DNA from: Delftia sp. PS-11
GTDB taxonomy: Bacteria > Pseudomonadota > Gammaproteobacteria > Burkholderiales > Burkholderiaceae_C
Length of the DNA: 64,000 bases
NCBI RefSeq assembly: GCF_029870285.1
Contig: NZ_JACSYA010000013.1
Coordinates: forward strand, 62,001-126,000
Direction: 5' to 3'
In this document: positions 1-64,000 of the stretch, one piece after another
Numbering within the stretch: position 1 is the stretch's first letter
How the letters are laid out: every line of letters begins with the position of its first letter
Translations under genes and position numbers: made by a program
The notes under the pieces: model-generated
What the model saw: the letters and a program-made list of their open reading frames with translations, nothing else
What the model was told of the DNA's origin: nothing
The model's database searches: none

Positions 1-2
1 GC

Positions 3-275
3 CAGATTTTCCGCCTCATCGTACTGCCCCAGTGCGTGCGCCGCATGCTGCCGCCCTGGATGAACCTGTACGCCAGCATCACCATGAGCACATCGCTGGC
101 CTCGCTGGTCGGTGTGCACGATGTGGTGGACACCGCCCAGATTGCCAGCAACACCGTGGCTCGCACGGACTTCACCATCCTTGTGTACTTCACACTGCTG
201 GCCTTGTTTTTCGCATACTGCTATCCCATAGCGCGGTTCACGCGCAAACTGGAGCGCCGCCATGAAAATCACTGA
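3..275 (+). CDS. Amino-acid-type ABC transporter permease, C-terminal end (5' truncated by window edge)
   Basis: The frame is open from the window edge and ends at TGA 273-275, giving the last ~90 residues. The visible part carries the EAA-loop region (IFRLIVLPQCVRRMLPPW), followed by a membrane segment and a short basic tail. This is the usual end of a polar amino acid (HisMQ/GlnP-type) inner-membrane permease that would form the translocation path of an importer. The ATPase gene starts inside its last codons at 262, so the two are translationally coupled. The substrate cannot be read from this fragment. The neighbouring sulfur genes suggest a sulfur-containing amino acid, by context only. 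Confidence 0.85.
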   Translation, partial: QIFRLIVLPQCVRRMLPPWMNLYASITMSTSLASLVGVHDVVDTAQIASNTVARTDFTILVYFTLLALFFAYCYPIARFTRKLERRHENH

Positions 276-1260
276 AATGCTCCCCCTGAGCGGCTTCACC
301 GCTTCCCCCTCTCTCGCTACGCGGGAGGGGGACGACGCCTTCGCTGCGGGGCGGCCCTTGCTTGGCGTCCCTGGCTCAGGTAGCGTTGGCCACCATCGCA
401 TCACCGAAGCGATGCAAAGTGTCGCCCAGCCAGGGGGCGAGGCAGGTACGGCACCTGCGCTGGTCGATCTGCGCGACGTGCATCTGTCTTTTGGCAGCAA
501 CCAGGTGCTCAAGGGCATCGATGTGCAGGTGCGCCGTGGCGAGGCCGTGACCATCATCGGGCCATCGGGCTCGGGCAAGTCCACCATCCTGCGCTGCATC
601 ACGGGACTGCTGCGCCCGCAAAGCGGCGCGATATCGGTGGCGGGCACACGCGTGGACCAGCTGCGCACCGAGGCCGAGCTGATCGCGCTGCGCAAGCGCG
701 TGGGTTTTGTCTTTCAGCAATACAACCTGTTCCCTCATCTGTCGGTGCTGGAGAACCTGGTGATTGCGCCCACGCGCGTGGTGGGCCGCGACCGCGCCAC
801 AGCCGAGCGCGAAGCGCGCGCACTGCTGCAGAAAGTGCGCCTGGACCATAAGGCCGATGCCTACCCCGGCGAACTGTCGGGCGGCCAGCAGCAGCGCGTG
901 GCCATTGCGCGCGCCCTGGCCATGCGGCCCGAGCTGATTTTGTTCGACGAGGTGACCTCGGCACTGGACCCCGAAACCGTGGGCGAGGTGCTCACCGTGA
1001 TCCGCGATCTGGTCAAGGACGGCATGACCTGCGTGCTGGTCACGCACGAGATGCGCTTTGCCGAAGAGGTCAGCGACCAGGTGTATTTCACCGAGGCCGG
1101 CCGCATCGTCGAGCACGGCCCGTCGTCCCAGATTTTCGGCAGCCCGCGCAGCGAGCGCACACGCGAATTCCTGCAGCGCGCGCTGGGTGATGGCTCCCGA
1201 GCGCGCCCTGCGCCCGCCGCACAGCCCCTGCCGTTCAACAGCCTGCGCTTCGCCCTTTGA
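262..1260 (+). CDS. Amino-acid-type ABC transporter ATP-binding protein with an unusual N-terminal extension
   Basis: This is the energy-coupling ATPase of a polar amino acid importer (GlnQ/HisP type), 332 aa. Walker A (GPSGSGKST, about residues 100-108), the Q-loop (FVFQQYNLFP), signature LSGGQQQRVAIARAL, Walker B (LILFDEVTSALDPE) and H-loop (VLVTHEM) are all intact. ATG 262 overlaps the permease stop and has GGAG eight bases upstream, so it is the likelier start. An in-frame ATG at 412 would give a normal ~282-aa protein but lacks a ribosome site. The extra ~50 residues are encoded by what looks like an inserted dispersed repeat, so the extension probably has no transport role. Confidence 0.88.
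   Translation: MKITEMLPLSGFTASPSLATREGDDAFAAGRPLLGVPGSGSVGHHRITEAMQSVAQPGGEAGTAPALVDLRDVHLSFGSNQVLKGIDVQVRRGEAVTIIGPSGSGKSTILRCITGLLRPQSGAISVAGTRVDQLRTEAELIALRKRVGFVFQQYNLFPHLSVLENLVIAPTRVVGRDRATAEREARALLQKVRLDHKADAYPGELSGGQQQRVAIARALAMRPELILFDEVTSALDPETVGEVLTVIRDLVKDGMTCVLVTHEMRFAEEVSDQVYFTEAGRIVEHGPSSQIFGSPRSERTREFLQRALGDGSRARPAPAAQPLPFNSLRFAL
285..400. repeat. Probable dispersed intergenic-type repeat captured in the 5' end of the ATPase gene
   Basis: The segment between the coupled start codon and the true ABC domain has low similarity to any ABC ATPase N-terminus. It contains an inverted repeat, CCCCCTC (305-311) with GAGGGGG (325-331). Its translation (TREGDDAFAAGRPLLGVPG) resembles short repeated sequences that I recall from intergenic DNA of Comamonadaceae. 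It stays in frame, so the ATPase is still made. No second copy was noticed in this window. The repeat identity is inferred. Confidence 0.4.
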
Positions 1261-1283
1261 ACTCCACCACCGAGAGGATCCCC

Positions 1284-1913
1284 ATGACCGCAGAACACCA
1301 CACCGACACAGCCACACAGCGCCGCCAGGCCGTCGATGCCACACTGGCCGATGTGCGCCAGCTGCTGCAGGCAGGCAGCCCCGACCGCAAGGCCCTGGAG
1401 GCCATCACCGGGCGACTGGAGCAACTGGCTGCGCACAAGGAATTGTTCAGCCGGGCCGATTTCCCGCCACCCGCACAGACCGAAGGCGTCGGCGCCTCCA
1501 CCCGCTACCGGCTCAATCCGGCAGATGGCGACGCCGGCCTGGCCCTGTACCTGAACTCCATCAACCCCGGCAAGACCACGGCGCCGCACAACCACACGAC
1601 CTGGGCCGTGATCGTGGCCGTCGAGGGCCAGGAGATCAACCGCATCTACGAGCGCATCGACGACCACAGCAACCCCGCGCGCGCGCAAATCCGCCTGGAG
1701 CGCGAATTCACCGTGCAGCCCGGCGCCCCTATCGCTTTCCTGCCCGACGACATCCACAGCATCGCCGTGGTGGGCGAGCAGCCCACGCTGCACTTTCACC
1801 TGTACGGCCAGCCGCTGGAAACCCTGAGCGGGCGCGTGGCCATCGACCCCGAGACTGGCGAAGTCAAGAACTACAACGCGGCCTATTTCCGGCCCAGCGA
1901 GGCAGTGGCATGA
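1284..1913 (+). CDS. Cysteine dioxygenase-like cupin (COG5553-type metal-dependent enzyme)
   Basis: A 209-aa single-domain cupin. The first cupin motif is PHNHTTWAVI (two metal-binding His), and the later strands give DDIHSI and LHFHLYG. This is the pattern of thiol dioxygenase-related proteins that hold Fe(II) with three His and oxidise cysteine or a similar thiol. ATG 1284 is chosen because GAGAGG lies just upstream; an in-frame TTG at 1257 is possible. The stop overlaps the ATG of the next gene (ATGA), so it is co-translated with the lyase. The protein resembles the N-terminal domain of the large cupin-rhodanese fusion on the other strand. The exact substrate is not readable. Confidence 0.75.
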   Translation: MTAEHHTDTATQRRQAVDATLADVRQLLQAGSPDRKALEAITGRLEQLAAHKELFSRADFPPPAQTEGVGASTRYRLNPADGDAGLALYLNSINPGKTTAPHNHTTWAVIVAVEGQEINRIYERIDDHSNPARAQIRLEREFTVQPGAPIAFLPDDIHSIAVVGEQPTLHFHLYGQPLETLSGRVAIDPETGEVKNYNAAYFRPSEAVA

Positions 1914-3133
1914 GCGCGCCACACGCTACACCGCAAAGCCTGGGCTCCTCGACACGGCTGCTGCACGCGGGCACTCCGCCGCTGCAAGGCGGCTCGGGCC
2001 CCGTCAACGTGCCCGTGGTGCGCACCAGCACCGTGCGCTTTGCCGACAGCGCAGCCTATGCCGACCTGCACCACCGCCGCGAGGCGGGCGAGCGCGTAGC
2101 CTCCTACGGCCGCCACGGCCTGGATACCCACCGTGCGCTGGAAGACGCCGTGGTGGCACTCGAAGGCGGGCACCGCGCATTTCTGACGCCCTCGGGCCTG
2201 TCGGCCATTACCCTGGTGCTGATCGCCCTGCTCTCGCCCGGCGACCATGCGCTGGTGGCCGACAGCGTCTACTCGCCCGTGCGCCGCGTGGATGCCACGC
2301 TGCTGCAGCGCCTGGGCATCACGCTGGAGTATTTTTCGCCCTCGCGCGACAGCCTGGCCAGCAAGATCCGCCCGAATACGCGGCTGGTCTATCTGGAGTC
2401 GCCCAGCTCGCTGCTCTACGAGGTGCTGGACCTGCCCGCGCTGGCTGCCGTGGCGCGCGCCCATGGCATCCCCGTGGCCACCGACAACACCTGGAGCGGC
2501 GGCTGGTTCTATCAGCCGCTGTCGCATGGTGCCAACCTCTCCATCCAGGCCGCCACCAAGTACATCGCAGGCCATTCGGATGTGATGCAGGGCATCGTCA
2601 TCACCGACGGCCCCGCGCTGTCGAAAAAGATCGCCACCGCCTATGAGGCACTGGGCCTGACCATTGGCGCCGACGACGCCTACCTGTCCCTGCGCGGCCT
2701 GCGCACCCTGCCCGTGCGCCTGGCCCAGCACCAGCGCCATGCCACCGAAGTCGCCCAATGGCTGGAGCAGCAGCCCCAGGTGGGCCGCGTGTTCTATCCG
2801 GCCCTGCCCTCGGACCCCGGCCATGCGCTGTGGAAGCGCGACTTCAGCGGCGCCAGCGGACTGGTGTCGTTCGCGTTCGCCGAGGGCACCGATGCCCGTG
2901 CGGGTACGGCATTCGTCGATGCCTTGCAGCATTTTGCGCAGGGCGCATCCTGGGGCGGTTACGAAAGCCTGGCCCTGGTGGCGCAGCCCGAACGCCTGCG
3001 CGAGCACAGCGCCTGGACCGGTACCGCACCCGTGGTGCGGCTGCATGTGGGGCTGGAAGACCCTGCGGATCTGATAGCGGATCTGGAGCGGGGTTTTGGA
3101 GTGGTTGCCGAGAAGTCAAGAATGGCTGCCTGA
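1910..3133 (+). CDS. metC: PLP-dependent trans-sulfuration enzyme (cystathionine beta-lyase-like)
   Basis: A 407-aa protein of the Cys/Met metabolism PLP family (MetC/MetB/MetZ). The Schiff-base lysine is in AATKYIAGHSD. TPSGLSAITLVLIALL forms the phosphate-binding region, VATDNTWSGG the aspartate that contacts the cofactor, and SWGGYESLAL the substrate/carboxylate-binding segment near the C-terminus. Such enzymes cleave or exchange C-S bonds of cystathionine, cysteine or alkyl-cysteines in the cytoplasm. ATG 1910 overlaps the stop of the cupin gene. Lying next to a thiol dioxygenase-like cupin and an amino-acid importer, it probably takes part in catabolism of an imported sulfur amino acid. 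The beta-lyase label is the best guess within the family. Confidence 0.82.
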   Translation: MSAPHATPQSLGSSTRLLHAGTPPLQGGSGPVNVPVVRTSTVRFADSAAYADLHHRREAGERVASYGRHGLDTHRALEDAVVALEGGHRAFLTPSGLSAITLVLIALLSPGDHALVADSVYSPVRRVDATLLQRLGITLEYFSPSRDSLASKIRPNTRLVYLESPSSLLYEVLDLPALAAVARAHGIPVATDNTWSGGWFYQPLSHGANLSIQAATKYIAGHSDVMQGIVITDGPALSKKIATAYEALGLTIGADDAYLSLRGLRTLPVRLAQHQRHATEVAQWLEQQPQVGRVFYPALPSDPGHALWKRDFSGASGLVSFAFAEGTDARAGTAFVDALQHFAQGASWGGYESLALVAQPERLREHSAWTGTAPVVRLHVGLEDPADLIADLERGFGVVAEKSRMAA

Positions 3134-3243
3134 GCTGGTTTCGGCTCCTGCCGGGAGGTTGTTCTTCGAGGTCAGGGCCCGGCCCTTGATGACGAACAGC
3201 CGGGCACGGCGCAGGGTCGTTGGCTAAAGGATCGCCCCGACCT

Positions 3244-3264
3244 CTGCCGCCAGCAGGGCGGCAG
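3244..3264. terminator. Perfect 8-bp hairpin between convergent genes
   Basis: CTGCCGCC (3244-3251) pairs exactly with GGCGGCAG (3257-3264) around a 5-base loop, between the lyase stop and the end of the opposite-strand fusion gene. It lacks a clear T-run on either strand, so intrinsic termination is only possible. It could serve both convergent transcripts. Confidence 0.4.
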
Positions 3265-3288
3265 GGTCAAAACACCCCCCAAAACAGC

Positions 3289-5505
3289 TCAGGCAGAAGC
3301 CGCCGGCAGCAGCCGGATTCCCGTCCAGCCCTCACGCTCCAGCTGTGCCACCAGGCCCAGCTCCCAGTCCAGATATGCCTGGAACCCTGCATTGCGCAGT
3401 GCCAGGTCCCGGTGGGCATAGGGGCTGTACCACTGGTCATCGTCGCCGGTCAGCACATCGGCATCGCCCTGGGCCAGTGCCAGGCCTGCTGCAGCCCAGG
3501 CGGCAGTGCCGCCGGTGATGGAGCGCACTTCGCGGCCCGTGCGGGCGGCCAGTTCGGCAGCCACGCTGCGCGCCAGAACGCCATCATGCGAGGTCAGCAC
3601 GATCAGGCTGTCTGCGGGCAGCTCCTGCACGAACTGCACCAGCCGGTCCGGCACGGCAAAGCGCGCGCCTGCGATGTGCTGCTTCTCGAAGGCCGAGCGG
3701 CTGTCCACGTCGAAAATGGTGGCCCGGCCCTCCTCCAGCAGCGCCTGCGTCTGCTGCACGGACAGCTGGGGCGCGGGGGCGTAGGAGGCCAGCACGCGCA
3801 CCGGCTCGGGCCCGGTCGCCAGGGCGGCCAGCGCGGGCGGCACATAGGTGAAGACCTCCCAGCCCAGCTGTGCCAGCCAGGCACCCGTGGTCAGGGCACG
3901 CACGCCGTCCCAGTCGGCCAGCACGATGCGCGCGCCGCGCGTGGCCGCATATTCGTCGGTGGCCTGCACCAGCTGGCCGCCGGGTGCCCAGCGCCAGCCT
4001 TCCAGGTGGCCGGCCTCGTATTCCTCGCGGGTGCGCACGTCGAAGCGGTAGAGCGTACGCTCGGCAGTCTCGGACTCGAAGCGGGCCAGTTCGGCCGCAT
4101 CGATAGGCTGCACACCGGCACGGCGCGCCACGCTGGCGGCGCGTTCACGCGCGGTGGCCAGGGTTGCCGTGCTGGGCTCTGGCAGCGGCGTGCGGCGCCC
4201 GTGCGCCAGGCTGCGGCCGGTCAGCAGCCAGTCCATGGTGCCATTGCGCAGCGACACTACCTGGTTGGGAATGCCGGCATCGATCAGCGTCTGCGCACCA
4301 ACGATGGAGCGGGTGCGGCCTGCGCAGTTGACGACGATCAGCGTGTCAGGGTCCGGCGCGATTTCGCCGATGCGGTAGACCAGCTCGGCCCCCGGCAGGC
4401 TGTGCGCGAAGGGCAGGCTGAAAGCGGCGAATTCCTCGGGTGTGCGGCTGTCCACGACGACGAGGTTGTCGCCGCGCTGCACGCGCGTGCCCAGTTCCTC
4501 CGAGGTGATCCAGGGCGTGTGCTTTTCGTGTTCGATGACTTCGCCAAAAGCCTTGCTGGGCACATTGGTGCCGCTGAAAATTTCCAGGCCGGCGGCCTCC
4601 CAGCCATCGGTGCCGCCGTCGAGCACGGAGACATTGCTCCAGCCCAGGCGCACGAGCTTGGCAGCGGCTTCGTGGGCCAGCGTGCCGTCGCCATCGACCA
4701 GCACGATGCGGGTGCCACGGCGCGGCACCAGACGGTCGATGTGCTGCTCGATGCGCCAGGCAGGCACCGGCGCGGCAAACAGAATGTGGCGGTGGGCGAA
4801 GACGCCCGCCTCGCGCACATCGAGCACGGCGATTTCCTCGCCATCGGCCAGGGCCTGCTTGAGCGCAGCAGGCGTGACCAGCGCGTGGCGTATGGACTTC
4901 GGGGGCGCGAAGGTACGGAAGCTGCCGCCCTGCAGGGTTTCGAAGACCACGCGCCCGGGCATGCGGTCCAGTCCGCGCCCGTAGAAGTGCAGATGCAGGC
5001 CGGGCTCATCACCGATCAGTTCGATGGTGTGCACGTCGGTGGGCGACAGCACCACGGAGCTGCCGCTGGACACATCGGCAGTGGTTTCGGCCTGCAGCGT
5101 GTCGCGCAGCGGATCATCGGTCTTGCCACGGGCAAAGAACACGTTGCGCTCCACGCCCTGCACGCCCGCGATGATGGCCCAGGTCGTGTGATCGTGCGGC
5201 GGCTGGGCCTTGCCGGGCAGACCGGCAGAAAGATACAGCGCGTAGTGGCCGTTCTGTTCTTCGCTCAGGCGGTAGACCTGGGCAGGGTTGCTGTCCGAGA
5301 CAGGAAAATGCGCCAGAGGGAATAGTTCGCGCTGCAGGCCCAGGGCCTCCAGTTCGCGGGCAACAGCCTGCAGCTGCGTCGGCGTGGCGTGCTCGGGGTC
5401 GGGCACAAGACGCCTGGCTGTGGCGATGAATTGCGTGACAGCGGCTGCGCGGCGACTGGCCAGATCGCTGCCGCTGAAGTCGATGGAGAGGTGGGTCTGT
5501 GTCAT
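3289..5505 (-). CDS. Cupin fused to four rhodanese-like domains
   Basis: A 738-aa fusion. Residues ~1-205 form a cysteine-dioxygenase-like cupin (PPHDHTTWAII at 102-112, DVHTIEL, LHLHFYG). Four rhodanese homology units follow, starting at about 208, 335, 485 and 615. Only the second has the catalytic cysteine, C394 in NCAGRTRS; the equivalent loops of the others read DGDG, DWDG and SHDG. Rhodaneses carry sulfane sulfur as a cysteine persulfide, so the protein may couple thiol oxidation to sulfur transfer. ATG 5505 is chosen because the cupin homology starts soon after it; an open frame runs 36 codons further upstream without family resemblance. It diverges from the Bug gene at 5661. Confidence 0.85.
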   Translation of the reverse strand: MTQTHLSIDFSGSDLASRRAAAVTQFIATARRLVPDPEHATPTQLQAVARELEALGLQRELFPLAHFPVSDSNPAQVYRLSEEQNGHYALYLSAGLPGKAQPPHDHTTWAIIAGVQGVERNVFFARGKTDDPLRDTLQAETTADVSSGSSVVLSPTDVHTIELIGDEPGLHLHFYGRGLDRMPGRVVFETLQGGSFRTFAPPKSIRHALVTPAALKQALADGEEIAVLDVREAGVFAHRHILFAAPVPAWRIEQHIDRLVPRRGTRIVLVDGDGTLAHEAAAKLVRLGWSNVSVLDGGTDGWEAAGLEIFSGTNVPSKAFGEVIEHEKHTPWITSEELGTRVQRGDNLVVVDSRTPEEFAAFSLPFAHSLPGAELVYRIGEIAPDPDTLIVVNCAGRTRSIVGAQTLIDAGIPNQVVSLRNGTMDWLLTGRSLAHGRRTPLPEPSTATLATARERAASVARRAGVQPIDAAELARFESETAERTLYRFDVRTREEYEAGHLEGWRWAPGGQLVQATDEYAATRGARIVLADWDGVRALTTGAWLAQLGWEVFTYVPPALAALATGPEPVRVLASYAPAPQLSVQQTQALLEEGRATIFDVDSRSAFEKQHIAGARFAVPDRLVQFVQELPADSLIVLTSHDGVLARSVAAELAARTGREVRSITGGTAAWAAAGLALAQGDADVLTGDDDQWYSPYAHRDLALRNAGFQAYLDWELGLVAQLEREGWTGIRLLPAASA

Positions 5506-5660
5506 GGGGGAAAGCCTTGGCAGGAAGAGCCCGACGGTATGCCTGCCCTGCCAGCGCGCCAAGAACCCAAAGCTCATATCGATATCCGCAATGCGTCGTT
5601 CACGCGGGTGCATGCGCTGCCCAGACTGCGAAGCATCTGTTTACGCGCCACTGCATTGCC

Positions 5661-6641
5661 ATGATCCGCTCGCTGCTGCTCCCCCTCGTTTCCGCCCTTG
5701 CCCTGCAGGCCACGGCGGCCCATGCCTCCAACGATGCCACGGCCGCCTATCCGAACAAGCCGGTGCGCATCATCGTGCCCGTGGCGCCCGGTGGCAGTGC
5801 CGACAAGCTAACGCGCACGCTGGCCGACAAGCTCGGCGTGCTGTGGGGCCAGTCGGTCGTGGTGGAGAACGTGGCGGGCGCCAGCGGCACCATCGGTGCG
5901 GCCAAGGTCGCCAAGGCTGCGCCCGATGGCTATACGCTGCTGCAGCAGGGCGAGGGGCTGACGCTCAACAGCCTGCTGTTCGCCCAGCTGCCCTACGACA
6001 CGCAAAAAGCCTTCACCCCCATCATCAAGGCCGTGGTCAATCCGCAGGTGCTGGTGGTCAACCCCGGCACGGGCCTGAATACGCTGGGTGAATACATCGC
6101 ACGCGCCAAGGCCAGGCCGCAAAGCATCAGCCTGGGACTGCCCGGCAATGGCGGCATCGCCCATGTGGCCCACGAGATCCTGACGCAGGAGACGGGCGCC
6201 AAGGTCAACTACATCCCCTACCCTGGCGGTGGCCCGGCTTCGCTGGATGTGCTGGGCGGCCATACCGATGCCACGCTGATCACCCTGGCGGCCGTGACCG
6301 AGTATGTGCGCGCCGGCAAGCTGCGCGCGCTGGCGGTGACCACGCCTTACCGCTCGGATGCCCTGCCCCAGGTGCCGACCATGGCCGAAGCCGGCGTGCC
6401 GGGTTTTTCGGTGGAAAGCTGGCAGGGCTATTTCGCGCCGGCCGGAACGCCCGCGCCCATCATCGCCAAGATCAACCGCGACCTGCAGACGGTGCTTCAG
6501 GCGCCTGATGTGCGCGCACAGCTGGAGCACATGGGCTTCAAGATCGCAGGCGGCTCGCCTGCCGATCTGGGCAAAAGCATTCAAAGCGAGCGCCCGCGCT
6601 ATGCCAAGGCAATTCAATCAGCAGGACTGTCTTTGCGCTGA
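5661..6641 (+). CDS. Bug/TctC-family periplasmic solute-binding protein
   Basis: A 326-aa protein starting with a signal peptide (MIRSLLLPLVSALALQATAAHA). The mature sequence is of the Bug/tripartite tricarboxylate receptor type: YPNKPVRIIVPVAPGGSADK at the ligand-entry strand, GKLRALAVTT and PTMAEAGVPGF near the C-terminus. Bug proteins bind small carboxylates or amides in the periplasm. Most lack linked membrane components, and none is seen here. ATG 5661 is chosen because it opens the signal peptide. It lies between the divergent cupin-rhodanese fusion and the rhodanese/encapsulin cluster, so a sulfur-containing or amino-acid ligand is possible but unproven. Confidence 0.85.
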   Translation: MIRSLLLPLVSALALQATAAHASNDATAAYPNKPVRIIVPVAPGGSADKLTRTLADKLGVLWGQSVVVENVAGASGTIGAAKVAKAAPDGYTLLQQGEGLTLNSLLFAQLPYDTQKAFTPIIKAVVNPQVLVVNPGTGLNTLGEYIARAKARPQSISLGLPGNGGIAHVAHEILTQETGAKVNYIPYPGGGPASLDVLGGHTDATLITLAAVTEYVRAGKLRALAVTTPYRSDALPQVPTMAEAGVPGFSVESWQGYFAPAGTPAPIIAKINRDLQTVLQAPDVRAQLEHMGFKIAGGSPADLGKSIQSERPRYAKAIQSAGLSLR

Positions 6642-6755
6642 AGCTTTAGACGTTTTTCTTCTATCAACGCGATCTTTCATTCGTTGCTCATTGAAGGGGG
6701 AATTCTTAAATTGGTGTCTATAGCCACCAAAACCTACCGCGAGGAGCACGAAATC

Positions 6756-7235
6756 ATGACAGCCCACACATTGGAAACCGTACTGCCTGAAGCATTGGAA
6801 GAGGCACTGGAGCATGCCCGGGAACAAGGGCTCGGCCATGCCGGGGGCGTTCGCCCGCCCGTGGCCTGGGCACTGGCGCAGGCAGGACACGCCGTGCTGG
6901 TCGATGTCCGCACAGCCGAAGAGCGCAAGTTTGTCGGCCATGTACCCGGCAGCGTGCATGTGCCATGGGCCACAGGCACGGCGCTGACACGCAATCCCCG
7001 CTTTGTGCGCGAGCTGGAGGCCAGGCTCGCGCCCCAGGGCGGCAAGCAGGCCGTGGCGCTGCTGCTGTGCCGCAGCGGCAAACGCTCGGTGCTGGCCGCC
7101 GAGGCGGCCGCGCAGGCGGGCTTTGCACATGTCTTCAATGTGCTCGAAGGCTTCGAGGGCGAGATTGATGCGCTGCAGCAGCGCGGCAAAAGTGACGGCT
7201 GGCGCTTTCATGGCCTGCCCTGGCTTCAAGACTGA
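6756..7235 (+). CDS. Single-domain rhodanese-like sulfurtransferase
   Basis: A 159-aa cytoplasmic protein with one rhodanese domain: VLVDVRTAEERKFVGHVPGSVHVPW at the start and the active loop CRSGKRSVLAAEAA with an intact catalytic cysteine. It would carry persulfide sulfur. ATG 6756 has GAGGAG at 6741-6746; a longer reading from 6684 has no ribosome site. It is the first gene of a tight same-strand run (6 bases to the next gene) leading to the serine acetyltransferase, the encapsulin shell and its cysteine desulfurase. This suggests it accepts or relays sulfur released by that system. Confidence 0.85.
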   Translation: MTAHTLETVLPEALEEALEHAREQGLGHAGGVRPPVAWALAQAGHAVLVDVRTAEERKFVGHVPGSVHVPWATGTALTRNPRFVRELEARLAPQGGKQAVALLLCRSGKRSVLAAEAAAQAGFAHVFNVLEGFEGEIDALQQRGKSDGWRFHGLPWLQD

Positions 7236-7241
7236 GGGAGC

Positions 7242-8162
7242 ATGCACATGGCCAGTTTCGATATCGCCGAACTCACGCAAAGTCTGCACGCGGTGCGCCG
7301 CGAGTGGCGCGAGGCCCACGGCCGCTCGCATGAGCCGGGCGCGCGCGAGTTCCCATCGCGGGAGGCGCTCTCCACCATCATCGAGCAGCTCAAGGGCGCG
7401 CTGTTTCCCATGCGCCTGGGCCCGCATGATCTGCGCCAGGAAAGCGAGGACATTTTCGTGGCCCATCAGCTGGACACGGCGCTGCATGCGCTGCTGGGCC
7501 AGATCCGGCTGGAGCTGCGCCTGGGCGGCGCGCATTCGGCGCTGAGCGCCGACGCCATGGCGCTGGACATTGCGCGCGCCTTTGCCGAAACCCTGCCCCA
7601 CATCCGCCGCATGCTCGACAGCGATGTGCTGGCAGCCTTCCATGGCGACCCCGCCGCGCGCAGCGTGGACGAGGTGCTGCTGTGCTATCCGGGCGTGCTG
7701 GCCATGATCAACCACCGGCTGGCCCACCAGCTGTACCTGCTGGGCCAGCCGCTGCTGGCGCGCATCGTGGCAGAACTGTCGCATGCGCAAACGGGCATCG
7801 ACATCCATCCGGGCGCCCGGATCGGACGTGGATTTTTCATGGACCATGGCACGGGCATCGTGATCGGCGAGACCGCCGTGATCGGCGAGCGCGTGCGCCT
7901 GTACCAGGCCGTGACGCTGGGCGCCAAGCGCTTTCCCACGGACGAGCAGGGCCACCTGCGCAAGGGACTGGCGCGCCATCCCGTGGTCGAGGATGACGTG
8001 GTCATCTACGCGGGCGCAACCATACTCGGGCGCGTGACGCTGGGGCGCGGCGCCGTCATCGGCGGCAATGTCTGGGTCACCCACGATGTGCCGCCCGGCG
8101 CCCACGTCACCCAGGCCCATGCGCGCGAGCAGGCCCGGTCCGCGCCGGAGGTGACTGCATGA
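7242..8162 (+). CDS. srpH: Serine O-acetyltransferase (EpsC/SrpH type)
   Basis: A 306-aa left-handed beta-helix acetyltransferase that converts serine and acetyl-CoA to O-acetylserine, the direct cysteine precursor. An alpha-helical N-terminal half precedes hexapeptide repeats beginning at GIDIHPGARIGRGFFMDHGTG, with the catalytic His/Asp region and the acetyl-CoA coil GETAVIGERVRLYQAVTLGAK. Purine-rich GAGGGAG precedes ATG 7242 (a second ATG is at 7248). The stop overlaps the start of the XRE gene (ATGA). In known family 2A encapsulin loci a serine acetyltransferase is a regular neighbour of shell and desulfurase, which fits this position. Confidence 0.9.
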   Translation: MHMASFDIAELTQSLHAVRREWREAHGRSHEPGAREFPSREALSTIIEQLKGALFPMRLGPHDLRQESEDIFVAHQLDTALHALLGQIRLELRLGGAHSALSADAMALDIARAFAETLPHIRRMLDSDVLAAFHGDPAARSVDEVLLCYPGVLAMINHRLAHQLYLLGQPLLARIVAELSHAQTGIDIHPGARIGRGFFMDHGTGIVIGETAVIGERVRLYQAVTLGAKRFPTDEQGHLRKGLARHPVVEDDVVIYAGATILGRVTLGRGAVIGGNVWVTHDVPPGAHVTQAHAREQARSAPEVTA

Positions 8163-8431
8163 GCACGCCGCTGGTTTCGAGCTTCGGCATCGCCGTGCGC
8201 CAGGCACGCGAGGCCCAGGGCTGGTCGCAGGAGCGGCTGGCAGAGTATTCCGACCTCAACCGCTCCTATGTGGGCGAGATCGAGCGCGGCCGCGTCATTG
8301 CGTCACTGGTAACCGTGGAAAAACTGGCCACTTCGCTGGGCGTGCCGCCCTCGGCGCTGGTCATGCGCGGCGAGGCCGTGGCGCAGGCACAGCTGGTGCG
8401 CGGCATCCACTTGGCGGCTATAGCATGTTGA
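8159..8431 (+). CDS. Small XRE-family transcriptional regulator
   Basis: A 90-aa protein that is almost only a helix-turn-helix domain of the Cro/CI type: IAVRQAREAQGWSQERLAEYSDLNRSYVGEIERG, followed by a helix ending in LGVPPSALV. It has no sensor domain. It overlaps the serine acetyltransferase stop by four bases and sits 77 bp before the encapsulin gene. It is therefore made with the cluster and may control it or sulfur genes elsewhere. No operator could be assigned with confidence. Confidence 0.85.
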   Translation: MSTPLVSSFGIAVRQAREAQGWSQERLAEYSDLNRSYVGEIERGRVIASLVTVEKLATSLGVPPSALVMRGEAVAQAQLVRGIHLAAIAC

Positions 8432-8508
8432 AGTCATGTGCGCTGGCCAGGACACTGGCACTGTTTTCCTTCCTGCCTTTTTTCTGAACTGATTCACGGA
8501 GTCTGCAC

Positions 8509-9441
8509 ATGTCGGCAACAGTGGGTGGCACGACCGCGCTCGGCGACAACGCCGCGCGGCAATTGGCCAACGCAACCAAGACCGTTCCCCAGCTTTCGAC
8601 CATCAGCCCGCGCTGGCTGACGCACCTGCTGCAATGGTCGCCGGTGGAGGCCGGCATCTACCGCCTCAACCGCGTCAAGAACCCCGAAGCCATCCGGGTG
8701 ACCTGCACGGCCAAGCAGCAGGAAAACCAGCTGCCGCGCACTTTCGTGGAATACGAGGAGCAGCCGCGCGAGTACTTCCTCAACGCCGTATCCACCATCC
8801 TCGATGTGCACACGCGCATCTCGGACCTGTACAGCAGCCCGCACGACCAGATCAAGGAGCAGCTGCGCCTGACCATCGAGACCATCAAGGAAAATCAGGA
8901 AAGCGAGCTGATCAACAACCCCGACTACGGCCTGCTGGCCCAGGTTGCGGAAGAGCAGCGCATTTTCCCGCTGACCGGCGCTCCCACGCCCGATGATCTG
9001 GACGAGCTGCTGACCAAGGTCTGGAAAGAGCCTGCCTTCTTCCTGGCCCACCCGCTGGCGATTGCCGCCTTCGGCCGCGAGGCCACACGCCGTGGCACGC
9101 CGCCGCCCACGGTGAGCCTGTTCGGCTCGCAGTTCATCACCTGGCGCGGCATCCCGCTGATCCCCTCGGACAAGGTGCCTGTGGCCGATGGCAAGAGCAA
9201 GATCCTGCTGCTGCGCGTGGGCGACAAGCGCCAGGGCGTGGTCGGTCTGTACCAGCCTGGCCTGCCGGGCGAGCAAAGCCCGGGCCTGTCGGTGCGTTTC
9301 ATGGGCATCAACAGCCACGCCATCGCGTCCTACCTGATCTCGCTGTACTGCTCGCTGGCCGTGCTCACGCCCGATGCGCTGGCCGTGCTCGACGATGTCG
9401 AGATCGGCAAGTACCACGACTATCCCGATACCTACAAGTAA
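8509..9441 (+). CDS. srpI: Family 2A encapsulin nanocompartment shell protein (SrpI-like)
   Basis: A 310-aa protein matching the family 2 encapsulin shell (HK97 fold): N-terminal arm (TTALGDNAARQLANATKTVPQ), the E-loop/axial region, and the characteristic SLFGSQFITWRGIPLIPSDKVPV and VGLYQPGLPGEQSPGLSVRF segments. The length leaves no room for the cyclic-nucleotide-binding insert of family 2B, so it is the 2A type. Such proteins self-assemble into cytoplasmic icosahedral shells loaded with cysteine desulfurase. ACGGA precedes ATG 8509. The cargo gene starts 12 bases downstream, the arrangement expected for co-expressed shell and cargo. Confidence 0.93.
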   Translation: MSATVGGTTALGDNAARQLANATKTVPQLSTISPRWLTHLLQWSPVEAGIYRLNRVKNPEAIRVTCTAKQQENQLPRTFVEYEEQPREYFLNAVSTILDVHTRISDLYSSPHDQIKEQLRLTIETIKENQESELINNPDYGLLAQVAEEQRIFPLTGAPTPDDLDELLTKVWKEPAFFLAHPLAIAAFGREATRRGTPPPTVSLFGSQFITWRGIPLIPSDKVPVADGKSKILLLRVGDKRQGVVGLYQPGLPGEQSPGLSVRFMGINSHAIASYLISLYCSLAVLTPDALAVLDDVEIGKYHDYPDTYK

Positions 9442-9453
9442 AGAGGCCGGGCG

Positions 9454-11304
9454 TTGACTGTGTCTGCAATCACCTCCGTGGCGCCTGAGGCGCCATTCGA
9501 CCCCGAGGCGCTGGCGCGCATGGCCAACGCCCTGTTCTCAGCCAGGCCCGGACAGGCCGAGGCCCTGCCTGCCGGCGTGCAGGCGCCGGCCAATGTGGCG
9601 CCCCCCGGCTCCCCGCTGGCGAGTCCGGCAGGCCTGGGCCCGGGCGTACCGGGCACGCCCATCCCCCAGGGCCAGCTGCCGGGCACCAACCTGCTGCCGG
9701 CATCGCCTGCGCCGCTGGCTTCGCTGGCGCACCGCGCCCCCGCGCTGCTGCCGCACGCGCAGGCCGGCAACGGCGTGCCCGACCATCTCGTGAGCACGCT
9801 GCCCGCCTACGAACCGCGCCTGGGCAGCCAGGTGCTGGGCGTGCCCCAGCGCCAGCAAGACCCGCTGGATGCGCTGGCGGCACTGCCGCTGGCCTCATTG
9901 AATGCGCAGGCCGTGCCACGCGTGGGCGTGCCCACCGAAGGCACTGGCATCGCCTCCACCGTGCCATCGGCCGAGCCGCGTTTTTACTTTGTCGATTCCG
10001 TGGTGCTGCCTGCAGGCTACACCACGCCGGCCCACCCGCTGCAACGCCAGCAGGCACCGCACCAGGCCGTCCATGGCGTGCAGGCGCTCTTTGATGTGCA
10101 TGCCGTACGCCGGGACTTCCCCATCCTGTCCGAGCGCGTCAACGGCAGGCCCCTGGCATGGCTGGACAACGCGGCCACCACGCACAAGCCGCGCGCGGTG
10201 ATCGAGCGCATCAGCCATTTCTACGAACACGAAAACTCCAACATCCACCGCGCAGCCCATGAACTGGCCGCCCGCGCCACCGATGCCTATGAAGGCGCGC
10301 GCGAACGCGTGCGCCGCTTCATCAATGCGCCCGATGTGAACGAGGTGATCTTCGTGCGCGGCACCACCGAGGCCATCAATCTGGTGGCCAAGAGCTGGGG
10401 CTGGCAGCATGTGGGCGAGGGCGATGAGATCATCGTCTCCCACCTGGAGCACCATGCCAACATCGTGCCGTGGCAGCAGCTGGCAGCCGCCAAGGGCGCC
10501 AGGATCCGCGTGATCCCGGTCGATGACTCGGGCCAGGTGCTGCTGGACGAGTACCAGAAGCTGCTCAATCCGCGCACGAAGATCGTCTCCGTCACGCAGG
10601 TCTCCAACGCGCTGGGCACGGTCGTGCCCGTGCAGCGCATCGTGGAGCTGGCCCACCGTGCAGGCGCCCGGGCGCTGGTCGATGGGGCTCAGTCGGTCTC
10701 GCACATGCCCATCGATGTGCAGGCCATCGGCGCGGACTTCTTCGTGTTCTCGGGACACAAAGTCTTCGGTCCCACCGGCATCGGCGTGGTCTGGGGCAAG
10801 CGCGAGGTGCTGGAGGACATGCCCCCCTGGCAGGGCGGCGGCAACATGATTGCCGACGTGACCTTCGAGAAGACCATCTACCAGCCGCTGCCCAACACCT
10901 TCGAGGCCGGCACGGGCAACATTGCCGACGCCGTGGGCCTGGGCGCGGCCATCGACTATGTGCAGGCACTGGGCATGGAGCGCATTGCGCGCTATGAGCA
11001 CGACCTGCTGCAATACGGCACACGGGCGCTGTCGGCCATCCCCGGCGTGCGCCTGATCGGCACGGCAGCCGACAAGGCCAGCGTGCTGTCCTTTGTGCTC
11101 AAGGGCTACACCACGGCCGAGGTGGGCGAGGCGCTCAATGCCAAAGGCATTGCCGTGCGCACGGGCCACCACTGCGCCCAGCCGATTTTGCGCCGCTTCG
11201 GCGTGGAGACCACCGTGCGGCCCTCGCTGGCCTTCTACAACACCACCGAGGAAATCGACCGGCTGGCGGCCGTGGTGGAACGGCTGGCGGGGCGGCGGCG
11301 CTGA
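9454..11304 (+). CDS. Encapsulated cysteine desulfurase with long disordered cargo-type N-terminus
   Basis: A 616-aa protein. Residues 1-~212 are Pro/Ala/Gly-rich and look unfolded, but hold short ordered-looking motifs: FDPEALARMANALFSARPG (15-33), YEPRLGSQVLGVPQRQQDPLDALAALP (119-145) and EPRFYFVDS (174-182). Residues ~213-616 are a SufS-type desulfurase: LDNAATTHKP, LEHHANIVPW with the catalytic His, DGAQS, PLP lysine K436 in SGHK, and C574 in RTGHHCAQP as persulfide-forming cysteine. It converts cysteine to alanine and bound sulfur. The N-terminus is the known kind of cargo-loading region for family 2A shells. Start TTG 9454 is chosen for AAGAGG at 9441-9446; GTG 9460 is an alternative. 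Confidence 0.93.
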   Translation: MTVSAITSVAPEAPFDPEALARMANALFSARPGQAEALPAGVQAPANVAPPGSPLASPAGLGPGVPGTPIPQGQLPGTNLLPASPAPLASLAHRAPALLPHAQAGNGVPDHLVSTLPAYEPRLGSQVLGVPQRQQDPLDALAALPLASLNAQAVPRVGVPTEGTGIASTVPSAEPRFYFVDSVVLPAGYTTPAHPLQRQQAPHQAVHGVQALFDVHAVRRDFPILSERVNGRPLAWLDNAATTHKPRAVIERISHFYEHENSNIHRAAHELAARATDAYEGARERVRRFINAPDVNEVIFVRGTTEAINLVAKSWGWQHVGEGDEIIVSHLEHHANIVPWQQLAAAKGARIRVIPVDDSGQVLLDEYQKLLNPRTKIVSVTQVSNALGTVVPVQRIVELAHRAGARALVDGAQSVSHMPIDVQAIGADFFVFSGHKVFGPTGIGVVWGKREVLEDMPPWQGGGNMIADVTFEKTIYQPLPNTFEAGTGNIADAVGLGAAIDYVQALGMERIARYEHDLLQYGTRALSAIPGVRLIGTAADKASVLSFVLKGYTTAEVGEALNAKGIAVRTGHHCAQPILRRFGVETTVRPSLAFYNTTEEIDRLAAVVERLAGRRR

Positions 11305-11316
11305 CCCTGGGCACAA

Positions 11317-11347
11317 GGCACGCCAGGCACAACCGTACAGGCGTGCC
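11317..11347. terminator. Inverted repeat downstream of the encapsulin cluster
   Basis: GGCACGCC (11317-11324) and GGCGTGCC (11340-11347) form an 8-bp perfect stem with a 15-base loop, just after the desulfurase stop and before a convergent gene. There is no T-tract, so its role as terminator is uncertain. Confidence 0.3.
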
Positions 11348-11426
11348 GGGTTGTCCAGCAGCACCTGCTGGCGCAGCGCCGGTGGTCCAGCCTGCGGGCG
11401 CCAAGGCCGGGCGAGACCGGCCCTGC

Positions 11427-12398
11427 CTACTCGGCCCTGGCGCCCGAGACACGGACCTGCTCGGCCGCTTCGGGCATCTGCTTGTGCACGAAGCGCCAGA
11501 ACTCATCGACGCCCATGGGGCTGACAGGCAGCGAGCCCTGGTCGATGAACTGCTTTTGCACCTCGGGATTGCGCAGCGCGGTGGCGAGCGCCGCATTGAG
11601 CTTATCCAAGGCCGCGCGCGGCGTACCTGCCGGGGCCACCAGCCCATACCAGGAGTCGGTGTGAAAGCCCTTGACGCCGGACTCCTCGAAGGTCGGCACA
11701 TCGGGCAGGGCCGGCAGGCGCTGGCGCGCGGCCACGGCCAGGGCGCGCAGCTTGCCCGAGCGGATGAAGGGCATGGCCCCCGTGGTCAGCACGAAGTCCA
11801 CGCGGCCTGCCATCAGGTCTGTCATGGCCGGAGCCGTGCCCTTGTAGGGGATGTGAGTGACGTCCACACCCGTGAGCTTCTTGAAGCTGGCGCCTGCCAG
11901 ATGCTGGCTGGAACCCACGCCGCCCGAGCCGTAGTTGAGCTGGCCGGGCTTGGCACGCGCCGCCTGCAGCAGGTCCTGGACCGATCGCAGCGGCGAGTCC
12001 ACAGGCACCAGCAGCACGCTGGGCGAGGTGGTGATCAGGCCGATAGGCGCAAAGTCCTTGAGCGGGTCGTGATTGAGCTTGGCGTAGAGCGCCGAGTTCA
12101 GGCCGTGCGAGGCCACGGTGGCCAGCATGATGGTGCTGCCATCGGGCCGCGCGCGGGCTGCCGCATCGCTGCCGATGTTGCCACCCGCGCCGCCCCGGTT
12201 GTCGATGGTGATGGGCTGCCCCAGGGCCTCGCTCATACGTGTGGCCGCCAGCCGCGCCACGTTGTCCGAAGGGCCGCCCGCTGGCCAGCCCACGATCAGC
12301 GTGATGGGCCCCGGTGGCAGCGGCCCTTGAGCCAGCGCCGGCAAGCAGACAGCGCACAGGGCGGATACGGTCAGGCTGCGGCGTGTGAATCTGCGCAT
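11427..12398 (-). CDS. Bug/TctC-family periplasmic solute-binding protein (downstream copy)
   Basis: A 323-aa protein with a twin-arginine-like start (MRRFTRRSLTVSALCAVCLPALA) and a mature Bug fold: ITLIVGWPAGGPSDNVARL, YGSGGVGSSQHLAGA, HIPYKGTAPAMTDLMAGRVDF, SGKLRALAVAA. It would bind a carboxylate in the periplasm. ATG 12398 has AAAGGA nine bases upstream; an ATG seven codons earlier is possible. It is the last gene of a minus-strand run with a second Bug gene, a 2-hydroxyacid dehydrogenase, an RraA-like protein and an FMN oxidase, so a hydroxyacid ligand is plausible. Confidence 0.85.
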   Translation of the reverse strand: MRRFTRRSLTVSALCAVCLPALAQGPLPPGPITLIVGWPAGGPSDNVARLAATRMSEALGQPITIDNRGGAGGNIGSDAAARARPDGSTIMLATVASHGLNSALYAKLNHDPLKDFAPIGLITTSPSVLLVPVDSPLRSVQDLLQAARAKPGQLNYGSGGVGSSQHLAGASFKKLTGVDVTHIPYKGTAPAMTDLMAGRVDFVLTTGAMPFIRSGKLRALAVAARQRLPALPDVPTFEESGVKGFHTDSWYGLVAPAGTPRAALDKLNAALATALRNPEVQKQFIDQGSLPVSPMGVDEFWRFVHKQMPEAAEQVRVSGARAE

Positions 12399-12433
12399 GG
12401 AAATCTGTCCTTTCGACATTTTCACAATGCTCC

Positions 12434-13417
12434 TCAGGGCTTGCCGTCCTGCCAGGGCATCTCGCTCCACAGCTTTCGGAAACCAGCTTCGGTGCGTTCC
12501 AGCTCGGCCGCATAGGCCGGGGGCGCCAGATAGCGCAGCGGCGCGTACATCGCTTCGGCCTGCTGGTGGAACTGGGGATCGGCCGCGATGGCGGCCACGG
12601 CATCCACGAGCTTTTTGCGCACGCCTTCGGGCAGGCCCTTGGGCGCGGCCAGGCCGCGCAGCGAGGCCAGTTCGATGTCGATACCCTGCTCCCTGAAGGT
12701 GGGCACCTGTGGCGCCAGCGAACTGCGCGCAGCCGACATCTGGCCCAGCAGACGCAGGGGCGTGCCGCTCTTTTGGTAGGCCAGCACCTCGCCCACGTTG
12801 ATGGCGCCGATGGTGATCTGCTGGCCTGTGGAGGCAGCGCGCACCTCGCCAGCGCCCTTGTAGGGCACATGGGTCAGCTGCGTGCCCGTGGCCTTGGCGA
12901 ACAGCAGCATGGCCAGATGATCGTCCGAGCCCGTGCCCGTGGTGCCCACGGTGACGGCGCCGGGATTGGCCTTGGCGTAGGCGGCCAGGCCCGCCAGCGT
13001 GGTGATGGGGTTGCTGTTGTGGATGGCAAAGCCGCCCGGATCGTCCACGAGGTTGCCGATCAGGTCGTACTGGCTCCAGTGGAAGCTGCTCTTGCGCTCG
13101 ATGGGGATGGTCAGCACGTTGGGCGTGTTGATGAAGCCGATGGTGTAGCCATCGGGCCTGGCGCGGGCCAGTTCGCCAAAGCCGATGCCGCCGCCCGCGC
13201 CGGGACGGTTGAGCACGACCACGCTGGCGCCCAGCTTCTTTTCGAGGTGGCGCGCCAGCAGCCGTGCCACCAGATCGGTGCCGCCGCCCGGGGCATAGGC
13301 GACGATCATTTCGATGCTGCGCGTGGGATAGGGAGCCTCGGTCTGGGCCATGGCCGGCAGCGCCATACAGGCGGCGGCCAGGCCAGCGCAGAATGCGCGT
13401 CTTGCTTGCGGGTTCAT
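12434..13417 (-). CDS. Bug/TctC-family periplasmic solute-binding protein (upstream copy)
   Basis: A 327-aa protein: signal peptide (RRAFCAGLAAACMALPAMAQ), then YPTRSIEMIVAYAPGGGTDLVARL, TVGTTGTGSDDHLAMLL, HVPYKGAGEVRAA and PQVPTFREQGIDIEL, all typical of Bug receptors. AGGAGA precedes ATG 13417 at good spacing. It lies 35 bp before the second Bug gene. The two differ clearly in sequence, so they are not a recent duplication and may bind different but related acids handled by this locus. Confidence 0.85.
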   Translation of the reverse strand: MNPQARRAFCAGLAAACMALPAMAQTEAPYPTRSIEMIVAYAPGGGTDLVARLLARHLEKKLGASVVVLNRPGAGGGIGFGELARARPDGYTIGFINTPNVLTIPIERKSSFHWSQYDLIGNLVDDPGGFAIHNSNPITTLAGLAAYAKANPGAVTVGTTGTGSDDHLAMLLFAKATGTQLTHVPYKGAGEVRAASTGQQITIGAINVGEVLAYQKSGTPLRLLGQMSAARSSLAPQVPTFREQGIDIELASLRGLAAPKGLPEGVRKKLVDAVAAIAADPQFHQQAEAMYAPLRYLAPPAYAAELERTEAGFRKLWSEMPWQDGKP

Positions 13418-13473
13418 GCTTGTCTCCTGTGTGCCCTGTCAGTGGTCTGCGGGCTTTATTGATGGCGGATGGA

Positions 13474-14517
13474 TCAGCGCGATGGCTGCAGCACCCTGGC
13501 AATGCGCTCACGCGCCAGCGGCCAGACCTCGGGATTGACCAGTCGCGCAGGCCGCTGGCCATCGGCCAGCAGGCACACGATCTGCGTCGCAGCCAGTTCA
13601 GCGTTGTTGCGCCGCGCCTCGTGCGTGACCCCGGCGGTGTGGAATGTGGCCACCACCTGGGGCAGCGACAGCAGCGGATGGTCCGCAGGCGGCGGCTCCT
13701 GGTCCCAGACATCCAGTCCGGCGCCCGCCAGATGGCCGCTGGCCAGGGCATGGTGCAAGGCGGCTTCGTCATGGATGCCGCCGCGCGCCGTACTCACGAA
13801 AACCGCGCCCGGCTTCATGGTGGCGAAGGCGGCCGCATCCATCATGGACAGCGTGCCGGCATCGCGCGGGCAGTGCAGCGAGACGATGTCCGCGCTGCGC
13901 AGCAGCTCCTGGAAGCTGACAGCCTCGGCGCCCCGCGCGGCCAGCGCGGCTGCGTCGTAGGCCGGGTCGCAGCCGATCACGCGCATGCCGAAGGCGCGGC
14001 CCAGGGCAGCGGCGCGGCGGCCCGTCTCGCCCACGCCCACCAGGCCCAGCGTGCGGCCGCGCAGTTCGTGGCCCATCACATCCTCGCGGCTGAAGCCGCG
14101 CGCCGGTGCGCGCAGCAGCCGGTCGGACTCGGCAATGCGCCGCAGCACAGAAAGCATCAGACCCAGGGCCATCTCGGCCACCGAGTCCGCGTTGCCGCCG
14201 GACTGGTTCATGACGGCAACGCCAGCCCGGGTGCAGGCATCGATGTCGATGGTGTCGCAGCCCGAGCCGCTGGAAGAAACAGCCAGCAGGCCGGGACAGC
14301 GCTGCAGCAGCTCTTCGGTGGCGAACCAGTGGCGCGGCAGCTCGTCCTTGGCCGCAGAGATCTGGTACACATGGGCGCCGGCCAGCGCCTGCCAGGCGGC
14401 GGCATCATCGCCCTGGCGGCGGCAGGTCTGCAGCTGAACGCCAGGCGCGGCGCCGACAATGCGGTCGAAGGCCGGGTCCAGCCAGTAGTCGAAACGAACC
14501 ACGTTCAAAGCCATCAC
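13474..14517 (-). CDS. D-2-hydroxyacid dehydrogenase family protein
   Basis: A 347-aa NAD-binding oxidoreductase of the D-isomer-specific 2-hydroxyacid dehydrogenase family. The dinucleotide fold is GLVGVGETGRRAAALGRAFGM. The catalytic Arg lies in STARGGIHDE, the Glu in DVWDQEPP and the His in VATFHTAGVT. It would interconvert a 2-hydroxy and a 2-oxo acid in the cytoplasm. The start overlaps the stop of the RraA-like gene (14514), and ATG 14514 is a second possible start. The substrate is unknown. Confidence 0.85.
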   Translation of the reverse strand: MMALNVVRFDYWLDPAFDRIVGAAPGVQLQTCRRQGDDAAAWQALAGAHVYQISAAKDELPRHWFATEELLQRCPGLLAVSSSGSGCDTIDIDACTRAGVAVMNQSGGNADSVAEMALGLMLSVLRRIAESDRLLRAPARGFSREDVMGHELRGRTLGLVGVGETGRRAAALGRAFGMRVIGCDPAYDAAALAARGAEAVSFQELLRSADIVSLHCPRDAGTLSMMDAAAFATMKPGAVFVSTARGGIHDEAALHHALASGHLAGAGLDVWDQEPPPADHPLLSLPQVVATFHTAGVTHEARRNNAELAATQIVCLLADGQRPARLVNPEVWPLARERIARVLQPSR

Positions 14518-15191
14518 AGCACCCCCTTGGCAGCCAGGGTGCGCGCCACCCAGGAGCGGTCGGCACGGCCTGCGGCAATGGCGGCCAGCACATCGGCCTC
14601 GTCGCGCTGTATGGCCTCCACGCGGTCGGCGATACCGGCGGCCTCGGCGGCCGGCACGGCCAGCAGGCCATCGCCATCGCCCAGCACCAGATCGCCGGGG
14701 TGCACCACCATGCCGTCAATGCTCACGCTCACATGCAGCTCGCCGGGGCCATCCTTGTAGGGGCCACGGTGGGAGACGCCGCGTGCATAGACGGGCAGGC
14801 TGTGCCGGCCAATGGTGTCGCTGTCGCGGATCAGCCCGTCGATGACGATGCCGGCCGCGCCGCGCGCCATCATCAGCGCCAGCATGATCTCGCCGATGAT
14901 GGCGTTGGGGCCCGCGCCGCCCGCGTCCACGACGATCACGTCGCCGGGGCCGCAGATATCGATGGCATGGTGGACCATGAGGTTGTCGCCAGGGCGGGTG
15001 CGCACGGTCAGCGCGCGTCCGGCCATGGCGCCCTGGCGCAGATGAAAGGGCCGCAGCGCCGAGGTGCCCGTGGTGCGGCTCATGGCATCGCTGACGTTGG
15101 CGACCGCGAAGCCCTGGTAACGGCCCAGCAGCGCATCGCTGATGGCCGCCGCAGGCCGCTCATGGATATGGAATCCGGGAATCTTGCTCAC
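14514..15191 (-). CDS. RraA-family protein (possible 4-carboxy-4-hydroxy-2-oxoadipate-type aldolase/decarboxylase)
   Basis: A 225-aa protein of the RraA/HMG aldolase family: YQGFAVANVSDAMSRT, GPGDVIVVDAGGAGPNAIIGEI, and the metal/substrate motif GIVIDGLIRDSDTI with the conserved Arg-Asp. Members include regulators of RNase E and class II pyruvate aldolases. Next to a hydroxyacid dehydrogenase and an FMN oxidase, an aldolase or decarboxylase on a branched hydroxy-oxo acid is more likely than RNase control. It is translationally coupled to the dehydrogenase downstream. Confidence 0.8.
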   Translation of the reverse strand: MSKIPGFHIHERPAAAISDALLGRYQGFAVANVSDAMSRTTGTSALRPFHLRQGAMAGRALTVRTRPGDNLMVHHAIDICGPGDVIVVDAGGAGPNAIIGEIMLALMMARGAAGIVIDGLIRDSDTIGRHSLPVYARGVSHRGPYKDGPGELHVSVSIDGMVVHPGDLVLGDGDGLLAVPAAEAAGIADRVEAIQRDEADVLAAIAAGRADRSWVARTLAAKGVL

Positions 15192-15221
15192 TGCCTTGTC
15201 TCCTTCACATCGTCGTTTTCA

Positions 15222-16436
15222 TCAAAAACCATCCCAGGCACGCGCCGGCCGCACGCAGGCCGCAGTGACCTGCTCCAGCCGGGTCACGCCCAGCATGGCC
15301 ATGTCGCGCAGCACCTCTTCGCGCAGCAGGGCCATGGCATGCGCTGCACCCGCAGGCCCCGCCACCGAGGCCGCATAGTTGAAGGGCCGCCCCACGAAAA
15401 CGCAGCGCGCACCCAGGGCCAGGGCCTTGAGCACATCGGTGCCCCGGCGCACGCCGCTGTCCAGCATCACGGGCAGGTCCGGCACGGCACGCACGATGCC
15501 GGGCAGCACGCGCAGCGGCGCCACCGCGCCATCGAGCTGGCGCCCGCCATGGTTGGAGACGATGAGCGCATCCGCGCCATGGTCGCGAGCCAGCACCGCG
15601 TCCTGGGCTGCCAGGATGCCCTTGACCACCAGCTGCCCCTGCCAGCGCTGGCGGATGGCGCGCAGGTGCGGCCAGGCCAGATGCGAGCGGTCCGAGAAGT
15701 CGCGCATCACGCTGGCCGACAGAATGGGCGCGCCCCGGTGCGCGTAGTTGTTCTCGAAGTGAGGCATGCCATGGCGCAGCAGTGTCCTGAGGAACGTGCC
15801 CAGCAGCCAGCGCGGATGGCTGATGCCCTGCCAGGCCAGGCCCAGGCTGGGCCGCAGCGGCGTGGAAAAGCCCGCGCGCACGTTGTTCTCGCGGTTGGCG
15901 GAGACGGGCGTATCCACCGTGATCACCAGGGTCTGCACACCGGCGGCGGCCACGCGGTCCAGCAACGCATCGATCTGCGCCTGATCGCCGGGCAGGTAGG
16001 CCTGGAACCAGGTGTGGGGCGCGGCGGCCATCACGTCCTCCAGCCGGATCAGCGAAGAGCCGCTCATGATGGCCGGCAGGCCCGCCTGCTGCGCAGCCTG
16101 GGCCAGCACCAGATCGCCCCGGTAGGCCGACAGCGCCGCGATGCCCATGGGCGCCACGCCGAACGGGGCGCTGTAGCGGCGCCCGAACAGCTCGAAGCCG
16201 GGGTCGCGCTGCGCCACGCCGACCAGGGTGCGCGGCACAAAGGCCAGATCGGCGAAGGCGCTGCGGTTTTCAGCCAGCGAGGCGTTGTCTTCGACAGCGC
16301 CGCTGATGTAGGCATGGATGGGGCGCGGCAGATGGCGCTTCGCCAGCCGCTCGAAGTCATCGAGCGACAGCACCTGGCGCAGGCGGCTCGGCAGCGGGAC
16401 GGCGGCAGTGCGGGAAGCGGTGGAGTCTGTCGTCAT
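15222..16436 (-). CDS. FMN-dependent alpha-hydroxyacid oxidase/dehydrogenase
   Basis: A 404-aa member of the L-lactate dehydrogenase/glycolate oxidase/mandelate dehydrogenase family. It has FVPRTLVGV, APMGIAALSAYRGDL, WFQAYLPGD, LVITVDTPVSANRENN, KGILAAQDA and the signature SNHGGRQLDGA with catalytic His/Arg, then VMLDSGVRRGTDVLKALALGA for FMN phosphate. It oxidises an L-2-hydroxyacid to the 2-oxo acid. ATG 16436 is chosen; the eight upstream codons have no family match. It is the first gene of the minus-strand hydroxyacid operon and divergent from the LysR gene. Confidence 0.87.
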   Translation of the reverse strand: MTTDSTASRTAAVPLPSRLRQVLSLDDFERLAKRHLPRPIHAYISGAVEDNASLAENRSAFADLAFVPRTLVGVAQRDPGFELFGRRYSAPFGVAPMGIAALSAYRGDLVLAQAAQQAGLPAIMSGSSLIRLEDVMAAAPHTWFQAYLPGDQAQIDALLDRVAAAGVQTLVITVDTPVSANRENNVRAGFSTPLRPSLGLAWQGISHPRWLLGTFLRTLLRHGMPHFENNYAHRGAPILSASVMRDFSDRSHLAWPHLRAIRQRWQGQLVVKGILAAQDAVLARDHGADALIVSNHGGRQLDGAVAPLRVLPGIVRAVPDLPVMLDSGVRRGTDVLKALALGARCVFVGRPFNYAASVAGPAGAAHAMALLREEVLRDMAMLGVTRLEQVTAACVRPARAWDGF

Positions 16437-16485
16437 GGCAAGCCAATGTAGGCGGACCACCCTTGAATAAAAAGCGAAATAAATA

Positions 16486-16499
16486 GGAATGCATATTCC
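16486..16499. promoter_or_regulatory. Candidate LysR-type operator in the divergent promoter region
   Basis: In the 83-bp AT-rich gap between the FMN oxidase and lysR starts, GGAAT (16486-16490) and ATTCC (16495-16499) form an interrupted palindrome. Such sites are typical for LysR regulators that control a divergent operon. The assignment rests on position and symmetry only. Confidence 0.4.
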
Positions 16500-16519
16500 A
16501 CTTTTACGACAATGAGAAC

Positions 16520-17422
16520 ATGACCCTCAAACAGCTCGAAGCCTTCTACTGGGCGGCCACCTGCCTGAACTTCTCGGTAGCCGCCGAGCGCGTGCACCTG
16601 TCGGTCTCTTCGCTGTCCAAGCGCATTGCCGAGCTGGAGGCATCTTTGGGCACGCAACTGTTCGACCGCAGCGGCCGTGCCGCCGTGCTGACGCCCCAGG
16701 GCGAGCAGTTGCTGCCGCGCATCCGCGAGCTGCTGCACGGCGCGGCCCAGCTGCGCGAGGCCGCAGGCCGCAGCACGGGGCTGCAGGGCCGCTGCCGGCT
16801 GGGCTTTGGCGAACTCAGCGCCATGACCTGGCTGCCGCAGCTGGTGCGGCGCGCGGCCGAGCTGCACCCGGACCTGCAGATCGAGCCGCATGCCGACATC
16901 GGCCAGGTGCTGGAACAGCGCATCGTGGATGGCGAGCTGGACTGCGTGGTCATCGCCGGCCCCTCGTCGCGCGGCAGCCTGGCTTTCGAGCAGGTGGCGC
17001 AGGTGCGCTTCGTCTGGGCCGCCAGCGACGATTTCCTTGCCCGCGCAGGCACTGGCGAGCCCCGGCGTCTGGTGCGCGAGCAGTTGCTCATTGCCTTGCC
17101 CACGGGCTCGGGCGCCACGCGCACGCTGGACGAATGGCTGGGCCGCCACGGCCTGGCCGTGCAGCGGCACCTAGCCTGCAACAGCTGGGGCGCCGTGGTC
17201 GGCATGGTGGTGGATGGCCTGGGCTTTACCTACATGCCCGAGCAATGGGCCCTGGCGCTGCAGCAGCGCGGCGCGCTGCGCATCCTCGCGCCCGATGCCG
17301 ATCTGGCCCCGCTGACCTACACCGTGCAATGGCGCCGCGACGACGCGCGCCCCCTGATCACCGAGATGCGCGAGATCATCAAGAGCGTGATCGATTTCCC
17401 GGCGCCCAGGTGCCTGGTCTGA
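16520..17422 (+). CDS. LysR-family transcriptional regulator
   Basis: A 300-aa regulator. The N-terminal winged helix reads LKQLEAFYWAATCLNFSVAAERVHLS...SSLSKRIAELEASLGTQLF, followed by a two-lobed substrate-binding-type effector domain (GRCRLGFGELSAMTWLPQLV, DCVVIAGPSSRG, GMVVDGLGFTYMPEQWA). It starts 83 bp from the divergent FMN oxidase gene and probably regulates the hydroxyacid operon in response to its substrate. Confidence 0.9.
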   Translation: MTLKQLEAFYWAATCLNFSVAAERVHLSVSSLSKRIAELEASLGTQLFDRSGRAAVLTPQGEQLLPRIRELLHGAAQLREAAGRSTGLQGRCRLGFGELSAMTWLPQLVRRAAELHPDLQIEPHADIGQVLEQRIVDGELDCVVIAGPSSRGSLAFEQVAQVRFVWAASDDFLARAGTGEPRRLVREQLLIALPTGSGATRTLDEWLGRHGLAVQRHLACNSWGAVVGMVVDGLGFTYMPEQWALALQQRGALRILAPDADLAPLTYTVQWRRDDARPLITEMREIIKSVIDFPAPRCLV

Positions 17423-17499
17423 AGGTCTGCCCCTGCGCCTGCATGCCCATTCGCATCCGGGCAGCAGGCTTTGCTGCCGCTGCGGGACAATCAGCCACC

Positions 17500-17697
17500 A
17501 TGCGCACAGACCCCATCCCCACCGCCGAATCCGACCCCATGCCCCAGCCCCCCGTGCAGCCGGATCTTGACGCCTGCTGCGGCAATGGCTGCGACCCCTG
17601 CATCTTCGACACCTACGACCTGGAGATGGATGCCTACCGCCAGGCGCTGCGGGCCTGGAAGGCGCGCAACGAGGCGCAGGGGCCGGCCGCGACCTGA
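17500..17697 (+). CDS. Small oxidoreductase-like (Oxidored-like) cysteine-motif protein
   Basis: A 65-aa protein. The C-terminal half CCGNGCDPCIFDTYDLEMDAY matches the short Oxidored-like domain (PF09791-type) with four clustered cysteines, which may bind metal. No enzymatic role is established for stand-alone copies. ATG 17500 or 17539 could be the start. Its stop TGA is directly followed by the stop of the convergent ridA gene, so the two genes abut with no gap (TGATCA). Confidence 0.75.
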   Translation: MRTDPIPTAESDPMPQPPVQPDLDACCGNGCDPCIFDTYDLEMDAYRQALRAWKARNEAQGPAAT

Positions 17698-18177
17698 TCA
17701 GTCCACGCGGGCGATCAGGTCCAATTCCACGGCTGCGCCCTTGGGCAGCTGCAAGACGCCCACCGAGGTGCGGGCATGCGCCCCCGCAGCCCCCAGCACC
17801 TGGGCGATCAGATCGGAGGCGCCATCGGCCACCTCGCTGTGCTGCGTGAAATCGGGCGCGCAGCGCACATAGACCGTGATCCGGGGCACGCAGCGCACGG
17901 CCTCCAGCGAGCCCGCTGCGCGCTGCACAAAGGCCAGTGCGCGCATAGCGCAGATGGCTGCCGCCTTTCTGGCACTGTCCAGATCCACCTCGGCGCCCAC
18001 AGCGCCCACGTACAGCACCTCATCCCCGACACGGGGAATCTGACCGCTGACGAACAGCTGCTGCCCGTCGCGCACCACGGGCGTGTAGTTGCCGCCTATC
18101 TTGATCTCACCATCAAAGCGGTGGCCCAGGCTGGCCGCTGCCTGGGCGAAGCGTTCATCTGCTGTCATGCTGTGCAT
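17698..18177 (-). CDS. RidA-family protein (enamine/imine deaminase-like)
   Basis: A 159-aa protein of the YjgF/YER057c/UK114 family: LFVSGQIPRVGDEVLYVG, AAAICAMRALAFVQRAAGSLEAV, and the C-terminal GVLQLPKGAAVELDLIARV replacing the usual P-x-x-A-x-V-E. RidA proteins hydrolyse reactive 2-aminoacrylate-like enamines made by PLP enzymes. The Arg that binds the carboxylate in RidA proper is not evident at the usual place, so this is probably one of the Rid subgroups without proven deaminase activity. ATG 18177 or 18168 are both possible. Confidence 0.82.
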   Translation of the reverse strand: MHSMTADERFAQAAASLGHRFDGEIKIGGNYTPVVRDGQQLFVSGQIPRVGDEVLYVGAVGAEVDLDSARKAAAICAMRALAFVQRAAGSLEAVRCVPRITVYVRCAPDFTQHSEVADGASDLIAQVLGAAGAHARTSVGVLQLPKGAAVELDLIARVD

Positions 18178-18346
18178 CCGTCAAAGGAAAGCAGCCAGTC
18201 TATGCGCACGGCCAGGCAGACCATGGCACCAGCACTTCAATGCGCGCTGGGTACGGCGCTGAGACTGGTCCCGGCAGACATACGCCCCTTGCCTGAAGAC
18301 GGCACCGCCCAGACATAGCCGGATGCCCATGCGGCTGCCCAACGCC

Positions 18347-18772
18347 TCACTTGCCAACCCGGCCATCGAGCGCGTAATTGATGGGAATGCGCGCCCACAT
18401 GGCCTCGGGCACGCCGTTGCGGGTGCCGGGCGTGAAGCTCCAGCTGCGCACCGTGGCCAGCGCGGCCTGGTCCAGCAGCGGGTGGCCGCTGGACTCCTTG
18501 ATCTCGGCGTAGGCCACCTGGCCCTGGGTATCGACCAGGGCACGCACCATCACGCGGCCCTGCTGGCCGAGCTGGCGCGCCTCGGCGGGGTAGATGGGGG
18601 GGCGGCTCTTGCTGACCACGGGCGGGAACTTGCCCTGGCTGATGCCTGGCAGGGACCGCTCCCTGGCCGGTGCCGGCAGCCTGGCGTCCGTTGAGGCCGC
18701 TGCCGTGGCGCAGGCCAGCAGGGCAGCGCATGCCGCCGCAGTGCGTTTGATCGAGTCTCTGTTCCAAGGCAT
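18347..18772 (-). CDS. TonB-family C-terminal domain protein, periplasmic
   Basis: A 141-aa protein with an N-terminal signal (IKRTAAACAALLACATAAAS) and a TonB C-terminal domain: PPIYPAEARQLGQQGRVMVRALVDTQGQVAYAEIKESSGHPLLDQAALATVRSWSFTPG in sequence order. It lacks the long Pro-rich linker of full TonB, so it is a short secreted TonB-box-domain protein rather than an energy transducer. No ExbB/ExbD genes are nearby. ATG 18772 is chosen because the signal peptide starts there. Confidence 0.8.
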   Translation of the reverse strand: MPWNRDSIKRTAAACAALLACATAAASTDARLPAPARERSLPGISQGKFPPVVSKSRPPIYPAEARQLGQQGRVMVRALVDTQGQVAYAEIKESSGHPLLDQAALATVRSWSFTPGTRNGVPEAMWARIPINYALDGRVGK

Positions 18773-18878
18773 TCCCATGGGCCGCGAGCATAAGCATCCC
18801 GCGCGGTGCGGCACACCCTATTCCCTACCGGGTCTGCGGAATGCCGGTGCGCCGATGCGCCGGTGCGCCGGGCAAGGT

Positions 18879-21194
18879 TCAGGGGCCGTCGTCCACCTGC
18901 CACCAGCGGGGCAGCAGCGCGCGCACTTCGGCGCGCCGGTAGCGGTCATCGATCAGGAAGACCACGCCACGGTCCTGCTCGCTGCGGATCACACGGCCCG
19001 CCGCCTGCACCACCTTGCGCAGCCCCGGATAGAGGTAGCTGTAGTCATGGCCCTTGTCGGTGCCGAAGTGCCGGTCCATGGCCTGCTTCATGCGTTCATT
19101 GACGGGGTTGACCTGGGGCAGTCCCAGCGTGGCCACGAAAGCGCCGATCAGCCGCTCACCGGGCAGGTCCACGCCTTCGGAGAACGCGCCGCCGAGCACG
19201 GCAAAGCCCACGCCCTGCCCGCCCTCGGCAAAGCGCGCGAGAAAGGCCGCGCGGCCGGCTTCGTCCATGGCGGGTGTCTGCCGCCAGACAGGCACGGCGC
19301 GATGGTGCTGCTGCAGGCAGTCAGCCACGCGCTGCAGGTAGTCGAAGCTGCTGACAAAGCACAGGTAATTGCCGGGCCTGCGCGCGTACTGCGCAGCCAC
19401 GAGGTCGGCGATGGGGCGCAGCGAGCGCTCGCGGTCGCGGTAGCGCGTGGAGATATGGCCAGCCACCTGTACGTCGAGCTGGGCCGCCTGGAAAGGCGAC
19501 TCGGCCTCGACCCAGTAGGTGCCCTCGGGCAGGCCCAGCAGGTCACGGTAGAAATGCGGCGGACTCAGCGTGCCCGAAAACAGCACCGTGGCATGGGCCG
19601 CCGCATGGCGCGCGGCCAGATGCGGCGCGGGCACCACGTTGCGGATGCACAGCAAAGAGGGCGGCCCGCCACGGGCGCTGCTGCGCCCTGGCAGCAGGTG
19701 CACATCGAACAGCGCATGGCTGCCGAACTGCTCGGCCAGCGCCATGAACTGCAGCGCCTCCCAATAAAAGGCCAGCACCGGGTCGCCGGGCGGCATGGGC
19801 GCATCGGCATTGGCATCGGCAATCGCGGCCACGGCGCGCTGCACGGCCGCCAGCAGCGCGCCGGGAACGTCGTCATAGGCCTGGTAGCTGGCGGCCTGCG
19901 CCCTGTTGAGCGCGCTCCAGCTGCGCTGCAGGCGGTCCAGCGACTTGCGCACCGCTGCGCTCGCCGCCTTGCGCGCGGCCGCCAGCGCAAACTGCGACAG
20001 CTCGGCCGTGTACATGCGGCGCGCGCGATCCAGCAGGTTGTGGGCCTCGTCCACCAGCACGCCCGCCTTCCATTGCAGGGCCTGGGTCAGCGCGTACAGC
20101 ATGGCCGAGGTGTCGTAGAAGTAGTGGTAGTCAGCGACGGTCACGTCGCTCCAGCGCACCAGTTCCTGGGCCAGGTAGTAGGGGCAGACTTCGTGTGCCA
20201 GCGCCAGCGCGCGCACGGCGGCCGGGTCCCAGGGCGCGGGCTGGGACAGCGCGGCGGCGCGCGCAGCGGGCAGGCGGTCGAAAAAGCCACGCGCCAGCGG
20301 GCAATCGTCGCCGTGGCAGGCTTTGCCGGGATGCTCGCAGGCCTTGTCGCGCGCCAGCACACCCAGCACGCGCAGTTGCGGGGGCGGCTCGCCGCAAGGC
20401 GCCTGTGCGGCAAGCTGGCGGTTCACGCTGGCCAGCGCCTGCAGCGCCAGTGCCTGGCCCGTGCCCTTGGCCGTGAGGAAGAACAGGCGATCCAGGCCCT
20501 GGCCAGGCATGGCCTTGAGCATGGGAAACAGCGTGCCCAGTGTCTTGCCGATGCCGGTGGGTGCCTGCGCCATCAGGCACTGCCCGCCCTGTGGCGCGCA
20601 CGCCAGGCGGTAGACGGCCACGGCCAGTTCGCGCTGGCCCGCGCGAAAGTCGGGCAAAGGAAAGCGCATCGCCTGCAGCGCGGCATCGCGCGCCGCGCGG
20701 TGGGCCGCCTCGCCGCGCGACCAGTCCAGAAACAGCGCGCACTGCTGCTCGAAGAAGGCACGCAGCTGGTCCGCGTCTTCTTCCTGCACCAGCACCGTTT
20801 CCTGCGAAGTGCCCACGTTGAAATACACCAGCGCCACGCGCAGCCGCTCCAGGCCGCGCGCCTCGCACAGCAGATGGGCGTAGATGCGCGCCTGCGCCCA
20901 GTGCAGGGCGCGGTGGTGGGCACGCACGCCCTCGATCTGGCCACGGTAGGTCTTGATCTCTTCGAGCTGCCCGGCCAGCGCGTCAAAACCGTCGGCGCGC
21001 CCGCGCACGCACAGCGGCCCGTACTGGCCGCTCAGGCTGATCTCGGTCTCGTAGCCCGGGCCCCGGCGCGACTGCACCAGGCGGTGGCCGGCCATGCCCT
21101 CCAGCGCACTGGGCGCTGGCGTGAAGCGCAGGTCCAGGTCGCCCGCGCGCGCCGTGAACTCGCACAGCGCGCGCACGGCAACGGTGTAGCTCAC
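18879..21194 (-). CDS. DinG/XPD-like ATP-dependent DNA helicase
   Basis: A 771-aa superfamily 2 helicase. After an N-terminal PD-(D/E)XK-like stretch (RGRADGFDALAGQLEEIKTYRGQ) it has Walker A QAPTGIGKTLGTLFPML, four cysteines spaced as an XPD-type 4Fe-4S cluster (CEHPGKACHGDDC...CPYY), DEAH box VLVDEAHNLLDRARR, FSGTLSPP, and motif VI VVQAAGRVIRSEQDRG. Such enzymes unwind DNA 5'-3' in repair. The start GTG 21194 overlaps the nuclease stop (GTGA). It is co-transcribed with the FAN1-type nuclease behind a LexA-type box. Confidence 0.88.
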   Translation of the reverse strand: MSYTVAVRALCEFTARAGDLDLRFTPAPSALEGMAGHRLVQSRRGPGYETEISLSGQYGPLCVRGRADGFDALAGQLEEIKTYRGQIEGVRAHHRALHWAQARIYAHLLCEARGLERLRVALVYFNVGTSQETVLVQEEDADQLRAFFEQQCALFLDWSRGEAAHRAARDAALQAMRFPLPDFRAGQRELAVAVYRLACAPQGGQCLMAQAPTGIGKTLGTLFPMLKAMPGQGLDRLFFLTAKGTGQALALQALASVNRQLAAQAPCGEPPPQLRVLGVLARDKACEHPGKACHGDDCPLARGFFDRLPAARAAALSQPAPWDPAAVRALALAHEVCPYYLAQELVRWSDVTVADYHYFYDTSAMLYALTQALQWKAGVLVDEAHNLLDRARRMYTAELSQFALAAARKAASAAVRKSLDRLQRSWSALNRAQAASYQAYDDVPGALLAAVQRAVAAIADANADAPMPPGDPVLAFYWEALQFMALAEQFGSHALFDVHLLPGRSSARGGPPSLLCIRNVVPAPHLAARHAAAHATVLFSGTLSPPHFYRDLLGLPEGTYWVEAESPFQAAQLDVQVAGHISTRYRDRERSLRPIADLVAAQYARRPGNYLCFVSSFDYLQRVADCLQQHHRAVPVWRQTPAMDEAGRAAFLARFAEGGQGVGFAVLGGAFSEGVDLPGERLIGAFVATLGLPQVNPVNERMKQAMDRHFGTDKGHDYSYLYPGLRKVVQAAGRVIRSEQDRGVVFLIDDRYRRAEVRALLPRWWQVDDGP

Positions 21195-22861
21195 GCCGCC
21201 TCTCCCCCAGGCTGGCCGCGCCACTGCACATGGCACACGCGCACCGGTATGCCATGCCCGGCACAGTACTGCAGCCAGCGCACCTGGTTGTCCTGCAGCT
21301 TGTCGCCGGGCGCCTTGGCTTCGACCAGCTCGTAGCGGCGCTCGGCTGGCCAAAAGCGCACCAGGTCCGGAAAGCCCGTGCGATTGGCGCGCACGTCCTG
21401 CAGCAGCCGCCTGAAAAACAGCTTCAGGTGGCCGGCCTCGATGCAGTCCAGCGCCAGTGCCAGCAGCGGCGCATTGAGCGTGCCCCAGAACACGAAAGGC
21501 GACTGCAGGCCCTGTTTTTCGGCAAAGCGCTGCTCGATGACTGCGCGGTAGCTGCCATCGTCGAGCCGGGCCAGGCACTCCTCGAACAGCGCCGCGCGGC
21601 GCTGGACGAAATCGGGCGCGCCCAGATCGGCCGGGCCGCTTTGGAACGGGTGGAAAAAAGCCCCGGGCAATGGCGCGAAAATGGCCGGCCAGCACAGCAG
21701 GCCGAACAGCGAATTGATCAGCGCATTCTCGACATAGAACACCGGCGTGGCCTCGCTGTGCCAGTGATCGCGCAGCACGTATTCCACGCTGGCGCGCCCG
21801 GCAGGCAGCGCCAGCTCCAGGTCGATGCGCATCTGGGCCACTGCGGGCTCCAGTGCCGCAGCACGCGCGCGCGCACCGCCCTGCCCCAGGGCGCGGCGCA
21901 GGCGCGGCAGCATGCGCGCCACGCGCTGCAGCTCCTCGTCACTCTCGGGCTGCTCCAGGGCCTGCCGGGCCAGATCCATGGCATCGGCGAAGCGCTCCAT
22001 GCGCTCGTACACGCGCATGCGCCGGTGGCGCGCACCGGGGTAGCGGCTTTGGGCATAGGCCTGCGCGGCACGCTCCCAGTCCTGGGCGCGCTCGCAGGCC
22101 TGGCCAATGCGCAGCAGCAGCTTGGCGCGGCGCTTTTCCAGCCAGGCATTCGCGCTTTCGCAGCCGGCGGCGGACTGCAGCAGGCCGTCGATGTCAGCCC
22201 CCTCATCCAAGGCCACGCGGCAGGCATGCAGCGCCAGATAGCCATCCACATCGGCACGCGACTGGAAAGCCCGCGAGGCGGCATCAAAGGCCACGGTTTC
22301 ATAGCGGAACACACCCAGGTCGGCCAGCACGAACTCCGACCAGTCCTGGCGCAGGTTGCCAAAGAACATCAGCCGCAGGCGCTCGCACAGCGGGCCGGCC
22401 ATCACGCGCCAGGCTGCGCCGGCTGCCTGCGGGTTCCATTGGGCGTAAGGCCGTGGCGCCTCATGCAGGGCCTGCAGCGACTGCAGCATCTCGGCCTTGC
22501 GCTGGCCCGCATGGACGGGCGCACCGGCGAACAGCTGCAGCAGCTCGGGCTTGGTGTGCAGCGCGAACAGCTCGTCCAGCGCCATGGGCACGCCTGCATC
22601 GAGCCAGCCCAGCTCCAGCAAAGGCTGTGCCGCGCCGGCAATGCTGGCAATCTCCTCGTAGGCCAGCTTGTCCGCCAGAAACCAGGGTCCGCGCCGCATC
22701 AGCAGGCGCACCATCAACGCCTGCGAGGGCTGGGGCAATTGCGCGAAACGCGCCAGGAATTGCTGCTCGGCAGCGTCCAGCAGATCGCCATAACGCCCGG
22801 CGATCCACTCCAGCGCACGCTGGAAGTTGTGGAGATAGTAGAAGCGGTGGGGAGCAAGCAT
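21191..22861 (-). CDS. FAN1-type VRR-NUC structure-specific nuclease
   Basis: A 556-aa protein. The C-terminal VRR-NUC domain shows the PD-(D/E)XK active site: GFPDLVRFW followed by ELVEAKAPGDKLQDNQVRWL. The N-terminal half (LMVRLLMRRGPWFLADKLAYEEI) and helical TPR-like middle match the layout and length of bacterial homologues of human FAN1, which cut flap structures and help unhook interstrand crosslinks. A DinG-like helicase follows with a 4-base overlap. An exact CTGT-N8-ACAG lies 36 bp before the start, so damage induction is expected. Confidence 0.88.
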   Translation of the reverse strand: MLAPHRFYYLHNFQRALEWIAGRYGDLLDAAEQQFLARFAQLPQPSQALMVRLLMRRGPWFLADKLAYEEIASIAGAAQPLLELGWLDAGVPMALDELFALHTKPELLQLFAGAPVHAGQRKAEMLQSLQALHEAPRPYAQWNPQAAGAAWRVMAGPLCERLRLMFFGNLRQDWSEFVLADLGVFRYETVAFDAASRAFQSRADVDGYLALHACRVALDEGADIDGLLQSAAGCESANAWLEKRRAKLLLRIGQACERAQDWERAAQAYAQSRYPGARHRRMRVYERMERFADAMDLARQALEQPESDEELQRVARMLPRLRRALGQGGARARAAALEPAVAQMRIDLELALPAGRASVEYVLRDHWHSEATPVFYVENALINSLFGLLCWPAIFAPLPGAFFHPFQSGPADLGAPDFVQRRAALFEECLARLDDGSYRAVIEQRFAEKQGLQSPFVFWGTLNAPLLALALDCIEAGHLKLFFRRLLQDVRANRTGFPDLVRFWPAERRYELVEAKAPGDKLQDNQVRWLQYCAGHGIPVRVCHVQWRGQPGGEAA

Positions 22862-22896
22862 GGAGCTGGCAGATCGGGCAGGCAGATCACCAAAAA

Positions 22897-22912
22897 CTGT
22901 ACTTATGTACAG
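22897..22912 (-). promoter_or_regulatory. LexA (SOS) box upstream of the FAN1/helicase operon
   Basis: CTGTACTTATGTACAG matches the LexA operator CTGT-N8-ACAG exactly, with an AT-rich centre. It lies 36-51 bp upstream of the nuclease start codon, where it would overlap the promoter. No other exact match was noticed in the window. Confidence 0.8.
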
Positions 22913-23366
22913 TCATCATAGCAAACTGCTGCAGACCGTACGGCTCACCCCTCCACCACCGGCAACACAATGCGCGACGCATGGCAGCCGCCCATGTGCA
23001 CGCTGTTGAAAGCCACCTGCCTCGGGCCCGCGCTGTCCGGGCTTTGCTGTGCTCATGCCGCCGCAAGCCATACGGGTGCTGGCTTCGGTGGTGAGTTCAC
23101 CACACGCTCAATGCGCAGCCCCATGCCCCTGCGCGCCATGCAACAGACCACCTGCGCAGGCATGGGCGCCAGCCATGGTTTCAACCGTGCTCCGCTGGCT
23201 ACCATGAAGTGAATAACAAGCTAACAAGCAATCCCAGGCATGGCACCGGGCCATGCCGCCGTGGCCCCCCCCCGCAGGCGCGGGCCGCCGGACCGAACGC
23301 TGTGCAGCGGGCCACCGCCTTGCACAGCGATACCGCTTGACACTTCACACGAGGCAAACAACTCCG
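22913..23366. other. 454-bp gene-poor region with a C9 tract
   Basis: No convincing gene lies between the LexA box and the surface-protein start. Short frames here have no family match or ribosome site. It holds a 7-bp hairpin (GGCATGG 23237-23243 / CCATGCC 23251-23257), a run of nine C at 23265-23273, and the leader of the next gene. Confidence 0.6.
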
Positions 23367-26300
23367 ATGGCGACCACCAATACCGCCCCTACTTTTGCGT
23401 CTGCCGCAGGCACTGGCAAGCTGCTTGTACCTGTGAGTCAATACACTGACGTAGCCTACAGCGTCATCCTGCAGTCTGATGGCAAGATCGTGGCGACTGG
23501 CACAGGCGGCGGCGACTTCAGCCTGATCCGGCTGAACGCCGATGGCTCGCTGGATACCAGCTTTGGCGGCAATGGCACGGGCAAGCTGCTGGTGCCTTTG
23601 AACGGTGGCTGGACTAGCAGCGCCATCCTGCAGTCCGACGGCAAGATCGTGGTGGCCGGTTTCAGCCATAACGGCAGCGACTACGATTTCAGTCTGATAC
23701 GTCTGAATACCGATGGCACCTTGGATACCGGCTTTGGCGGCAATGGAACAGGCAAGTTGCTCGTGCCCTTGGGCAGTGGCGATGACAAGGGCAGCAGCGT
23801 CGCCCTGCAGTCTGACGGCAGGATTGTGGTGGCTGGATACGCCTACAACGGCAGCAACGATGACTTCGGAGTGATCCGCCTGAACACCGATGGCACACTG
23901 GATACCAGCTTTGGTGGCAACGGAACAGGCACGCTGCTGGTGCCTGTGGGCAGCAGCGGCAGCGGCAGCGGCTGGAGCGCCGGTGTTGCCGTGCAGCCCA
24001 GCGACGGCAAGATCGTGGTGGCCGGGGTCAGCGACAATGGCAGCAACCAGGACTTCAGCCTGATCCGCCTCAATACCGATGGCACGCTGGATACCAGCTT
24101 TGGCGGCAACGGAACAGGCACGCTGCTGGTGCCTGTGGGCCATGGCCGAGACCTTGCCAACAGTATCGCCTTGCAGGCTGACGGCAAGATCGTGGCCGCT
24201 GGATTTAGCTCTTACGGAAGCTCCATTGAATTCAGCCTGATCCGCTTGAATACGGATGGCACGCTGGACACCAGCTTTGGCTTCAACGGAACAAGGATCG
24301 CTCCCATGGGCGGCTACGGCAGCACAGGCTTTAGTGTCCTTGTGCAGCCCGATGGCAAGATCGTAATGGCTGGAGACTATGAGAGCGGCAGTGGCCGCAC
24401 CGATTTCGGTCTGATCCGTTTGAATACCGATGGATCATGGGACACCAGCTTTGCCGGAACAGGCAAGCTGACCGTGCCCCTCAGCGCGGGCGTGGACACA
24501 GGCTATAGCGTTGCTCTGCAGTCTGATGGCAAGATCGTGGTGGCAGGAAGTGGTCCCAACAGCGGCTACCTCGACTTTGGCCTGATCCGCGTCAACCCCG
24601 ATGGCACGCTGGACACCAGCTTTGGCGCGCCCAGCACGCTGAACGGTGCGGCAGCCTATACCGAGAATGCGCCCCCTGTGCTGCTCGATGGTTCTGTGGC
24701 CATCTTCGACGCCGAACTGGCGGCCCAGGGGCACTATGGCGGCTCCAGCGTCACCCTGGCGCGCAGCGGCGGCGCCAATGCGCAGGATGTGTTTGGCGCC
24801 ACCGGCAATCTGGTGTTCGCCAGCAATGGCGATGTCACGCTCTCGGGCACCGCCATCGGCAGCCATGCCCAGTCTGGCGGTGCGCTGACCATCACATTCA
24901 ATGCCAAGGCCACGCAGGCCCGTATCAACGAAGCGCTGAGCGCGCTGACCTACGCCAACACCAGCGATGCGCCCCCCGCCAACGTCACCATCGACTGGAC
25001 CTTCAACGATGGCAATCAGGGCGGCCAGGGCAGCGGCGGCGCGCAGTCGGTTTCTGGCAGCACGGTGGTCCACATCACTTCGGTCAATGATGCGCCCGTC
25101 ATCGGCCATACCGCCGTCAGCAAGACCCTGGTCCAGAACAGCTTCCAGAGCTTTGCGGCGGCAGATTTTGGCTTTACCGATGTGGACACAGGCGACACGC
25201 TGCAATCGGTCACCATTGTCTCGGCGCCTCTGGCGGGCGAGCTGTTCATCGATGCCGATCAGGACGGCATGCGCGGCGCTGGCGAAGCAGTGCTGGGTGA
25301 TGGGGCCCAGGTCGATGCCGCTGACATTGACCAGCTGGTTTTCCGCCCGGCGGCGGATGCGGTGGGCAATGACTATGCAGGCTTTACCTGGACCGTCAGC
25401 GACGGCAGGGCCGACTCTGCCAACACGGGCACCATGACGCTCCATGTGGCCAGCGCCGCCACACCGGCGCCGCCCCCGGCACCAACGCCCCCGCCTGCAC
25501 CAACGCCGCCTCCGGCGCCGATGCCTCCGCCTGGGCCGACGCCTCCGCCTGGGCCCAAGCCTCCCCCTGCGCCAACGCCACCGCCATCGATCGCGCCGCC
25601 TGAAGGCCCCACAGAACCTGCAGAGCCCACACCGCCGCAGCCTCCCCCGCCGCATCCGGAAGAGGAGCCTGCCCCCACGGCACCGGCCCCCACCACGGTC
25701 ATCGTGGATGGCATGCCTGTCACCACCACCTGGCTGCCTGACGGTTCAGTCCGTACCACCGTGCCTGTGGTTCCGATTGACCGGGTGGATACGATCGGCC
25801 ACCCCAGCACTGCGGATATCGCACTGGTCCAACACCCCACCGGGCAAACGCTGCTGGACGTGGGCCTGCCCCTGGGCGTGAGCCTTGCTGCCGAAGGGCC
25901 TGCCTCGCCACTGGCCGCCTCCGCCGCCCTGGCAGACCTGGGTGCGCGTCTGCAAAAGGTCGATGCCAGCAACCCATGGGCCATTGACAGCAACGCCTTT
26001 GCCGCTGCGCTGGCGCCCACGGCCACCCTGGCCGTGCAGCAGATCACGCCAAGTGCCCCTTCGGGCAGCGCCCCTGGCGTGCCGATCCGCATCACGGGCG
26101 GCGCGTCGGCCAGCAGCCTTGAAGCGGTGGTCATCGATGCCCGATCCCTGCCTTCGGGCACGATGCTGCAGGCCGAGAGCATCGATTTCATGGCCATTGC
26201 AGGCAGCGTGCGGGTGACCGGCAGCGGCGGCAACAGCTTTGCCACGGGCGACGCTAGCGCCCAGTGGATGGTGCTGGGCGCGGGCGATGACATCCTGCAT

Positions 26301-27401
26301 GGCGGCGCCGGCGACGACACCGTCGGCAGCCTGGGCGGCAATGACCAGGTGTCTGGCGATGCGGGCAACGACATCGTGTTTGGCGGCACGGGCAACGACA
26401 CCCTGTCGGGCGGTGCAGGCAATGACCGCCTGGACGGTGGCCTGGGCTGGGACACGGCCCTGCAGTCAGGTAGCCTGGCCGACTACACGCTGCGTACCGA
26501 AGGCCCGTTCCTGGTACTCACGAACAAGGCCACGGGCGAGGTGGACCGTTTGAAGTCCATCGAGACCGTGCAATTCGACACCGGCCCCAACCTCTATATT
26601 GCCGACAGCGATGCCGAGGCGGCGCTGGCCCATATCGCCACGCGCTGGCTGGGCCGTGCGCCCACAGCCGAGGAAGGCGTCTGGGCGCAGCAAAACAGCC
26701 AGCTGAGCGATGTGCAGGTGGCGCAGGCCGCACTGCGCAGCAGCCAGGGCGCTGCGCTGCAGGGCAAGACGGCGCAGGAGCTGGTGGCAGGTTGGCAAAG
26801 CAATGCGCAGATCGTGCGCATGGACACTGTCCCTGAGCGGGTGCAGGGCACGACCGGTCTGGACCAGATCGGCTACGGCCTGCGCTGGGCCGATGTGCAT
26901 CTGGCGCGCACCGGCACTGGCCGCTGGGAGGGCACATCGCTGGTGGATGGTGACATGGCCGAGCTGGTGGGCATCGAGCGCCTGCACCTGAAGGACACCA
27001 GCGTGGCGCTGGACACGCAGGGCACGGCAGGCAAGGCGGCGGCGCTGCTGGCCGTGACGTTGGGCGCCAGTGCGCTGGCTGACAAATCACTGGCCGGGCA
27101 GGTGCTGGCGGCACTGGATACAGGCATGAGCGTGCAGGCCGTGAGCGAGGTGGCGCTGCGCTATTCGCAGACCCAGCAAAGCAAGCAGTTCACGGCGCAG
27201 GAGACGGTGCAGTGGCTGTGGAAGAACGCCACGGGCAGCGAAGGCACGCAGGTGCAGCTGCAGCCGTATGTGCAGCAGTTGCAGAGCGGGCAGGCCAGCG
27301 CTGGCGATCTGGTCAATGCAGCCGTGCAACACGCACTGGCCTATCCATCGGCCCAGCTGGTGGGGGTGATGGATTCGGGGCTGCTGTATACGGCGGCATA
27401 G
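23367..27401 (+). CDS. Large secreted RTX-type surface protein with delta-60 repeats
   Basis: A 1344-aa mosaic without an N-terminal signal peptide. Residues ~5-415 hold seven delta-60 repeats (LQSDGKIVVAG ... IRLNTDGTLDTSFG). Then comes a cadherin/VCBS-like stretch (VNDAPVIGHTAVSK), a Pro-rich hinge of PPPAPTPPP type, an ordered linker, and calcium-binding GGxGxDxxx repeats (GAGDDILHGGAGDD...GNDTLSGGAGNDRLDGG). A C-terminal helical part resembles DUF4214. RTX repeats and the absence of Sec signal point to type I secretion and a surface or adhesive role. No secretion genes are adjacent. ATG 23367 follows GAGG at 23351; an open frame upstream is out of character. Confidence 0.85.
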   Translation: MATTNTAPTFASAAGTGKLLVPVSQYTDVAYSVILQSDGKIVATGTGGGDFSLIRLNADGSLDTSFGGNGTGKLLVPLNGGWTSSAILQSDGKIVVAGFSHNGSDYDFSLIRLNTDGTLDTGFGGNGTGKLLVPLGSGDDKGSSVALQSDGRIVVAGYAYNGSNDDFGVIRLNTDGTLDTSFGGNGTGTLLVPVGSSGSGSGWSAGVAVQPSDGKIVVAGVSDNGSNQDFSLIRLNTDGTLDTSFGGNGTGTLLVPVGHGRDLANSIALQADGKIVAAGFSSYGSSIEFSLIRLNTDGTLDTSFGFNGTRIAPMGGYGSTGFSVLVQPDGKIVMAGDYESGSGRTDFGLIRLNTDGSWDTSFAGTGKLTVPLSAGVDTGYSVALQSDGKIVVAGSGPNSGYLDFGLIRVNPDGTLDTSFGAPSTLNGAAAYTENAPPVLLDGSVAIFDAELAAQGHYGGSSVTLARSGGANAQDVFGATGNLVFASNGDVTLSGTAIGSHAQSGGALTITFNAKATQARINEALSALTYANTSDAPPANVTIDWTFNDGNQGGQGSGGAQSVSGSTVVHITSVNDAPVIGHTAVSKTLVQNSFQSFAAADFGFTDVDTGDTLQSVTIVSAPLAGELFIDADQDGMRGAGEAVLGDGAQVDAADIDQLVFRPAADAVGNDYAGFTWTVSDGRADSANTGTMTLHVASAATPAPPPAPTPPPAPTPPPAPMPPPGPTPPPGPKPPPAPTPPPSIAPPEGPTEPAEPTPPQPPPPHPEEEPAPTAPAPTTVIVDGMPVTTTWLPDGSVRTTVPVVPIDRVDTIGHPSTADIALVQHPTGQTLLDVGLPLGVSLAAEGPASPLAASAALADLGARLQKVDASNPWAIDSNAFAAALAPTATLAVQQITPSAPSGSAPGVPIRITGGASASSLEAVVIDARSLPSGTMLQAESIDFMAIAGSVRVTGSGGNSFATGDASAQWMVLGAGDDILHGGAGDDTVGSLGGNDQVSGDAGNDIVFGGTGNDTLSGGAGNDRLDGGLGWDTALQSGSLADYTLRTEGPFLVLTNKATGEVDRLKSIETVQFDTGPNLYIADSDAEAALAHIATRWLGRAPTAEEGVWAQQNSQLSDVQVAQAALRSSQGAALQGKTAQELVAGWQSNAQIVRMDTVPERVQGTTGLDQIGYGLRWADVHLARTGTGRWEGTSLVDGDMAELVGIERLHLKDTSVALDTQGTAGKAAALLAVTLGASALADKSLAGQVLAALDTGMSVQAVSEVALRYSQTQQSKQFTAQETVQWLWKNATGSEGTQVQLQPYVQQLQSGQASAGDLVNAAVQHALAYPSAQLVGVMDSGLLYTAA
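23460..24625 (+). repeat. Seven tandem delta-60 repeat units at DNA level
   Basis: Near-identical blocks recur every ~165 bp. Each has a CTGCAGTCTGATGGCAAGAT-like segment followed by GATGGCACGCTGGATACCAG-like and TTTGGCGGCAA-like segments. They encode the delta-60 repeats of the surface protein and could recombine to change repeat number. Confidence 0.8.
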
Positions 27402-27572
27402 CAGGCAAGGGGCCACGCACCTTCAAAATGTCCGGATCGCTATAGCTGTTGTCCGAATGAAGCGAGCAAGGCGCGCGCCAAGGCCCTATCGTGGGCACCT
27501 CGCGCATTGACTCCCGTCAAAACCATATTTTTCCAAAGACGGTGCCGCTCCCGTGCGGCCGCTTCCCTGCCC

Positions 27573-28808
27573 ATGACCAGCAACAATCCCTCCGTTGACG
27601 CGGCACGCGGCTTTGCCGCGCATCCCCCCTCCACCAGCGCCCCGCAGGGCTTTGTGCTGCGCATCGTCGGCGCTGCAGCCTTCGCCCACCTGCTCAACGA
27701 TCTGATCCAGGCCGTGCTGCCCGCCGTCTATCCCATGCTCAAGGCGCAGTTCTCGCTGAGCTTCGCGCAGATCGGCTGGATCGCGATGATCTACCAGATC
27801 ACGGCCTCGCTGCTGCAGCCCTGGATCGGCATGTACACCGACAAGCATCCCAAGCCCTACCTGCTGCCGCTGGGCATGGTCGTGACCCTGGTGGGCATCG
27901 GCCTGCTGGCCCTGTCCGGCAGCTACCCCATGCTGCTGGTGGCCGCCTCGCTGGTCGGGGTGGGCTCTTCCACCTTCCACCCCGAAGCCTCGCGCGTGGC
28001 GCGGCTGGCCTCCGGTGGGCGTTTCGGCACGGCGCAATCGACCTTCCAGGTGGGCGGCAACACCGGCACGGCCATCGGCCCGCTGATGGTTGCAGCCATC
28101 ATCATGCCCTTCGGCCAGCATGCCATCGCCTGGTTCATGCTTGTGGCGCTGCTGGCCATCTGGGTGCTGCTGCGCATCACCCACTGGCGCCTGCACCATG
28201 CGCCGGCACAGGTCATGGCCACAGGCCAGCATGCGATGACCGCGCTCAGCCGGCCCCAGGTCATCCGCGCCATCGCTGTCATCTGCATGCTGATGTTCGC
28301 CAAGTTCGTTTACATCGCCGCTTTCACCAACTATTTCACCTTCTACCTGATCGAGCGCTTCGCGCTGCCCGTGCAGCAGTCGCAGCTGTACCTCTTCGCC
28401 TTCCTGGCCGCCGTGGCCGCAGGCACCTTCGCGGGCGGCCCCGTCGGCGACCGCATCGGACGCAAGGCCGTCATCTGGGTGTCCTTCCTGGGCGTAGCCC
28501 CCTTCGCCCTGCTGCTGCCGTACGCCAGCCTGTTCTGGACGGCTGCGCTGTCCATCGTCATCGGCCTGGTCATGTCCTCGGCCTTCGCTGCGCTTGTGGT
28601 CTACGCACAGGAGGCCGTGCCCGGTCGCGTGGGTCTGGTCTCGGGCCTGATGTTCGGCCTCATGTTCGGCATCAGCGGCCTGGGCGCAGCCGGCATGGGC
28701 AATCTGGCCGACACCCACGGCCTCATCCAGGTTTACCAGTGGGTTTCGTTCCTGCCGCTGCTGGGTCTGGCTACGGCCTTCCTGCCGGAGACGCGCGTGC
28801 GGCGCTGA
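27573..28808 (+). CDS. fsr: MFS transporter, fosmidomycin-resistance (Fsr) type
   Basis: A 411-aa 12-helix major facilitator. FAHLLNDLIQAVLPAVYPMLK in helix 1, GWIAMIYQITASLLQPWIGMYTDKHPKP, VGVGSSTFHPEASRVAR and QSTFQVGGNTGTAIGPL are characteristic of the Fsr family of inner-membrane drug exporters. ATG 27573 is chosen since the family homology begins soon after; the 22 codons upstream are basic and unrelated. It stands alone between the surface protein and the TonB receptor. The real substrate may differ from fosmidomycin. Confidence 0.88.
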   Translation: MTSNNPSVDAARGFAAHPPSTSAPQGFVLRIVGAAAFAHLLNDLIQAVLPAVYPMLKAQFSLSFAQIGWIAMIYQITASLLQPWIGMYTDKHPKPYLLPLGMVVTLVGIGLLALSGSYPMLLVAASLVGVGSSTFHPEASRVARLASGGRFGTAQSTFQVGGNTGTAIGPLMVAAIIMPFGQHAIAWFMLVALLAIWVLLRITHWRLHHAPAQVMATGQHAMTALSRPQVIRAIAVICMLMFAKFVYIAAFTNYFTFYLIERFALPVQQSQLYLFAFLAAVAAGTFAGGPVGDRIGRKAVIWVSFLGVAPFALLLPYASLFWTAALSIVIGLVMSSAFAALVVYAQEAVPGRVGLVSGLMFGLMFGISGLGAAGMGNLADTHGLIQVYQWVSFLPLLGLATAFLPETRVRR

Positions 28809-28904
28809 AGGGGGCAGCGCCAAGGACTGCATACGGATACGCCGCCGGGCGTGTGGACACAAACACACAGATCGAGCGGCCACCCGGCTGCAGCAGGACT
28901 GCAT

Positions 28905-28932
28905 TGATAAAATCAATAGGAATCATTCCTAT
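28905..28932. promoter_or_regulatory. Fur-like box before the TonB-dependent receptor
   Basis: TGATAAAATCAATAGG followed by AATCATTCCTAT contains the perfect palindrome ATAGGAAT-C-ATTCCTAT (28916-28932), 13 bp before the start codon. It resembles an iron-responsive Fur operator in base pattern (GATAA/ATCATT) and lies where it would block transcription. Confidence 0.6.
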
Positions 28933-28944
28933 CAAGATTAACAA

Positions 28945-31185
28945 ATGCCATCCTCCTTTCACGCCCCGACCCCGATGGCCGGGGCCCTGGCCCTGCTTTT
29001 GTCCGCTGGCACCGCCTGGGCGCAGGCCGCGCCGCCCGCGCCCACGGCAGCCACCGCCGAGCTGGGCACCATCACCGTGGAGGCCAGCGCCGATGCCTCG
29101 GCCGAGGGTCTGTCCAGACCGTACGCAGGCGGGCAGGTGGCGCGCGGCGGGCGGGCCGGCATCCTGGGCACGCGCGACCACATGGAGACGCCGTTTTCCA
29201 TCACCAGCTATACCAGCGAACTGATCCAGGACCGCCAGGCCAAGAGCGTGGGCGATGTGCTGCAAAACGATCCGTCCGTGCGCATGGCGCGCGGCTTCGG
29301 CAATTTCCAGGAAGCCTACTTCGTGCGCGGCTTCGTGCTGGGCTCGGACGATGTGGCCTATAACGGGCTGTACAGCCTGCTGCCGCGCCAGTACATCGCC
29401 ACCGAACTGTTCGAGCGCGTGGAGCTGCTGCGCGGCGCCTCGGCCTTTCTCATGGGCGCCAGCCCCAACGGCGGCGGCCTGGGCGGCAACATCAACCTGC
29501 TGCCCAAGCGCGCGGGCAACGATGCGCTGTCGCGCGTGACGGCGGGCATTGCCAGCGGCGGCCAGGCCTTCGTGGCGGCAGACGTGGGCCGGCGCTTCGG
29601 CCCGGACCAGAGCACGGGCATCCGCCTCAATGCCGCGCACCGTGGCGGCGATACCGCCATCGACCGCGAAAGCTCCCGGCTGGACCTGATGTCCGTGGGC
29701 ATGGACTGGCGCAGCCGCAATGTGCGCCTGTCGGGTGACATCGGCTGGCAGGACAACCGGCTCAAGCGCACGCGCACCAATGTCACGCCCAGCGCAGGCA
29801 TGGCGGCCATCCCTGCGGCGCCCGATGCATCTTCCAACTGGGCGCAGCCCTGGACCTATTCGGACGAACGCGATCTGTTCGGCACGCTGCGCGGCGAATG
29901 GGACATCAGCAGCAACGTGACGGCCTGGGCCGCCTATGGCCTGCGCCGCAGCACGGAAAACAATTCGCTGGCCAATATCACGCTGGCAGCGGCCGGCAGC
30001 GGTGCGGCCACTACCAGCCGCTTCGACAACGCGCGCAAGGACCGCGTGAGCACGGGCGAGCTGGGCGTGCGCGCCCGGCTGCAGGCAGGCAGCGTGGGCC
30101 ACGAGATCGTGGCCAGCTACTCGGCCTTCGACCTCAAGGTCTACAACGCCTATGGCATGAGCACCGGCGCGGGCAGCACGCTGGCCACCCATCTCTACCG
30201 CCCCAGCGACTTCGCGATCACGCCGCTCACCTATCTGGGCAACGACCTGTCCGACCCTGCCTACAACCGAGGCACACGGCTGCACAGCTTTGCGCTGGGC
30301 GATACGCTGTCGCTGATGGACGGGCGCATGCTGGTGACGGCCGGCGTGCGCCGCCAGGCCATAGCGACCGATTCGCTGACCTACCGCGTCGTGAACAACG
30401 GCGCAGTCAGCAGCCAGGGCGGCGTGCGCACGGCCTATGACCAGAGCCGCACCAGCCCGGTGCTGGGCGCGGTGTTCAGGCTCACGCCCCAGGTGTCGGT
30501 GTACGGCAATTACATCGAGGGCCTGGCCCAGGGCGACACGGCGCCGGCCCGATCGGGCGATACGGTGATCGTCAACGCGGGCGAGCAGATGTCGCCCTAC
30601 GTGACCCGGCAAAAGGAAGTGGGCGTCAAGTACGACGGCGGCAAACTGGGCGCCAGCCTGGCCTTTTTCTCCACGGACAAGCCGCGCTCGCTGATCGACG
30701 GCAACCGCTTCACCTCGGCCGGCAAGGACCGCCACCAGGGTCTGGAGTTCAATGTCTTTGGCGAAGCCGCGCGCGGTGTGCGCCTGCTGGGCGGCGCCAC
30801 CTGGCTGAATGCCCGCCAGGAAAGCACGGGCAATGCGGCCACCACCGGCAAGCGCGTGATCGGCGTGCCGCGCCTGCAGGCCACGGCAGGCGTGGAGTGG
30901 GATGTGCCGGGCGTGCGCGGACTGACGCTGGACGGCCGCCTGGTGCACACCGGCGCCAGCTATGCCAACGATGTCAACAGCTTGCGCGTGGCCGGCTGGA
31001 GCCGCCTGGACCTGGGCGTGCGCTACATGACCGAGGTGCAGGGCCGGCTGCTGACGCTGCGCCTGCGCATGGACAACGTGGCGAACCGCAACTACTGGGC
31101 CTCGGTGGGCGGCTACCCGGGCTCGGGCTACCTGACGGTGGGCGCGCCGCGCACTGTCTCGCTGAGCGCGAGCATGGATTTCTGA
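28945..31185 (+). CDS. TonB-dependent siderophore receptor
   Basis: A 746-aa outer-membrane receptor. It has a signal peptide (GALALLLSAGTAWAQA) and a plug domain: GTRDHMETPFSITSYTSELIQDRQAKSVGDVLQNDPSVRMARGFGNFQEAYFVRGF, then VELLRGASAFLMGASPNGGGLGGNINLLPKR, read in pieces. A 22-strand barrel ends in VSLSASMDF with a terminal Phe. It would import a ferric siderophore with TonB. The Fur-like palindrome upstream supports iron control. No siderophore synthesis or inner-membrane uptake genes are adjacent. Confidence 0.9.
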   Translation: MPSSFHAPTPMAGALALLLSAGTAWAQAAPPAPTAATAELGTITVEASADASAEGLSRPYAGGQVARGGRAGILGTRDHMETPFSITSYTSELIQDRQAKSVGDVLQNDPSVRMARGFGNFQEAYFVRGFVLGSDDVAYNGLYSLLPRQYIATELFERVELLRGASAFLMGASPNGGGLGGNINLLPKRAGNDALSRVTAGIASGGQAFVAADVGRRFGPDQSTGIRLNAAHRGGDTAIDRESSRLDLMSVGMDWRSRNVRLSGDIGWQDNRLKRTRTNVTPSAGMAAIPAAPDASSNWAQPWTYSDERDLFGTLRGEWDISSNVTAWAAYGLRRSTENNSLANITLAAAGSGAATTSRFDNARKDRVSTGELGVRARLQAGSVGHEIVASYSAFDLKVYNAYGMSTGAGSTLATHLYRPSDFAITPLTYLGNDLSDPAYNRGTRLHSFALGDTLSLMDGRMLVTAGVRRQAIATDSLTYRVVNNGAVSSQGGVRTAYDQSRTSPVLGAVFRLTPQVSVYGNYIEGLAQGDTAPARSGDTVIVNAGEQMSPYVTRQKEVGVKYDGGKLGASLAFFSTDKPRSLIDGNRFTSAGKDRHQGLEFNVFGEAARGVRLLGGATWLNARQESTGNAATTGKRVIGVPRLQATAGVEWDVPGVRGLTLDGRLVHTGASYANDVNSLRVAGWSRLDLGVRYMTEVQGRLLTLRLRMDNVANRNYWASVGGYPGSGYLTVGAPRTVSLSASMDF

Positions 31186-31233
31186 GTCCCCTGAGCCGCA
31201 TGGCTTACGCGTGCTGCGGGGCAGCAGGTCGCA

Positions 31234-32580
31234 TCAGGCTTGCGCCTTGTCTTCGGGCCTGGGAGCCTGCGCAACCAGCATGGCCAGCATGTGCTGGGCC
31301 AGGGTTTCATACAGCGGCCGGGCCAGCATGCGCGACACCAGGCTGGCCAGCATGGCTGCGGCCATGAGGCTGAGCACCATGGAGTGCCCGTCCACCATTT
31401 CCATGACGATGATGAAGGCCGTCAGCGGCGCCTGCGTCACGGCGGCCAGGAAGGCGGCCATGCCCATGGCGATGAGGGCGGGCGCGATGTCAGCGCCCAT
31501 CAGCGTGGCCACGTTGTGGCCCACGCCCGCGCCGATCGACAGGGATGGCGCGAAGATGCCGCCCGGCACGCCCACCCAGGCCGACAGCCAGGTCACGACG
31601 AATTTGAGCGTGACGTAGAACGCTGGCACATCGGCCTGTCCTTCCAGCATGTGCTTGACCGCCTCCGATCCCGCGCCGAAGGTGGCGCCGCCCGTCACCA
31701 TGCCGATGACCGCGATGAGCAGCGCCACCGCCGCCGCGAAGCGGATGGGAAAGCGCGCGCGCAGCCGGTTCAGCCGCTCGGGCGCACGGGTCAGGGAGGC
31801 CGCCAGCAGCTTGGCGAACAGCCCGCCCAGCACGCCGCAGGCCAGGGCCACGCACAGGCCGGGCAGCAGCGCGTCCCAGGTGAGATGGGGCACCTGGATG
31901 CGGCCAAAATAGCTCAGGTTGCCGAATGCGGACACCCCCATCAGGCCCGCCAGCACGATGGCCGCGATGATGAGGCCGCTGGAGCGCGACTCCAGCTTGC
32001 GCGACAGCTCCTCGATGGCAAAGACCACGCCCGCCAGCGGCGCATTGAAGGCCGCCGCAATGCCCGCCGCGCCGCCGGCCACCAGCAGCGCATGGCTGCT
32101 GATGCCGGACTTGGGCCCGAACCAGCGCCGCGCATGGTGCATGACACCGGCGGCCACCTGCACCGAAGGCCCCTCGCGCCCGATGGACAGCCCGGCCGCA
32201 AAGCCCGCGCTGGCCAGCGTCATCTTGGCGAACGACAGCCACAGCGACACAAAGCGTCCACGCTGCGCCACATCCAGCGCAGGGTCCAGCGCCGCAACGA
32301 CCTGTGGGATGCCGGAGCCGGCCGAACCGGGTGCCCAGCGGCGCGTCAGCCACACGGTCCCCGCCGTGACGGCCGGCATCCACAGCAGCACCAGCCAGCC
32401 GCCCTGCCAGTGGTAGATGCTCTCGAAAAACTCGAAGCTGGCATCGGCCATCACCGTGAAGGCCACCACGCACAGCCCGGCAGCGGCGGCATAGGCCAGC
32501 ACGATGGTGCGCTCCAGCCAGCGCCTGCCATCCCTGAATTCCTGGTTCAGGTTATGGAGGAAGTCGGGTTCTTGCTGCAT
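31234..32580 (-). CDS. ClC-family chloride channel/antiporter
   Basis: A 448-aa membrane protein of the ClC family. It has GSGIPQV (selectivity-filter first loop), GREGPSVQVAAG, FNAPLAGVVFAIEEL with the gating-type Glu, and VPGGIFAPSLSIGAGVG. Bacterial members are chloride channels or Cl-/H+ antiporters used in acid or ion stress. It lies on the strand of, and downstream from, the cob genes but 154 bp away, so it is probably a separate unit. Confidence 0.88.
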   Translation of the reverse strand: MQQEPDFLHNLNQEFRDGRRWLERTIVLAYAAAAGLCVVAFTVMADASFEFFESIYHWQGGWLVLLWMPAVTAGTVWLTRRWAPGSAGSGIPQVVAALDPALDVAQRGRFVSLWLSFAKMTLASAGFAAGLSIGREGPSVQVAAGVMHHARRWFGPKSGISSHALLVAGGAAGIAAAFNAPLAGVVFAIEELSRKLESRSSGLIIAAIVLAGLMGVSAFGNLSYFGRIQVPHLTWDALLPGLCVALACGVLGGLFAKLLAASLTRAPERLNRLRARFPIRFAAAVALLIAVIGMVTGGATFGAGSEAVKHMLEGQADVPAFYVTLKFVVTWLSAWVGVPGGIFAPSLSIGAGVGHNVATLMGADIAPALIAMGMAAFLAAVTQAPLTAFIIVMEMVDGHSMVLSLMAAAMLASLVSRMLARPLYETLAQHMLAMLVAQAPRPEDKAQA

Positions 32581-32734
32581 GGTGGGTCCAGGCTGGGCTC
32601 AAACAGCCCATTGTGCACAGACTGCGCAGGCACGCTGCGCGCAAGTGCCAATGCCGACCCTGGCGCTGCGTTGCTGGACAGGCAGCACCCGATTGCTGCA
32701 TACAGCCTGCAGGCGCATCAGGCAGGGCCGGGCT

Positions 32735-33532
32735 TCAGGTCTGGCGCCGCAGCAGGTAGATATCCATGATCCAGCCATGCCGCTGGCGCGCGGCGGCGCG
32801 GGCCTGCACGATGCGCGGGCCGGCTTCGGCCAGGGGGCCACTGTCGAGCATCTGGCGGTCCATGCCCAGGTAGGCGCCCCACCAGATGGACAGGCCCTCG
32901 GGCGACAGTTCGGTGAAGCTGCACTGCCCATCCAGCATGACCACGGCCGTGTCCACGCCGGGCGGCCAGCCTTGCTCGCGCAGCTGGCGGCCTGTGGTGA
33001 CCACGAAGGGCTGGCCGATGCCGTTGAGCGCAATCGCATGGGCCGCGCACAGCACCTGCATGGAGCTGATGCCCGCCACCACGGTGACGCTGTGCGGCGC
33101 AGGCTGCATGCGCGCGGCAATGCGCAGCGTGCTGTCGTACAGCGCCGGATCGCCCCAGACCAGCAGCGCCACGCGCAGGGGCTGGCCCGCCGCGCGCGAC
33201 TCCAGCCCCTGCGCCACGGCCTGGGCGATGGCCGCCTGCCAGCGGTGGGTGATGGCGGCATGCCATTCATCGACCTGGGCCAGGTAGTCATCGCCCGCGC
33301 TGCGGCGCACCGGCATGTCAAAGCCCGCGATGCGCGGGCCGGGGGCGGTGAGCACCGCGTCGCACAGGTCGCGGCGCAGGGCGGCCAGCTCGGCCTTGTC
33401 CTCGCCCTTGTGGGGCAGCAGGATCAGGTCGGCCGCCTGCATGGCGGCCTGGGCCTCGCGCGTGAGGTGTCCGGGGTGACCCGTGCCGATGCCGATCAGG
33501 CTCAGCGCCACGGGCGGCAGGACTGGCGTCAT
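32735..33532 (-). CDS. cobF: Precorrin-6A synthase (deacetylating)
   Basis: A 265-aa SAM-dependent methyltransferase that methylates C1 and removes acetate to turn precorrin-5 into precorrin-6A in aerobic cobalamin synthesis. The start [15 protein letters not shown], the [13 protein letters not shown] loop and [13 protein letters not shown] are CobF-specific variants of the tetrapyrrole methylase fold. ATG 33532 overlaps the cobM stop. It is the last gene of the cobL-cobE-cobM-cobF run. Confidence 0.92.
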
Positions 33533-34371
33533 GCGCCGCCCCCGGCCAGAGGCGTGTCGCGCGCCGTGTCCAGCGCGGCGCCTGCACGCACATCGGTGGC
33601 GGGAAAGCGCGGCTGCACGCCCAGCGGGCGGTAGCGGCGGTCATAGTCGGCGGCATAGAGGCGGCTTTCGGCAAAGTCCTCGGCCTGCAGGCTGCGGCCC
33701 ACCAGGATCAGAGCCGTGCGCTCCATGTGCGTGGCCACGGCCTCGGCCAGGCCGCCCACGGTGGTGCGCACCACGGTCTCATCGGGCCAGCTGGCGCGCC
33801 AGACAATCGCCACAGGGCAGTCGCTGCCGTAGTGCGGCAGCAGTTCGGCCTGCACCTTGGCGGCCACATGGATGGACAGGTGGATGGCCAGCACCGCGCC
33901 CGTGGCGGCAAAGGCCGCCAGGTTCTCGCCCTCGGGCATGGCCGTGGCGCGGCCCGAGGTGCGTGTCAGCACCACCGACTGGCACAGGCCCGGCAGGGTC
34001 AGCTCCGCGCCCAGCGTGGCCGCTGCCGCCGCGAACGAGGGCACGCCGGGCGTGACCGTATAGGCAATGCCGGCTTCGCGCAGGCGGCGCAGCTGCTCGC
34101 CCATGGCCGACCAGACGGACAGGTCGCCCGAGTGCAGGCGGGCCACGTCCTCGCCGCGCGCCTCGGCGGCCTGGATTTCGGCCAGGATGTCATCCAGGCT
34201 CATGGCGGCGGTGTTGACGATGCGCGCCCCCGGCGGGCAGTGCGCCAGCAGTTCGCGCGGGATCAGCGAGCCTGCGTACAGACAGACCGGGCAGGCGGCC
34301 ATGAGGTCGCGCCCGCGCACGGTGATGAGGTCGGCGGCGCCGGGGCCGGCGCCGATGAAATGCACGGTCAT
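33529..34371 (-). CDS. cobM: Precorrin-4 C11-methyltransferase
   Basis: A 280-aa tetrapyrrole methylase making precorrin-5 from precorrin-4. It starts [18 protein letters not shown] and has [49 protein letters not shown] and [13 protein letters not shown], typical of CobM/CbiF. The C-terminal ~25 residues (after [12 protein letters not shown]) are an extra tail. ATG 34371 overlaps the cobE stop (ATGA). Confidence 0.92.
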
Positions 34372-34862
34372 GCCGTCGCTCCTTGGTTGGATGCCCCGCC
34401 AGCGTGGGCCAGGCAACAGTTCAATGGTCCGGCCTGGCGCAGCGCCAGGGCCAGGGTGGCGCTGCCGTCGCCCGCCACCAGGCGCGGCAGGCGCAGCGCG
34501 GCGCCGGGCCCGGCCGCCGCCAGGGCCGCCGCCTCGGACACGCTGCCCGTGCCGTAGCGCGCCAGCATGCGCGGCGACTGCGTGACCACGGGCTGGCCAG
34601 GCAGGTGCTGCGCCGGCACACGCACCAGCGCGGCAGACGGCGCCACGTCGGCCAGCCAGGCCGCCAGCGCCGGGTGGGCGGCCTTGGTGTCCAGAACCGC
34701 CACGGCGCAGACGGCCTGCGGTGCGCTGCACTCTTGCTGCAGCAGGGCCTGGGCCTGCTGCCACAGGGCCTGCAGGGCGCCGGGCTGGGCATCCGTGTGC
34801 ATGCCCAGGCCCAGCACGCCGCAGCGGTGGGGGGCGGGGGACGTGTGCGTCTCGCAGCTCAC
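34368..34862 (-). CDS. cobE: Cobalamin biosynthesis protein CobE/CbiG C-terminal type
   Basis: A 164-aa protein with the CobE/CbiG C-terminal fold: [19 protein letters not shown] near the start, [17 protein letters not shown] in the middle, and [20 protein letters not shown] toward the end. Its exact role in the aerobic pathway is not settled. GTG 34862 is chosen because it overlaps the cobL stop (GTGA) and has GGAG ten bases upstream; ATG 34877 lacks such a site. Confidence 0.8.
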
Positions 34863-36070
34863 CGCTGCCAGCTCCATTGCACCAGCGGCCGCGCGGCCTT
34901 CCAGCTGCGCATGCGGCCCAGGGGCTCGGCGCTGGACAGCTCCAGCCGCAGCAGGCTGCCGCCGTGGCTGGCATGCAATTGCACCAGCAGGGCCTGGGTC
35001 TCCAGCGTCACCGCGTTGACGACCAGACGGCAGCCCTCGGGCATCAGAGCGCGCAGGTGCTCGAACAGCACCGCGTCGAACCCGCCGCCCACGAAAACGG
35101 CCTGGGGCTGCGCCAGCGCCTGCAGGGCATCCAGGGCTGCGGGCGCCACGCCCTGGACCACGCGCAGCCGCGCATGCGGCCCGTGCAGGCCGAAGCGCTC
35201 GGCATTGCGGCGGATATTGTCCGCGCGCGCCGCATGCTGCTCCAGGCTGATGGCCATGCCACCCGCCAGGCACCATTCCACGGCCACCGAGCCCGAGCCG
35301 CCGCCAATGTCCCACAGGCATTCGCCCTGGCGCGGCGCCAGGGCCGCCAGGGTCAGGGCGCGGGCCGGGGCCTTGGTGATCTGGCCGTCGTTGGCGTACC
35401 AGTGGTCGGGCCGGCCGGGCACGCGCGGCAAGGCCGCGCCTCCCTGGGCCTGCAGGGCCACGGCCACGGGCGCATGGGCCGGGTCGGCCGCCAGGGCGGC
35501 GGCGGCCTCGGCGGCGCGCCAGGCACGGCGGCGCTCGCGCGGGCCGCCCACGGACTCCATCACCTGCAGGTGGCTCTCGCCCCAGCCCTCGCGCTCCAGC
35601 CAGCCGGCCAGGGACGCCACGGCCGCGCCATCGCGCAGCAGCACCAGCAGCTGGCGGCCCGGCGACAGGCGCGGCAGCAGCTGCTGCAGTGGCGCGGCAT
35701 GCAGGCCCAGACAGTCCGTCTCCTCCAGCTTCCAACCCAGACGGGCCGCCAGCAGCGAAAATGTCGAGGGCTGGGCATGGCAGCGCCATTCCTGCGGCGC
35801 CAGATGCGCCGCCAGGCTGCCGCCCGCCCCGAACCAGAACGGATCGCCCGAAGCCAGCACCACCGTGGGCCGGCCACGGCAGGCCAGCACGGGCGCCACG
35901 TCGAAAGGCACGGGCCAGGGACGGCCCCGCTCGCCGGCACAGGCCAGCGCCAGGTGGCGCGGCCCGCCGAAAACGATCTCGGCCGCCTCCAGCGCGCGCA
36001 GCGCGGCGGGCGCCAGGCCCTGCAGGCCGTCCTCGTTCAGGCCCACCAATGTCAACCAGGGATCAGTCAT
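34859..36070 (-). CDS. cobL: Precorrin-6Y C5,15-methyltransferase (decarboxylating)
   Basis: A 403-aa two-domain enzyme (CbiE plus CbiT). Residues ~1-210 are a tetrapyrrole methylase ([25 protein letters not shown]). Residues ~225-403 are a class I methyltransferase ([15 protein letters not shown]). It methylates C5 and C15 and decarboxylates to give precorrin-8. Its ATG (36070-36068) shares bases with the ATG of the opposite cobK (36069-36071). Confidence 0.92.
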
Positions 36071-36836
36071 GCCCCATGTTCTCCTGCTCGGCGGCACCAG
36101 CGGTGCCAGCCAGCTGGCCCAGGCCCTGCACCGCGCCGGCATTGCCGCCGTGTTCTCGTATGCGGGCGCCACCGCGTCGCCCGTGGCCCAGCCTCTGCCC
36201 ACGCGCGTGGGCGGTTTTGGCGGCGCCCAGGGCCTGGCGCAGTTCCTGCGCGGGCAGGCCATCAGCCATGTGGTCGATGCCACGCACCCGTTCGCCGCGC
36301 AGATGAGCCGCAACGCCTGCGAAGCCTGCGCGGCCACGGGCACGCCGCTGCTGGCGCTGGAGCGCGCCCCATGGCTGCCCCGGCCAGGTGACCGCTGGGT
36401 GGATGTGCCCGACATGCAGGCCGCCGCCGCCGCCCTGCCCCAGGCGCCCGCGCGGGTCTTCCTGGCGGTGGGCCGCAAGCAGCTGGCCGCCTTCGCGGAC
36501 CAGCCACAGCACCACTATCTGCTGCGCCTGGTCGATGCGCCTGCCCCCGGCAGCCTGCCCCTGCCCCACACCTCGGTGGTGCTGGGGCGCGGCCCCTTCA
36601 GCGCGGCCGGCGATGAGGCGCTGCTGCGCAGCCACGCCATTGCCTGGCTGGTGGCCAAGAATGCGGGCGGCGAGGCCACGCGCGGCAAGCTCGATGCCGC
36701 GCGCGCCCTGGGCCTGCCCGTGGTGATGGTGCAGCGCCCCGACCTGCCGCAACGCCCGCGCACCGAGTCGGTGGACTGCGTGCTGCACTGGATCGCTCAT
36801 GGAACGCTGCCCGCGCAGGCGCCGTCCATGCCGTAG
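36069..36836 (+). CDS. cobK: Precorrin-6A reductase
   Basis: A 255-aa NADPH-dependent reductase giving precorrin-6B. It has HVLLLGGTSGASQLAQAL (nucleotide loop), VVDATHPFAAQMSRNA, LRLVDAP, VLGRGPFSAAGDEALLRSH and LVAKNAGGEATRGKLDAAR, all typical of CobK. It is the only cob gene on the plus strand. It shares its start bases with cobL and overlaps the end of cobJ by 40 bp, so its mRNA is antisense to both neighbours at its ends. Confidence 0.92.
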   Translation: MPHVLLLGGTSGASQLAQALHRAGIAAVFSYAGATASPVAQPLPTRVGGFGGAQGLAQFLRGQAISHVVDATHPFAAQMSRNACEACAATGTPLLALERAPWLPRPGDRWVDVPDMQAAAAALPQAPARVFLAVGRKQLAAFADQPQHHYLLRLVDAPAPGSLPLPHTSVVLGRGPFSAAGDEALLRSHAIAWLVAKNAGGEATRGKLDAARALGLPVVMVQRPDLPQRPRTESVDCVLHWIAHGTLPAQAPSMP

Positions 36837-37600
36837 TGGCGCGGCGTATAGACCCAGCGGCCCACGGTGCGCGTCATGCTGTTGCCGACCAGCACCACGG
36901 TGCGCATGTCGGCCATCTCGGGCAAGGCGTCGGCCAGCGTGCACACCCGCAGATGCTCATCGGGGGTGGACACGGCCCGCGCGAACACCAGCAGACGGCC
37001 AGGCTCGCAGCAGCCGCGCAGCAGCTGCAGCAGGCGCACAAAGCCCTCGGGGCGGCTTTGGGAGCGCGGGTTGTAGAAGGCCATAGCAAAGTCGGCCTCG
37101 GCCGCCAGCTGCACACGCCGAGCGATCACGGGCCAGGGCTTGAGGTTGTCCGACAGGTTGATGCAGCAAAAGTCATGGCCCAGCGGCGCGCCGGCCCGCG
37201 CGGCGGCGGCCAGCATGGCCGTGATGCCGGGCAGCACCTGCACATCCAGGGCCTGCCACAAGGCGGCCTCGCTGCCATGGGCCGATTCAATGGCCTCGAA
37301 CACCGCCGAGGCCATGGCAAACACGCCCGGATCGCCCGAGGACACGACCACCACGCGTCGCCCCTGGGCGGCCAGCGCCAGCGCCTGGCGCGCGCGCTCC
37401 AGCTCCACGCGGTTGTCCGAGGCATGCCAGGCCACGGCCTGCTCGCGCCCGCCCTGGCGCGCCAGGGCGCGGGCACGCGCCACATAGGGCAGGTAGCCGA
37501 CCACATCGGTGGCGTCCTGCAGGGCCTGCGCCACCTCGGGCGTGACCTGCTGCAGCGCGCCCGGCCCCAGGCCGGCAATGCACAGGCGGCCGCTCACCAT
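36797..37600 (-). CDS. cobJ: Precorrin-3B C17-methyltransferase
   Basis: A 267-aa tetrapyrrole methylase that contracts the ring to precorrin-4. It has LCIAGLGPGALQQVTPEV, VVGYLPYV, VVVVSSGDPGVFAMASAVFE, VLPGITAMLAAAARAGAPLGHDFCCINLSDNLKPW and AMAFYNPRSQSRPE, the CobJ/CbiH signature. It overlaps the cobI stop by seven bases at its start. Its C-terminal codons overlap the tail of the convergent cobK. Confidence 0.93.
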   Translation of the reverse strand: MVSGRLCIAGLGPGALQQVTPEVAQALQDATDVVGYLPYVARARALARQGGREQAVAWHASDNRVELERARQALALAAQGRRVVVVSSGDPGVFAMASAVFEAIESAHGSEAALWQALDVQVLPGITAMLAAAARAGAPLGHDFCCINLSDNLKPWPVIARRVQLAAEADFAMAFYNPRSQSRPEGFVRLLQLLRGCCEPGRLLVFARAVSTPDEHLRVCTLADALPEMADMRTVVLVGNSMTRTVGRWVYTPRHYGMDGACAGSVP

Positions 37601-38364
37601 GCGGCCTCCGGACGGCGGCCCTGGCCATGCACGAGCACGATGGCGAAATAAGGGCAGGCATCGTCGGCCACATCGCTCAGGCGCGCTACCTGCTCGCTGT
37701 CCGTGGTGCCGTTTTGCACCAGCCAGGCGGCATCGATGCGGCCGGCGCGCTGCAGGGCGCGGCGTATGCGCGGCAGGTTGCGGCCCACCTTCATGATGAC
37801 CAGGGCCTCGGCGGTCTGCATGCGGCGCACCAGCTCGTCCTCAGGCAGGGTGCCAGTCATCACGCTGAGCACATCGTCGCCCCAGGTGATGGGCTCGCCC
37901 GTGGCATGCCAGCAGCCCACCATGCCGGGGATGCCGGGCACCACCTCCAGCGTCACCTGGCCGCGCTCGCGCAGCCGCGTGTACAGGTGCATGAAAGAGC
38001 CGTACAGAAAGGGGTCGCCCTCGCACAGCACCACCACCTGCTCGGTGCGCGCCAGCGCCTCCAGGCGCAGGCACCAGTCGTCGTAAAAGCGCGCCAGCAG
38101 CTCCACATAGGCCGCGCTGTCCACCGGCAGTTCGGTGGTCACCGGGTACTCCATGGCATGTTCGGCCGCGCCTTCGGCCAGCAGCCCGGCCACCAGCTGG
38201 CGCGCTTTGCCGGGGCGGCCTTTCTTGCGAAAGAACGCCACCTGACGCGCGCTGCGCACCAGACGGTCGGCCTTGACGCTCATCAACTCGGGATCGCCCG
38301 GGCCCAGGCCCACGCAGACAACGCCAGGTCCGCCCTGGCTGGGGCGCGGCGCTTCACTCGACAT
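37594..38364 (-). CDS. cobI: Precorrin-2 C20-methyltransferase
   Basis: A 256-aa methyltransferase committing precorrin-2 to corrin synthesis (precorrin-3A). It has VVCVGLGPGDPELMSVKADRLV, VVLCEGDPFLYGSFMHLY, EVVPGIPGMVGCWHATGEPI and LVIMKVGRNLPRI, typical of CobI/CbiL. The start overlaps the end of cobH by 11 bases. It forms part of the cobG-cobH-cobI-cobJ unit. Confidence 0.93.
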   Translation of the reverse strand: MSSEAPRPSQGGPGVVCVGLGPGDPELMSVKADRLVRSARQVAFFRKKGRPGKARQLVAGLLAEGAAEHAMEYPVTTELPVDSAAYVELLARFYDDWCLRLEALARTEQVVVLCEGDPFLYGSFMHLYTRLRERGQVTLEVVPGIPGMVGCWHATGEPITWGDDVLSVMTGTLPEDELVRRMQTAEALVIMKVGRNLPRIRRALQRAGRIDAAWLVQNGTTDSEQVARLSDVADDACPYFAIVLVHGQGRRPEAAW

Positions 38365-38983
38365 GGCTGGCCAATGCGTTGATGGCGGCCACGGTGATGG
38401 CCGATCCGCCCAGGCGGCCGCGCACCACCATGCAGGGCGCAGGCATATCCTGCATCAGCGCATCCTTGGATTCCATGGCGCCGACAAAGCCCACGGGGCA
38501 GCCGATGATGGCGGCCGGCCGGGGACAGCCGGGCTGGCGCAGCATGTTGAGCAGATGAAACAGTGCCGTGGGCGCATTGCCGATGGCCACCACGGCGCCA
38601 TCCAGGTGCGGGCGCCACAGCTCCAGCGCGGCGGCGCTGCGCGTGTTGCCCATCTCGCGGGCCAGCGCGGGCACACGCTCGTCCTGCAGCGTGCAGATGA
38701 CGGGGTTGGCCGCTGGCAGGCGCGAGCGCGTGATGCCCTCGCTGACCATGCGCACATCGCACAGCACGGGCGCGCCGCACTGCAGCGCCTGCGCGGCGGC
38801 CTCGGCCATGCCCGGCGAAAAATCCACATGCGGGGCCAGCTCCACCATGCCGGAGGCGTGGATCATGCGCACCACCACGCGCTCCTCCACGGGCGAAAAA
38901 CGCCCCAGCGCCGCCTCTCGGCGGATGGTGGCAAAGGACTGCCGGTAGATCTCGGCGCCATCGGTTTCGTAGCGGTGCAGCAT
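38354..38983 (-). CDS. cobH: Precorrin-8X methylmutase
   Basis: A 209-aa enzyme that moves a methyl group from C11 to C12, giving hydrogenobyrinic acid. It has EIYRQSFATIRREA, RMIHASGMVELAPHVDFSPGM with the catalytic His, CDVRMVSEGITRSRLPA, AIGNAPTALFHLL and IGCPVGFVGAMESKDAL. ATG 38983 starts one base after the cobG TAA; upstream in-frame codons belong to another frame of cobG. Confidence 0.93.
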   Translation of the reverse strand: MLHRYETDGAEIYRQSFATIRREAALGRFSPVEERVVVRMIHASGMVELAPHVDFSPGMAEAAAQALQCGAPVLCDVRMVSEGITRSRLPAANPVICTLQDERVPALAREMGNTRSAAALELWRPHLDGAVVAIGNAPTALFHLLNMLRQPGCPRPAAIIGCPVGFVGAMESKDALMQDMPAPCMVVRGRLGGSAITVAAINALASHVE

Positions 38984-38984
38984 C

Positions 38985-40223
38985 TTATTTTTCTGAAAAC
39001 AGCAATCCTGGATTGTCTCGCACCGCAGCCATGGCCTGCCGCTGCATTGCCACATCCCCCGCGCGGCCCTGGCGGACCACGGCATACACAGGGCCTGGCC
39101 CATCGCCCGCCTCGGCACGCAGCACGACGGTGGCCGGCGCCTGGCGCGCGCAGCCCTTGGCGCAGCCCGTCACATGCAGATGGGCGCCGGGCGGCACCTG
39201 CGGCGCCAGCTCCAGGGCCAGCGCCAGGGTGGGCCCCAGCGCCTGGGCGCAGCCCGGCGCCCCCGTGCAGGCCGACACGCGCAGGCGCGGATCCTCGGCA
39301 CTGGTGATCCATTCAGCGGCATGGTCCAGCCCCGCTGCCGCCCACCAGACGGGCCGAGGCGGGCCTGCCGCAGTGTCCTCCAGCAGCAGCATGCGCCAGG
39401 GCGTGGCGCGCAGGCCGGCCTGCGGCGGCAGGGCACGCAGCAGCCGCGCCAGGGCGCTGGCGGACAGGCGGCCCAGCGGCGCACCCGCCAGCCAGCCCAG
39501 GCCGGGCACCCAGCCCGGCGCAGGCGCCTGGCCCTGCGCCGCGTGCAGCGCCTGCCAGGCCATGCCCGGCGGCAGCGGCAGCGACCGGGCCACGGCAGCC
39601 ATGCGCCCGGGGCGCAGGCCCTGGGTGCGGCAGCGGGCCGCATGGCCGGCAAACCAGCGCGCCCACTGCAGGCAGACTGCCACGGCCTGCTGCGCATCGC
39701 GGACCGCCAGCGCCTGCTCACGCCCATCAGGCCATACCAGCCAGCCCGAAGAGGTGCGCTGCAGCCGGATATCGGCCGACACGCCCGCCAGCCGGCCCGG
39801 CGCGCCCTCAATGGCCCAGCCGAACTTGGCCGGCAGGGCCTGCAGGTCATCGGCCGAGTCCAGCGCCTGCTGCAAGGCCCGGCCCATGGCGGCAACGCCC
39901 TCATGCGGACGGTGCAGCGGATCGAGCACCACGTTGCGCCGGCGCTCACGGGCGGCATCGGCATCGAGCAGGCCCACGGCCGCCAGGGCGCGCAGCACGG
40001 CGCTGTGGCGCCCTGGCGCAATGCCGCGCAGTTGCACATTGGCGCGGCTGGACAGCTCCAGCGCGCCATTGCCATGCGCCAGGGCCAGGCGCGCCAGCCG
40101 CCGCGCCTGGGCCAGCGTCAGCCGGCCCAGCGGCGGGCGCACGCGCACCACCAGCCCGTCGCCGCTGGCCATGGGTTGCCAGGCGCCGGGGCACCAGCCT
40201 TGGATATGGGGAAGAGAGTTCAT
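38985..40223 (-). CDS. cobG: Precorrin-3B synthase (oxygen-dependent)
   Basis: A 412-aa sulfite/nitrite-reductase-like monooxygenase that marks the aerobic pathway. It has WCPGAWQPMASGDGLVVRVRPP, an LSSRANVQLRGI siroheme-type motif, and cluster cysteines in ACTGAPGCAQAL and TGCAKGCAR. It hydroxylates precorrin-3A with O2. ATG 40223 is chosen because CobG homology starts at NSLPHIQGWCPGAW. It is the first gene of the cobGHIJ run. No cobalamin riboswitch was recognised in the 105 bp before it. Confidence 0.9.
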   Translation of the reverse strand: MNSLPHIQGWCPGAWQPMASGDGLVVRVRPPLGRLTLAQARRLARLALAHGNGALELSSRANVQLRGIAPGRHSAVLRALAAVGLLDADAARERRRNVVLDPLHRPHEGVAAMGRALQQALDSADDLQALPAKFGWAIEGAPGRLAGVSADIRLQRTSSGWLVWPDGREQALAVRDAQQAVAVCLQWARWFAGHAARCRTQGLRPGRMAAVARSLPLPPGMAWQALHAAQGQAPAPGWVPGLGWLAGAPLGRLSASALARLLRALPPQAGLRATPWRMLLLEDTAAGPPRPVWWAAAGLDHAAEWITSAEDPRLRVSACTGAPGCAQALGPTLALALELAPQVPPGAHLHVTGCAKGCARQAPATVVLRAEAGDGPGPVYAVVRQGRAGDVAMQRQAMAAVRDNPGLLFSEK

Positions 40224-40290
40224 CGGTGGCGCCACTGTACGGCGCGCCGAGGGTCCGATGGCGCAACGCGGATTTGGCGATGCCGTTTGT

Positions 40291-40332
40291 TTGATCCATG
40301 CAGGGCCACGCATGCGGCCCTGCATGGATCAA
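40291..40332. terminator. 17-bp perfect inverted repeat between the diguanylate cyclase and cobG
   Basis: TTGATCCATGCAGGGCC (40291-40307) pairs without mismatch with 40316-40332 around an 8-base loop. It begins within the stop of the diguanylate cyclase gene. No T-run follows on either strand, so it may be a termination/processing hairpin or a dispersed palindrome rather than a classical terminator. Confidence 0.5.
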
Positions 40333-43300
40333 TGCGCCTCCTGCGCCACCTCCGGGATGCGTGGCGTCCAGCAGGTGACCTGGTTGCGGCCGTTGCGCTT
40401 GGAGTAGTACATCGCAGCATCGGCCCGTTCAAGGCATTGCGCGACACTGGCATCGCCTTGCTCCATGGTGCACACCCCCAGGCTCACGGTGAAGCGGATG
40501 GGCGCCAGCCCCTGGACAGGCACGGACAGACGCTCCACAGCCAGGCGCAGGTCCTCGGCCCGCCGCAGAGCCGTCTGCGCATCCACGCCGGACAGCAGCA
40601 CCGCGAACTCTTCGCCCCCCAGACGCCCCTGCAGATCATCCGCGCGCAACTGCCGGGACACCGCAAGGACCAGATGCTTGAGCACCTCATCGCCCACGGC
40701 GTGCCCGTACGAATCATTGACCCGTTTGAAATGGTCGATGTCCAGCATGACCAGCGCGCAAGGGCGGCCCAGGCCCATGCGCAGATGCTCCAGCTCCAGC
40801 TCCATGCGCCCGAGAAATGCGCGCCGGTTGCTGGCGCCTGTCAGCGCATCGGTGGACGCCAGCGTCTCCAGCTGCGACTCGCGCTGCTTGTAGTCCGTGA
40901 CATCGTGGAACACCCAGCATTGCCCCAGCAGCTGCCCCTGCTGGCTCAGCGGCAACCGCTCGATCTCGATGTGCCGCCCGTTGGACAGCGCATGCACCGT
41001 GCGGCCCGAACCGGGCAACTGCACGCTGGCATCGCACTGCAGCACCCGGGCCACCGGCATGGGCAGGTGAGGCACCAGCGACTGCACCGGCTCGCCCACC
41101 AGTTGTTCCGGGGCCAGGGGCAGCTGCAGCATGGACACCAGCATGCGGTTGGCGGCAACGATGCACTGCCCCGCCCCGTCCGTGACCAGCAGGCCGGAGG
41201 GAAAGCGCTCGATGATGGCATCCATGCGCTGGCGCATCTGGGCCAGCCCGGCTTCTGCCTGGTGGCGGGCATCGATATCGAAAAGCGTCCAGATCACATT
41301 GCCCTCGGGGTCCTGCGGGTCCAGCAGCGTCCCCTGCATGTCGAACCAGCGCAGACCGCCGCCGGCCACGCGCAGGGCCCACTCCACGCGCACGGTGCCC
41401 TGGGCCTTGAGCTGGCCATACAGCCCGCCAAATCCCACAAAGCTATCGTCGTTGCCGTGCAGTTGCCGCATGGGCAGGCCCGGCTGCACCGGGCCTGCCG
41501 CGATGCCGAAGCAGGCCGCCGCCCGCGCGTTGGCATATACGGCATCACGCGCGGGGCTGGCCACCAGCACCAGCGCGCTGCCCCGCTCCAGCAGGGCCCC
41601 CACCAGACGGGTCTGCTCCACACGCTCCTGGATGTCGGAGTGCATGCCCATCATCCGCAAGGGCTTGCCATCGATGCCGTGCTGCGTGACTTCACCGCGC
41701 GACTCCACCCAGCGCCAGTTGCCATCGGCCTGGCGCAGCCGCATTTCCACGCGGAACGGCTCGCCCTGCTCAAGGTGCTTTTCCAGCAGGGACTGCACGC
41801 GCTGCCGGTCCTGGGGATGCAGCAGCTCCACAAAACCGGCCAGTGTGAATACCCCCAGGGCCTGGTCGGCCAGGCCCAGCATTTCATGGCAGCGCGCATC
41901 CCACTGCACGCGGTCGTTGACACAGTCCCATTGCCACAGGCCATCGCGGACCGCGCCAATGGTCAGGCGCAGCTGTTCCTCGCCGCGGCGCAAGGCTTCC
42001 TGCAGGGCCTCGTCGCGGGTCACATCGAGGATGTAACCGTGCCAGAGCACCGAGCCGTCCTTTTCCAGTTGTGGCCGGGCATGGCCGTGCAGCCAGCGCA
42101 CCATGCCGTCCGGCGCGACAACGCGGTAGCGGTGGGCCCAGTCGCCACGGGTGTGAATGGCCTGCGTGATGGAGCGATGCAGCGCAGCAAGGTCCGCCTG
42201 ATGCACCTTGGCCGCCAGGCCGGACAGGCCCTGCGCCTGCACCTGCGGCGAAGCATCCAGGCAGTGCATGGAATAAAAGCCGGGATTGGTGAAACGCATC
42301 CGTGGCTGGCCCTGGGCATCCACTGCACACTGGAACAGCCCGCCCGGCACCTCGCGCGCCAGGCGCATGAAGCGCTGCTCGCTTTGCCTGCGCTGCGCCT
42401 CCTCGCGGCGGCGCTGCCATGCCAGCCAGGCAGTCAGCAGCGCCCCCAGGAAAATCAGCGCTGTTCCGATGCCATTGCGCCACAGGCTTTGCCGGATGGC
42501 GGCATTGAGCGGGCCATAGACAGCCTCGCTGTCCAGACCTGTGCTCACCAGCAGCGGAAAGCCTTGCACACGGCTCCAGGCGTACAGTCGGTGCGTGCCG
42601 TCGGGCATGGCCTGGGCCTCATAGGTGCCCTGCGCAATACCCGGTGCAAACAGCGCCAGCCGCTGCTGGGGAACCTCACGGCCCATGACATCGTCCTGCT
42701 GCTGCGAACGGGCCAGATAGGCGCCATCCTCGCGCAGCACCAAAATCACGTCACGCTGGCTATCGGCAATCGATTGCAACTGCCGGGACAGGTACTGTGG
42801 CGACAGCGACAGCACCAGCACGCCATCGAACTGCCCATCACGATACAGAGCACGGCTGAGCTGTACGCTCCACTTGCCCGAAACCCGTCCCAGCAAGGGG
42901 CGCCCCACGAACAGCGGTGCGGAGCCGGGCTGCAGATGCGCCTTGAAGTGCTCACGATCGGCAATGGACACCCCCTTGACGGCATGCGCAGGGTTGTCCA
43001 GGTTGCTGTAGATCACCATGCCCTGTGCATCGGCCACGGATACCTGCACGATCGTGCCCGACGGATAGGTGGCCTGGGCGGTGGCGATGGCACGCGCAAA
43101 CGACGCCCTGTCACCCGACTCATAGTCGCTGACCATATCCTGCAGCGTGTAATCCAGACCAGCAAGCATGGAGCGGACCTGCTCGGAAACTGCTCGCGAC
43201 ACCTGGGTGACACGCTGCCATGCATGCTCCTGCGTGTAGCGCTGAAGGTCACGATGGCTGTCCAGCAAGACCGACCAGTAAACGGCTGCCGCAAACAAGA

Positions 43301-43394
43301 GGCAACAGACGCCCGCCACAATAGCCAGCGACGTTCTGGTCAGAGACTGCGCCACACCATGGGGTTCATCGGCAGGAAACGGATATGAAAGCAT
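40329..43394 (-). CDS. Membrane diguanylate cyclase with periplasmic sensor and several PAS domains
   Basis: A 1021-aa protein. Two membrane segments (about 22-44 and 318-342) enclose a ~275-residue Cache-like periplasmic sensor. PAS/PAC modules fill ~365-850, and a C-terminal GGDEF domain has the active GGEEF. RADD lies five residues before it, the product-inhibition I-site. It would make c-di-GMP from GTP in response to an extracytoplasmic ligand. ATG 43394 is chosen because TM1 follows at the usual distance; the frame upstream is unlike the family. Confidence 0.88.
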   Translation of the reverse strand: MLSYPFPADEPHGVAQSLTRTSLAIVAGVCCLLFAAAVYWSVLLDSHRDLQRYTQEHAWQRVTQVSRAVSEQVRSMLAGLDYTLQDMVSDYESGDRASFARAIATAQATYPSGTIVQVSVADAQGMVIYSNLDNPAHAVKGVSIADREHFKAHLQPGSAPLFVGRPLLGRVSGKWSVQLSRALYRDGQFDGVLVLSLSPQYLSRQLQSIADSQRDVILVLREDGAYLARSQQQDDVMGREVPQQRLALFAPGIAQGTYEAQAMPDGTHRLYAWSRVQGFPLLVSTGLDSEAVYGPLNAAIRQSLWRNGIGTALIFLGALLTAWLAWQRRREEAQRRQSEQRFMRLAREVPGGLFQCAVDAQGQPRMRFTNPGFYSMHCLDASPQVQAQGLSGLAAKVHQADLAALHRSITQAIHTRGDWAHRYRVVAPDGMVRWLHGHARPQLEKDGSVLWHGYILDVTRDEALQEALRRGEEQLRLTIGAVRDGLWQWDCVNDRVQWDARCHEMLGLADQALGVFTLAGFVELLHPQDRQRVQSLLEKHLEQGEPFRVEMRLRQADGNWRWVESRGEVTQHGIDGKPLRMMGMHSDIQERVEQTRLVGALLERGSALVLVASPARDAVYANARAAACFGIAAGPVQPGLPMRQLHGNDDSFVGFGGLYGQLKAQGTVRVEWALRVAGGGLRWFDMQGTLLDPQDPEGNVIWTLFDIDARHQAEAGLAQMRQRMDAIIERFPSGLLVTDGAGQCIVAANRMLVSMLQLPLAPEQLVGEPVQSLVPHLPMPVARVLQCDASVQLPGSGRTVHALSNGRHIEIERLPLSQQGQLLGQCWVFHDVTDYKQRESQLETLASTDALTGASNRRAFLGRMELELEHLRMGLGRPCALVMLDIDHFKRVNDSYGHAVGDEVLKHLVLAVSRQLRADDLQGRLGGEEFAVLLSGVDAQTALRRAEDLRLAVERLSVPVQGLAPIRFTVSLGVCTMEQGDASVAQCLERADAAMYYSKRNGRNQVTCWTPRIPEVAQEAH

Positions 43395-43687
43395 GCAAGA
43401 GGCTGGAAAAACGAAACAGGCGGCAGTGCTGCGCCTGGCCGGGTCAAGACACGGACCCGGGTGGCGCGGCAAAAAACGGTGAGCGGATCAGCCGGCCCCT
43501 GTCCAGCCGGCCCCCTGCTTCATGGGGCGCGGGCTGGCAGGCCCTGTGATAGTGATCATGTTGTCCATGGCTCGGCCTTCCTGGAACCTGGGTTCCCTGA
43601 CCGCCCACGCGCTGCTTGCATGCTACCCGACGCAGCGCCGGGCTTTCTGTCCGTTTGCTATCGTTTTCTTCCTTTTGTCCGGGCGTG
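43395..43687. other. 293-bp intergenic region without a gene
   Basis: It lies between the chemoreceptor stop and the diguanylate cyclase start. A short imperfect direct repeat (CAGCCGGCCCC) occurs near 43489-43515. The frames present are short and resemble nothing known. It probably carries the cyclase promoter, but no clear -35/-10 was picked. Confidence 0.5.
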
Positions 43688-45310
43688 TCAACAGGATTGG
43701 ATCAGGAGATAAGGCGTTGCATCCGTGCGTTCGCGCGACTCCTGCGCACCCAGCCGGAAGATTTCCACCGCCTGCTCCAGCTGCTGGGCCTGCATCCTGA
43801 GACTGGCCGCTGCGGCTGCGCTTTGCTCGACCAGCGCAGCGTTCTGCTGCGTTGCCAGGTCCATCTGGCTGACGGCCTGGCCGACCTGGATGACGCCTGT
43901 GCTTTGCTCGTCGCTGGCGCTGCTGATCTCGCCCATCAGATCGGTCACGCGCCGGATGGACTGCACGACCTCCGCCATCGAGGTACCCGCGCGGTCAGCC
44001 AGCTCGGAGCCCTGCTGCACACGTGTGGCACTGGTCCCGATCAGGTGCTTGATTTCATGGGCAGCCTGTGCGCTGCGCTGCGCCAGGGTGCGCACCTCAC
44101 CGGCCACCACGGCAAAGCCCCGGCCCTGCTCGCCAGCGCGCGCAGCCTCCACGGCGGCATTGAGCGCCAGGATATTGGTCTGGAAGGCAATCGCGTCGAT
44201 CACGCCCACGATTTCCCCGACCTGGCGCGAACTGTCGCTGATGTCCCGCATCGCGGCCACCACCTCCTGCACCACAGTGCCCACCTTGGCCGCCACCTGG
44301 CTTGCCCCCAGCGCGAGCTGGTTGACCTGGCGCGCGTTGTCCGCATTTTGCTGAACCGTCAGGGACAGCTGGTCCATCGATGCCGTAGTCACCTGCAGCG
44401 CCGAAGCCTGCTGCTCCGTGCGCTGGCTCAGATCGGCATTGCCCCTGGCGATCTCCGCACTGGCAACGGCCACGCTGTGCGCGTTGCTGCGCACGCCCTG
44501 CACCACCGATGCCAGGCTTTGCAGCATGGCGTTGAGAGAATCCTGCACACTGCCGGCAGAGGCACTATCACGCACCAGCTCCTGGCTGAGGTTGCCTGCT
44601 GCGATCTGCTGTGCCACCTGTCTCAGATGGCCAGGCTCGGCACCCAGCCTGCGCATGAGGCTGCGGGCAATGACCTGTCCCATGACCACCACCAGCACGA
44701 AGGCAAGGGCACACGCCGCCATCAGCAGATTGCGGCGCAGCGCATACTCCTGCGCCGCTTGATCGATAATTTGCCGCGAGCCTGCCTGGGCCAGCTCGCT
44801 GTACCGGTCCGTAGCCGCGATCAGCTCCACCAGCAGAGGACGGCATTCGTTGTTCATGCGGGTGATCGCCGCCTCCTTGTGGCGCTGGAGCGCCAGATCC
44901 ACGATGCCCAGCGCCACCGGCCCATAGCGGCTCTCGACTTGGGCGATGCGCTCGGCCTGCGCGCGCGCATCCGCTCCCGCATCGGGCGCAGCCACCATGG
45001 CCTTGAGCTCGCCCAGCAGGCGCTGGACTTCGGCATGCGCCGCAGTCACCACCGCCTTCTCGACCTGCAAATCGGCATCCGACTCCACCAGCACCAGATT
45101 GCGCGCAGCAATGGCTCGCCGGTCCACGGCCGAACGGATCTGCGCGGCCAGGCGCGCGCGGGCGTTGACCTGCGCAACGAAATGGCTGAGATTGTCGTTG
45201 GCGCTTTCCAGCGCACGCAGCGCCAGCGCGGACACCAGCGCCACCATCAACGCCAGCAGACCAAAGGCAATGGTCAAGCGGGCCTTGATCGTCAGGTTGT
45301 GCAAATTCAT
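43688..45310 (-). CDS. Methyl-accepting chemotaxis protein (4-helix-bundle sensor)
   Basis: A 540-aa chemoreceptor: TM1 ([20 protein letters not shown]), a ~155-residue periplasmic four-helix-bundle-like domain, TM2 ([20 protein letters not shown]), HAMP, and a signalling domain with the conserved hairpin tip [31 protein letters not shown]. Methylation-type Glu/Gln pairs flank the hairpin. It has no C-terminal CheR-tether motif. It lies 59 bp downstream of cheW on the same strand and probably works with it. Confidence 0.92.
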
Positions 45311-45369
45311 GCGCTCTCTCCCATCGGAACATTCACGCGGATCGGGGATAGCGAGGCTTGCGCAGCTGC

Positions 45370-45831
45370 CTACAGGCCGGCCACAGCCCCGTCCATCAGC
45401 CTGCCGGCATCGACCAGGATCAGCGCACGTTCGTCCTGCACGCCCATGGCCAGAAGGTAGTCGTTGGCAGCGCTGTCGCTGAGCACGGGCATGGTGCGCA
45501 ACTGCTGCGGCAGCAGCGTCACCACATCGGTCACGCTGTCGACCACCATGCCCACCAGGCCGCGCGCCAGGCGCAGCATGATCGTCACCGTGGACTCGTC
45601 ATAGTCCCGGCGCTGCAGCCCCAGCTTGCTGCGCAGGTCGATCACCGGCACCACCTCGCCACGCAGATCCAGCACGCCGTTGACGTAGTCAGGGGCGTTG
45701 TACAGCGGGGTGGGCGCCTGGTACGTATGGATCTCCTGCACCTGCAGGACATCGATGCCGTATTCCTCGCCATCCATGCGGAATGACAGCCACTGCCGGG
45801 GCGCATCCGTGTCAGAGGTGTTTGTTATCAT
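45370..45831 (-). CDS. cheW: CheW chemotaxis coupling protein
   Basis: A 153-aa single CheW domain: [46 protein letters not shown] and [21 protein letters not shown]. It links receptors to the CheA kinase. ATG 45831 is taken as start; ATG 45846 five codons earlier is equally possible, since neither has a clear ribosome site. The chemoreceptor gene follows at once. CheA is not in the window. Confidence 0.9.
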
Positions 45832-45856
45832 TTTAACCAAATGCAAGTGATTAATT

Positions 45857-45873
45857 TGATAGAAATCCTATCA
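45857..45873. promoter_or_regulatory. Inverted repeat in the AT-rich promoter gap between cheW and the GGDEF-EAL gene
   Basis: TGATAG (45857-45862) and CTATCA (45868-45873) form a perfect 6-bp palindrome in an unusually AT-rich 254-bp divergent gap. It may be an operator for one or both genes. No known regulator motif was recognised. Confidence 0.3.
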
Positions 45874-46085
45874 TCAATCCGCATATTTGCAACCTGTAGT
45901 TACAAAATTTGCAGCAACTCTTACACTTCCTCAGTCCAGCGCACACCAGCTGCTCCCCTGCAGATATAGGGAAAAACTCTGCTCCGCCTTTTTTCTTTGA
46001 AAAAAACAAAGCAGAAAACCCGTGCTGTCCCGGTATCTTTCGGCGGATGCCGAAAGCGGTAACGGTCAACAAATAGGCGCACCCC

Positions 46086-48758
46086 ATGGTCACATCGGCA
46101 AGGCGCCGCTTCATCTGGCTCATCACTGCCAGCTACGGGCTGCTCGCCCTGGCCTGGATCGTCCTGTCCGACCAGTTGCTTTTCGCGCTGGCAGGCGAGG
46201 CGCAAATCGGCAGTGTTTCCATGCTCAAAGGACTGTTCTTTGTGCTGGCGACGGCGTTCGCGCTGTACATGGCCCTGAGTGCCGTGCCTGCAGAGCCGGT
46301 GGCCGCAGGCTCGGCGATCACCCGCAGGCCTGGCCAGCGGCGCATTCCTGCCTGGGCCGCCTACCTGTTTGCCGCTGCCGTGAGCCTGGCCATGCTCTCC
46401 ATGCGCGACATGCTGACCGAGCACTTGAGTGAACGGGCCCTGATCATGATGTTCATGCTGCCCATCCTGCTCAGTGCGCTGGCGGGAGGCCTCGGTGCCG
46501 GACTGCTGTCCACCGCCATGGCCGTCCTGGGCATGGACCATCTGGATATGGAGCCCCTGCGCAGCATCTATGTGGCATCCACGCGCGACCGGCTGCTGCT
46601 GGGTATCCTGGCATTCAATGGCATTGTGGTCAGCCTGCTGGTTGAATCGCTGCAGCGTTCGCTGCGCAAATCCGACCTGCAGCGCCTGCTGCTCGATTCC
46701 GTGATTTCAGGCACATCCGATGCGGTCTACGTCAAAGACCTCGATGGCCGCTACCTGCTGGTCAACGAAGCGACTGCCCGCTATATTGGCAGGCCTGCAC
46801 AGGACATCGTCGGCAAACGCGATTTCGATCTGTTTCCCGAGGCAACCGCGCAGCGGCTCACCCAGAAAGACAAGCAGGTACTGCAGGCAGGGGTGACCAG
46901 CACCCACGAAGAGCGCATGAAAACCGGGCAGGGGCAGTCGCTGTACTTCCTGGTCACCAAGGGCCCTGTGACCAACGGCCTGGGACAAAAGACGGGGCTG
47001 TTCGGCATCGCGCGCGAGATCACGGCCCGCAAGCTGACAGAGCAGGAGCTGGCCCAGGCAGCCGCCGTCTTCGAGAGCAGCCACCAGGGGATCATGATCG
47101 TCACCCCCAGCCGGCAGATCAGCCGGGTCAATCCGGCGTTCACGCGGATCACCGGCTACACCCTGGAAGATGTCCAGGGCAAAACCCCGCGAACCCTGTC
47201 CTCCGGCCTGCACGGACCCGAGTTCTACCGCCAGATGTGGGCCTGCATCGCCCGCGATGGCTTCTGGCATGGCGAGATCTGGAACCGCCGCAAATCGGGC
47301 GAGGTCTACGCGGAAATGCTGTCGATCTCGGTGGCGCGCGGCGAGGATGCCAGCGTACAGCACTACATCGGCGTCTTCACCGACATCAGCCAGATCAAGG
47401 CCCACGAGGCGGCGCTGGACCGCGCCAACCACTACGATGCACTGACCGGGCTGCCCAACCGGCGCCTGCTCATCGACCGCCTGAACCAGGCCGTGCTGCG
47501 CATCGCCTCCAGCGGCAAATTCCTCGCCGTCTGCTTCATCGACCTGGACGGGTTCAAGGAAATCAATGACCACCATGGCGCCCAGGCTGGCGACACGCTG
47601 CTGATCGGTGTCACGGAAAACCTCAAGGCCGTGCTGCGGGGCGACGATACGCTGGCACGGCTGGGCGGCGATGAATTCGTGCTGCTGCTGTCGAACATGG
47701 AGTCGGCACAGGGCTGCACCGCCATTCTCGACCGTGTGCTCGCCGCCGTCAGCCAGCCGGTGGACATCGGCGGCAGCACCCAGGTGGCCACCAGCGCCAG
47801 CATCGGCGTCTGCCTCTACCCCGATGACCAGGCGGATCCCGACACCCTGCTGCGCCATGCGGACCAGGCCATGTGCCTGGCCAAAGAGGCTGGCAAGAAC
47901 CGCTACCACCTGTACGACCCCGACCATGACCGCAAGGCCCAGGCCCACCGCCTGCAGGTCATGCGGCTGCGCAGCGCCCTGGAAAAGAACGAATTCCAGC
48001 TGTACTACCAGCCCAAGGTAGAGCTGCGCAGCGGCCGGCTGACCGGCGTGGAGGCACTGCTGCGCTGGTGCGAGCCGCAGCGCGGCATCCGCCCGCCGTC
48101 GGAATTCCTGCCCTTCATCGCAGGCAGCGACCTGGAGCTGCCCCTGGGGCGCTGGGTCATCCGCGAGGCCATCGCCCAGGCGGCCCAATGGGCGGCCCAG
48201 GGGCTGGAAATCCAGGTAAGCATCAATATCGGCGCCCTGCAGCTGCTGGACCCCGGGTTTCCCGAAGACCTCAAGGCAGTGCTGTCACAGCACCCCGGCC
48301 TGCCGGCCCAGCGCATCGAGCTGGAAATCCTGGAGAGCGCAGCCCTGGCCGACATGGGCCAGGCCATCGCCGTGCTGCGCCAGTGCCGCCAGATGGGCGT
48401 GCGCTTCGCGCTCGATGACTTTGGCACCGGCTACTCCTCGCTGACCTACCTGCGCAAGCTGCCCCTGCAGACACTGAAGATCGACCAGAGCTTCGTGCGC
48501 GACATGCTGGGCGACCCCGACGACCTCAACATTGTCGAGAGCGTCATCAAGCTGGCCTCCACCTTCAAGCTGGAAGCCGTGGCCGAAGGCGTGGAAACCC
48601 ACGAACACGCCTGGCTGCTGCAGCGCATGGGCTGCCATGTCGGCCAGGGCTATGGCATCTCCCGCCCCATGGCCGCACAACAACTGCCGGACTGGCTTCG
48701 CCAGTGGCAAGAAGGCAGCAACTGGCTGGCGCCGCAGCAGCAAGCCCCCCAGGCCTGA
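46086..48758 (+). CDS. Membrane GGDEF-EAL protein with PAS domains
   Basis: An 890-aa protein. The N-terminal ~180 residues hold several membrane helices (LITASYGLLALAWIVL, AAYLFAAAVSLAML, MMFMLPILLSALAGGLGAGLL). Two PAS domains follow (VYVKDLDGRYLLVNEA; GIMIVTPSRQISRVNPAF). GGDEF is intact (ARLGGDEF), and the EAL domain retains its metal and catalytic residues (VEALLRW, SINIGA, ELEILES, DDFGTGYSS, KIDQSF, AEGVET). It could both make and break c-di-GMP; hydrolysis is likely. It is divergent from cheW. Confidence 0.9.
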   Translation: MVTSARRRFIWLITASYGLLALAWIVLSDQLLFALAGEAQIGSVSMLKGLFFVLATAFALYMALSAVPAEPVAAGSAITRRPGQRRIPAWAAYLFAAAVSLAMLSMRDMLTEHLSERALIMMFMLPILLSALAGGLGAGLLSTAMAVLGMDHLDMEPLRSIYVASTRDRLLLGILAFNGIVVSLLVESLQRSLRKSDLQRLLLDSVISGTSDAVYVKDLDGRYLLVNEATARYIGRPAQDIVGKRDFDLFPEATAQRLTQKDKQVLQAGVTSTHEERMKTGQGQSLYFLVTKGPVTNGLGQKTGLFGIAREITARKLTEQELAQAAAVFESSHQGIMIVTPSRQISRVNPAFTRITGYTLEDVQGKTPRTLSSGLHGPEFYRQMWACIARDGFWHGEIWNRRKSGEVYAEMLSISVARGEDASVQHYIGVFTDISQIKAHEAALDRANHYDALTGLPNRRLLIDRLNQAVLRIASSGKFLAVCFIDLDGFKEINDHHGAQAGDTLLIGVTENLKAVLRGDDTLARLGGDEFVLLLSNMESAQGCTAILDRVLAAVSQPVDIGGSTQVATSASIGVCLYPDDQADPDTLLRHADQAMCLAKEAGKNRYHLYDPDHDRKAQAHRLQVMRLRSALEKNEFQLYYQPKVELRSGRLTGVEALLRWCEPQRGIRPPSEFLPFIAGSDLELPLGRWVIREAIAQAAQWAAQGLEIQVSINIGALQLLDPGFPEDLKAVLSQHPGLPAQRIELEILESAALADMGQAIAVLRQCRQMGVRFALDDFGTGYSSLTYLRKLPLQTLKIDQSFVRDMLGDPDDLNIVESVIKLASTFKLEAVAEGVETHEHAWLLQRMGCHVGQGYGISRPMAAQQLPDWLRQWQEGSNWLAPQQQAPQA

Positions 48759-48990
48759 GCGCCATCCCCCCTCTGCACGCGCCTGCGCCCCTGCTGTGCG
48801 GCGCAGCCGTCCATGCGCTGCGGGCATGGCCTGCGCGCTCGCTGCCGACAAGCACATCCGCCGCAACACAGGCGGGCAATACCCCTATCGCCATCCTTAG
48901 CATTTTTTGCAGGTTGTAAGCAAACTAACAGCGTTCGAAAGTATCATTTCAATCAAATAAATCATTTAACCCACCATACAGGGAACACCC

Positions 48991-50736
48991 ATGATCCTTC
49001 GACGCATCTCCATCGGAGCCCGCCTGGGGCTGTCCTTCTGCGTGCTTCTCGTACTGCTGGCCATGGTGGGAACCATCGGCACATTGCAGATAGGGCGTGT
49101 GCAGTTCAATGCCAATGAGTTGGGCAACAACTGGCTGCCCAGCGTCCAGGCGCTGGGCTCAGTCCGGGCTGCCGCGAACGAGGTACGCCGGGCCAGCCTG
49201 CGCCACGTGCTGGCGGAGAAGGATGAAGACAAGAAAGCCCAGGCCCAATTGATGGACAAGGCACTGGCTACAACAGTCCCCCAGTTGCTGACAGCTTATG
49301 AAAAGCTCGTCTCTTCCGAAGAGGAGCGCCGGCTCTACAACGACCTGCGCGCCCGCTGGGAGGCCTATCTGCCGCTGCACCAAAAACAGATTGCGCTGTC
49401 CAGCGCAGGGCCCGAGCAATTCGCCCAGGCAAGGGCATTTGCCACAGGCCCGGCACAGGAAGCCTTCGCAGCCGTCGTTGCCGCACTGGAAAAATCTACC
49501 CAGCTCAACCTGGATGGAGGCGAAGCCTCCACGGCGCAGGCCAAGACAGACTATGACAAGGCTCTGTACCAACTGGGCAGCGTGATTGCAGTTGCCATCC
49601 TGGCAGGCATGGCCCTGGCCTGGAGCATCACGCGCTCCATCACCGGCCCGTTGCGTACGGCGGTCACCATGGCCGAGACCGTGGCCAGTGGCGACCTGAC
49701 CACCACGCTGGCCGTGCAGGGCAACGACGAGCCCGCCAGGCTGCTTGGGGCCATGCAGGACATGAACCAGAAGCTGGCCGATCTGATCACCCGCGTGCGC
49801 CACAGCAGCGACAGCATTGCCACAGGCTCGGGCGAAATTGCGGCAGGCAGCCTGGATCTGAGCCAGCGCACCGAAGAGCAGGCCAGCAGCCTGGAAGAAA
49901 CCGCAGCCTCCCTGGAGCAGCTCACGGCCACCGTGCGCACCAACGCGGAGACCGCGCAGCATGCCAACGAGGTGGCATCTTCGGCGTCCCACGCTGCCAT
50001 CGAAGGCGGGGAATCCGTGGACCAGGTGGTGCAGACCATGGGCGAGATCACCACGGCTTCGCGAAGCATCGCGGACATCACCAACGTGATTGACGGCATT
50101 GCCTTCCAGACCAACATCCTGGCGCTGAACGCCGCCGTGGAAGCGGCGCGTGCCGGCGAGCAGGGCCGGGGCTTTGCCGTGGTGGCGACCGAGGTGCGCT
50201 CGCTGGCACAGCGCTCGGCCACTGCCGCCAAGGAAATCAAGGAGCTGCTTGCCACCAATCTGCAGAAAGTGGAACGGGGCGCGCAGGTGGCGGCCAAGGC
50301 AGGAGAGCAGATGGGCCGCATCGTGGAACAGGTGCGCAACGTGGACACCATGATCAGCGAAATGGCCAATGCCTCCAATCAGCAGGCCCAAGGCATCCGC
50401 CAGATTGGCGAAGCCGTCAACCAGCTCGACCAGGTCACGCAGCAAAATGCCGCCCTCGTGGAAGAAAGCTCGGCCGCCGCAGGCAGCCTCAGGCAGCAGG
50501 CCGCCACCCTGGCCGAGGTCATCGGCAGCTTCAAGATCGCCGAGTCGGCACGCGCTGCACAGCGGCCCATGCCACCGCAGCACAGCGCAGCCCGCATGCC
50601 TGCGCCGGCCCTGGCGCCCAAGGCATCTGGCGCCGCTGCCCACAAGCTGGCGCCAGCCGCTGCCAGGCCCGCGCCAAGGCACACCGCAGCCGCACCGGCA
50701 GCCGTGTCCGCCGATAAGGAATGGGAGTCTTTCTAA
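48991..50736 (+). CDS. Methyl-accepting chemotaxis protein with C-terminal CheR/CheB tether
   Basis: A 581-aa receptor: TM1 (GLSFCVLLVLLAMVGTIG), a four-helix-bundle periplasmic domain, TM2 (SVIAVAILAGMALAWSI), HAMP, and a signalling domain with the tip [32 protein letters not shown] Pro/Ala-rich tail of ~60 residues ends in EWESF, the x-W-x-x-F pentapeptide that docks methylation enzymes in high-abundance receptors. Its stop overlaps the stop of the convergent response regulator by three bases. Confidence 0.92.
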   Translation: MILRRISIGARLGLSFCVLLVLLAMVGTIGTLQIGRVQFNANELGNNWLPSVQALGSVRAAANEVRRASLRHVLAEKDEDKKAQAQLMDKALATTVPQLLTAYEKLVSSEEERRLYNDLRARWEAYLPLHQKQIALSSAGPEQFAQARAFATGPAQEAFAAVVAALEKSTQLNLDGGEASTAQAKTDYDKALYQLGSVIAVAILAGMALAWSITRSITGPLRTAVTMAETVASGDLTTTLAVQGNDEPARLLGAMQDMNQKLADLITRVRHSSDSIATGSGEIAAGSLDLSQRTEEQASSLEETAASLEQLTATVRTNAETAQHANEVASSASHAAIEGGESVDQVVQTMGEITTASRSIADITNVIDGIAFQTNILALNAAVEAARAGEQGRGFAVVATEVRSLAQRSATAAKEIKELLATNLQKVERGAQVAAKAGEQMGRIVEQVRNVDTMISEMANASNQQAQGIRQIGEAVNQLDQVTQQNAALVEESSAAAGSLRQQAATLAEVIGSFKIAESARAAQRPMPPQHSAARMPAPALAPKASGAAAHKLAPAAARPAPRHTAAAPAAVSADKEWESF

Positions 50737-51479
50737 GCCTGCGCCACCAGCTCGCCGATACGGGCCTGCAGAAACGCCCAGTGGTCCTGCGCCTGAGTCC
50801 AGTCCTGCTGCAGGCAGGCCTGCTCCAGCTCCTGGGCCCGGTCGGCGGCTGGTGCCAGCCCCAGCATGCGCAGCACGCTCTTGAGGCTGTGCGCCAGGCG
50901 GCGCAAGGCAGCGGCATCGCGCCGCTCCAGCAGACTCTGGCCCAGCGCCAGATCCGAAGGCATCTGCGCAATGCAGGCTGAGCGATAGCTGTCAAACAGC
51001 GCCGCATCGCCCCCGAAGAAGACATCAACCGCCGAAGGCTGCAACTCATCGGCCTGGGCCATGCCAGCGGGATCCGGCTGCGGCGCATCCGGTGCTGCAG
51101 CAGATTCTGCGAGTACCGACTCCACGCATTCCAGCAGTTGCGCCACAGAGACGGGCTTGCGCAAAGTGCGCAGCACCTGCAGCTGCTGCAGGCGCTGCGC
51201 CATCGCCTCATCAATGCCTGCGCTGAAAACCACGGCCGGACAGCCGGCCGCTGAGCCAGACTCGCGCAGCCTCTGCAGCAGCTCCACGCCGGACATGCCC
51301 GGCAGCATCAGGTCGGTGATCAGCAGCGCAAAGCTGCGCTCGCGCAGCAATGGCTCGGCCTGCTCCGCGCTGGTGCAGACCGTCAGCTCCAGCGGCAGCT
51401 CCTCCAGCACCATGGAGACGAAGCGGGCAATGGAAGGGTCGTCCTCGACAAGCAGGACGGCAGCCGCCGCCGCGCTCAT
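50733..51479 (-). CDS. Response regulator fused to an HPt domain
   Basis: A 248-aa protein. Residues 1-~120 are a receiver domain (VLLVEDDPSIARFV, phospho-Asp in LLITDLMLPGMSG, Lys in LRKP). Residues ~150-248 are a histidine phosphotransfer domain with AHSLKSVLRMLGL. It can thus take and pass phosphoryl groups in a relay. It overlaps the MerR-HTH/REC gene upstream (ATGA), so the pair is co-made. Confidence 0.88.
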   Translation of the reverse strand: MSAAAAAVLLVEDDPSIARFVSMVLEELPLELTVCTSAEQAEPLLRERSFALLITDLMLPGMSGVELLQRLRESGSAAGCPAVVFSAGIDEAMAQRLQQLQVLRTLRKPVSVAQLLECVESVLAESAAAPDAPQPDPAGMAQADELQPSAVDVFFGGDAALFDSYRSACIAQMPSDLALGQSLLERRDAAALRRLAHSLKSVLRMLGLAPAADRAQELEQACLQQDWTQAQDHWAFLQARIGELVAQA

Positions 51480-52135
51480 GCCGACTCTGCCTGCAGCAGT
51501 TCCTGCATCACCTGGGGCAGTTGCTGGACCAGTTGCGGCTTGTGGATCACGCGCACGCCGCTGAGCGCGAATGCGTAGGCTTCGCGCTCGGCAGCATCCA
51601 GCGATGTGACCACCAGCAGCTTGCTGCGCGCAAACTGCGCATGTGTGCGCAGTGTGGTGATCAGCGCCGCGCCATCGATGTCGGGCAGCAGGATGTCCAC
51701 CAGCAGCACATCGGGCTGGATCTGTCCGTACAGCGCCATGCCCGTGATGCCATCATGCGCCACATGCAGCTCGACCTGCGGGAAATGGCGCTGCAGCAGC
51801 AGCCGCACCAGATTCTGGAAGTGAACGGAATCTTCAATCAGAAGCACTCGTGTTACGGATTTTGCCGAAGCAGGGCCCTGTGCAGCAGCAGGTATGGACG
51901 CAGGCGCTGCCGCCGCCATAGTAGGTGCAGGTGCCGGCGTCCCCGACTGGCGGGTGCGCCACTGCTCCACGGAAGCCCGGGTGATGCGCCGGTGGCCTCC
52001 AGGCGTCTTCCAGGCCTCCAGTTCGCCCCGGTCCACCATCAGCTGTACCGAACGGACAGCCATGCCTAGCAGATTGGCGACTTCCGCCGTGGTGTAGTGG
52101 GGAATGAGACTGGGGGGTGGGTTGTGCTCTGACAT
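51476..52135 (-). CDS. MerR/excisionase-type HTH fused to a receiver domain
   Basis: A 219-aa protein. Residues ~12-60 are a MerR-like winged helix (YTTAEVANLLGMAVRSVQLMVDRGELEAWKTPGGHRRI). A Pro/Ala linker follows, and then a CheY-like receiver from ~95 (VLLIEDSVHFQNLV, DVLLVDILLPDIDG, VIHKPQ). Having the DNA-binding part first is the reverse of usual response regulators. It may be a phosphorylation-controlled DNA-binding protein. It is translationally coupled to the REC-HPt gene. Confidence 0.85.
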   Translation of the reverse strand: MSEHNPPPSLIPHYTTAEVANLLGMAVRSVQLMVDRGELEAWKTPGGHRRITRASVEQWRTRQSGTPAPAPTMAAAAPASIPAAAQGPASAKSVTRVLLIEDSVHFQNLVRLLLQRHFPQVELHVAHDGITGMALYGQIQPDVLLVDILLPDIDGAALITTLRTHAQFARSKLLVVTSLDAAEREAYAFALSGVRVIHKPQLVQQLPQVMQELLQAESA

Positions 52136-52176
52136 AGCAGCAATTTTGCAGCAAATCTGATTGAAAAATCCAATAA

Positions 52177-52192
52177 CAATTTGATGAAATTG
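52177..52192. promoter_or_regulatory. Palindrome in the divergent response-regulator promoter
   Basis: CAATTT (52177-52182) and AAATTG (52187-52192) flank GATG in the AT-rich 115-bp gap between the MerR-REC gene and the REC gene. This is a plausible site for the adjacent MerR-type regulator, inferred from symmetry and position only. Confidence 0.35.
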
Positions 52193-52250
52193 ATAACTAT
52201 GATAGGATCATTGAAAATCCAGTCTGCCCCTGCGTCGCGAAAGGCTTGCC

Positions 52251-52622
52251 ATGAAAAAAATCCTCATCGTCGAAGACCATGCCGACATCCGCAAGCTCCT
52301 GCGGATGACGCTGGAGTTCAGTGACTTCGACGTCTCGGAAGCCACCAACGGCGATGAGGCGTGGACCGAAGCGCTGCGCATCCGCCCCGACATCGTGCTG
52401 CTCGACGTCATGATGCCCGGCTCCCTGAGCGGGCTGGAGGTGTGCAGCCGCATCAAGACCTGCGACGATCTGCGCCACACCCTGGTGATCCTGCTGACGG
52501 CGCGCGGCAATGCAGAAGACCGCGAGGCAGGCTTCAATGCAGGGGCAGATGAATACCTGGTCAAGCCTTTCAGCACGCTCAAGCTGCTGGAGACCATCGA
52601 GAACCTGGGCAGGAGCGAATGA
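52251..52622 (+). CDS. Single-domain response regulator (CheY-like)
   Basis: A 123-aa protein that is a receiver only: KILIVEDHADIRKLL, DIVLLDVMMPGSLSG with phospho-Asp, LLTAR, and LVKPFS with the conserved Lys. It has no output domain. Its stop overlaps the ATG of the HD-GYP gene, so it probably passes the signal to that phosphodiesterase. Confidence 0.92.
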   Translation: MKKILIVEDHADIRKLLRMTLEFSDFDVSEATNGDEAWTEALRIRPDIVLLDVMMPGSLSGLEVCSRIKTCDDLRHTLVILLTARGNAEDREAGFNAGADEYLVKPFSTLKLLETIENLGRSE

Positions 52623-53386
52623 TGCCCCAGGGTCAGACCCAGCAGCCCGCCGCCGAATCGCAGCGATTCGACCCCGCCGCACTGGCGCAGATGGAGCAGT
52701 TCGTCCATGACTTCGGCCGCATGTACCGCGAGCGCAACGAGCTGCTCAAGGAAGTGACACGTGCACACCACGAAACCCTGCTGCGCCTGGCCATGGCGGC
52801 CGAGTTCAAGGACGACGACACAGGCTCGCACATCATCCGCATCGGCTACCTGGCAGAGGCACTGGCGCTGCGCCTGGGCTGCGCCCCCGACTTCGCCAGC
52901 CTGCTGCGCAAGGCGGCGCCCATGCACGATATCGGCAAAGTCGGCATTCCTGACACCATCCTCAAGAAAAAAGGCCCGCTGACCCCTGAGGAGCGCGCCG
53001 TCATGAACCAGCACACCGAGATCGGTGCCCGGCTGCTGGGCCAGTCGCGCATTCCCGTATTCAAGATGGCCGCCGAAATCGCAGCCTGCCACCATGAGCG
53101 CTTCGACGGCAAAGGCTATGTGCAGGGCCTGGCCGGGGAAGACATCCCGCTGGCGGCGCGCATCACCTCCATCGTCGATATCTTCGATGCGCTGACCATG
53201 GACCGGGTGTACCGGCCTGCCTTCCCCCTGGACAAGGCCCTGAGCATGATCCAGGCAGAGCATGGAAAGGCACTGGACCCCCGGATCGTCGATGTGTTCA
53301 TGGAACACATCGACGAACTCAACGATATCCGTCTGGCACTGACACGGCAGTCACCGAGCTTCAGCGACCTCATTGACACTCCCTGA
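52619..53386 (+). CDS. HD-GYP-type c-di-GMP phosphodiesterase
   Basis: A 255-aa protein with a coiled N-terminus and an HD-GYP domain: MHDIGKVGIPD (HD pair), HTEIGARLL, and HHERFDGKGYVQGLAGEDIPLAARI, where GYV replaces GYP. The metal-binding HD and HH pairs are kept, so activity is possible. It has no receiver of its own; the preceding CheY-like protein likely supplies it in trans. A substrate-binding protein and kinase follow. Confidence 0.85.
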   Translation: MMPQGQTQQPAAESQRFDPAALAQMEQFVHDFGRMYRERNELLKEVTRAHHETLLRLAMAAEFKDDDTGSHIIRIGYLAEALALRLGCAPDFASLLRKAAPMHDIGKVGIPDTILKKKGPLTPEERAVMNQHTEIGARLLGQSRIPVFKMAAEIAACHHERFDGKGYVQGLAGEDIPLAARITSIVDIFDALTMDRVYRPAFPLDKALSMIQAEHGKALDPRIVDVFMEHIDELNDIRLALTRQSPSFSDLIDTP

Positions 53387-53395
53387 GAAACCACC

Positions 53396-54238
53396 ATGCC
53401 TGCTTCCACCACATCGCATTGCCGCAGGGAACAAAGGACCCGCCAGGTCATTTTCCATCTGTTGGCCTCTTTCATGCTGCTCGCGCTGGCGTTCTGGACC
53501 ATGGCGGCACATGCGGGCGAAGTGCTCGACCGCGTACGCGCCAAATCGGTGGTGCGCGTATGCATCTGGCCCGAGTACTACGGCATCACCTTCCGGGACA
53601 CGCGCTCTGGCAGGCTGCAGGGCATGGACGCAGAACTGTCGGCCGAACTGGCCAAGGACCTGGGTGTGCAGGTACAGTACGTGGACTCCTCTTTCCCCCG
53701 CCTGATACCCGACCTGCTGGAGTCGCGCTGCGACGTCGCCATGTTCGCCGTGGGCATGCTGGCGCAGCGCCAGCAGCAGTTGCGCTTCACCCAGCCCTAC
53801 ATGAGCAGCGACATCTACGGCATCACGACCAAGAGCAACCCTGCCGTCAAGTCCTGGGCGGACATCGACAAGCCCGGCGTGCAGGTGGCCGTGCAGCGCG
53901 GCACGTTCATGGAGCCGGTCATGCTCCAGACGCTCAAGCATGCCAACGTGGTGCTGATCGAGCCGCCGCTGACGCGCGAGAAGGAACTGATGGCCGGCCG
54001 TGTCGACGTATTCATGACCGACTACCCCTACAGCCGCCGGCTGCTCGACAGCACTGACTGGGTGCAGCTGATCGCGCCGCCCCAGCCCTTCCATGTGCTG
54101 CCCTATGGCTATGCCGTGCGCCCCGGCGACGCACAATGGCTGGCGCGCCTGGACCAGTTCGTCGCTGACATCAAACGCGACGGGCGGCTGGCCAAGGCGG
54201 CACGCAACAACGGACTCTCTCTGATCGTCCCCCATTGA
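53396..54238 (+). CDS. Periplasmic substrate-binding protein (SBP_bac_3 type)
   Basis: A 280-aa protein with a signal/anchor (FHLLASFMLLALAFWTMAAHA) and a family 3 solute-binding fold: VVRVCIWPEYYGITFRD, GMDAELSAELAKDLGVQ, LLESRCDVAMFAVGM, AVQRGTFMEPVML and DVFMTDYPYSRR. No ABC membrane genes are nearby; instead a sensor kinase follows with a 4-base overlap. It may therefore be a periplasmic signal receptor rather than an importer subunit. Confidence 0.85.
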   Translation: MPASTTSHCRREQRTRQVIFHLLASFMLLALAFWTMAAHAGEVLDRVRAKSVVRVCIWPEYYGITFRDTRSGRLQGMDAELSAELAKDLGVQVQYVDSSFPRLIPDLLESRCDVAMFAVGMLAQRQQQLRFTQPYMSSDIYGITTKSNPAVKSWADIDKPGVQVAVQRGTFMEPVMLQTLKHANVVLIEPPLTREKELMAGRVDVFMTDYPYSRRLLDSTDWVQLIAPPQPFHVLPYGYAVRPGDAQWLARLDQFVADIKRDGRLAKAARNNGLSLIVPH

Positions 54239-56784
54239 CGCAACCCGACAGCACCGTGAACATGCCCCACCGCACAGCCGCACGCCGCCTGCAAGGCACC
54301 CGGCATACAGCCCAGATCAAGGCCCTGATACTGACCTTCGCGCTGTGCGTGCTGGCTGGCCTGGTGCTCTATGTCTGGAGCCAGCTGCATGTGCAGGCAG
54401 ACCATAGCAAGGGCCAGGCCACGCTGCTGGCCCGCGTGCTGGAAGACCAGACCGCCCGGACCTTCGAGACCAGCGAGGTGGCGCTGACGAGCCTGGCGCA
54501 CAACCCCGTCATCCAGGCCCGTGACGGCACACGCGCCGCACGCGAGGCCGCACTGATGCAGGCAGTCGCGCAGTTGCCTTTTCTGCGAGGCATGGCGCAG
54601 CTGGACGCGCAGGGCCGCATCCTGGCCAGCACCCAGCCGGGCGATGTTGGCCTGCAGATTGCCATCGACCAGTTGCTGGACAGCAAGGCCCGGGCCCTCT
54701 CGCCGGGCAAGCCCCAGCTGGGACTCCTGATCCCGGGCCGGGGCCTGTCGGCGCTGGCGCCCGGTGCCAAAGCCGCGCCGCGCGGCGTGGCCTTTCTGCC
54801 CCATGTGCTGGGCTTTATCCAGGAAGACGGCAAGCTGGGCGTGCTGGTGGCGCTGATCAACCCTGACGCCGTGGCCAACTTCTACCAGGCCACGCTCGAA
54901 GACCTGAGCTACGAGGCCGTGCTGCTGTCCTACGACGGCAGGCCGCTGGCCAGCAGCAATGCAGGCGCTGGCGTACAGATGCAATGGGCGCTGCAGACGC
55001 TCATCTTCAAAAGCCAGCCACGCCCTGAGCTGGGCTCCTACATCGGCGCCGGCATGCTGGGCGAGCATGAAGTCGTGTCCTTTCGCGCCGTGCGCAACTG
55101 GCCCCTGATGCTGGTGGTCGAGGAGCCCTACTCGGCCGTCGTGGCCCGCTGGCGCCAGGATGCCTTCGCGTTTTTTGTGGCCGGCGTGGCGCTGCTCATG
55201 CTGGTTCTGATCCTCGGCCTGTCCGTGCTCAGGACACGCAGGCTGCAGCTCTCGGCGCAGCGGGACATGGAGCAGGCCCAGGCGCGCATTGCCCGCAGCG
55301 AGCACGAGCTGGCCGTGATCATGCGCAGCGTTCAGGAGCTGATCTTCCGCACCGACAGCAAGGGCCTGCTCACCTTCGTCAACGCCCGCTGGGAAAAGCT
55401 CACCGGCCAGACCAGCGAAAAGGCGCTGGGACGGCACCTGGAGGGCATCGTGGACGAGCGCTACAAGCCACAGATCCAGGCCCTGCTGGACCCCCAGGCC
55501 ACGCTGCGCCCGCGCTCGTGCCAGGCGCTGTTCAAACTGCCCAACGGCAAGGAAATGCTGTGCGACATCGCAGTCGTACCTCTGCTGCGCGAGGGCCGAC
55601 TGGCCGGTTTCGCCGGCAGCGCCGTGGACGTGACGGCGCGCTGGAAGGCGCAGCAGGAGCTGCAGACCCAGCTGGCCTTCCAGCATCTGCTGTTCGAGAC
55701 CACGCCGCTGCCCATGCTGGTCACGGACTCCAAGCACCGCGTCGCCCTGGTCAACAAGGCCTGGGAGGACTTCTGCGGCAAGAGCCGCTACTCCGTGCTG
55801 GGCTCCGAGCTGACCGGTTTTCTGCCGCGCGACGATGCACTGCTGCAAATGCAAAGCAATGCCCAGGTCCTGAGCCAGGGCCAGAGCATGACCATCGAAG
55901 CCAAGATACCCCATGTCGATGGCAGCTACCGCGACATGCAGATCGCCAAGGCGGCCGTGAAAAATGCCGACGGCCAGATCACGGGCGTGCTCAGCATCTC
56001 CGTGGACGTCAGCGAATTCCGCGCGGCAGAGCACGCCACGCGGGAAGCGCGCGATGCGGCGGAAGAAGCCTTCCGCGTGAAATCGGAATTCGTCGCCAAC
56101 ATGAGTCACGAGCTGCGTACCCCCCTGCAATCCATCATGGGCTTTGCGGAACTGGGCGGCATGCGCGCGCGCGCCACCCCCAAGCTGGCCGAAATGTTCA
56201 ACGACATCCACGCCTCCGGCCAGCGCATGCTGGCGCTCGTCAACGACCTGCTGGACGTTGCCAAGCTCGAAAGCGCCATGGGCACCATGCACCTGGAGCG
56301 CATCGACCTGCGCAACCTGATCCGCCCCGTGGTGAGGGAGCTGGAGCCGCTGCAGCACCAAAAGCAGATCGATTTGCGCCTGCAGCTGGACGAAGACCCC
56401 CTGGTCGCCAAGGCCGACCCGGTGCGCTTCCAGCAGGTCATCCGCAACGTGCTGGCCAACGCCATCAAGTTCTCGCCCGCCGGCGGGCGCATCGAGCTGC
56501 GGGCCATGCTCGATGGCCAGGGCAACATCCGCATCGACTGCACCGATCAGGGGCCGGGCATTCCACCCCAGGAACTGGAAAACATCTTCCAGCCCTTCGT
56601 GCAATCGAGCAAGACCAAGGACGGCTCCGGCGGCACCGGGCTGGGCCTGGCCATCTGCCGCAAGATCATCGACGCCATGGACGGCTCCATCGTCGCGGCC
56701 AACCGATCCGGCGGAGGCTCCCTGTTCCGCATTCTGCTGCCCAGCCGCAATCTCTTCGAGACCCAGCCGGCCGAGCTGATGTAG
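54235..56784 (+). CDS. Membrane sensor histidine kinase with PAS domains
   Basis: An 849-aa kinase. TM1 (ALILTFALCVLAGLVLYVW) and TM2 (AFFVAGVALLMLVLILGLSVL) bound a ~265-residue periplasmic sensor. Two PAS domains follow, then a HisKA with MSHELRTPLQSI and an ATPase with NAIKFSP, DQGPGIPP and GTGLGLAI. There is no receiver, so it is a classical kinase. The start is uncertain: TTG 54235 overlaps the upstream stop, while ATG 54262 gives a shorter form. Probable partners are the response regulators just upstream. Confidence 0.88.
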   Translation: MTQPDSTVNMPHRTAARRLQGTRHTAQIKALILTFALCVLAGLVLYVWSQLHVQADHSKGQATLLARVLEDQTARTFETSEVALTSLAHNPVIQARDGTRAAREAALMQAVAQLPFLRGMAQLDAQGRILASTQPGDVGLQIAIDQLLDSKARALSPGKPQLGLLIPGRGLSALAPGAKAAPRGVAFLPHVLGFIQEDGKLGVLVALINPDAVANFYQATLEDLSYEAVLLSYDGRPLASSNAGAGVQMQWALQTLIFKSQPRPELGSYIGAGMLGEHEVVSFRAVRNWPLMLVVEEPYSAVVARWRQDAFAFFVAGVALLMLVLILGLSVLRTRRLQLSAQRDMEQAQARIARSEHELAVIMRSVQELIFRTDSKGLLTFVNARWEKLTGQTSEKALGRHLEGIVDERYKPQIQALLDPQATLRPRSCQALFKLPNGKEMLCDIAVVPLLREGRLAGFAGSAVDVTARWKAQQELQTQLAFQHLLFETTPLPMLVTDSKHRVALVNKAWEDFCGKSRYSVLGSELTGFLPRDDALLQMQSNAQVLSQGQSMTIEAKIPHVDGSYRDMQIAKAAVKNADGQITGVLSISVDVSEFRAAEHATREARDAAEEAFRVKSEFVANMSHELRTPLQSIMGFAELGGMRARATPKLAEMFNDIHASGQRMLALVNDLLDVAKLESAMGTMHLERIDLRNLIRPVVRELEPLQHQKQIDLRLQLDEDPLVAKADPVRFQQVIRNVLANAIKFSPAGGRIELRAMLDGQGNIRIDCTDQGPGIPPQELENIFQPFVQSSKTKDGSGGTGLGLAICRKIIDAMDGSIVAANRSGGGSLFRILLPSRNLFETQPAELM

Positions 56785-56789
56785 GACTA

Positions 56790-56913
56790 AGAACCGCTAA
56801 CACGACCCAGCAAATCGAAGATTTGCGGTTGAGACGAGGCGCGAAGCCGCAGGCAGTACAACCAGTACGACAAGGCGAAGCAACGACGTATCAAGGGTTG
56901 TGTTAGCGGTTCT
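56790..56913. repeat. 124-bp MITE-like element with 19-bp terminal inverted repeats
   Basis: AGAACCGCTAACACGACCC (56790-56808) matches the reverse complement of 56895-56913 at 18 of 19 positions; the odd pair would be G-U in RNA. Inside, GCAAATC-GAA-GATTTGC (56810-56826) is a perfect hairpin. TA dinucleotides occur at both outer edges. It fills the whole gap between two convergent genes and has no ORF. Confidence 0.7.
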
Positions 56914-56919
56914 AACTGC

Positions 56920-57822
56920 TCACACAGAACAGTGGTCCATCCCCGGCAGGCACTCCCCGACCACGCGCTCAATGAGATCCGTGTCCGGCGATGCTGCGAG
57001 CGCACGGGCGGTGTTGCGCTTGCCTGTGGCGAGCAGGCCTGTGCTGGTTGAAGCGATCGTGTATTCGCTGTGGCAGGCCGGGCAGTAGAGAGTGTCTCCA
57101 GGCTTGGCACTGCGCGGGCGCACGACGATGGGGCCGCAGGCTGCGCAGCGCTCCAGCGGAATGCCTGCATCGCTGTGGCCGACGATATGCGCCAGCTCCG
57201 GGTGCCGGGCCAAGCCGACGAAAAGCTGGCCCAGCCGGGCATCGAATTGACGGCCGAGTTCACTCTCGATGATCTCGATGGCACGCGCAACCGGCATGCC
57301 GGTGCGGTAGGGCCGTGTGCTGGTCATCGCATCGAAGGCATCGCAAATGCCGACGATGCGAGCCACCAGCGGAATGTCATCGCCGCGCCGGCCATAGGGA
57401 TAGCCGCGCCCGTCCGGCGTCTCATGGTGCAGCAGTACCGCGTCCTGCGCCAGCGCCGCGAGCGGATGGCCTGCCAGCATGCGCAGGCCGATTTCAGGAT
57501 GGGTCTTGATCACGGCATATTCATCGCCATCGAGCTTGCCCTTTTTGCCCAGCACCGCATCCGGAATTCCTATCTTGCCCAGATCATGCAGAAAAGCGCC
57601 GATGGTGATGCGGCAGACCTCTTGCGGTGCAAGCCCTGCCGTCTCGGCCAGCAGCCGTGACAGGCGGGCCACGCGCCACAGATGGCCGCCGGTATAGGGA
57701 TCTCGCGCCTCCACCGCCCATGCCAGCAGGAACAGGCTGAACAGCAGCCTGTCGGCACGCTGTGCATCGGGGAGGTCAGGTGCCTTGCGCCTGGCGCGCT
57801 GCCACAGAGAGAGCAGGTTCAT
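56920..57822 (-). CDS. HD-GYP protein with C-terminal zinc-ribbon-like motif
   Basis: A 300-aa protein. Residues ~25-200 are an HD-GYP domain with FLHDLGKIGIPD and the full HHETPDGRGYPYG signature, predicted to hydrolyse c-di-GMP. Residues ~225-262 hold CAAC and CPAC, spaced like a zinc ribbon. There is no sensor or receiver domain. It lies 58 bp upstream of, and on the same strand as, none of the sigma-F genes' transcripts' start, being downstream of nrsF on the minus strand, so read-through from that operon is possible. Confidence 0.85.
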   Translation of the reverse strand: MNLLSLWQRARRKAPDLPDAQRADRLLFSLFLLAWAVEARDPYTGGHLWRVARLSRLLAETAGLAPQEVCRITIGAFLHDLGKIGIPDAVLGKKGKLDGDEYAVIKTHPEIGLRMLAGHPLAALAQDAVLLHHETPDGRGYPYGRRGDDIPLVARIVGICDAFDAMTSTRPYRTGMPVARAIEIIESELGRQFDARLGQLFVGLARHPELAHIVGHSDAGIPLERCAACGPIVVRPRSAKPGDTLYCPACHSEYTIASTSTGLLATGKRNTARALAASPDTDLIERVVGECLPGMDHCSV

Positions 57823-57880
57823 GGAAAAATTTCTTGAATGCCGCTGATTGAACAGCCCTGATGGATATCGTCCGTCTGCG

Positions 57881-58522
57881 CTACCAGCGCAGCAGGCGGG
57901 GCCCCAGGCACAGACCGGCTGCCGCGGGGATCAGTATGCCGAGGAAATACCACAGCCCCCAGAAAGGCACGCCCATCTCAGGGCAGTGCAGGCAATACAC
58001 CACGGTGGCGATGGAGCCAGCCAGCAAACCGGCCACTGCGCCGGTCAGGCGCAGCCGGGTCGGCGCCATGGCGCGCACAGCCCAGACGATGGTCACGCAC
58101 AGAGGCAGCGACAGCAGAGCGATGTTGAACGGGCAACTGCGCCACGAAAATCCCATCAGCAGAGGCAGGCGTTCGGCCACAGGGGCGCCCGCCAGTACGA
58201 CCGCACTGGCAATCCATACCGTCAACCCCGGTGCAGCAATGCCAAGCCAGTTGCGGCCGACACGCAGGCCGGGGCGCAGCAGCCGGCGCAATACCAGCAG
58301 CGAGCCTGCCGCCATCGCGGCAGGGAAAGCCAGCTTGGCCCAGAACAGCGGCACCCCCATCATCAGCGCAAGATCGGCACGCAGCCCATAGATCAGCAAC
58401 ATCAGCGCCAGCGAGCAGGCGCTGCCAAGAGACAGGGCCTGCACCATGCGCCGCAGCGGCAGGCGCAGGTCCACTGGCGCCACATTGGTGGACATCATCT
58501 CGATCAAATCATCGGTCTTCAT
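57881..58522 (-). CDS. nrsF: NrsF-type (DUF1109) membrane anti-sigma factor, distal copy
   Basis: A 213-aa protein with six predicted membrane helices ([55 protein letters not shown] among them). The family cysteines are in [14 protein letters not shown] and CLHCPEMG. In Caulobacter NrsF holds the ECF factor sigma-F at the membrane and releases it under metal stress. Its ATG overlaps the sigF stop, so the two are co-translated. It is clearly paralogous to the protein encoded at 59192-59842. Confidence 0.88.
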
Positions 58523-59175
58523 GGTGAAAGCTTCTCCCGGATTTTGGCGGCCAGCGCCTTCAGGCCACGGTGCACACCGACCTTCACCGCAGACTCGCTC
58601 ATGCCGGTCAGTTGAGCGGTTTCCGCCACCGACAGCCCTTCCAGCTTGACATGCAGGATGGGCAGGCGCTGGCGGTCGGGCAATTGCTCAAGCAGCGCCC
58701 TGACATCGCGCCGGGCCTGCGCAGGCTCATCGTCGCAGGCGGCAAACAGCTCATGCTCGTCACCCAGCGGATCATTGAAAGCCTCGCGGCGTGCGCGTGC
58801 ACGCAGGAAATCCATCAGTTTGTAGCGGGCGATGGCATGCACCCAGGCCGTCAGCGGCTGGTCGGCGCGGTAGGTGTGGCGCGCGTTATGCACGGCCAGC
58901 AGGGTTTCCTGGACAAGATCCTCGACCTCATCTTGCAGGTGCTGCAGCCGCTTGCGCAGAAAGGCGCGCAGGCGGCTGCTGAGTTCAGACAGAAAGCTGC
59001 GGTACGCCACGGCGTCGCCGTCCAGTCCGGCAAGCAGCAATGCGCGCAGGCGCTCTTCCGCCGGATGCTGCGGCTGCTTGCCCACCGGCGCCACGGGGCG
59101 GACAGCGGCATGGCTGCCGTCATCGGACGGATCATGAACGAATTCGTTGGCGAACAACGGTTGGCTATTGGTCAT
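58519..59175 (-). CDS. sigF: ECF RNA polymerase sigma factor, sigma-F type
   Basis: A 218-aa ECF sigma factor. Region 2 is [20 protein letters not shown]...[15 protein letters not shown]...[18 protein letters not shown]. Region 4 is [47 protein letters not shown] 59175 is chosen because region 2 starts at normal distance. It lies between two nrsF genes in one minus-strand operon. The expected target motif GTAACC-N16-CGAA lies before its own operon and before the facing bufferin operon. Confidence 0.92.
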
Positions 59176-59191
59176 GGAGCACGTCCCAGGC

Positions 59192-59842
59192 TCACCAGCG
59201 CAGCAATACAGGTGCGCACAGCGCGCCCACAAGCGCCGGAGCCAGCACCCCCAGCACATACCAGACGCCCCAGAACGGCGGCGCCATTTCCGCACAGTAC
59301 AGTGAATACACTAGCACGCCCTGCGCGCCTGCCACCAGGCCGGCCATGGCACCGGCCTCAGCCAGCCGGGTTGGCGCCAGACCGCGCATGAACCAGAACA
59401 TGGCGGCCAGCGTCGGCAGCGACAGCAGGGCGATGTTGCCCGAGCAGACCTCCCAGGTGCTGCCCAGCAGCAGTTGCAGCCGCTGCGACGGCGGCGCCAG
59501 CGCCAGCCACACGGCTCCCGCCAGCCACAGTGCCAAAAGGGACAGCAGCAGCGCGGCTGCCGGCCTCGTGCCGATGCGCGCACCCGGGCGCGCCAGGCGG
59601 GCGGCGCCAGTCTGCGCAGCCAGCAGCACTGCAAGCGGAAACGACACTTTCAGCCAGAACAGCGGCTGCTGCAGCAACTGCGGCATGTCGCTGCGCACGC
59701 CATAGATCACGGCCAGCAGCAGCGCCGAGCCCACCATGCCCGAGGCCAGCGCCATCTCCATGCGCGCACCGGTGGCTGCATGCCGGCCAGCCATGCCATC
59801 AGTGCCTGCCGCCAGCATATCGACCAGCTCCATCGTCTTCAT
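59192..59842 (-). CDS. nrsF: NrsF-type (DUF1109) membrane anti-sigma factor, promoter-proximal copy
   Basis: A 216-aa six-helix membrane protein aligned along its length with the distal copy: [49 protein letters not shown]. The two sensor-type cysteines are kept (C in WEVC and YC), but one of the pair in CLHC is a Tyr-adjacent single Cys here. ATG 59842 has AAAGGAG at five bases. An in-frame ATG at 59899 would add a Cys-rich stretch but lies at or before the expected transcript start. Confidence 0.88.
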
Positions 59843-59855
59843 CGGGTCTCCTTTG

Positions 59856-59891
59856 TTGCAGCCGCACTTGCAGCCGCACTTGCAGCCGCAC
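59856..59891. repeat. Three tandem copies of a 12-bp unit in the nrsF leader
   Basis: TTGCAGCCGCAC is repeated three times without change between the predicted -10 and the ribosome site of the sigma operon. Read on the minus strand in the nrsF frame it would encode alternating Cys-Gly-Cys-Lys. It may be leader RNA only. Confidence 0.85.
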
Positions 59892-59902
59892 CTTCTCACC
59901 TA

Positions 59903-59928
59903 TTCGCCCGCCATGGCCATCTGGTTAC
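59903..59928 (-). promoter_or_regulatory. Sigma-F-type promoter of the nrsF-sigF-nrsF operon
   Basis: On the minus strand GTAACC (59928-59923) is followed by 16 bases and CGAA (59906-59903), an exact match to the sigma-F promoter reported for Caulobacter. It lies ~60 bp before the first nrsF start, implying autoregulation. Confidence 0.8.
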
Positions 59929-59944
59929 AGCGCATGCAAAAAAT

Positions 59945-59957
59945 ATTTCCTGGAAAT
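59945..59957. promoter_or_regulatory. Short palindrome between the divergent sigma-F promoters
   Basis: ATTTCC-T-GGAAAT is a perfect 6-bp inverted repeat in the AT-rich centre between the two -35 elements. It could bind a second regulator. No known family motif was recognised. Confidence 0.3.
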
Positions 59958-59971
59958 TTGCGGAGACGGCT

Positions 59972-59997
59972 GTAACCGATGCACCCGCCCCGGCGAA
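59972..59997 (+). promoter_or_regulatory. Sigma-F-type promoter of the bufferin operon
   Basis: GTAACC (59972-59977), 16 bases, then CGAA (59994-59997), identical in layout to the divergent site on the other strand. It lies 66 bp before bufA, leaving room for a short leader with AAGGAG before the start codon. Confidence 0.82.
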
Positions 59998-60063
59998 ATA
60001 GCTTGCAGACCGGCAGTTGGACAGCCGCCGGTCACCCCCCTTCCAACCCTCAAGGAGCCCACC

Positions 60064-60345
60064 ATGAATGCACGCATCGCCGCTACTACCGCCGCCCTGA
60101 CACTCGCCACACTGGCCTGCGGCGCGGCCATGGCGCAAAGCCAGCAGCCCGCCGCCAAAACCGCCGTCGAAAAATGCTACGGCGTCTCGCTGGCAGGCCA
60201 GAACGACTGCAAGGCCGGCGAAGGCACTACCTGCGCAGGAACGGCCAAGATGGACTACCAGGGCAATGCCTGGAAAAACGTTCCGGCCGGCACCTGCACA
60301 TCGATCAAGACCCCTCGCGGCATGGGTTCGCTCAAGCCCTTCTGA
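60064..60345 (+). CDS. bufA: Bufferin-type precursor peptide (DUF2282), copper-binding RiPP
   Basis: A 93-aa precursor with a signal peptide ([20 protein letters not shown]...AMAQ) and four mature cysteines: C38 (EKCYGV), C49 ([11 protein letters not shown]), C57 ([14 protein letters not shown]) and C78 (AGTC). This is the DUF2282/BufA pattern. In this family the DUF692 enzyme modifies core cysteines, and the exported peptide binds copper in the periplasm. AAGGAG precedes ATG 60064. It is the first gene of the operon behind a sigma-F-type promoter. Confidence 0.92.
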
Positions 60346-60359
60346 GCACAGTGCTGCAC

Positions 60360-61208
60360 ATGGACGCGACATCGCTTGCAGCGGGCCTGGGCCTCAAGCC
60401 CCAGCATTTCGACGCAGCACTCGCCTGTGCCGCGCCGGGTCTGTGGTTCGAGGTCCACCCGGAGAACTACATGATGGACGGCGGCCCGCGCCTGGCATGG
60501 CTGGAGGCCGTGCGCAGCCGCCATCCGCTGTCGCTGCATGGCGTGTCGCTGTCGTTGGCCGGTCCGGATGCGCCGGATCCGGTCCATCTGCGGCGCCTGG
60601 CGCAACTGGTGGCACGCACCGAGCCGGCGCTGGTGTCAGAGCATCTGGCATGGTCGCGCGCCGGCGGCCGCTATTTTCCGGACCTGCTGCCGGTGCCGCG
60701 CACCCGCCAGACGCTGGAGCGACTGGCAGGCAACATCGCGCGCACCCAGGATGCGCTCAAGCGCCATATCGCGCTGGAAAATCCGTCGCACTACCTGCGC
60801 ATGGATGGCCACGAATGGAGCGAGCCGGACTTTCTGAGCGAACTGGTGCGCCGCACCGGCTGCGGCCTGCTGGTGGATGTCAACAACGTCCATGTCAGCG
60901 CGGTCAATCTGGGCTTCGATGCAGCGGCCTATCTTGCCCAATTGCCATCGCAGGCTATTGAGGAAATCCACCTGGCCGGACACAGCTGCGACGCGGGCCT
61001 GCCCGGGCTGCTGATCGATTCGCATGACACGGCCGTGGCCCAGCCGGTATGGGCGCTGTACCAGGCGCTGGTGGCGCGCACCGGGCCGAGGCCGACGCTG
61101 ATCGAGCGCGATGGCCATGTGCCGGAGTTCGGCGCGCTGCTGGCAGAGCGCGACATCGCGCAGGACATCCTTGCATCACACCAGCCACTGCAGGAATACG
61201 CATCGTGA
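60360..61208 (+). CDS. bufB: DUF692 multinuclear non-heme iron oxidase (MNIO), bufferin-modifying
   Basis: A 282-aa TIM-barrel enzyme. The iron-binding residues of the family are visible: [10 protein letters not shown] (H60), SEHLAW (E94, H95), [21 protein letters not shown] (D173, N176, H178), EIHLAGH (H204, H208) and LIERDG (E249). MNIOs of this type install Cys-derived heterocycles in precursor peptides with a partner protein. ATG 60360 is 14 bases after bufA; GTG 60351 is an alternative. The stop overlaps bufC (GTGA). Confidence 0.92.
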
Positions 61209-61954
61209 GCCGCAGCGACTACTACAGCGCCTTCATGGACGCCATCCATCAAGGCCACAGTGCCGATCCGCAGGTGGCAGCGCTGCTGGCGCAACCGGCC
61301 TTCGCGGTCTATCGCAACACCATTTTCAAGGGCGTCACCGACGCGCTGGCCGCCAATTACCCGGCGGTACGGCGGCTGGTTGGCCAAGCCTGGTTCCATT
61401 CAGCGGCACTGGCTTACGCACGGCAGCATATGCCGGACGATGCCTGCCTGATCACCTATGGCCAGCACTTCCCCGCGTTCCTTGCGGGTGCGCAGGCGGC
61501 AGCCGACTTGCCCTATCTGGCGGACGTGGCAGCGCTGGACCGCAGCTGGAGCGAGTCGCATCTGGCGGCGGACGACCCGCTGCTGAACGCGGCCGGCCTG
61601 CACGCGGCGCTGACCGCAGGGCGCAATGTCCGCCTGACGCTGCACGCAGCAGCGCGCTGGCACTGGAGTGCGCAACATCCCTGCTACGCCATCTGGGACG
61701 CCAGCCGCAGGGATGACACGGCCCCCATGGAGCAGCCCGAATGGCGTGGCGAGGGCGCCCTGCTGACACGGCCGCAAGGCAGCGTGCTATGGCGGCAGAT
61801 CGGTTATGGCACCTGCTGCTTTCTGGACGCCTGCCGCGCCGGAGCGGACATCGCCGAGGCTGCCGCACTGGCGCTGGCGAACGAGCCGGACATCGACGTG
61901 GCCGCCATGCTGGGCGAGCTGCTGCAGGCCGGCGCCTTCACTTGTTTTCATTGA
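61205..61954 (+). CDS. bufC: DUF2063-type partner protein for the MNIO enzyme
   Basis: A 249-aa protein. The N-terminal DUF2063 part reads [32 protein letters not shown], then [23 protein letters not shown]. The C-terminal region resembles a RRE-like recognition fold. In bufferin and similar systems this protein binds the precursor and assists the DUF692 enzyme. Its GTG start at 61205 overlaps the bufB stop, so the two are made together. Confidence 0.9.
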
Positions 61955-61965
61955 CGGAGAACGGC

Positions 61966-62442
61966 ATGAACCCTCCCACCCTGGCGCCACAAGGCGGCGA
62001 AACGCTCAGCCGCCCATCGCTGTGGTCCCGCGCCGCTGCGCTGGCGCAGCGCCTGATCTGCGACAGCCTGCTGTCGCTGGTGGCACGCATAGCAATCGCA
62101 GCCATCTTCTTCCTGTCGGGGCGCACCAAGGTCACCGGCCTGCTGACCATCAAGGACAGCACCTACGTGCTGTTCCAGGAAGAATATCGCCTGCCGCTGG
62201 TGCCGCCGGACATCGCAGCCCACCTGGCGGTCTACGCCGAACACCTGTTGCCGCTGCTGCTGGTGCTGGGCCTGTTCACGCGCGGCGCCGCGCTGGCGCT
62301 GCTGGGCATGACCGCCGTGATCGAGGTATTCGTCTACCCGGACGCCTGGCCCACACATCTGTCCTGGGCGGGCCTGCTGCTGCTGCTGATGGCGCGCGGC
62401 GGCGGTGCCCTCTCGCTGGACCACAGGCTCGGCATTCGCTGA
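61966..62442 (+). CDS. bufD: DoxX-family membrane protein of the bufferin operon
   Basis: A 158-aa protein with four membrane helices ([64 protein letters not shown]), the DoxX layout. DoxX-like proteins are regular members of bufferin and related operons; their exact task is not known. ATG 61966 has GGAG seven bases upstream and starts 11 bases after bufC. Confidence 0.85.
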
Positions 62443-62458
62443 ATCGGGGGAGCTGCTC

Positions 62459-64000
62459 ATGCTGGCCAAACTGAAAATACGCACCGGACTGCTGCTGGTG
62501 CTGGGCATCTTTTCAATGGCGCTGTGGAGCGCGGTCTACATGGCGTGGAGCGGGGCGCGCTCATCAGCGCAAGCGACCGCTGCACTGATCGATTTGTCGG
62601 ACAGACGCATACAGCCGCTGCATGACACCGAGCGGCTTTTCCTGTCTGCACTGATCAGCATGGACAACGCCTACATCAACCTGCTCAAGGGCGACCAGAT
62701 CAAGTCCAACGACTACACGCGCCGTGCCTCGGCTGCGCTTCAGGAAGTCAAAAAGACATTCGATACCTACCTGAAAGGTCTGCCACCACACGCCATGGAT
62801 GAAGCGGATGCACGGCGCGTAGCGCAGGCTTACGAAGCCTACATTCATGTGCTTGGCCTGCGCGAAGTGGCGCTGTACGACGTATCGCTGGACGACTATG
62901 CCACGGCAACGGCCAGCGCCGAACAGGCAGACCGCGAATTTGCCGCCACTCTGCGCAACGTGATCGCCCATGCCGAGTCGGTACGTGACGAACTGCGCTC
63001 TGCGTCGGAGCAACGCTACGCCAGCGCCACATACCTTGCCGCAGCCATGCTCCTGTGCTCGCTGCTGCTGGTGGGAGGCTACTGGGCGCTGTTCGATCGG
63101 GTGCTGCTGCGCCCGCTCAAGGCAGCCAGCCGCCACTTCGACCGCATTGCCAATGGAGATTTGAGTTCACAGGTACAGGGCATTTCAGACAACGAAATCG
63201 GCGTACTGCTGGCAGCTCTGGACCGCATGCAAAGTGGACTGGCTGGCACAGTCGCCCACATACGCGACGCTACGACAGACGTCAACCGGGGCGCGTGCGA
63301 GATCGCCCACGGCAACAGCGATTTGGCGCAGCGCACTGAGCGCCAGGCCGCCGCCCTGCAAGAAACGGCCGCCACGCTGGAACAGCTCTCGGCCGCGATA
63401 CGCAACAATGCCGAAAATGCAGGCCGCACCAGCCAGCTGGCAGCCGACGCTGCCAACGATGCCAAACGCGGCGGCAAGGTCATGGATGGCATTGCCGGCG
63501 CGATGGAACAGGTCACAGCAAGCGCCAGTCGCATTTCCGATATCGTCAGCGTGATCGATGGCATTGCTTTCCAGACCAACATTCTGGCGCTCAACGCATC
63601 GGTGGAGGCATCACGTGCCGGAACGCAAGGACGCGGCTTCTCAGTGGTGGCGGCGGAAGTGCGCTCGCTGGCACTGCGCAGCGCCGAAGCCGCACGCGAG
63701 GTCAAGGGGCTGATCACCGCCTCGGTCACGTCAGTGGCACGTGCCTCACAGCAGGTGGCGCAGGCACACCATACGATGGGGCAGATCGTAGACTCCTTCG
63801 GACACGTGATGAAGACCGTCAATGACATTGCCACAGCCACGCATGAGCAGGCCGAGGGCATCGGCCAGGTCAGCCGCACCGTCGTCGAAATGGACCGCTC
63901 CACGCAGCAAAACACAGCACTGGTGGAACAGACCTCGGCAGCGGCAGCCACGCTGACGTCCCAGGCCAACGCCCTATCGGAATCCGTCGCCGTGTTCACG
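62459..64000 (+). CDS. Methyl-accepting chemotaxis protein (Tar-like sensor), 3' end cut by window
   Basis: The open frame starts at ATG 62459 behind GGGGAG and is still open at the window end (514 codons). TM1 (TGLLLVLGIFSMALWSAVYM), a TarH-like four-helix sensor (about 30-190), TM2 (ATYLAAAMLLCSLLLVGGYW), HAMP, and a signalling domain follow. The tip reads [31 protein letters not shown], differing from the usual [19 protein letters not shown]. It begins only 16 bases after the DoxX stop, so it probably belongs to the sigma-F bufferin operon. Confidence 0.9.
   Translation, partial: MLAKLKIRTGLLLVLGIFSMALWSAVYMAWSGARSSAQATAALIDLSDRRIQPLHDTERLFLSALISMDNAYINLLKGDQIKSNDYTRRASAALQEVKKTFDTYLKGLPPHAMDEADARRVAQAYEAYIHVLGLREVALYDVSLDDYATATASAEQADREFAATLRNVIAHAESVRDELRSASEQRYASATYLAAAMLLCSLLLVGGYWALFDRVLLRPLKAASRHFDRIANGDLSSQVQGISDNEIGVLLAALDRMQSGLAGTVAHIRDATTDVNRGACEIAHGNSDLAQRTERQAAALQETAATLEQLSAAIRNNAENAGRTSQLAADAANDAKRGGKVMDGIAGAMEQVTASASRISDIVSVIDGIAFQTNILALNASVEASRAGTQGRGFSVVAAEVRSLALRSAEAAREVKGLITASVTSVARASQQVAQAHHTMGQIVDSFGHVMKTVNDIATATHEQAEGIGQVSRTVVEMDRSTQQNTALVEQTSAAAATLTSQANALSESVAVFT

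What the first reader, a model, noticed from the sequence alone, without database searches (positions are those of the whole stretch)
59192..64000. Sigma-F/NrsF-controlled bufferin (copper-peptide) operon
Seen: sigF with NrsF partners, facing DUF2282 peptide, DUF692 oxidase, DUF2063 partner and DoxX. Known: this set defines the bufferin pathway, in which the modified peptide binds copper. The precursor here has four mature Cys and a signal peptide. The locus is a complete RiPP metallophore system in a betaproteobacterium.
Basis: partly seen in the sequence, partly recalled or inferred. Interest (0 to 1): 0.85.

Follow-up and report, generated by a model that had tools for sequence, protein, structure and literature searches.

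The report
Copper-peptide operon with motility sensor
A bacterium related to Delftia and Comamonas carries a known type of operon predicted to make a modified copper-binding peptide, but here its stress switch has two different sensor proteins and its last gene encodes a motility sensor, hinting that copper defence and movement may be linked.

Summary
The window has a complete Buf1 bufferin operon (bufA DUF2282, bufB MNIO, bufC DUF2063, doxX), divergent from an ECF sigma factor with two NrsF anti-sigma genes; sigF and the second nrsF lie left of the stated start. Both sides carry an exact copy of the published SigF promoter (GTAACC-N16-CGAA), the only two exact copies in the 5.44-Mb draft genome. 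This core is a known system.

Two features go beyond it. (1) The two NrsF are not equivalent: 44% identical, with different residues around the conserved Cys pair. Of 62 family genomes with NrsF matches, only this one listed two adjacent full copies; 4 of 7 Herbaspirillum loci share the layout. (2) A chemoreceptor gene starts 16 nt after doxX. Close relatives sit beside a bufferin gene in 5 of 5 other genomes read: after doxX in three genomes of another genus, and after bufA in two Herbaspirillum satellite loci with a lone NrsF1-type gene.

Best reading: a horizontally acquired SigF regulon that couples copper buffering to chemotaxis under a two-sensor switch. The receptor's ligand and the peptide chemistry are inferred. 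New variant of a known kind.

The parts
57881..58522 (-). nrsF2: NrsF anti-sigma factor (213 aa), 'YCLHCPE' type; start codon overlaps the sigF stop
   Evidence: PF06532 224.4 bits; NCBIfam NrsF equivalog 141.6 bits, below its cut-off of 300; groups with 7 Herbaspirillum NrsF2 (100/99)
58519..59175 (-). sigF: ECF sigma factor (218 aa)
   Evidence: Sigma70_r2 and r4_2 above cut-off; NF009188 328.8 bits, cut-off 250
59192..59842 (-). nrsF1: second NrsF anti-sigma factor (216 aa), 'YSLYCAE' type, both conserved Cys kept; ATG preceded by AAAGGAG
   Evidence: PF06532 209.8 bits; NCBIfam equivalog 114 bits, below 300; 44% identical to nrsF2; 7-row clade 100/100
59903..59928 (-). SigF-type promoter of nrsF1-sigF-nrsF2: GTAACC-N16-CGAA
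   Evidence: exact match; present in 7 of 7 Herbaspirillum loci; motif published for Caulobacter SigF
59972..59997 (+). SigF-type promoter of bufABC-doxX-mcp: GTAACC-N16-CGAA
   Evidence: exact match; present in 7 of 7 Herbaspirillum loci
60064..60345 (+). bufA: DUF2282 (Buf1) bufferin precursor, 93 aa, signal peptide (by eye), four mature Cys
   Evidence: PF10048 87.7 bits; four Cys invariant in the 13 rows aligned; only DUF2282 match in the genome
60360..61208 (+). bufB: MNIO bufferin maturase (282 aa)
   Evidence: PF05114 331.9 bits; NF050167 357.8 bits, cut-off 310; best PDB sequence match 3bww; all searched as 60363-61208
61205..61954 (+). bufC: DUF2063 partner protein (249 aa), GTG start overlapping bufB
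   Evidence: PF09836 75.9 bits; HvfC equivalog 33.1 bits, below cut-off 142
61966..62442 (+). doxX: DoxX membrane protein (158 aa)
   Evidence: PF07681 62.5 bits; HvfX equivalog 42.8 bits, below cut-off 80
62459..64000 (+). mcp: chemoreceptor (TarH sensor, HAMP, MCP signalling domain), 536 aa; continues about 69 bases past the window
   Evidence: TarH 50.9, HAMP 34.0, MCPsignal 161.5 bits; 16 nt after doxX; relatives beside a bufferin gene in 5 of 5 other genomes read

Best explanation
The locus is a SigF regulon in two divergent transcripts: nrsF1-sigF-nrsF2 on one side, bufA-bufB-bufC-doxX-mcp on the other. Shown by sequence: the genes, their tight spacing, and exact SigF promoters on both sides. 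Inferred from the characterised Caulobacter system: NrsF1 and NrsF2 hold SigF at the membrane; metal stress acting on their conserved Cys pair releases it; SigF then drives both promoters. Inferred from characterised bufferins: BufB with BufC turns the two central Cys of BufA into thiooxazoles, the outer two form a disulphide, and the Sec-exported peptide buffers copper in the periplasm. New here: two NrsF with different residues around the Cys pair would let one sigma factor answer two signals or thresholds, and the same promoter should place a dedicated chemoreceptor in the membrane during metal stress, coupling detoxification to a change in swimming. The locus was probably acquired from a Herbaspirillum-like donor. 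My confidence by step: bufferin operon under SigF 0.93; mcp a real part of this regulon 0.75; both NrsF act on SigF 0.65; receptor reports copper or bufferin state 0.35.
For: Genes and scores. Promoters: exact published motif, two in the genome, 44 bp apart and divergent, present in 7 of 7 Herbaspirillum loci. Single exact matches are background (46 of 53 genus genomes have at least one), but in that listing only this genome has two side by side. MCP linkage: of 299 family genomes sampled only the window genome and G298 list this sensor at E<=1e-20, and G298's gene follows doxX of its own bufferin operon. In G298's genus 3 of 26 genomes match, all 3 in bufC-doxX-mcp order, a 26% paralogue in one of them left out. 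Of 6 Herbaspirillum genomes 2 match, both in a satellite locus nrsF1 / bufA-mcp with exact SigF motifs on both sides. The satellite genes are intact, with dN/dS between the two copies of 0.07 (bufA), 0.24 (nrsF1), 0.12 (mcp). No sigma-70-like site was found in 57800-62700 and no terminator-like site between doxX and mcp. NrsF1: clade of 7 at 100/100. In Caulobacter copper raises sigF, nrsF, DUF2282, DUF692 and doxX transcripts, and a sigF mutant grows poorly with copper (PMC8224329, passages).
Against: No expression or chemistry data for this organism. mcp is absent (E<=1e-10) from 4 of the 6 Herbaspirillum genomes tested, and it does not follow doxX in 19 of 20 family loci or 7 of 7 Herbaspirillum main loci checked, so it is optional; 12 further family loci with doxX were not checked. 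In the satellites a 234-246 nt gap separates bufA and mcp, and that gap is as conserved between the two (90%) as the genes (89-96%), so divergence is low and only dN/dS speaks for selection. The receptor's only PDB sequence match is an aromatic acid chemoreceptor (6s18, E 1.8e-4), and its presumed periplasmic part has no Cys. A terminator-like site lies inside bufB (60651), at the chance rate (4 found in the scan, shuffles 3.0). The bufferin survey names precursor, MNIO, DUF2063 and DoxX as the core. Neither NrsF reaches NCBI's equivalog cut-off. Genome searches scored only the best 8-10 candidates per genome in the large samples, so a second copy could be missed.
Confidence: 0.75

Rival explanations
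1. Ordinary Buf1 bufferin operon; the chemoreceptor is a chance neighbour with its own regulation and NrsF1 is a redundant duplicate.
For: The core matches the published cluster. The mcp is not downstream of doxX in 19 of 20 family loci and 7 of 7 Herbaspirillum main loci checked.
Against: 5 of 5 other genomes read with a close relative of this receptor have it beside bufA or doxX, in two layouts and two other genera. Satellite loci keep nrsF1, bufA and mcp intact, dN/dS 0.07-0.24, with no sigF, bufB, bufC or doxX match beside them. NrsF1 is a distinct clade.
Confidence: 0.2
2. The receptor is in the regulon but senses something other than metal, for example an aromatic acid, and copper only sets its expression level.
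For: Weak match over residues 1-198 to an aromatic acid chemoreceptor. No Cys in the presumed periplasmic part; His55 and Met68 occur in 53 and 58 of 58 aligned rows, so they do not mark the linked members.
Against: Linkage to a metal-buffering peptide in three genera is hard to explain for an unrelated ligand. The match is remote.
Confidence: 0.35
3. The regulon answers mainly to another metal or oxidant (chromate, cadmium, gold) and copper is secondary.
For: Caulobacter SigF is involved in the responses to chromium and cadmium (PMC3511200, abstract); the homologous operon of Cupriavidus and Legionella was named for gold (PMC5413113, passages).
Against: The Caulobacter SigF regulon is copper-induced and its mutant copper-sensitive; the bufferin survey ties the family to copper.
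Confidence: 0.2

Closest known systems
Caulobacter crescentus SigF-NrsF regulon (CC3252-CC3257)
   Same: Same kind of sigma/anti-sigma pair, same promoter motif, and a target operon with DUF2282, DUF692 and DoxX genes
   Different: One NrsF is described there, two non-equivalent NrsF here; no chemoreceptor among the SigF-controlled genes in the table passage seen; the two operons are divergent here
Buf1 (DUF2282) bufferin gene clusters
   Same: The four core genes and the sigma/NrsF genes reported for Buf1 clusters
   Different: The survey's main text has no 'chemotaxis' or 'methyl-accepting', and it counted unrelated genes only within 10 bp, so a gene 16 nt away would be passed over
Dual-NrsF bufferin loci of Herbaspirillum (L003-L006)
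   Same: Same nrsF1-sigF-nrsF2 / bufABC-doxX layout and promoters; NrsF1 76-82% identical
   Different: No relative of this mcp in those four genomes at E<=1e-10
McpR copper chemoreceptor of Caulobacter
   Same: A chemoreceptor tied to copper stress
   Different: McpR is cytoplasmic and its Cys75 and His99 matter for copper (abstract); this one has a TarH sensor without Cys in its presumed periplasmic part

Membership tests
Buf1 bufferin cluster | DUF2282 precursor with signal peptide and four conserved Cys | tested here: met
   PF10048 87.7 bits; four mature Cys invariant in 13 rows; signal peptide judged by eye, SignalP not run
Buf1 bufferin cluster | MNIO maturase of the bufferin type | tested here: met
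   NF050167 357.8 bits, cut-off 310; 48 of 48 conserved columns kept
Buf1 bufferin cluster | DUF2063 partner protein and DoxX | tested here: met
   PF09836 and PF07681 above cut-off; the NCBI HvfC and HvfX equivalogs are not reached
Buf1 bufferin cluster | Central Cys turned into thiooxazoles that bind copper | not testable with these tools
   needs mass spectrometry and metal binding
Buf2 bufferin (BufA2) | BufA2 equivalog score | tested here: not met
   NF050166 23.1 bits, cut-off 60
SigF-NrsF regulon | SigF promoter GTAACC-N16-CGAA upstream of sigF operon and target operon | tested here: met
   two exact matches in the genome, both here
NrsF anti-sigma factors | PF06532 domain with two conserved Cys | tested here: met
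   both copies
NrsF anti-sigma factors | NCBI equivalog AntiSigF_NrsF (NF042994) cut-off | tested here: not met
   114 and 141.6 bits against 300
NrsF anti-sigma factors | Six membrane segments and binding to SigF | not tested
   topology and binding not run here
Methyl-accepting chemotaxis protein | Sensor, HAMP and MCP signalling domains | tested here: met
   three Pfam domains above cut-off; no NCBIfam receptor equivalog reaches its cut-off
Copper chemoreceptor (McpR-like) | Cytoplasmic receptor whose sensor uses a Cys and a His for copper | tested here: not met
   TarH sensor; no Cys between the presumed membrane segments

The most novel reading that the evidence does not exclude
The modified bufferin works as a periplasmic binding protein for this chemoreceptor: metal-loaded (or metal-free) BufA docks on the sensor domain, as periplasmic binding proteins dock on E. 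coli Tar (recalled), so the copper peptide is both buffer and taxis signal. The satellite loci that keep only bufA and mcp with an NrsF1 are what one would expect from such a pair. SigF would then run a combined fight-and-flight response with two anti-sigma sensors of different selectivity.
Probability: 0.15. Interest if true: 0.85.

Novelty: new variant of a known kind. Interest (0 to 1): 0.52.

Why it matters
Bufferins are described as copper-chelating peptides. A chemoreceptor in the same SigF regulon in several genera would tie copper detoxification to behaviour, which the Caulobacter papers I saw treat separately. One sigma factor with two non-equivalent NrsF sensors also gives a natural test of what the NrsF Cys pair senses.

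Tried and rejected
Cys-rich N-terminal extension of NrsF1: a 12-bp unit repeated three times (59856-59891) lies upstream of nrsF1 and would read as [11 protein letters not shown] from a GTG at 59899. Rejected: that GTG lies 3 nt after the CGAA element, so probably at or before the transcript start; a good ribosome site precedes the ATG at 59842; and the repeat is absent from the 7 Herbaspirillum loci aligned.

NrsF1 as a recent duplicate of NrsF2: rejected. The tree separates them (7 rows 100/100 against 8 rows 100/99), and the 'YxLYC' motif of NrsF1 is in 86 of the 120 listed homologues (231 found), including Paraburkholderia and Trinickia proteins.

Satellite locus as a decayed full operon: weak. 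Of 90 comparisons of the bufA-mcp gaps with BufB, BufC and DoxX, 4 reached z>4. Three point to the BufC C-terminus, one of them scoring below its best shuffle; the fourth, to BufB, looks like chance. No DoxX match reached z>4, and nothing convincing for sigF or nrsF2 lies downstream of the satellite nrsF1. Not claimed.

Plasmid carriage: NrsF1 relatives on plasmids are all below 60% identity (106 records) and the receptor sensor has no plasmid match. No tRNA in the window, GC not unusual.

Contig-length coincidence: 6 contig lengths are shared between the 53 receptor homologues and the 120 listed NrsF homologues, all 6 with the YxLYC motif. One (24018) is the contig of L112, so it is not independent, and one (5239286) is chromosome-sized, so it says little on distance. 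The other contigs were not read. A lead only.

Other MCP domains: MCP signalling-domain matches also occur in L005, L059 and L100, not adjacent to bufferin genes.

Literature: DUF2282 with 'methyl-accepting chemotaxis' gave 0 papers; the listings for NrsF/DUF1109 and 'two anti-sigma' showed no title or abstract start about two NrsF per SigF. A paper identifier that I recalled for the founding bufferin paper is not held. Only open-licence PMC papers were searched, so absence is not proof.

Not done: structure prediction, SignalP, membrane topology, protein-protein docking.
Full report
What is there. The right end of the window holds, on the plus strand, bufA (60064-60345), bufB (60360-61208), bufC (61205-61954), doxX (61966-62442) and an mcp gene (62459 to about 64069, past the window end). 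On the minus strand it holds nrsF1 (59192-59842), sigF (58519-59175) and nrsF2 (57881-58522). Spacing is tight: bufB and bufC overlap by 4 nt, sigF and nrsF2 by 4 nt, doxX to mcp is 16 nt. The assignments pass Pfam cut-offs. BufB passes NCBI's bufferin maturase model; BufC, DoxX and both NrsF fall short of the NCBI equivalog cut-offs nearest to them. bufB was searched as 60363-61208, without its first Met. bufA is the only DUF2282 match in the genome, and the two nrsF genes are its only NrsF matches.

Control. The SigF motif GTAACC-N16-CGAA published for Caulobacter (PMC3511200, passage) occurs exactly twice in the 5.44-Mb draft genome. The two copies are divergent and 44 bp apart, between nrsF1 and bufA (the pattern read backwards gave 6 matches). 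Exact single matches are common in the genus (46 of 53 genomes), but no other genome in that listing has two side by side. The divergent pair is present in 7 of 7 Herbaspirillum loci. With no further exact site, this locus looks like the whole exact-motif SigF regulon; inexact sites were not searched.

Origin. A bufB search of named genomes, which reaches close relatives only, returned 7 loci, all Herbaspirillum, from 6 genomes. Best-segment identities to the window are SigF 79-86%, BufA 84-89%, BufB 77-83%, BufC 61-65%, DoxX 79-87%. In the window's own genus 1 of 53 genomes has NrsF and 1 of 53 has DUF2282, in both cases the window genome. A peptidase gene on the same contig is 89% identical to a Delftia tsuruhatensis protein and 82% to a Comamonas composti protein. 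A Herbaspirillum-like bufferin locus acquired by a Delftia/Comamonas relative is the simplest account. The insertion site could not be shown.

Two NrsF. Of 299 family genomes sampled, 62 have an NrsF match. Only the window genome lists two adjacent full-length genes; G003 has one gene in three pieces, and G053 and G171 have a partial second match on another contig (at most 10 candidates scored per genome). Of 369 class genomes, 21 match and again only the window genome lists two (at most 8 scored). Among the 7 Herbaspirillum loci, 4 have the double arrangement (L003-L006) and 3 a single NrsF (L007-L009). I fetched loci of 58 of the 61 other family genomes (not G124, G209, G296). In a tree of 73 NrsF rows (of 76 made; the pieces of L068 left out), NrsF1 is a clade of 7 (100/100) and NrsF2 of the window plus Herbaspirillum a clade of 8 (100/99). 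Both keep the two Cys whose replacement in Caulobacter raises SigF-dependent expression (PMC3511200, section 9) and the MKT N-terminus. Around them NrsF1 differs: Glu two residues before the first Cys (7 of 7) and Ser after it (7 of 7; 5 of the 66 other rows), and Tyr before the second Cys (7 of 7; 1 of 66, where 48 have His). Different sensing by the two is inferred from this, not shown.

The chemoreceptor. The gene has TarH, HAMP and MCP signalling domains. Its first 202 residues match 2 of 299 family genomes at E<=1e-20, the window's and G298. In G298 the gene lies 81 nt after doxX of a bufABC-doxX operon and matches over residues 1-513 (53%). In G298's genus, 3 of 26 genomes match at E<=1e-5, and the best match of each is in bufC-doxX-mcp order; for G714 and G715 the full bufABC-doxX operon and SigF-NrsF were read too. 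One further 26% match in G714 is a paralogue and was left out. Of the 6 genomes behind the Herbaspirillum loci, 2 match at E<=1e-10 (G740, G741), on contigs other than the main bufferin locus. There the receptor follows a second bufA, 234-246 nt downstream, and that bufA faces a NrsF1-type gene with no sigF match in the 16 kb read. Both satellites carry exact SigF motifs on both sides. Their bufA keeps all four mature Cys. dN/dS between the two satellites is 0.07 for bufA, 0.24 for nrsF1 and 0.12 for mcp, though the gap itself is as similar (90%) as the genes. G740 is a metagenome assembly that also holds two main loci (L007, L009), so it may mix strains. So in 5 of 5 other genomes read, the close relative of this receptor sits beside a bufferin gene, in two layouts. 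Against this, doxX is not followed by it in 19 of 20 family loci or 7 of 7 Herbaspirillum main loci checked (G298's own row failed there because the stretch was cut short, and was settled). Twelve further family loci with doxX (of 32) were not checked. It is an optional, not a core, part.

What the receptor may sense. Between the presumed membrane segments (about residues 32-190, by eye) there is no Cys. Conserved residues such as His55 and Met68 are shared by 53 and 58 of 58 aligned relatives and do not mark the linked ones. The only PDB sequence match is an aromatic acid chemoreceptor (6s18, E 1.8e-4). Copper or bufferin sensing is therefore a hypothesis from linkage alone. A copper chemoreceptor known in Caulobacter, McpR, is cytoplasmic and different (PMC10579534, abstract).

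Comparison with what is known. Buf1 clusters with sigma and NrsF genes are described, with central Cys modified and outer Cys in a disulphide (PMC12452194, abstract, sections 4, 8 and 14 and passages). Thiooxazoles in related peptides were confirmed for other precursors (PMC13097082, passages). In Caulobacter the SigF regulon, including DUF2282, DUF692 and DoxX genes, is copper-induced and a sigF mutant is copper-sensitive (PMC8224329, passages). The survey says further conserved genes are found in extremely low proportions; its main text does not contain 'chemotaxis' or 'methyl-accepting', and it accepted unrelated genes only within 10 bp, so this receptor at 16 nt or more would not have been counted. 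The core here is thus already known. The double NrsF and the linked receptor make it a new variant. My search found no paper holding both DUF2282 and methyl-accepting chemotaxis, within the open-licence papers held.

Verdict. Ordinary in its core, interesting at its edges: one sigma factor, two unlike anti-sigma sensors, a copper-peptide operon and a chemoreceptor in one small regulon, with satellite loci in two other genomes that keep the bufferin, the receptor and NrsF1 together.

Noticed in passing
window 59856-59891: Three exact copies of a 12-bp unit in the 5' region of nrsF1, absent from the 7 Herbaspirillum loci aligned; could read as a Cys-rich extension but probably lies in the untranslated leader.
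   Followed up: partly
window 46086-57822: A run of signalling genes beside the locus: PAS-GGDEF-EAL, a second chemoreceptor, response regulators (one with Hpt, one with HTH), a PAS histidine kinase and an HD-domain protein.
   Followed up: partly
L111 1795-4852 and L112 7483-10528: Satellite loci in two Herbaspirillum genomes: NrsF1-type gene facing bufA and mcp, exact SigF motifs on both sides, no sigF match beside them.
   Followed up: yes
L007 and L009 (G740): A Herbaspirillum metagenome assembly holds two complete main bufferin loci; the NrsF2 of one is nearly identical to that of strain ASV7. Possibly mixed strains.
   Followed up: no
L071 2274-4699: Downstream of mcp, on the other strand: a GNAT/autoinducer-synthase-like protein next to a fatty acid desaturase-like protein.
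   Followed up: no
window 23253-27398: A 1382-aa protein with seven DUF5122 matches and an RTX calcium-binding repeat match.
   Followed up: no
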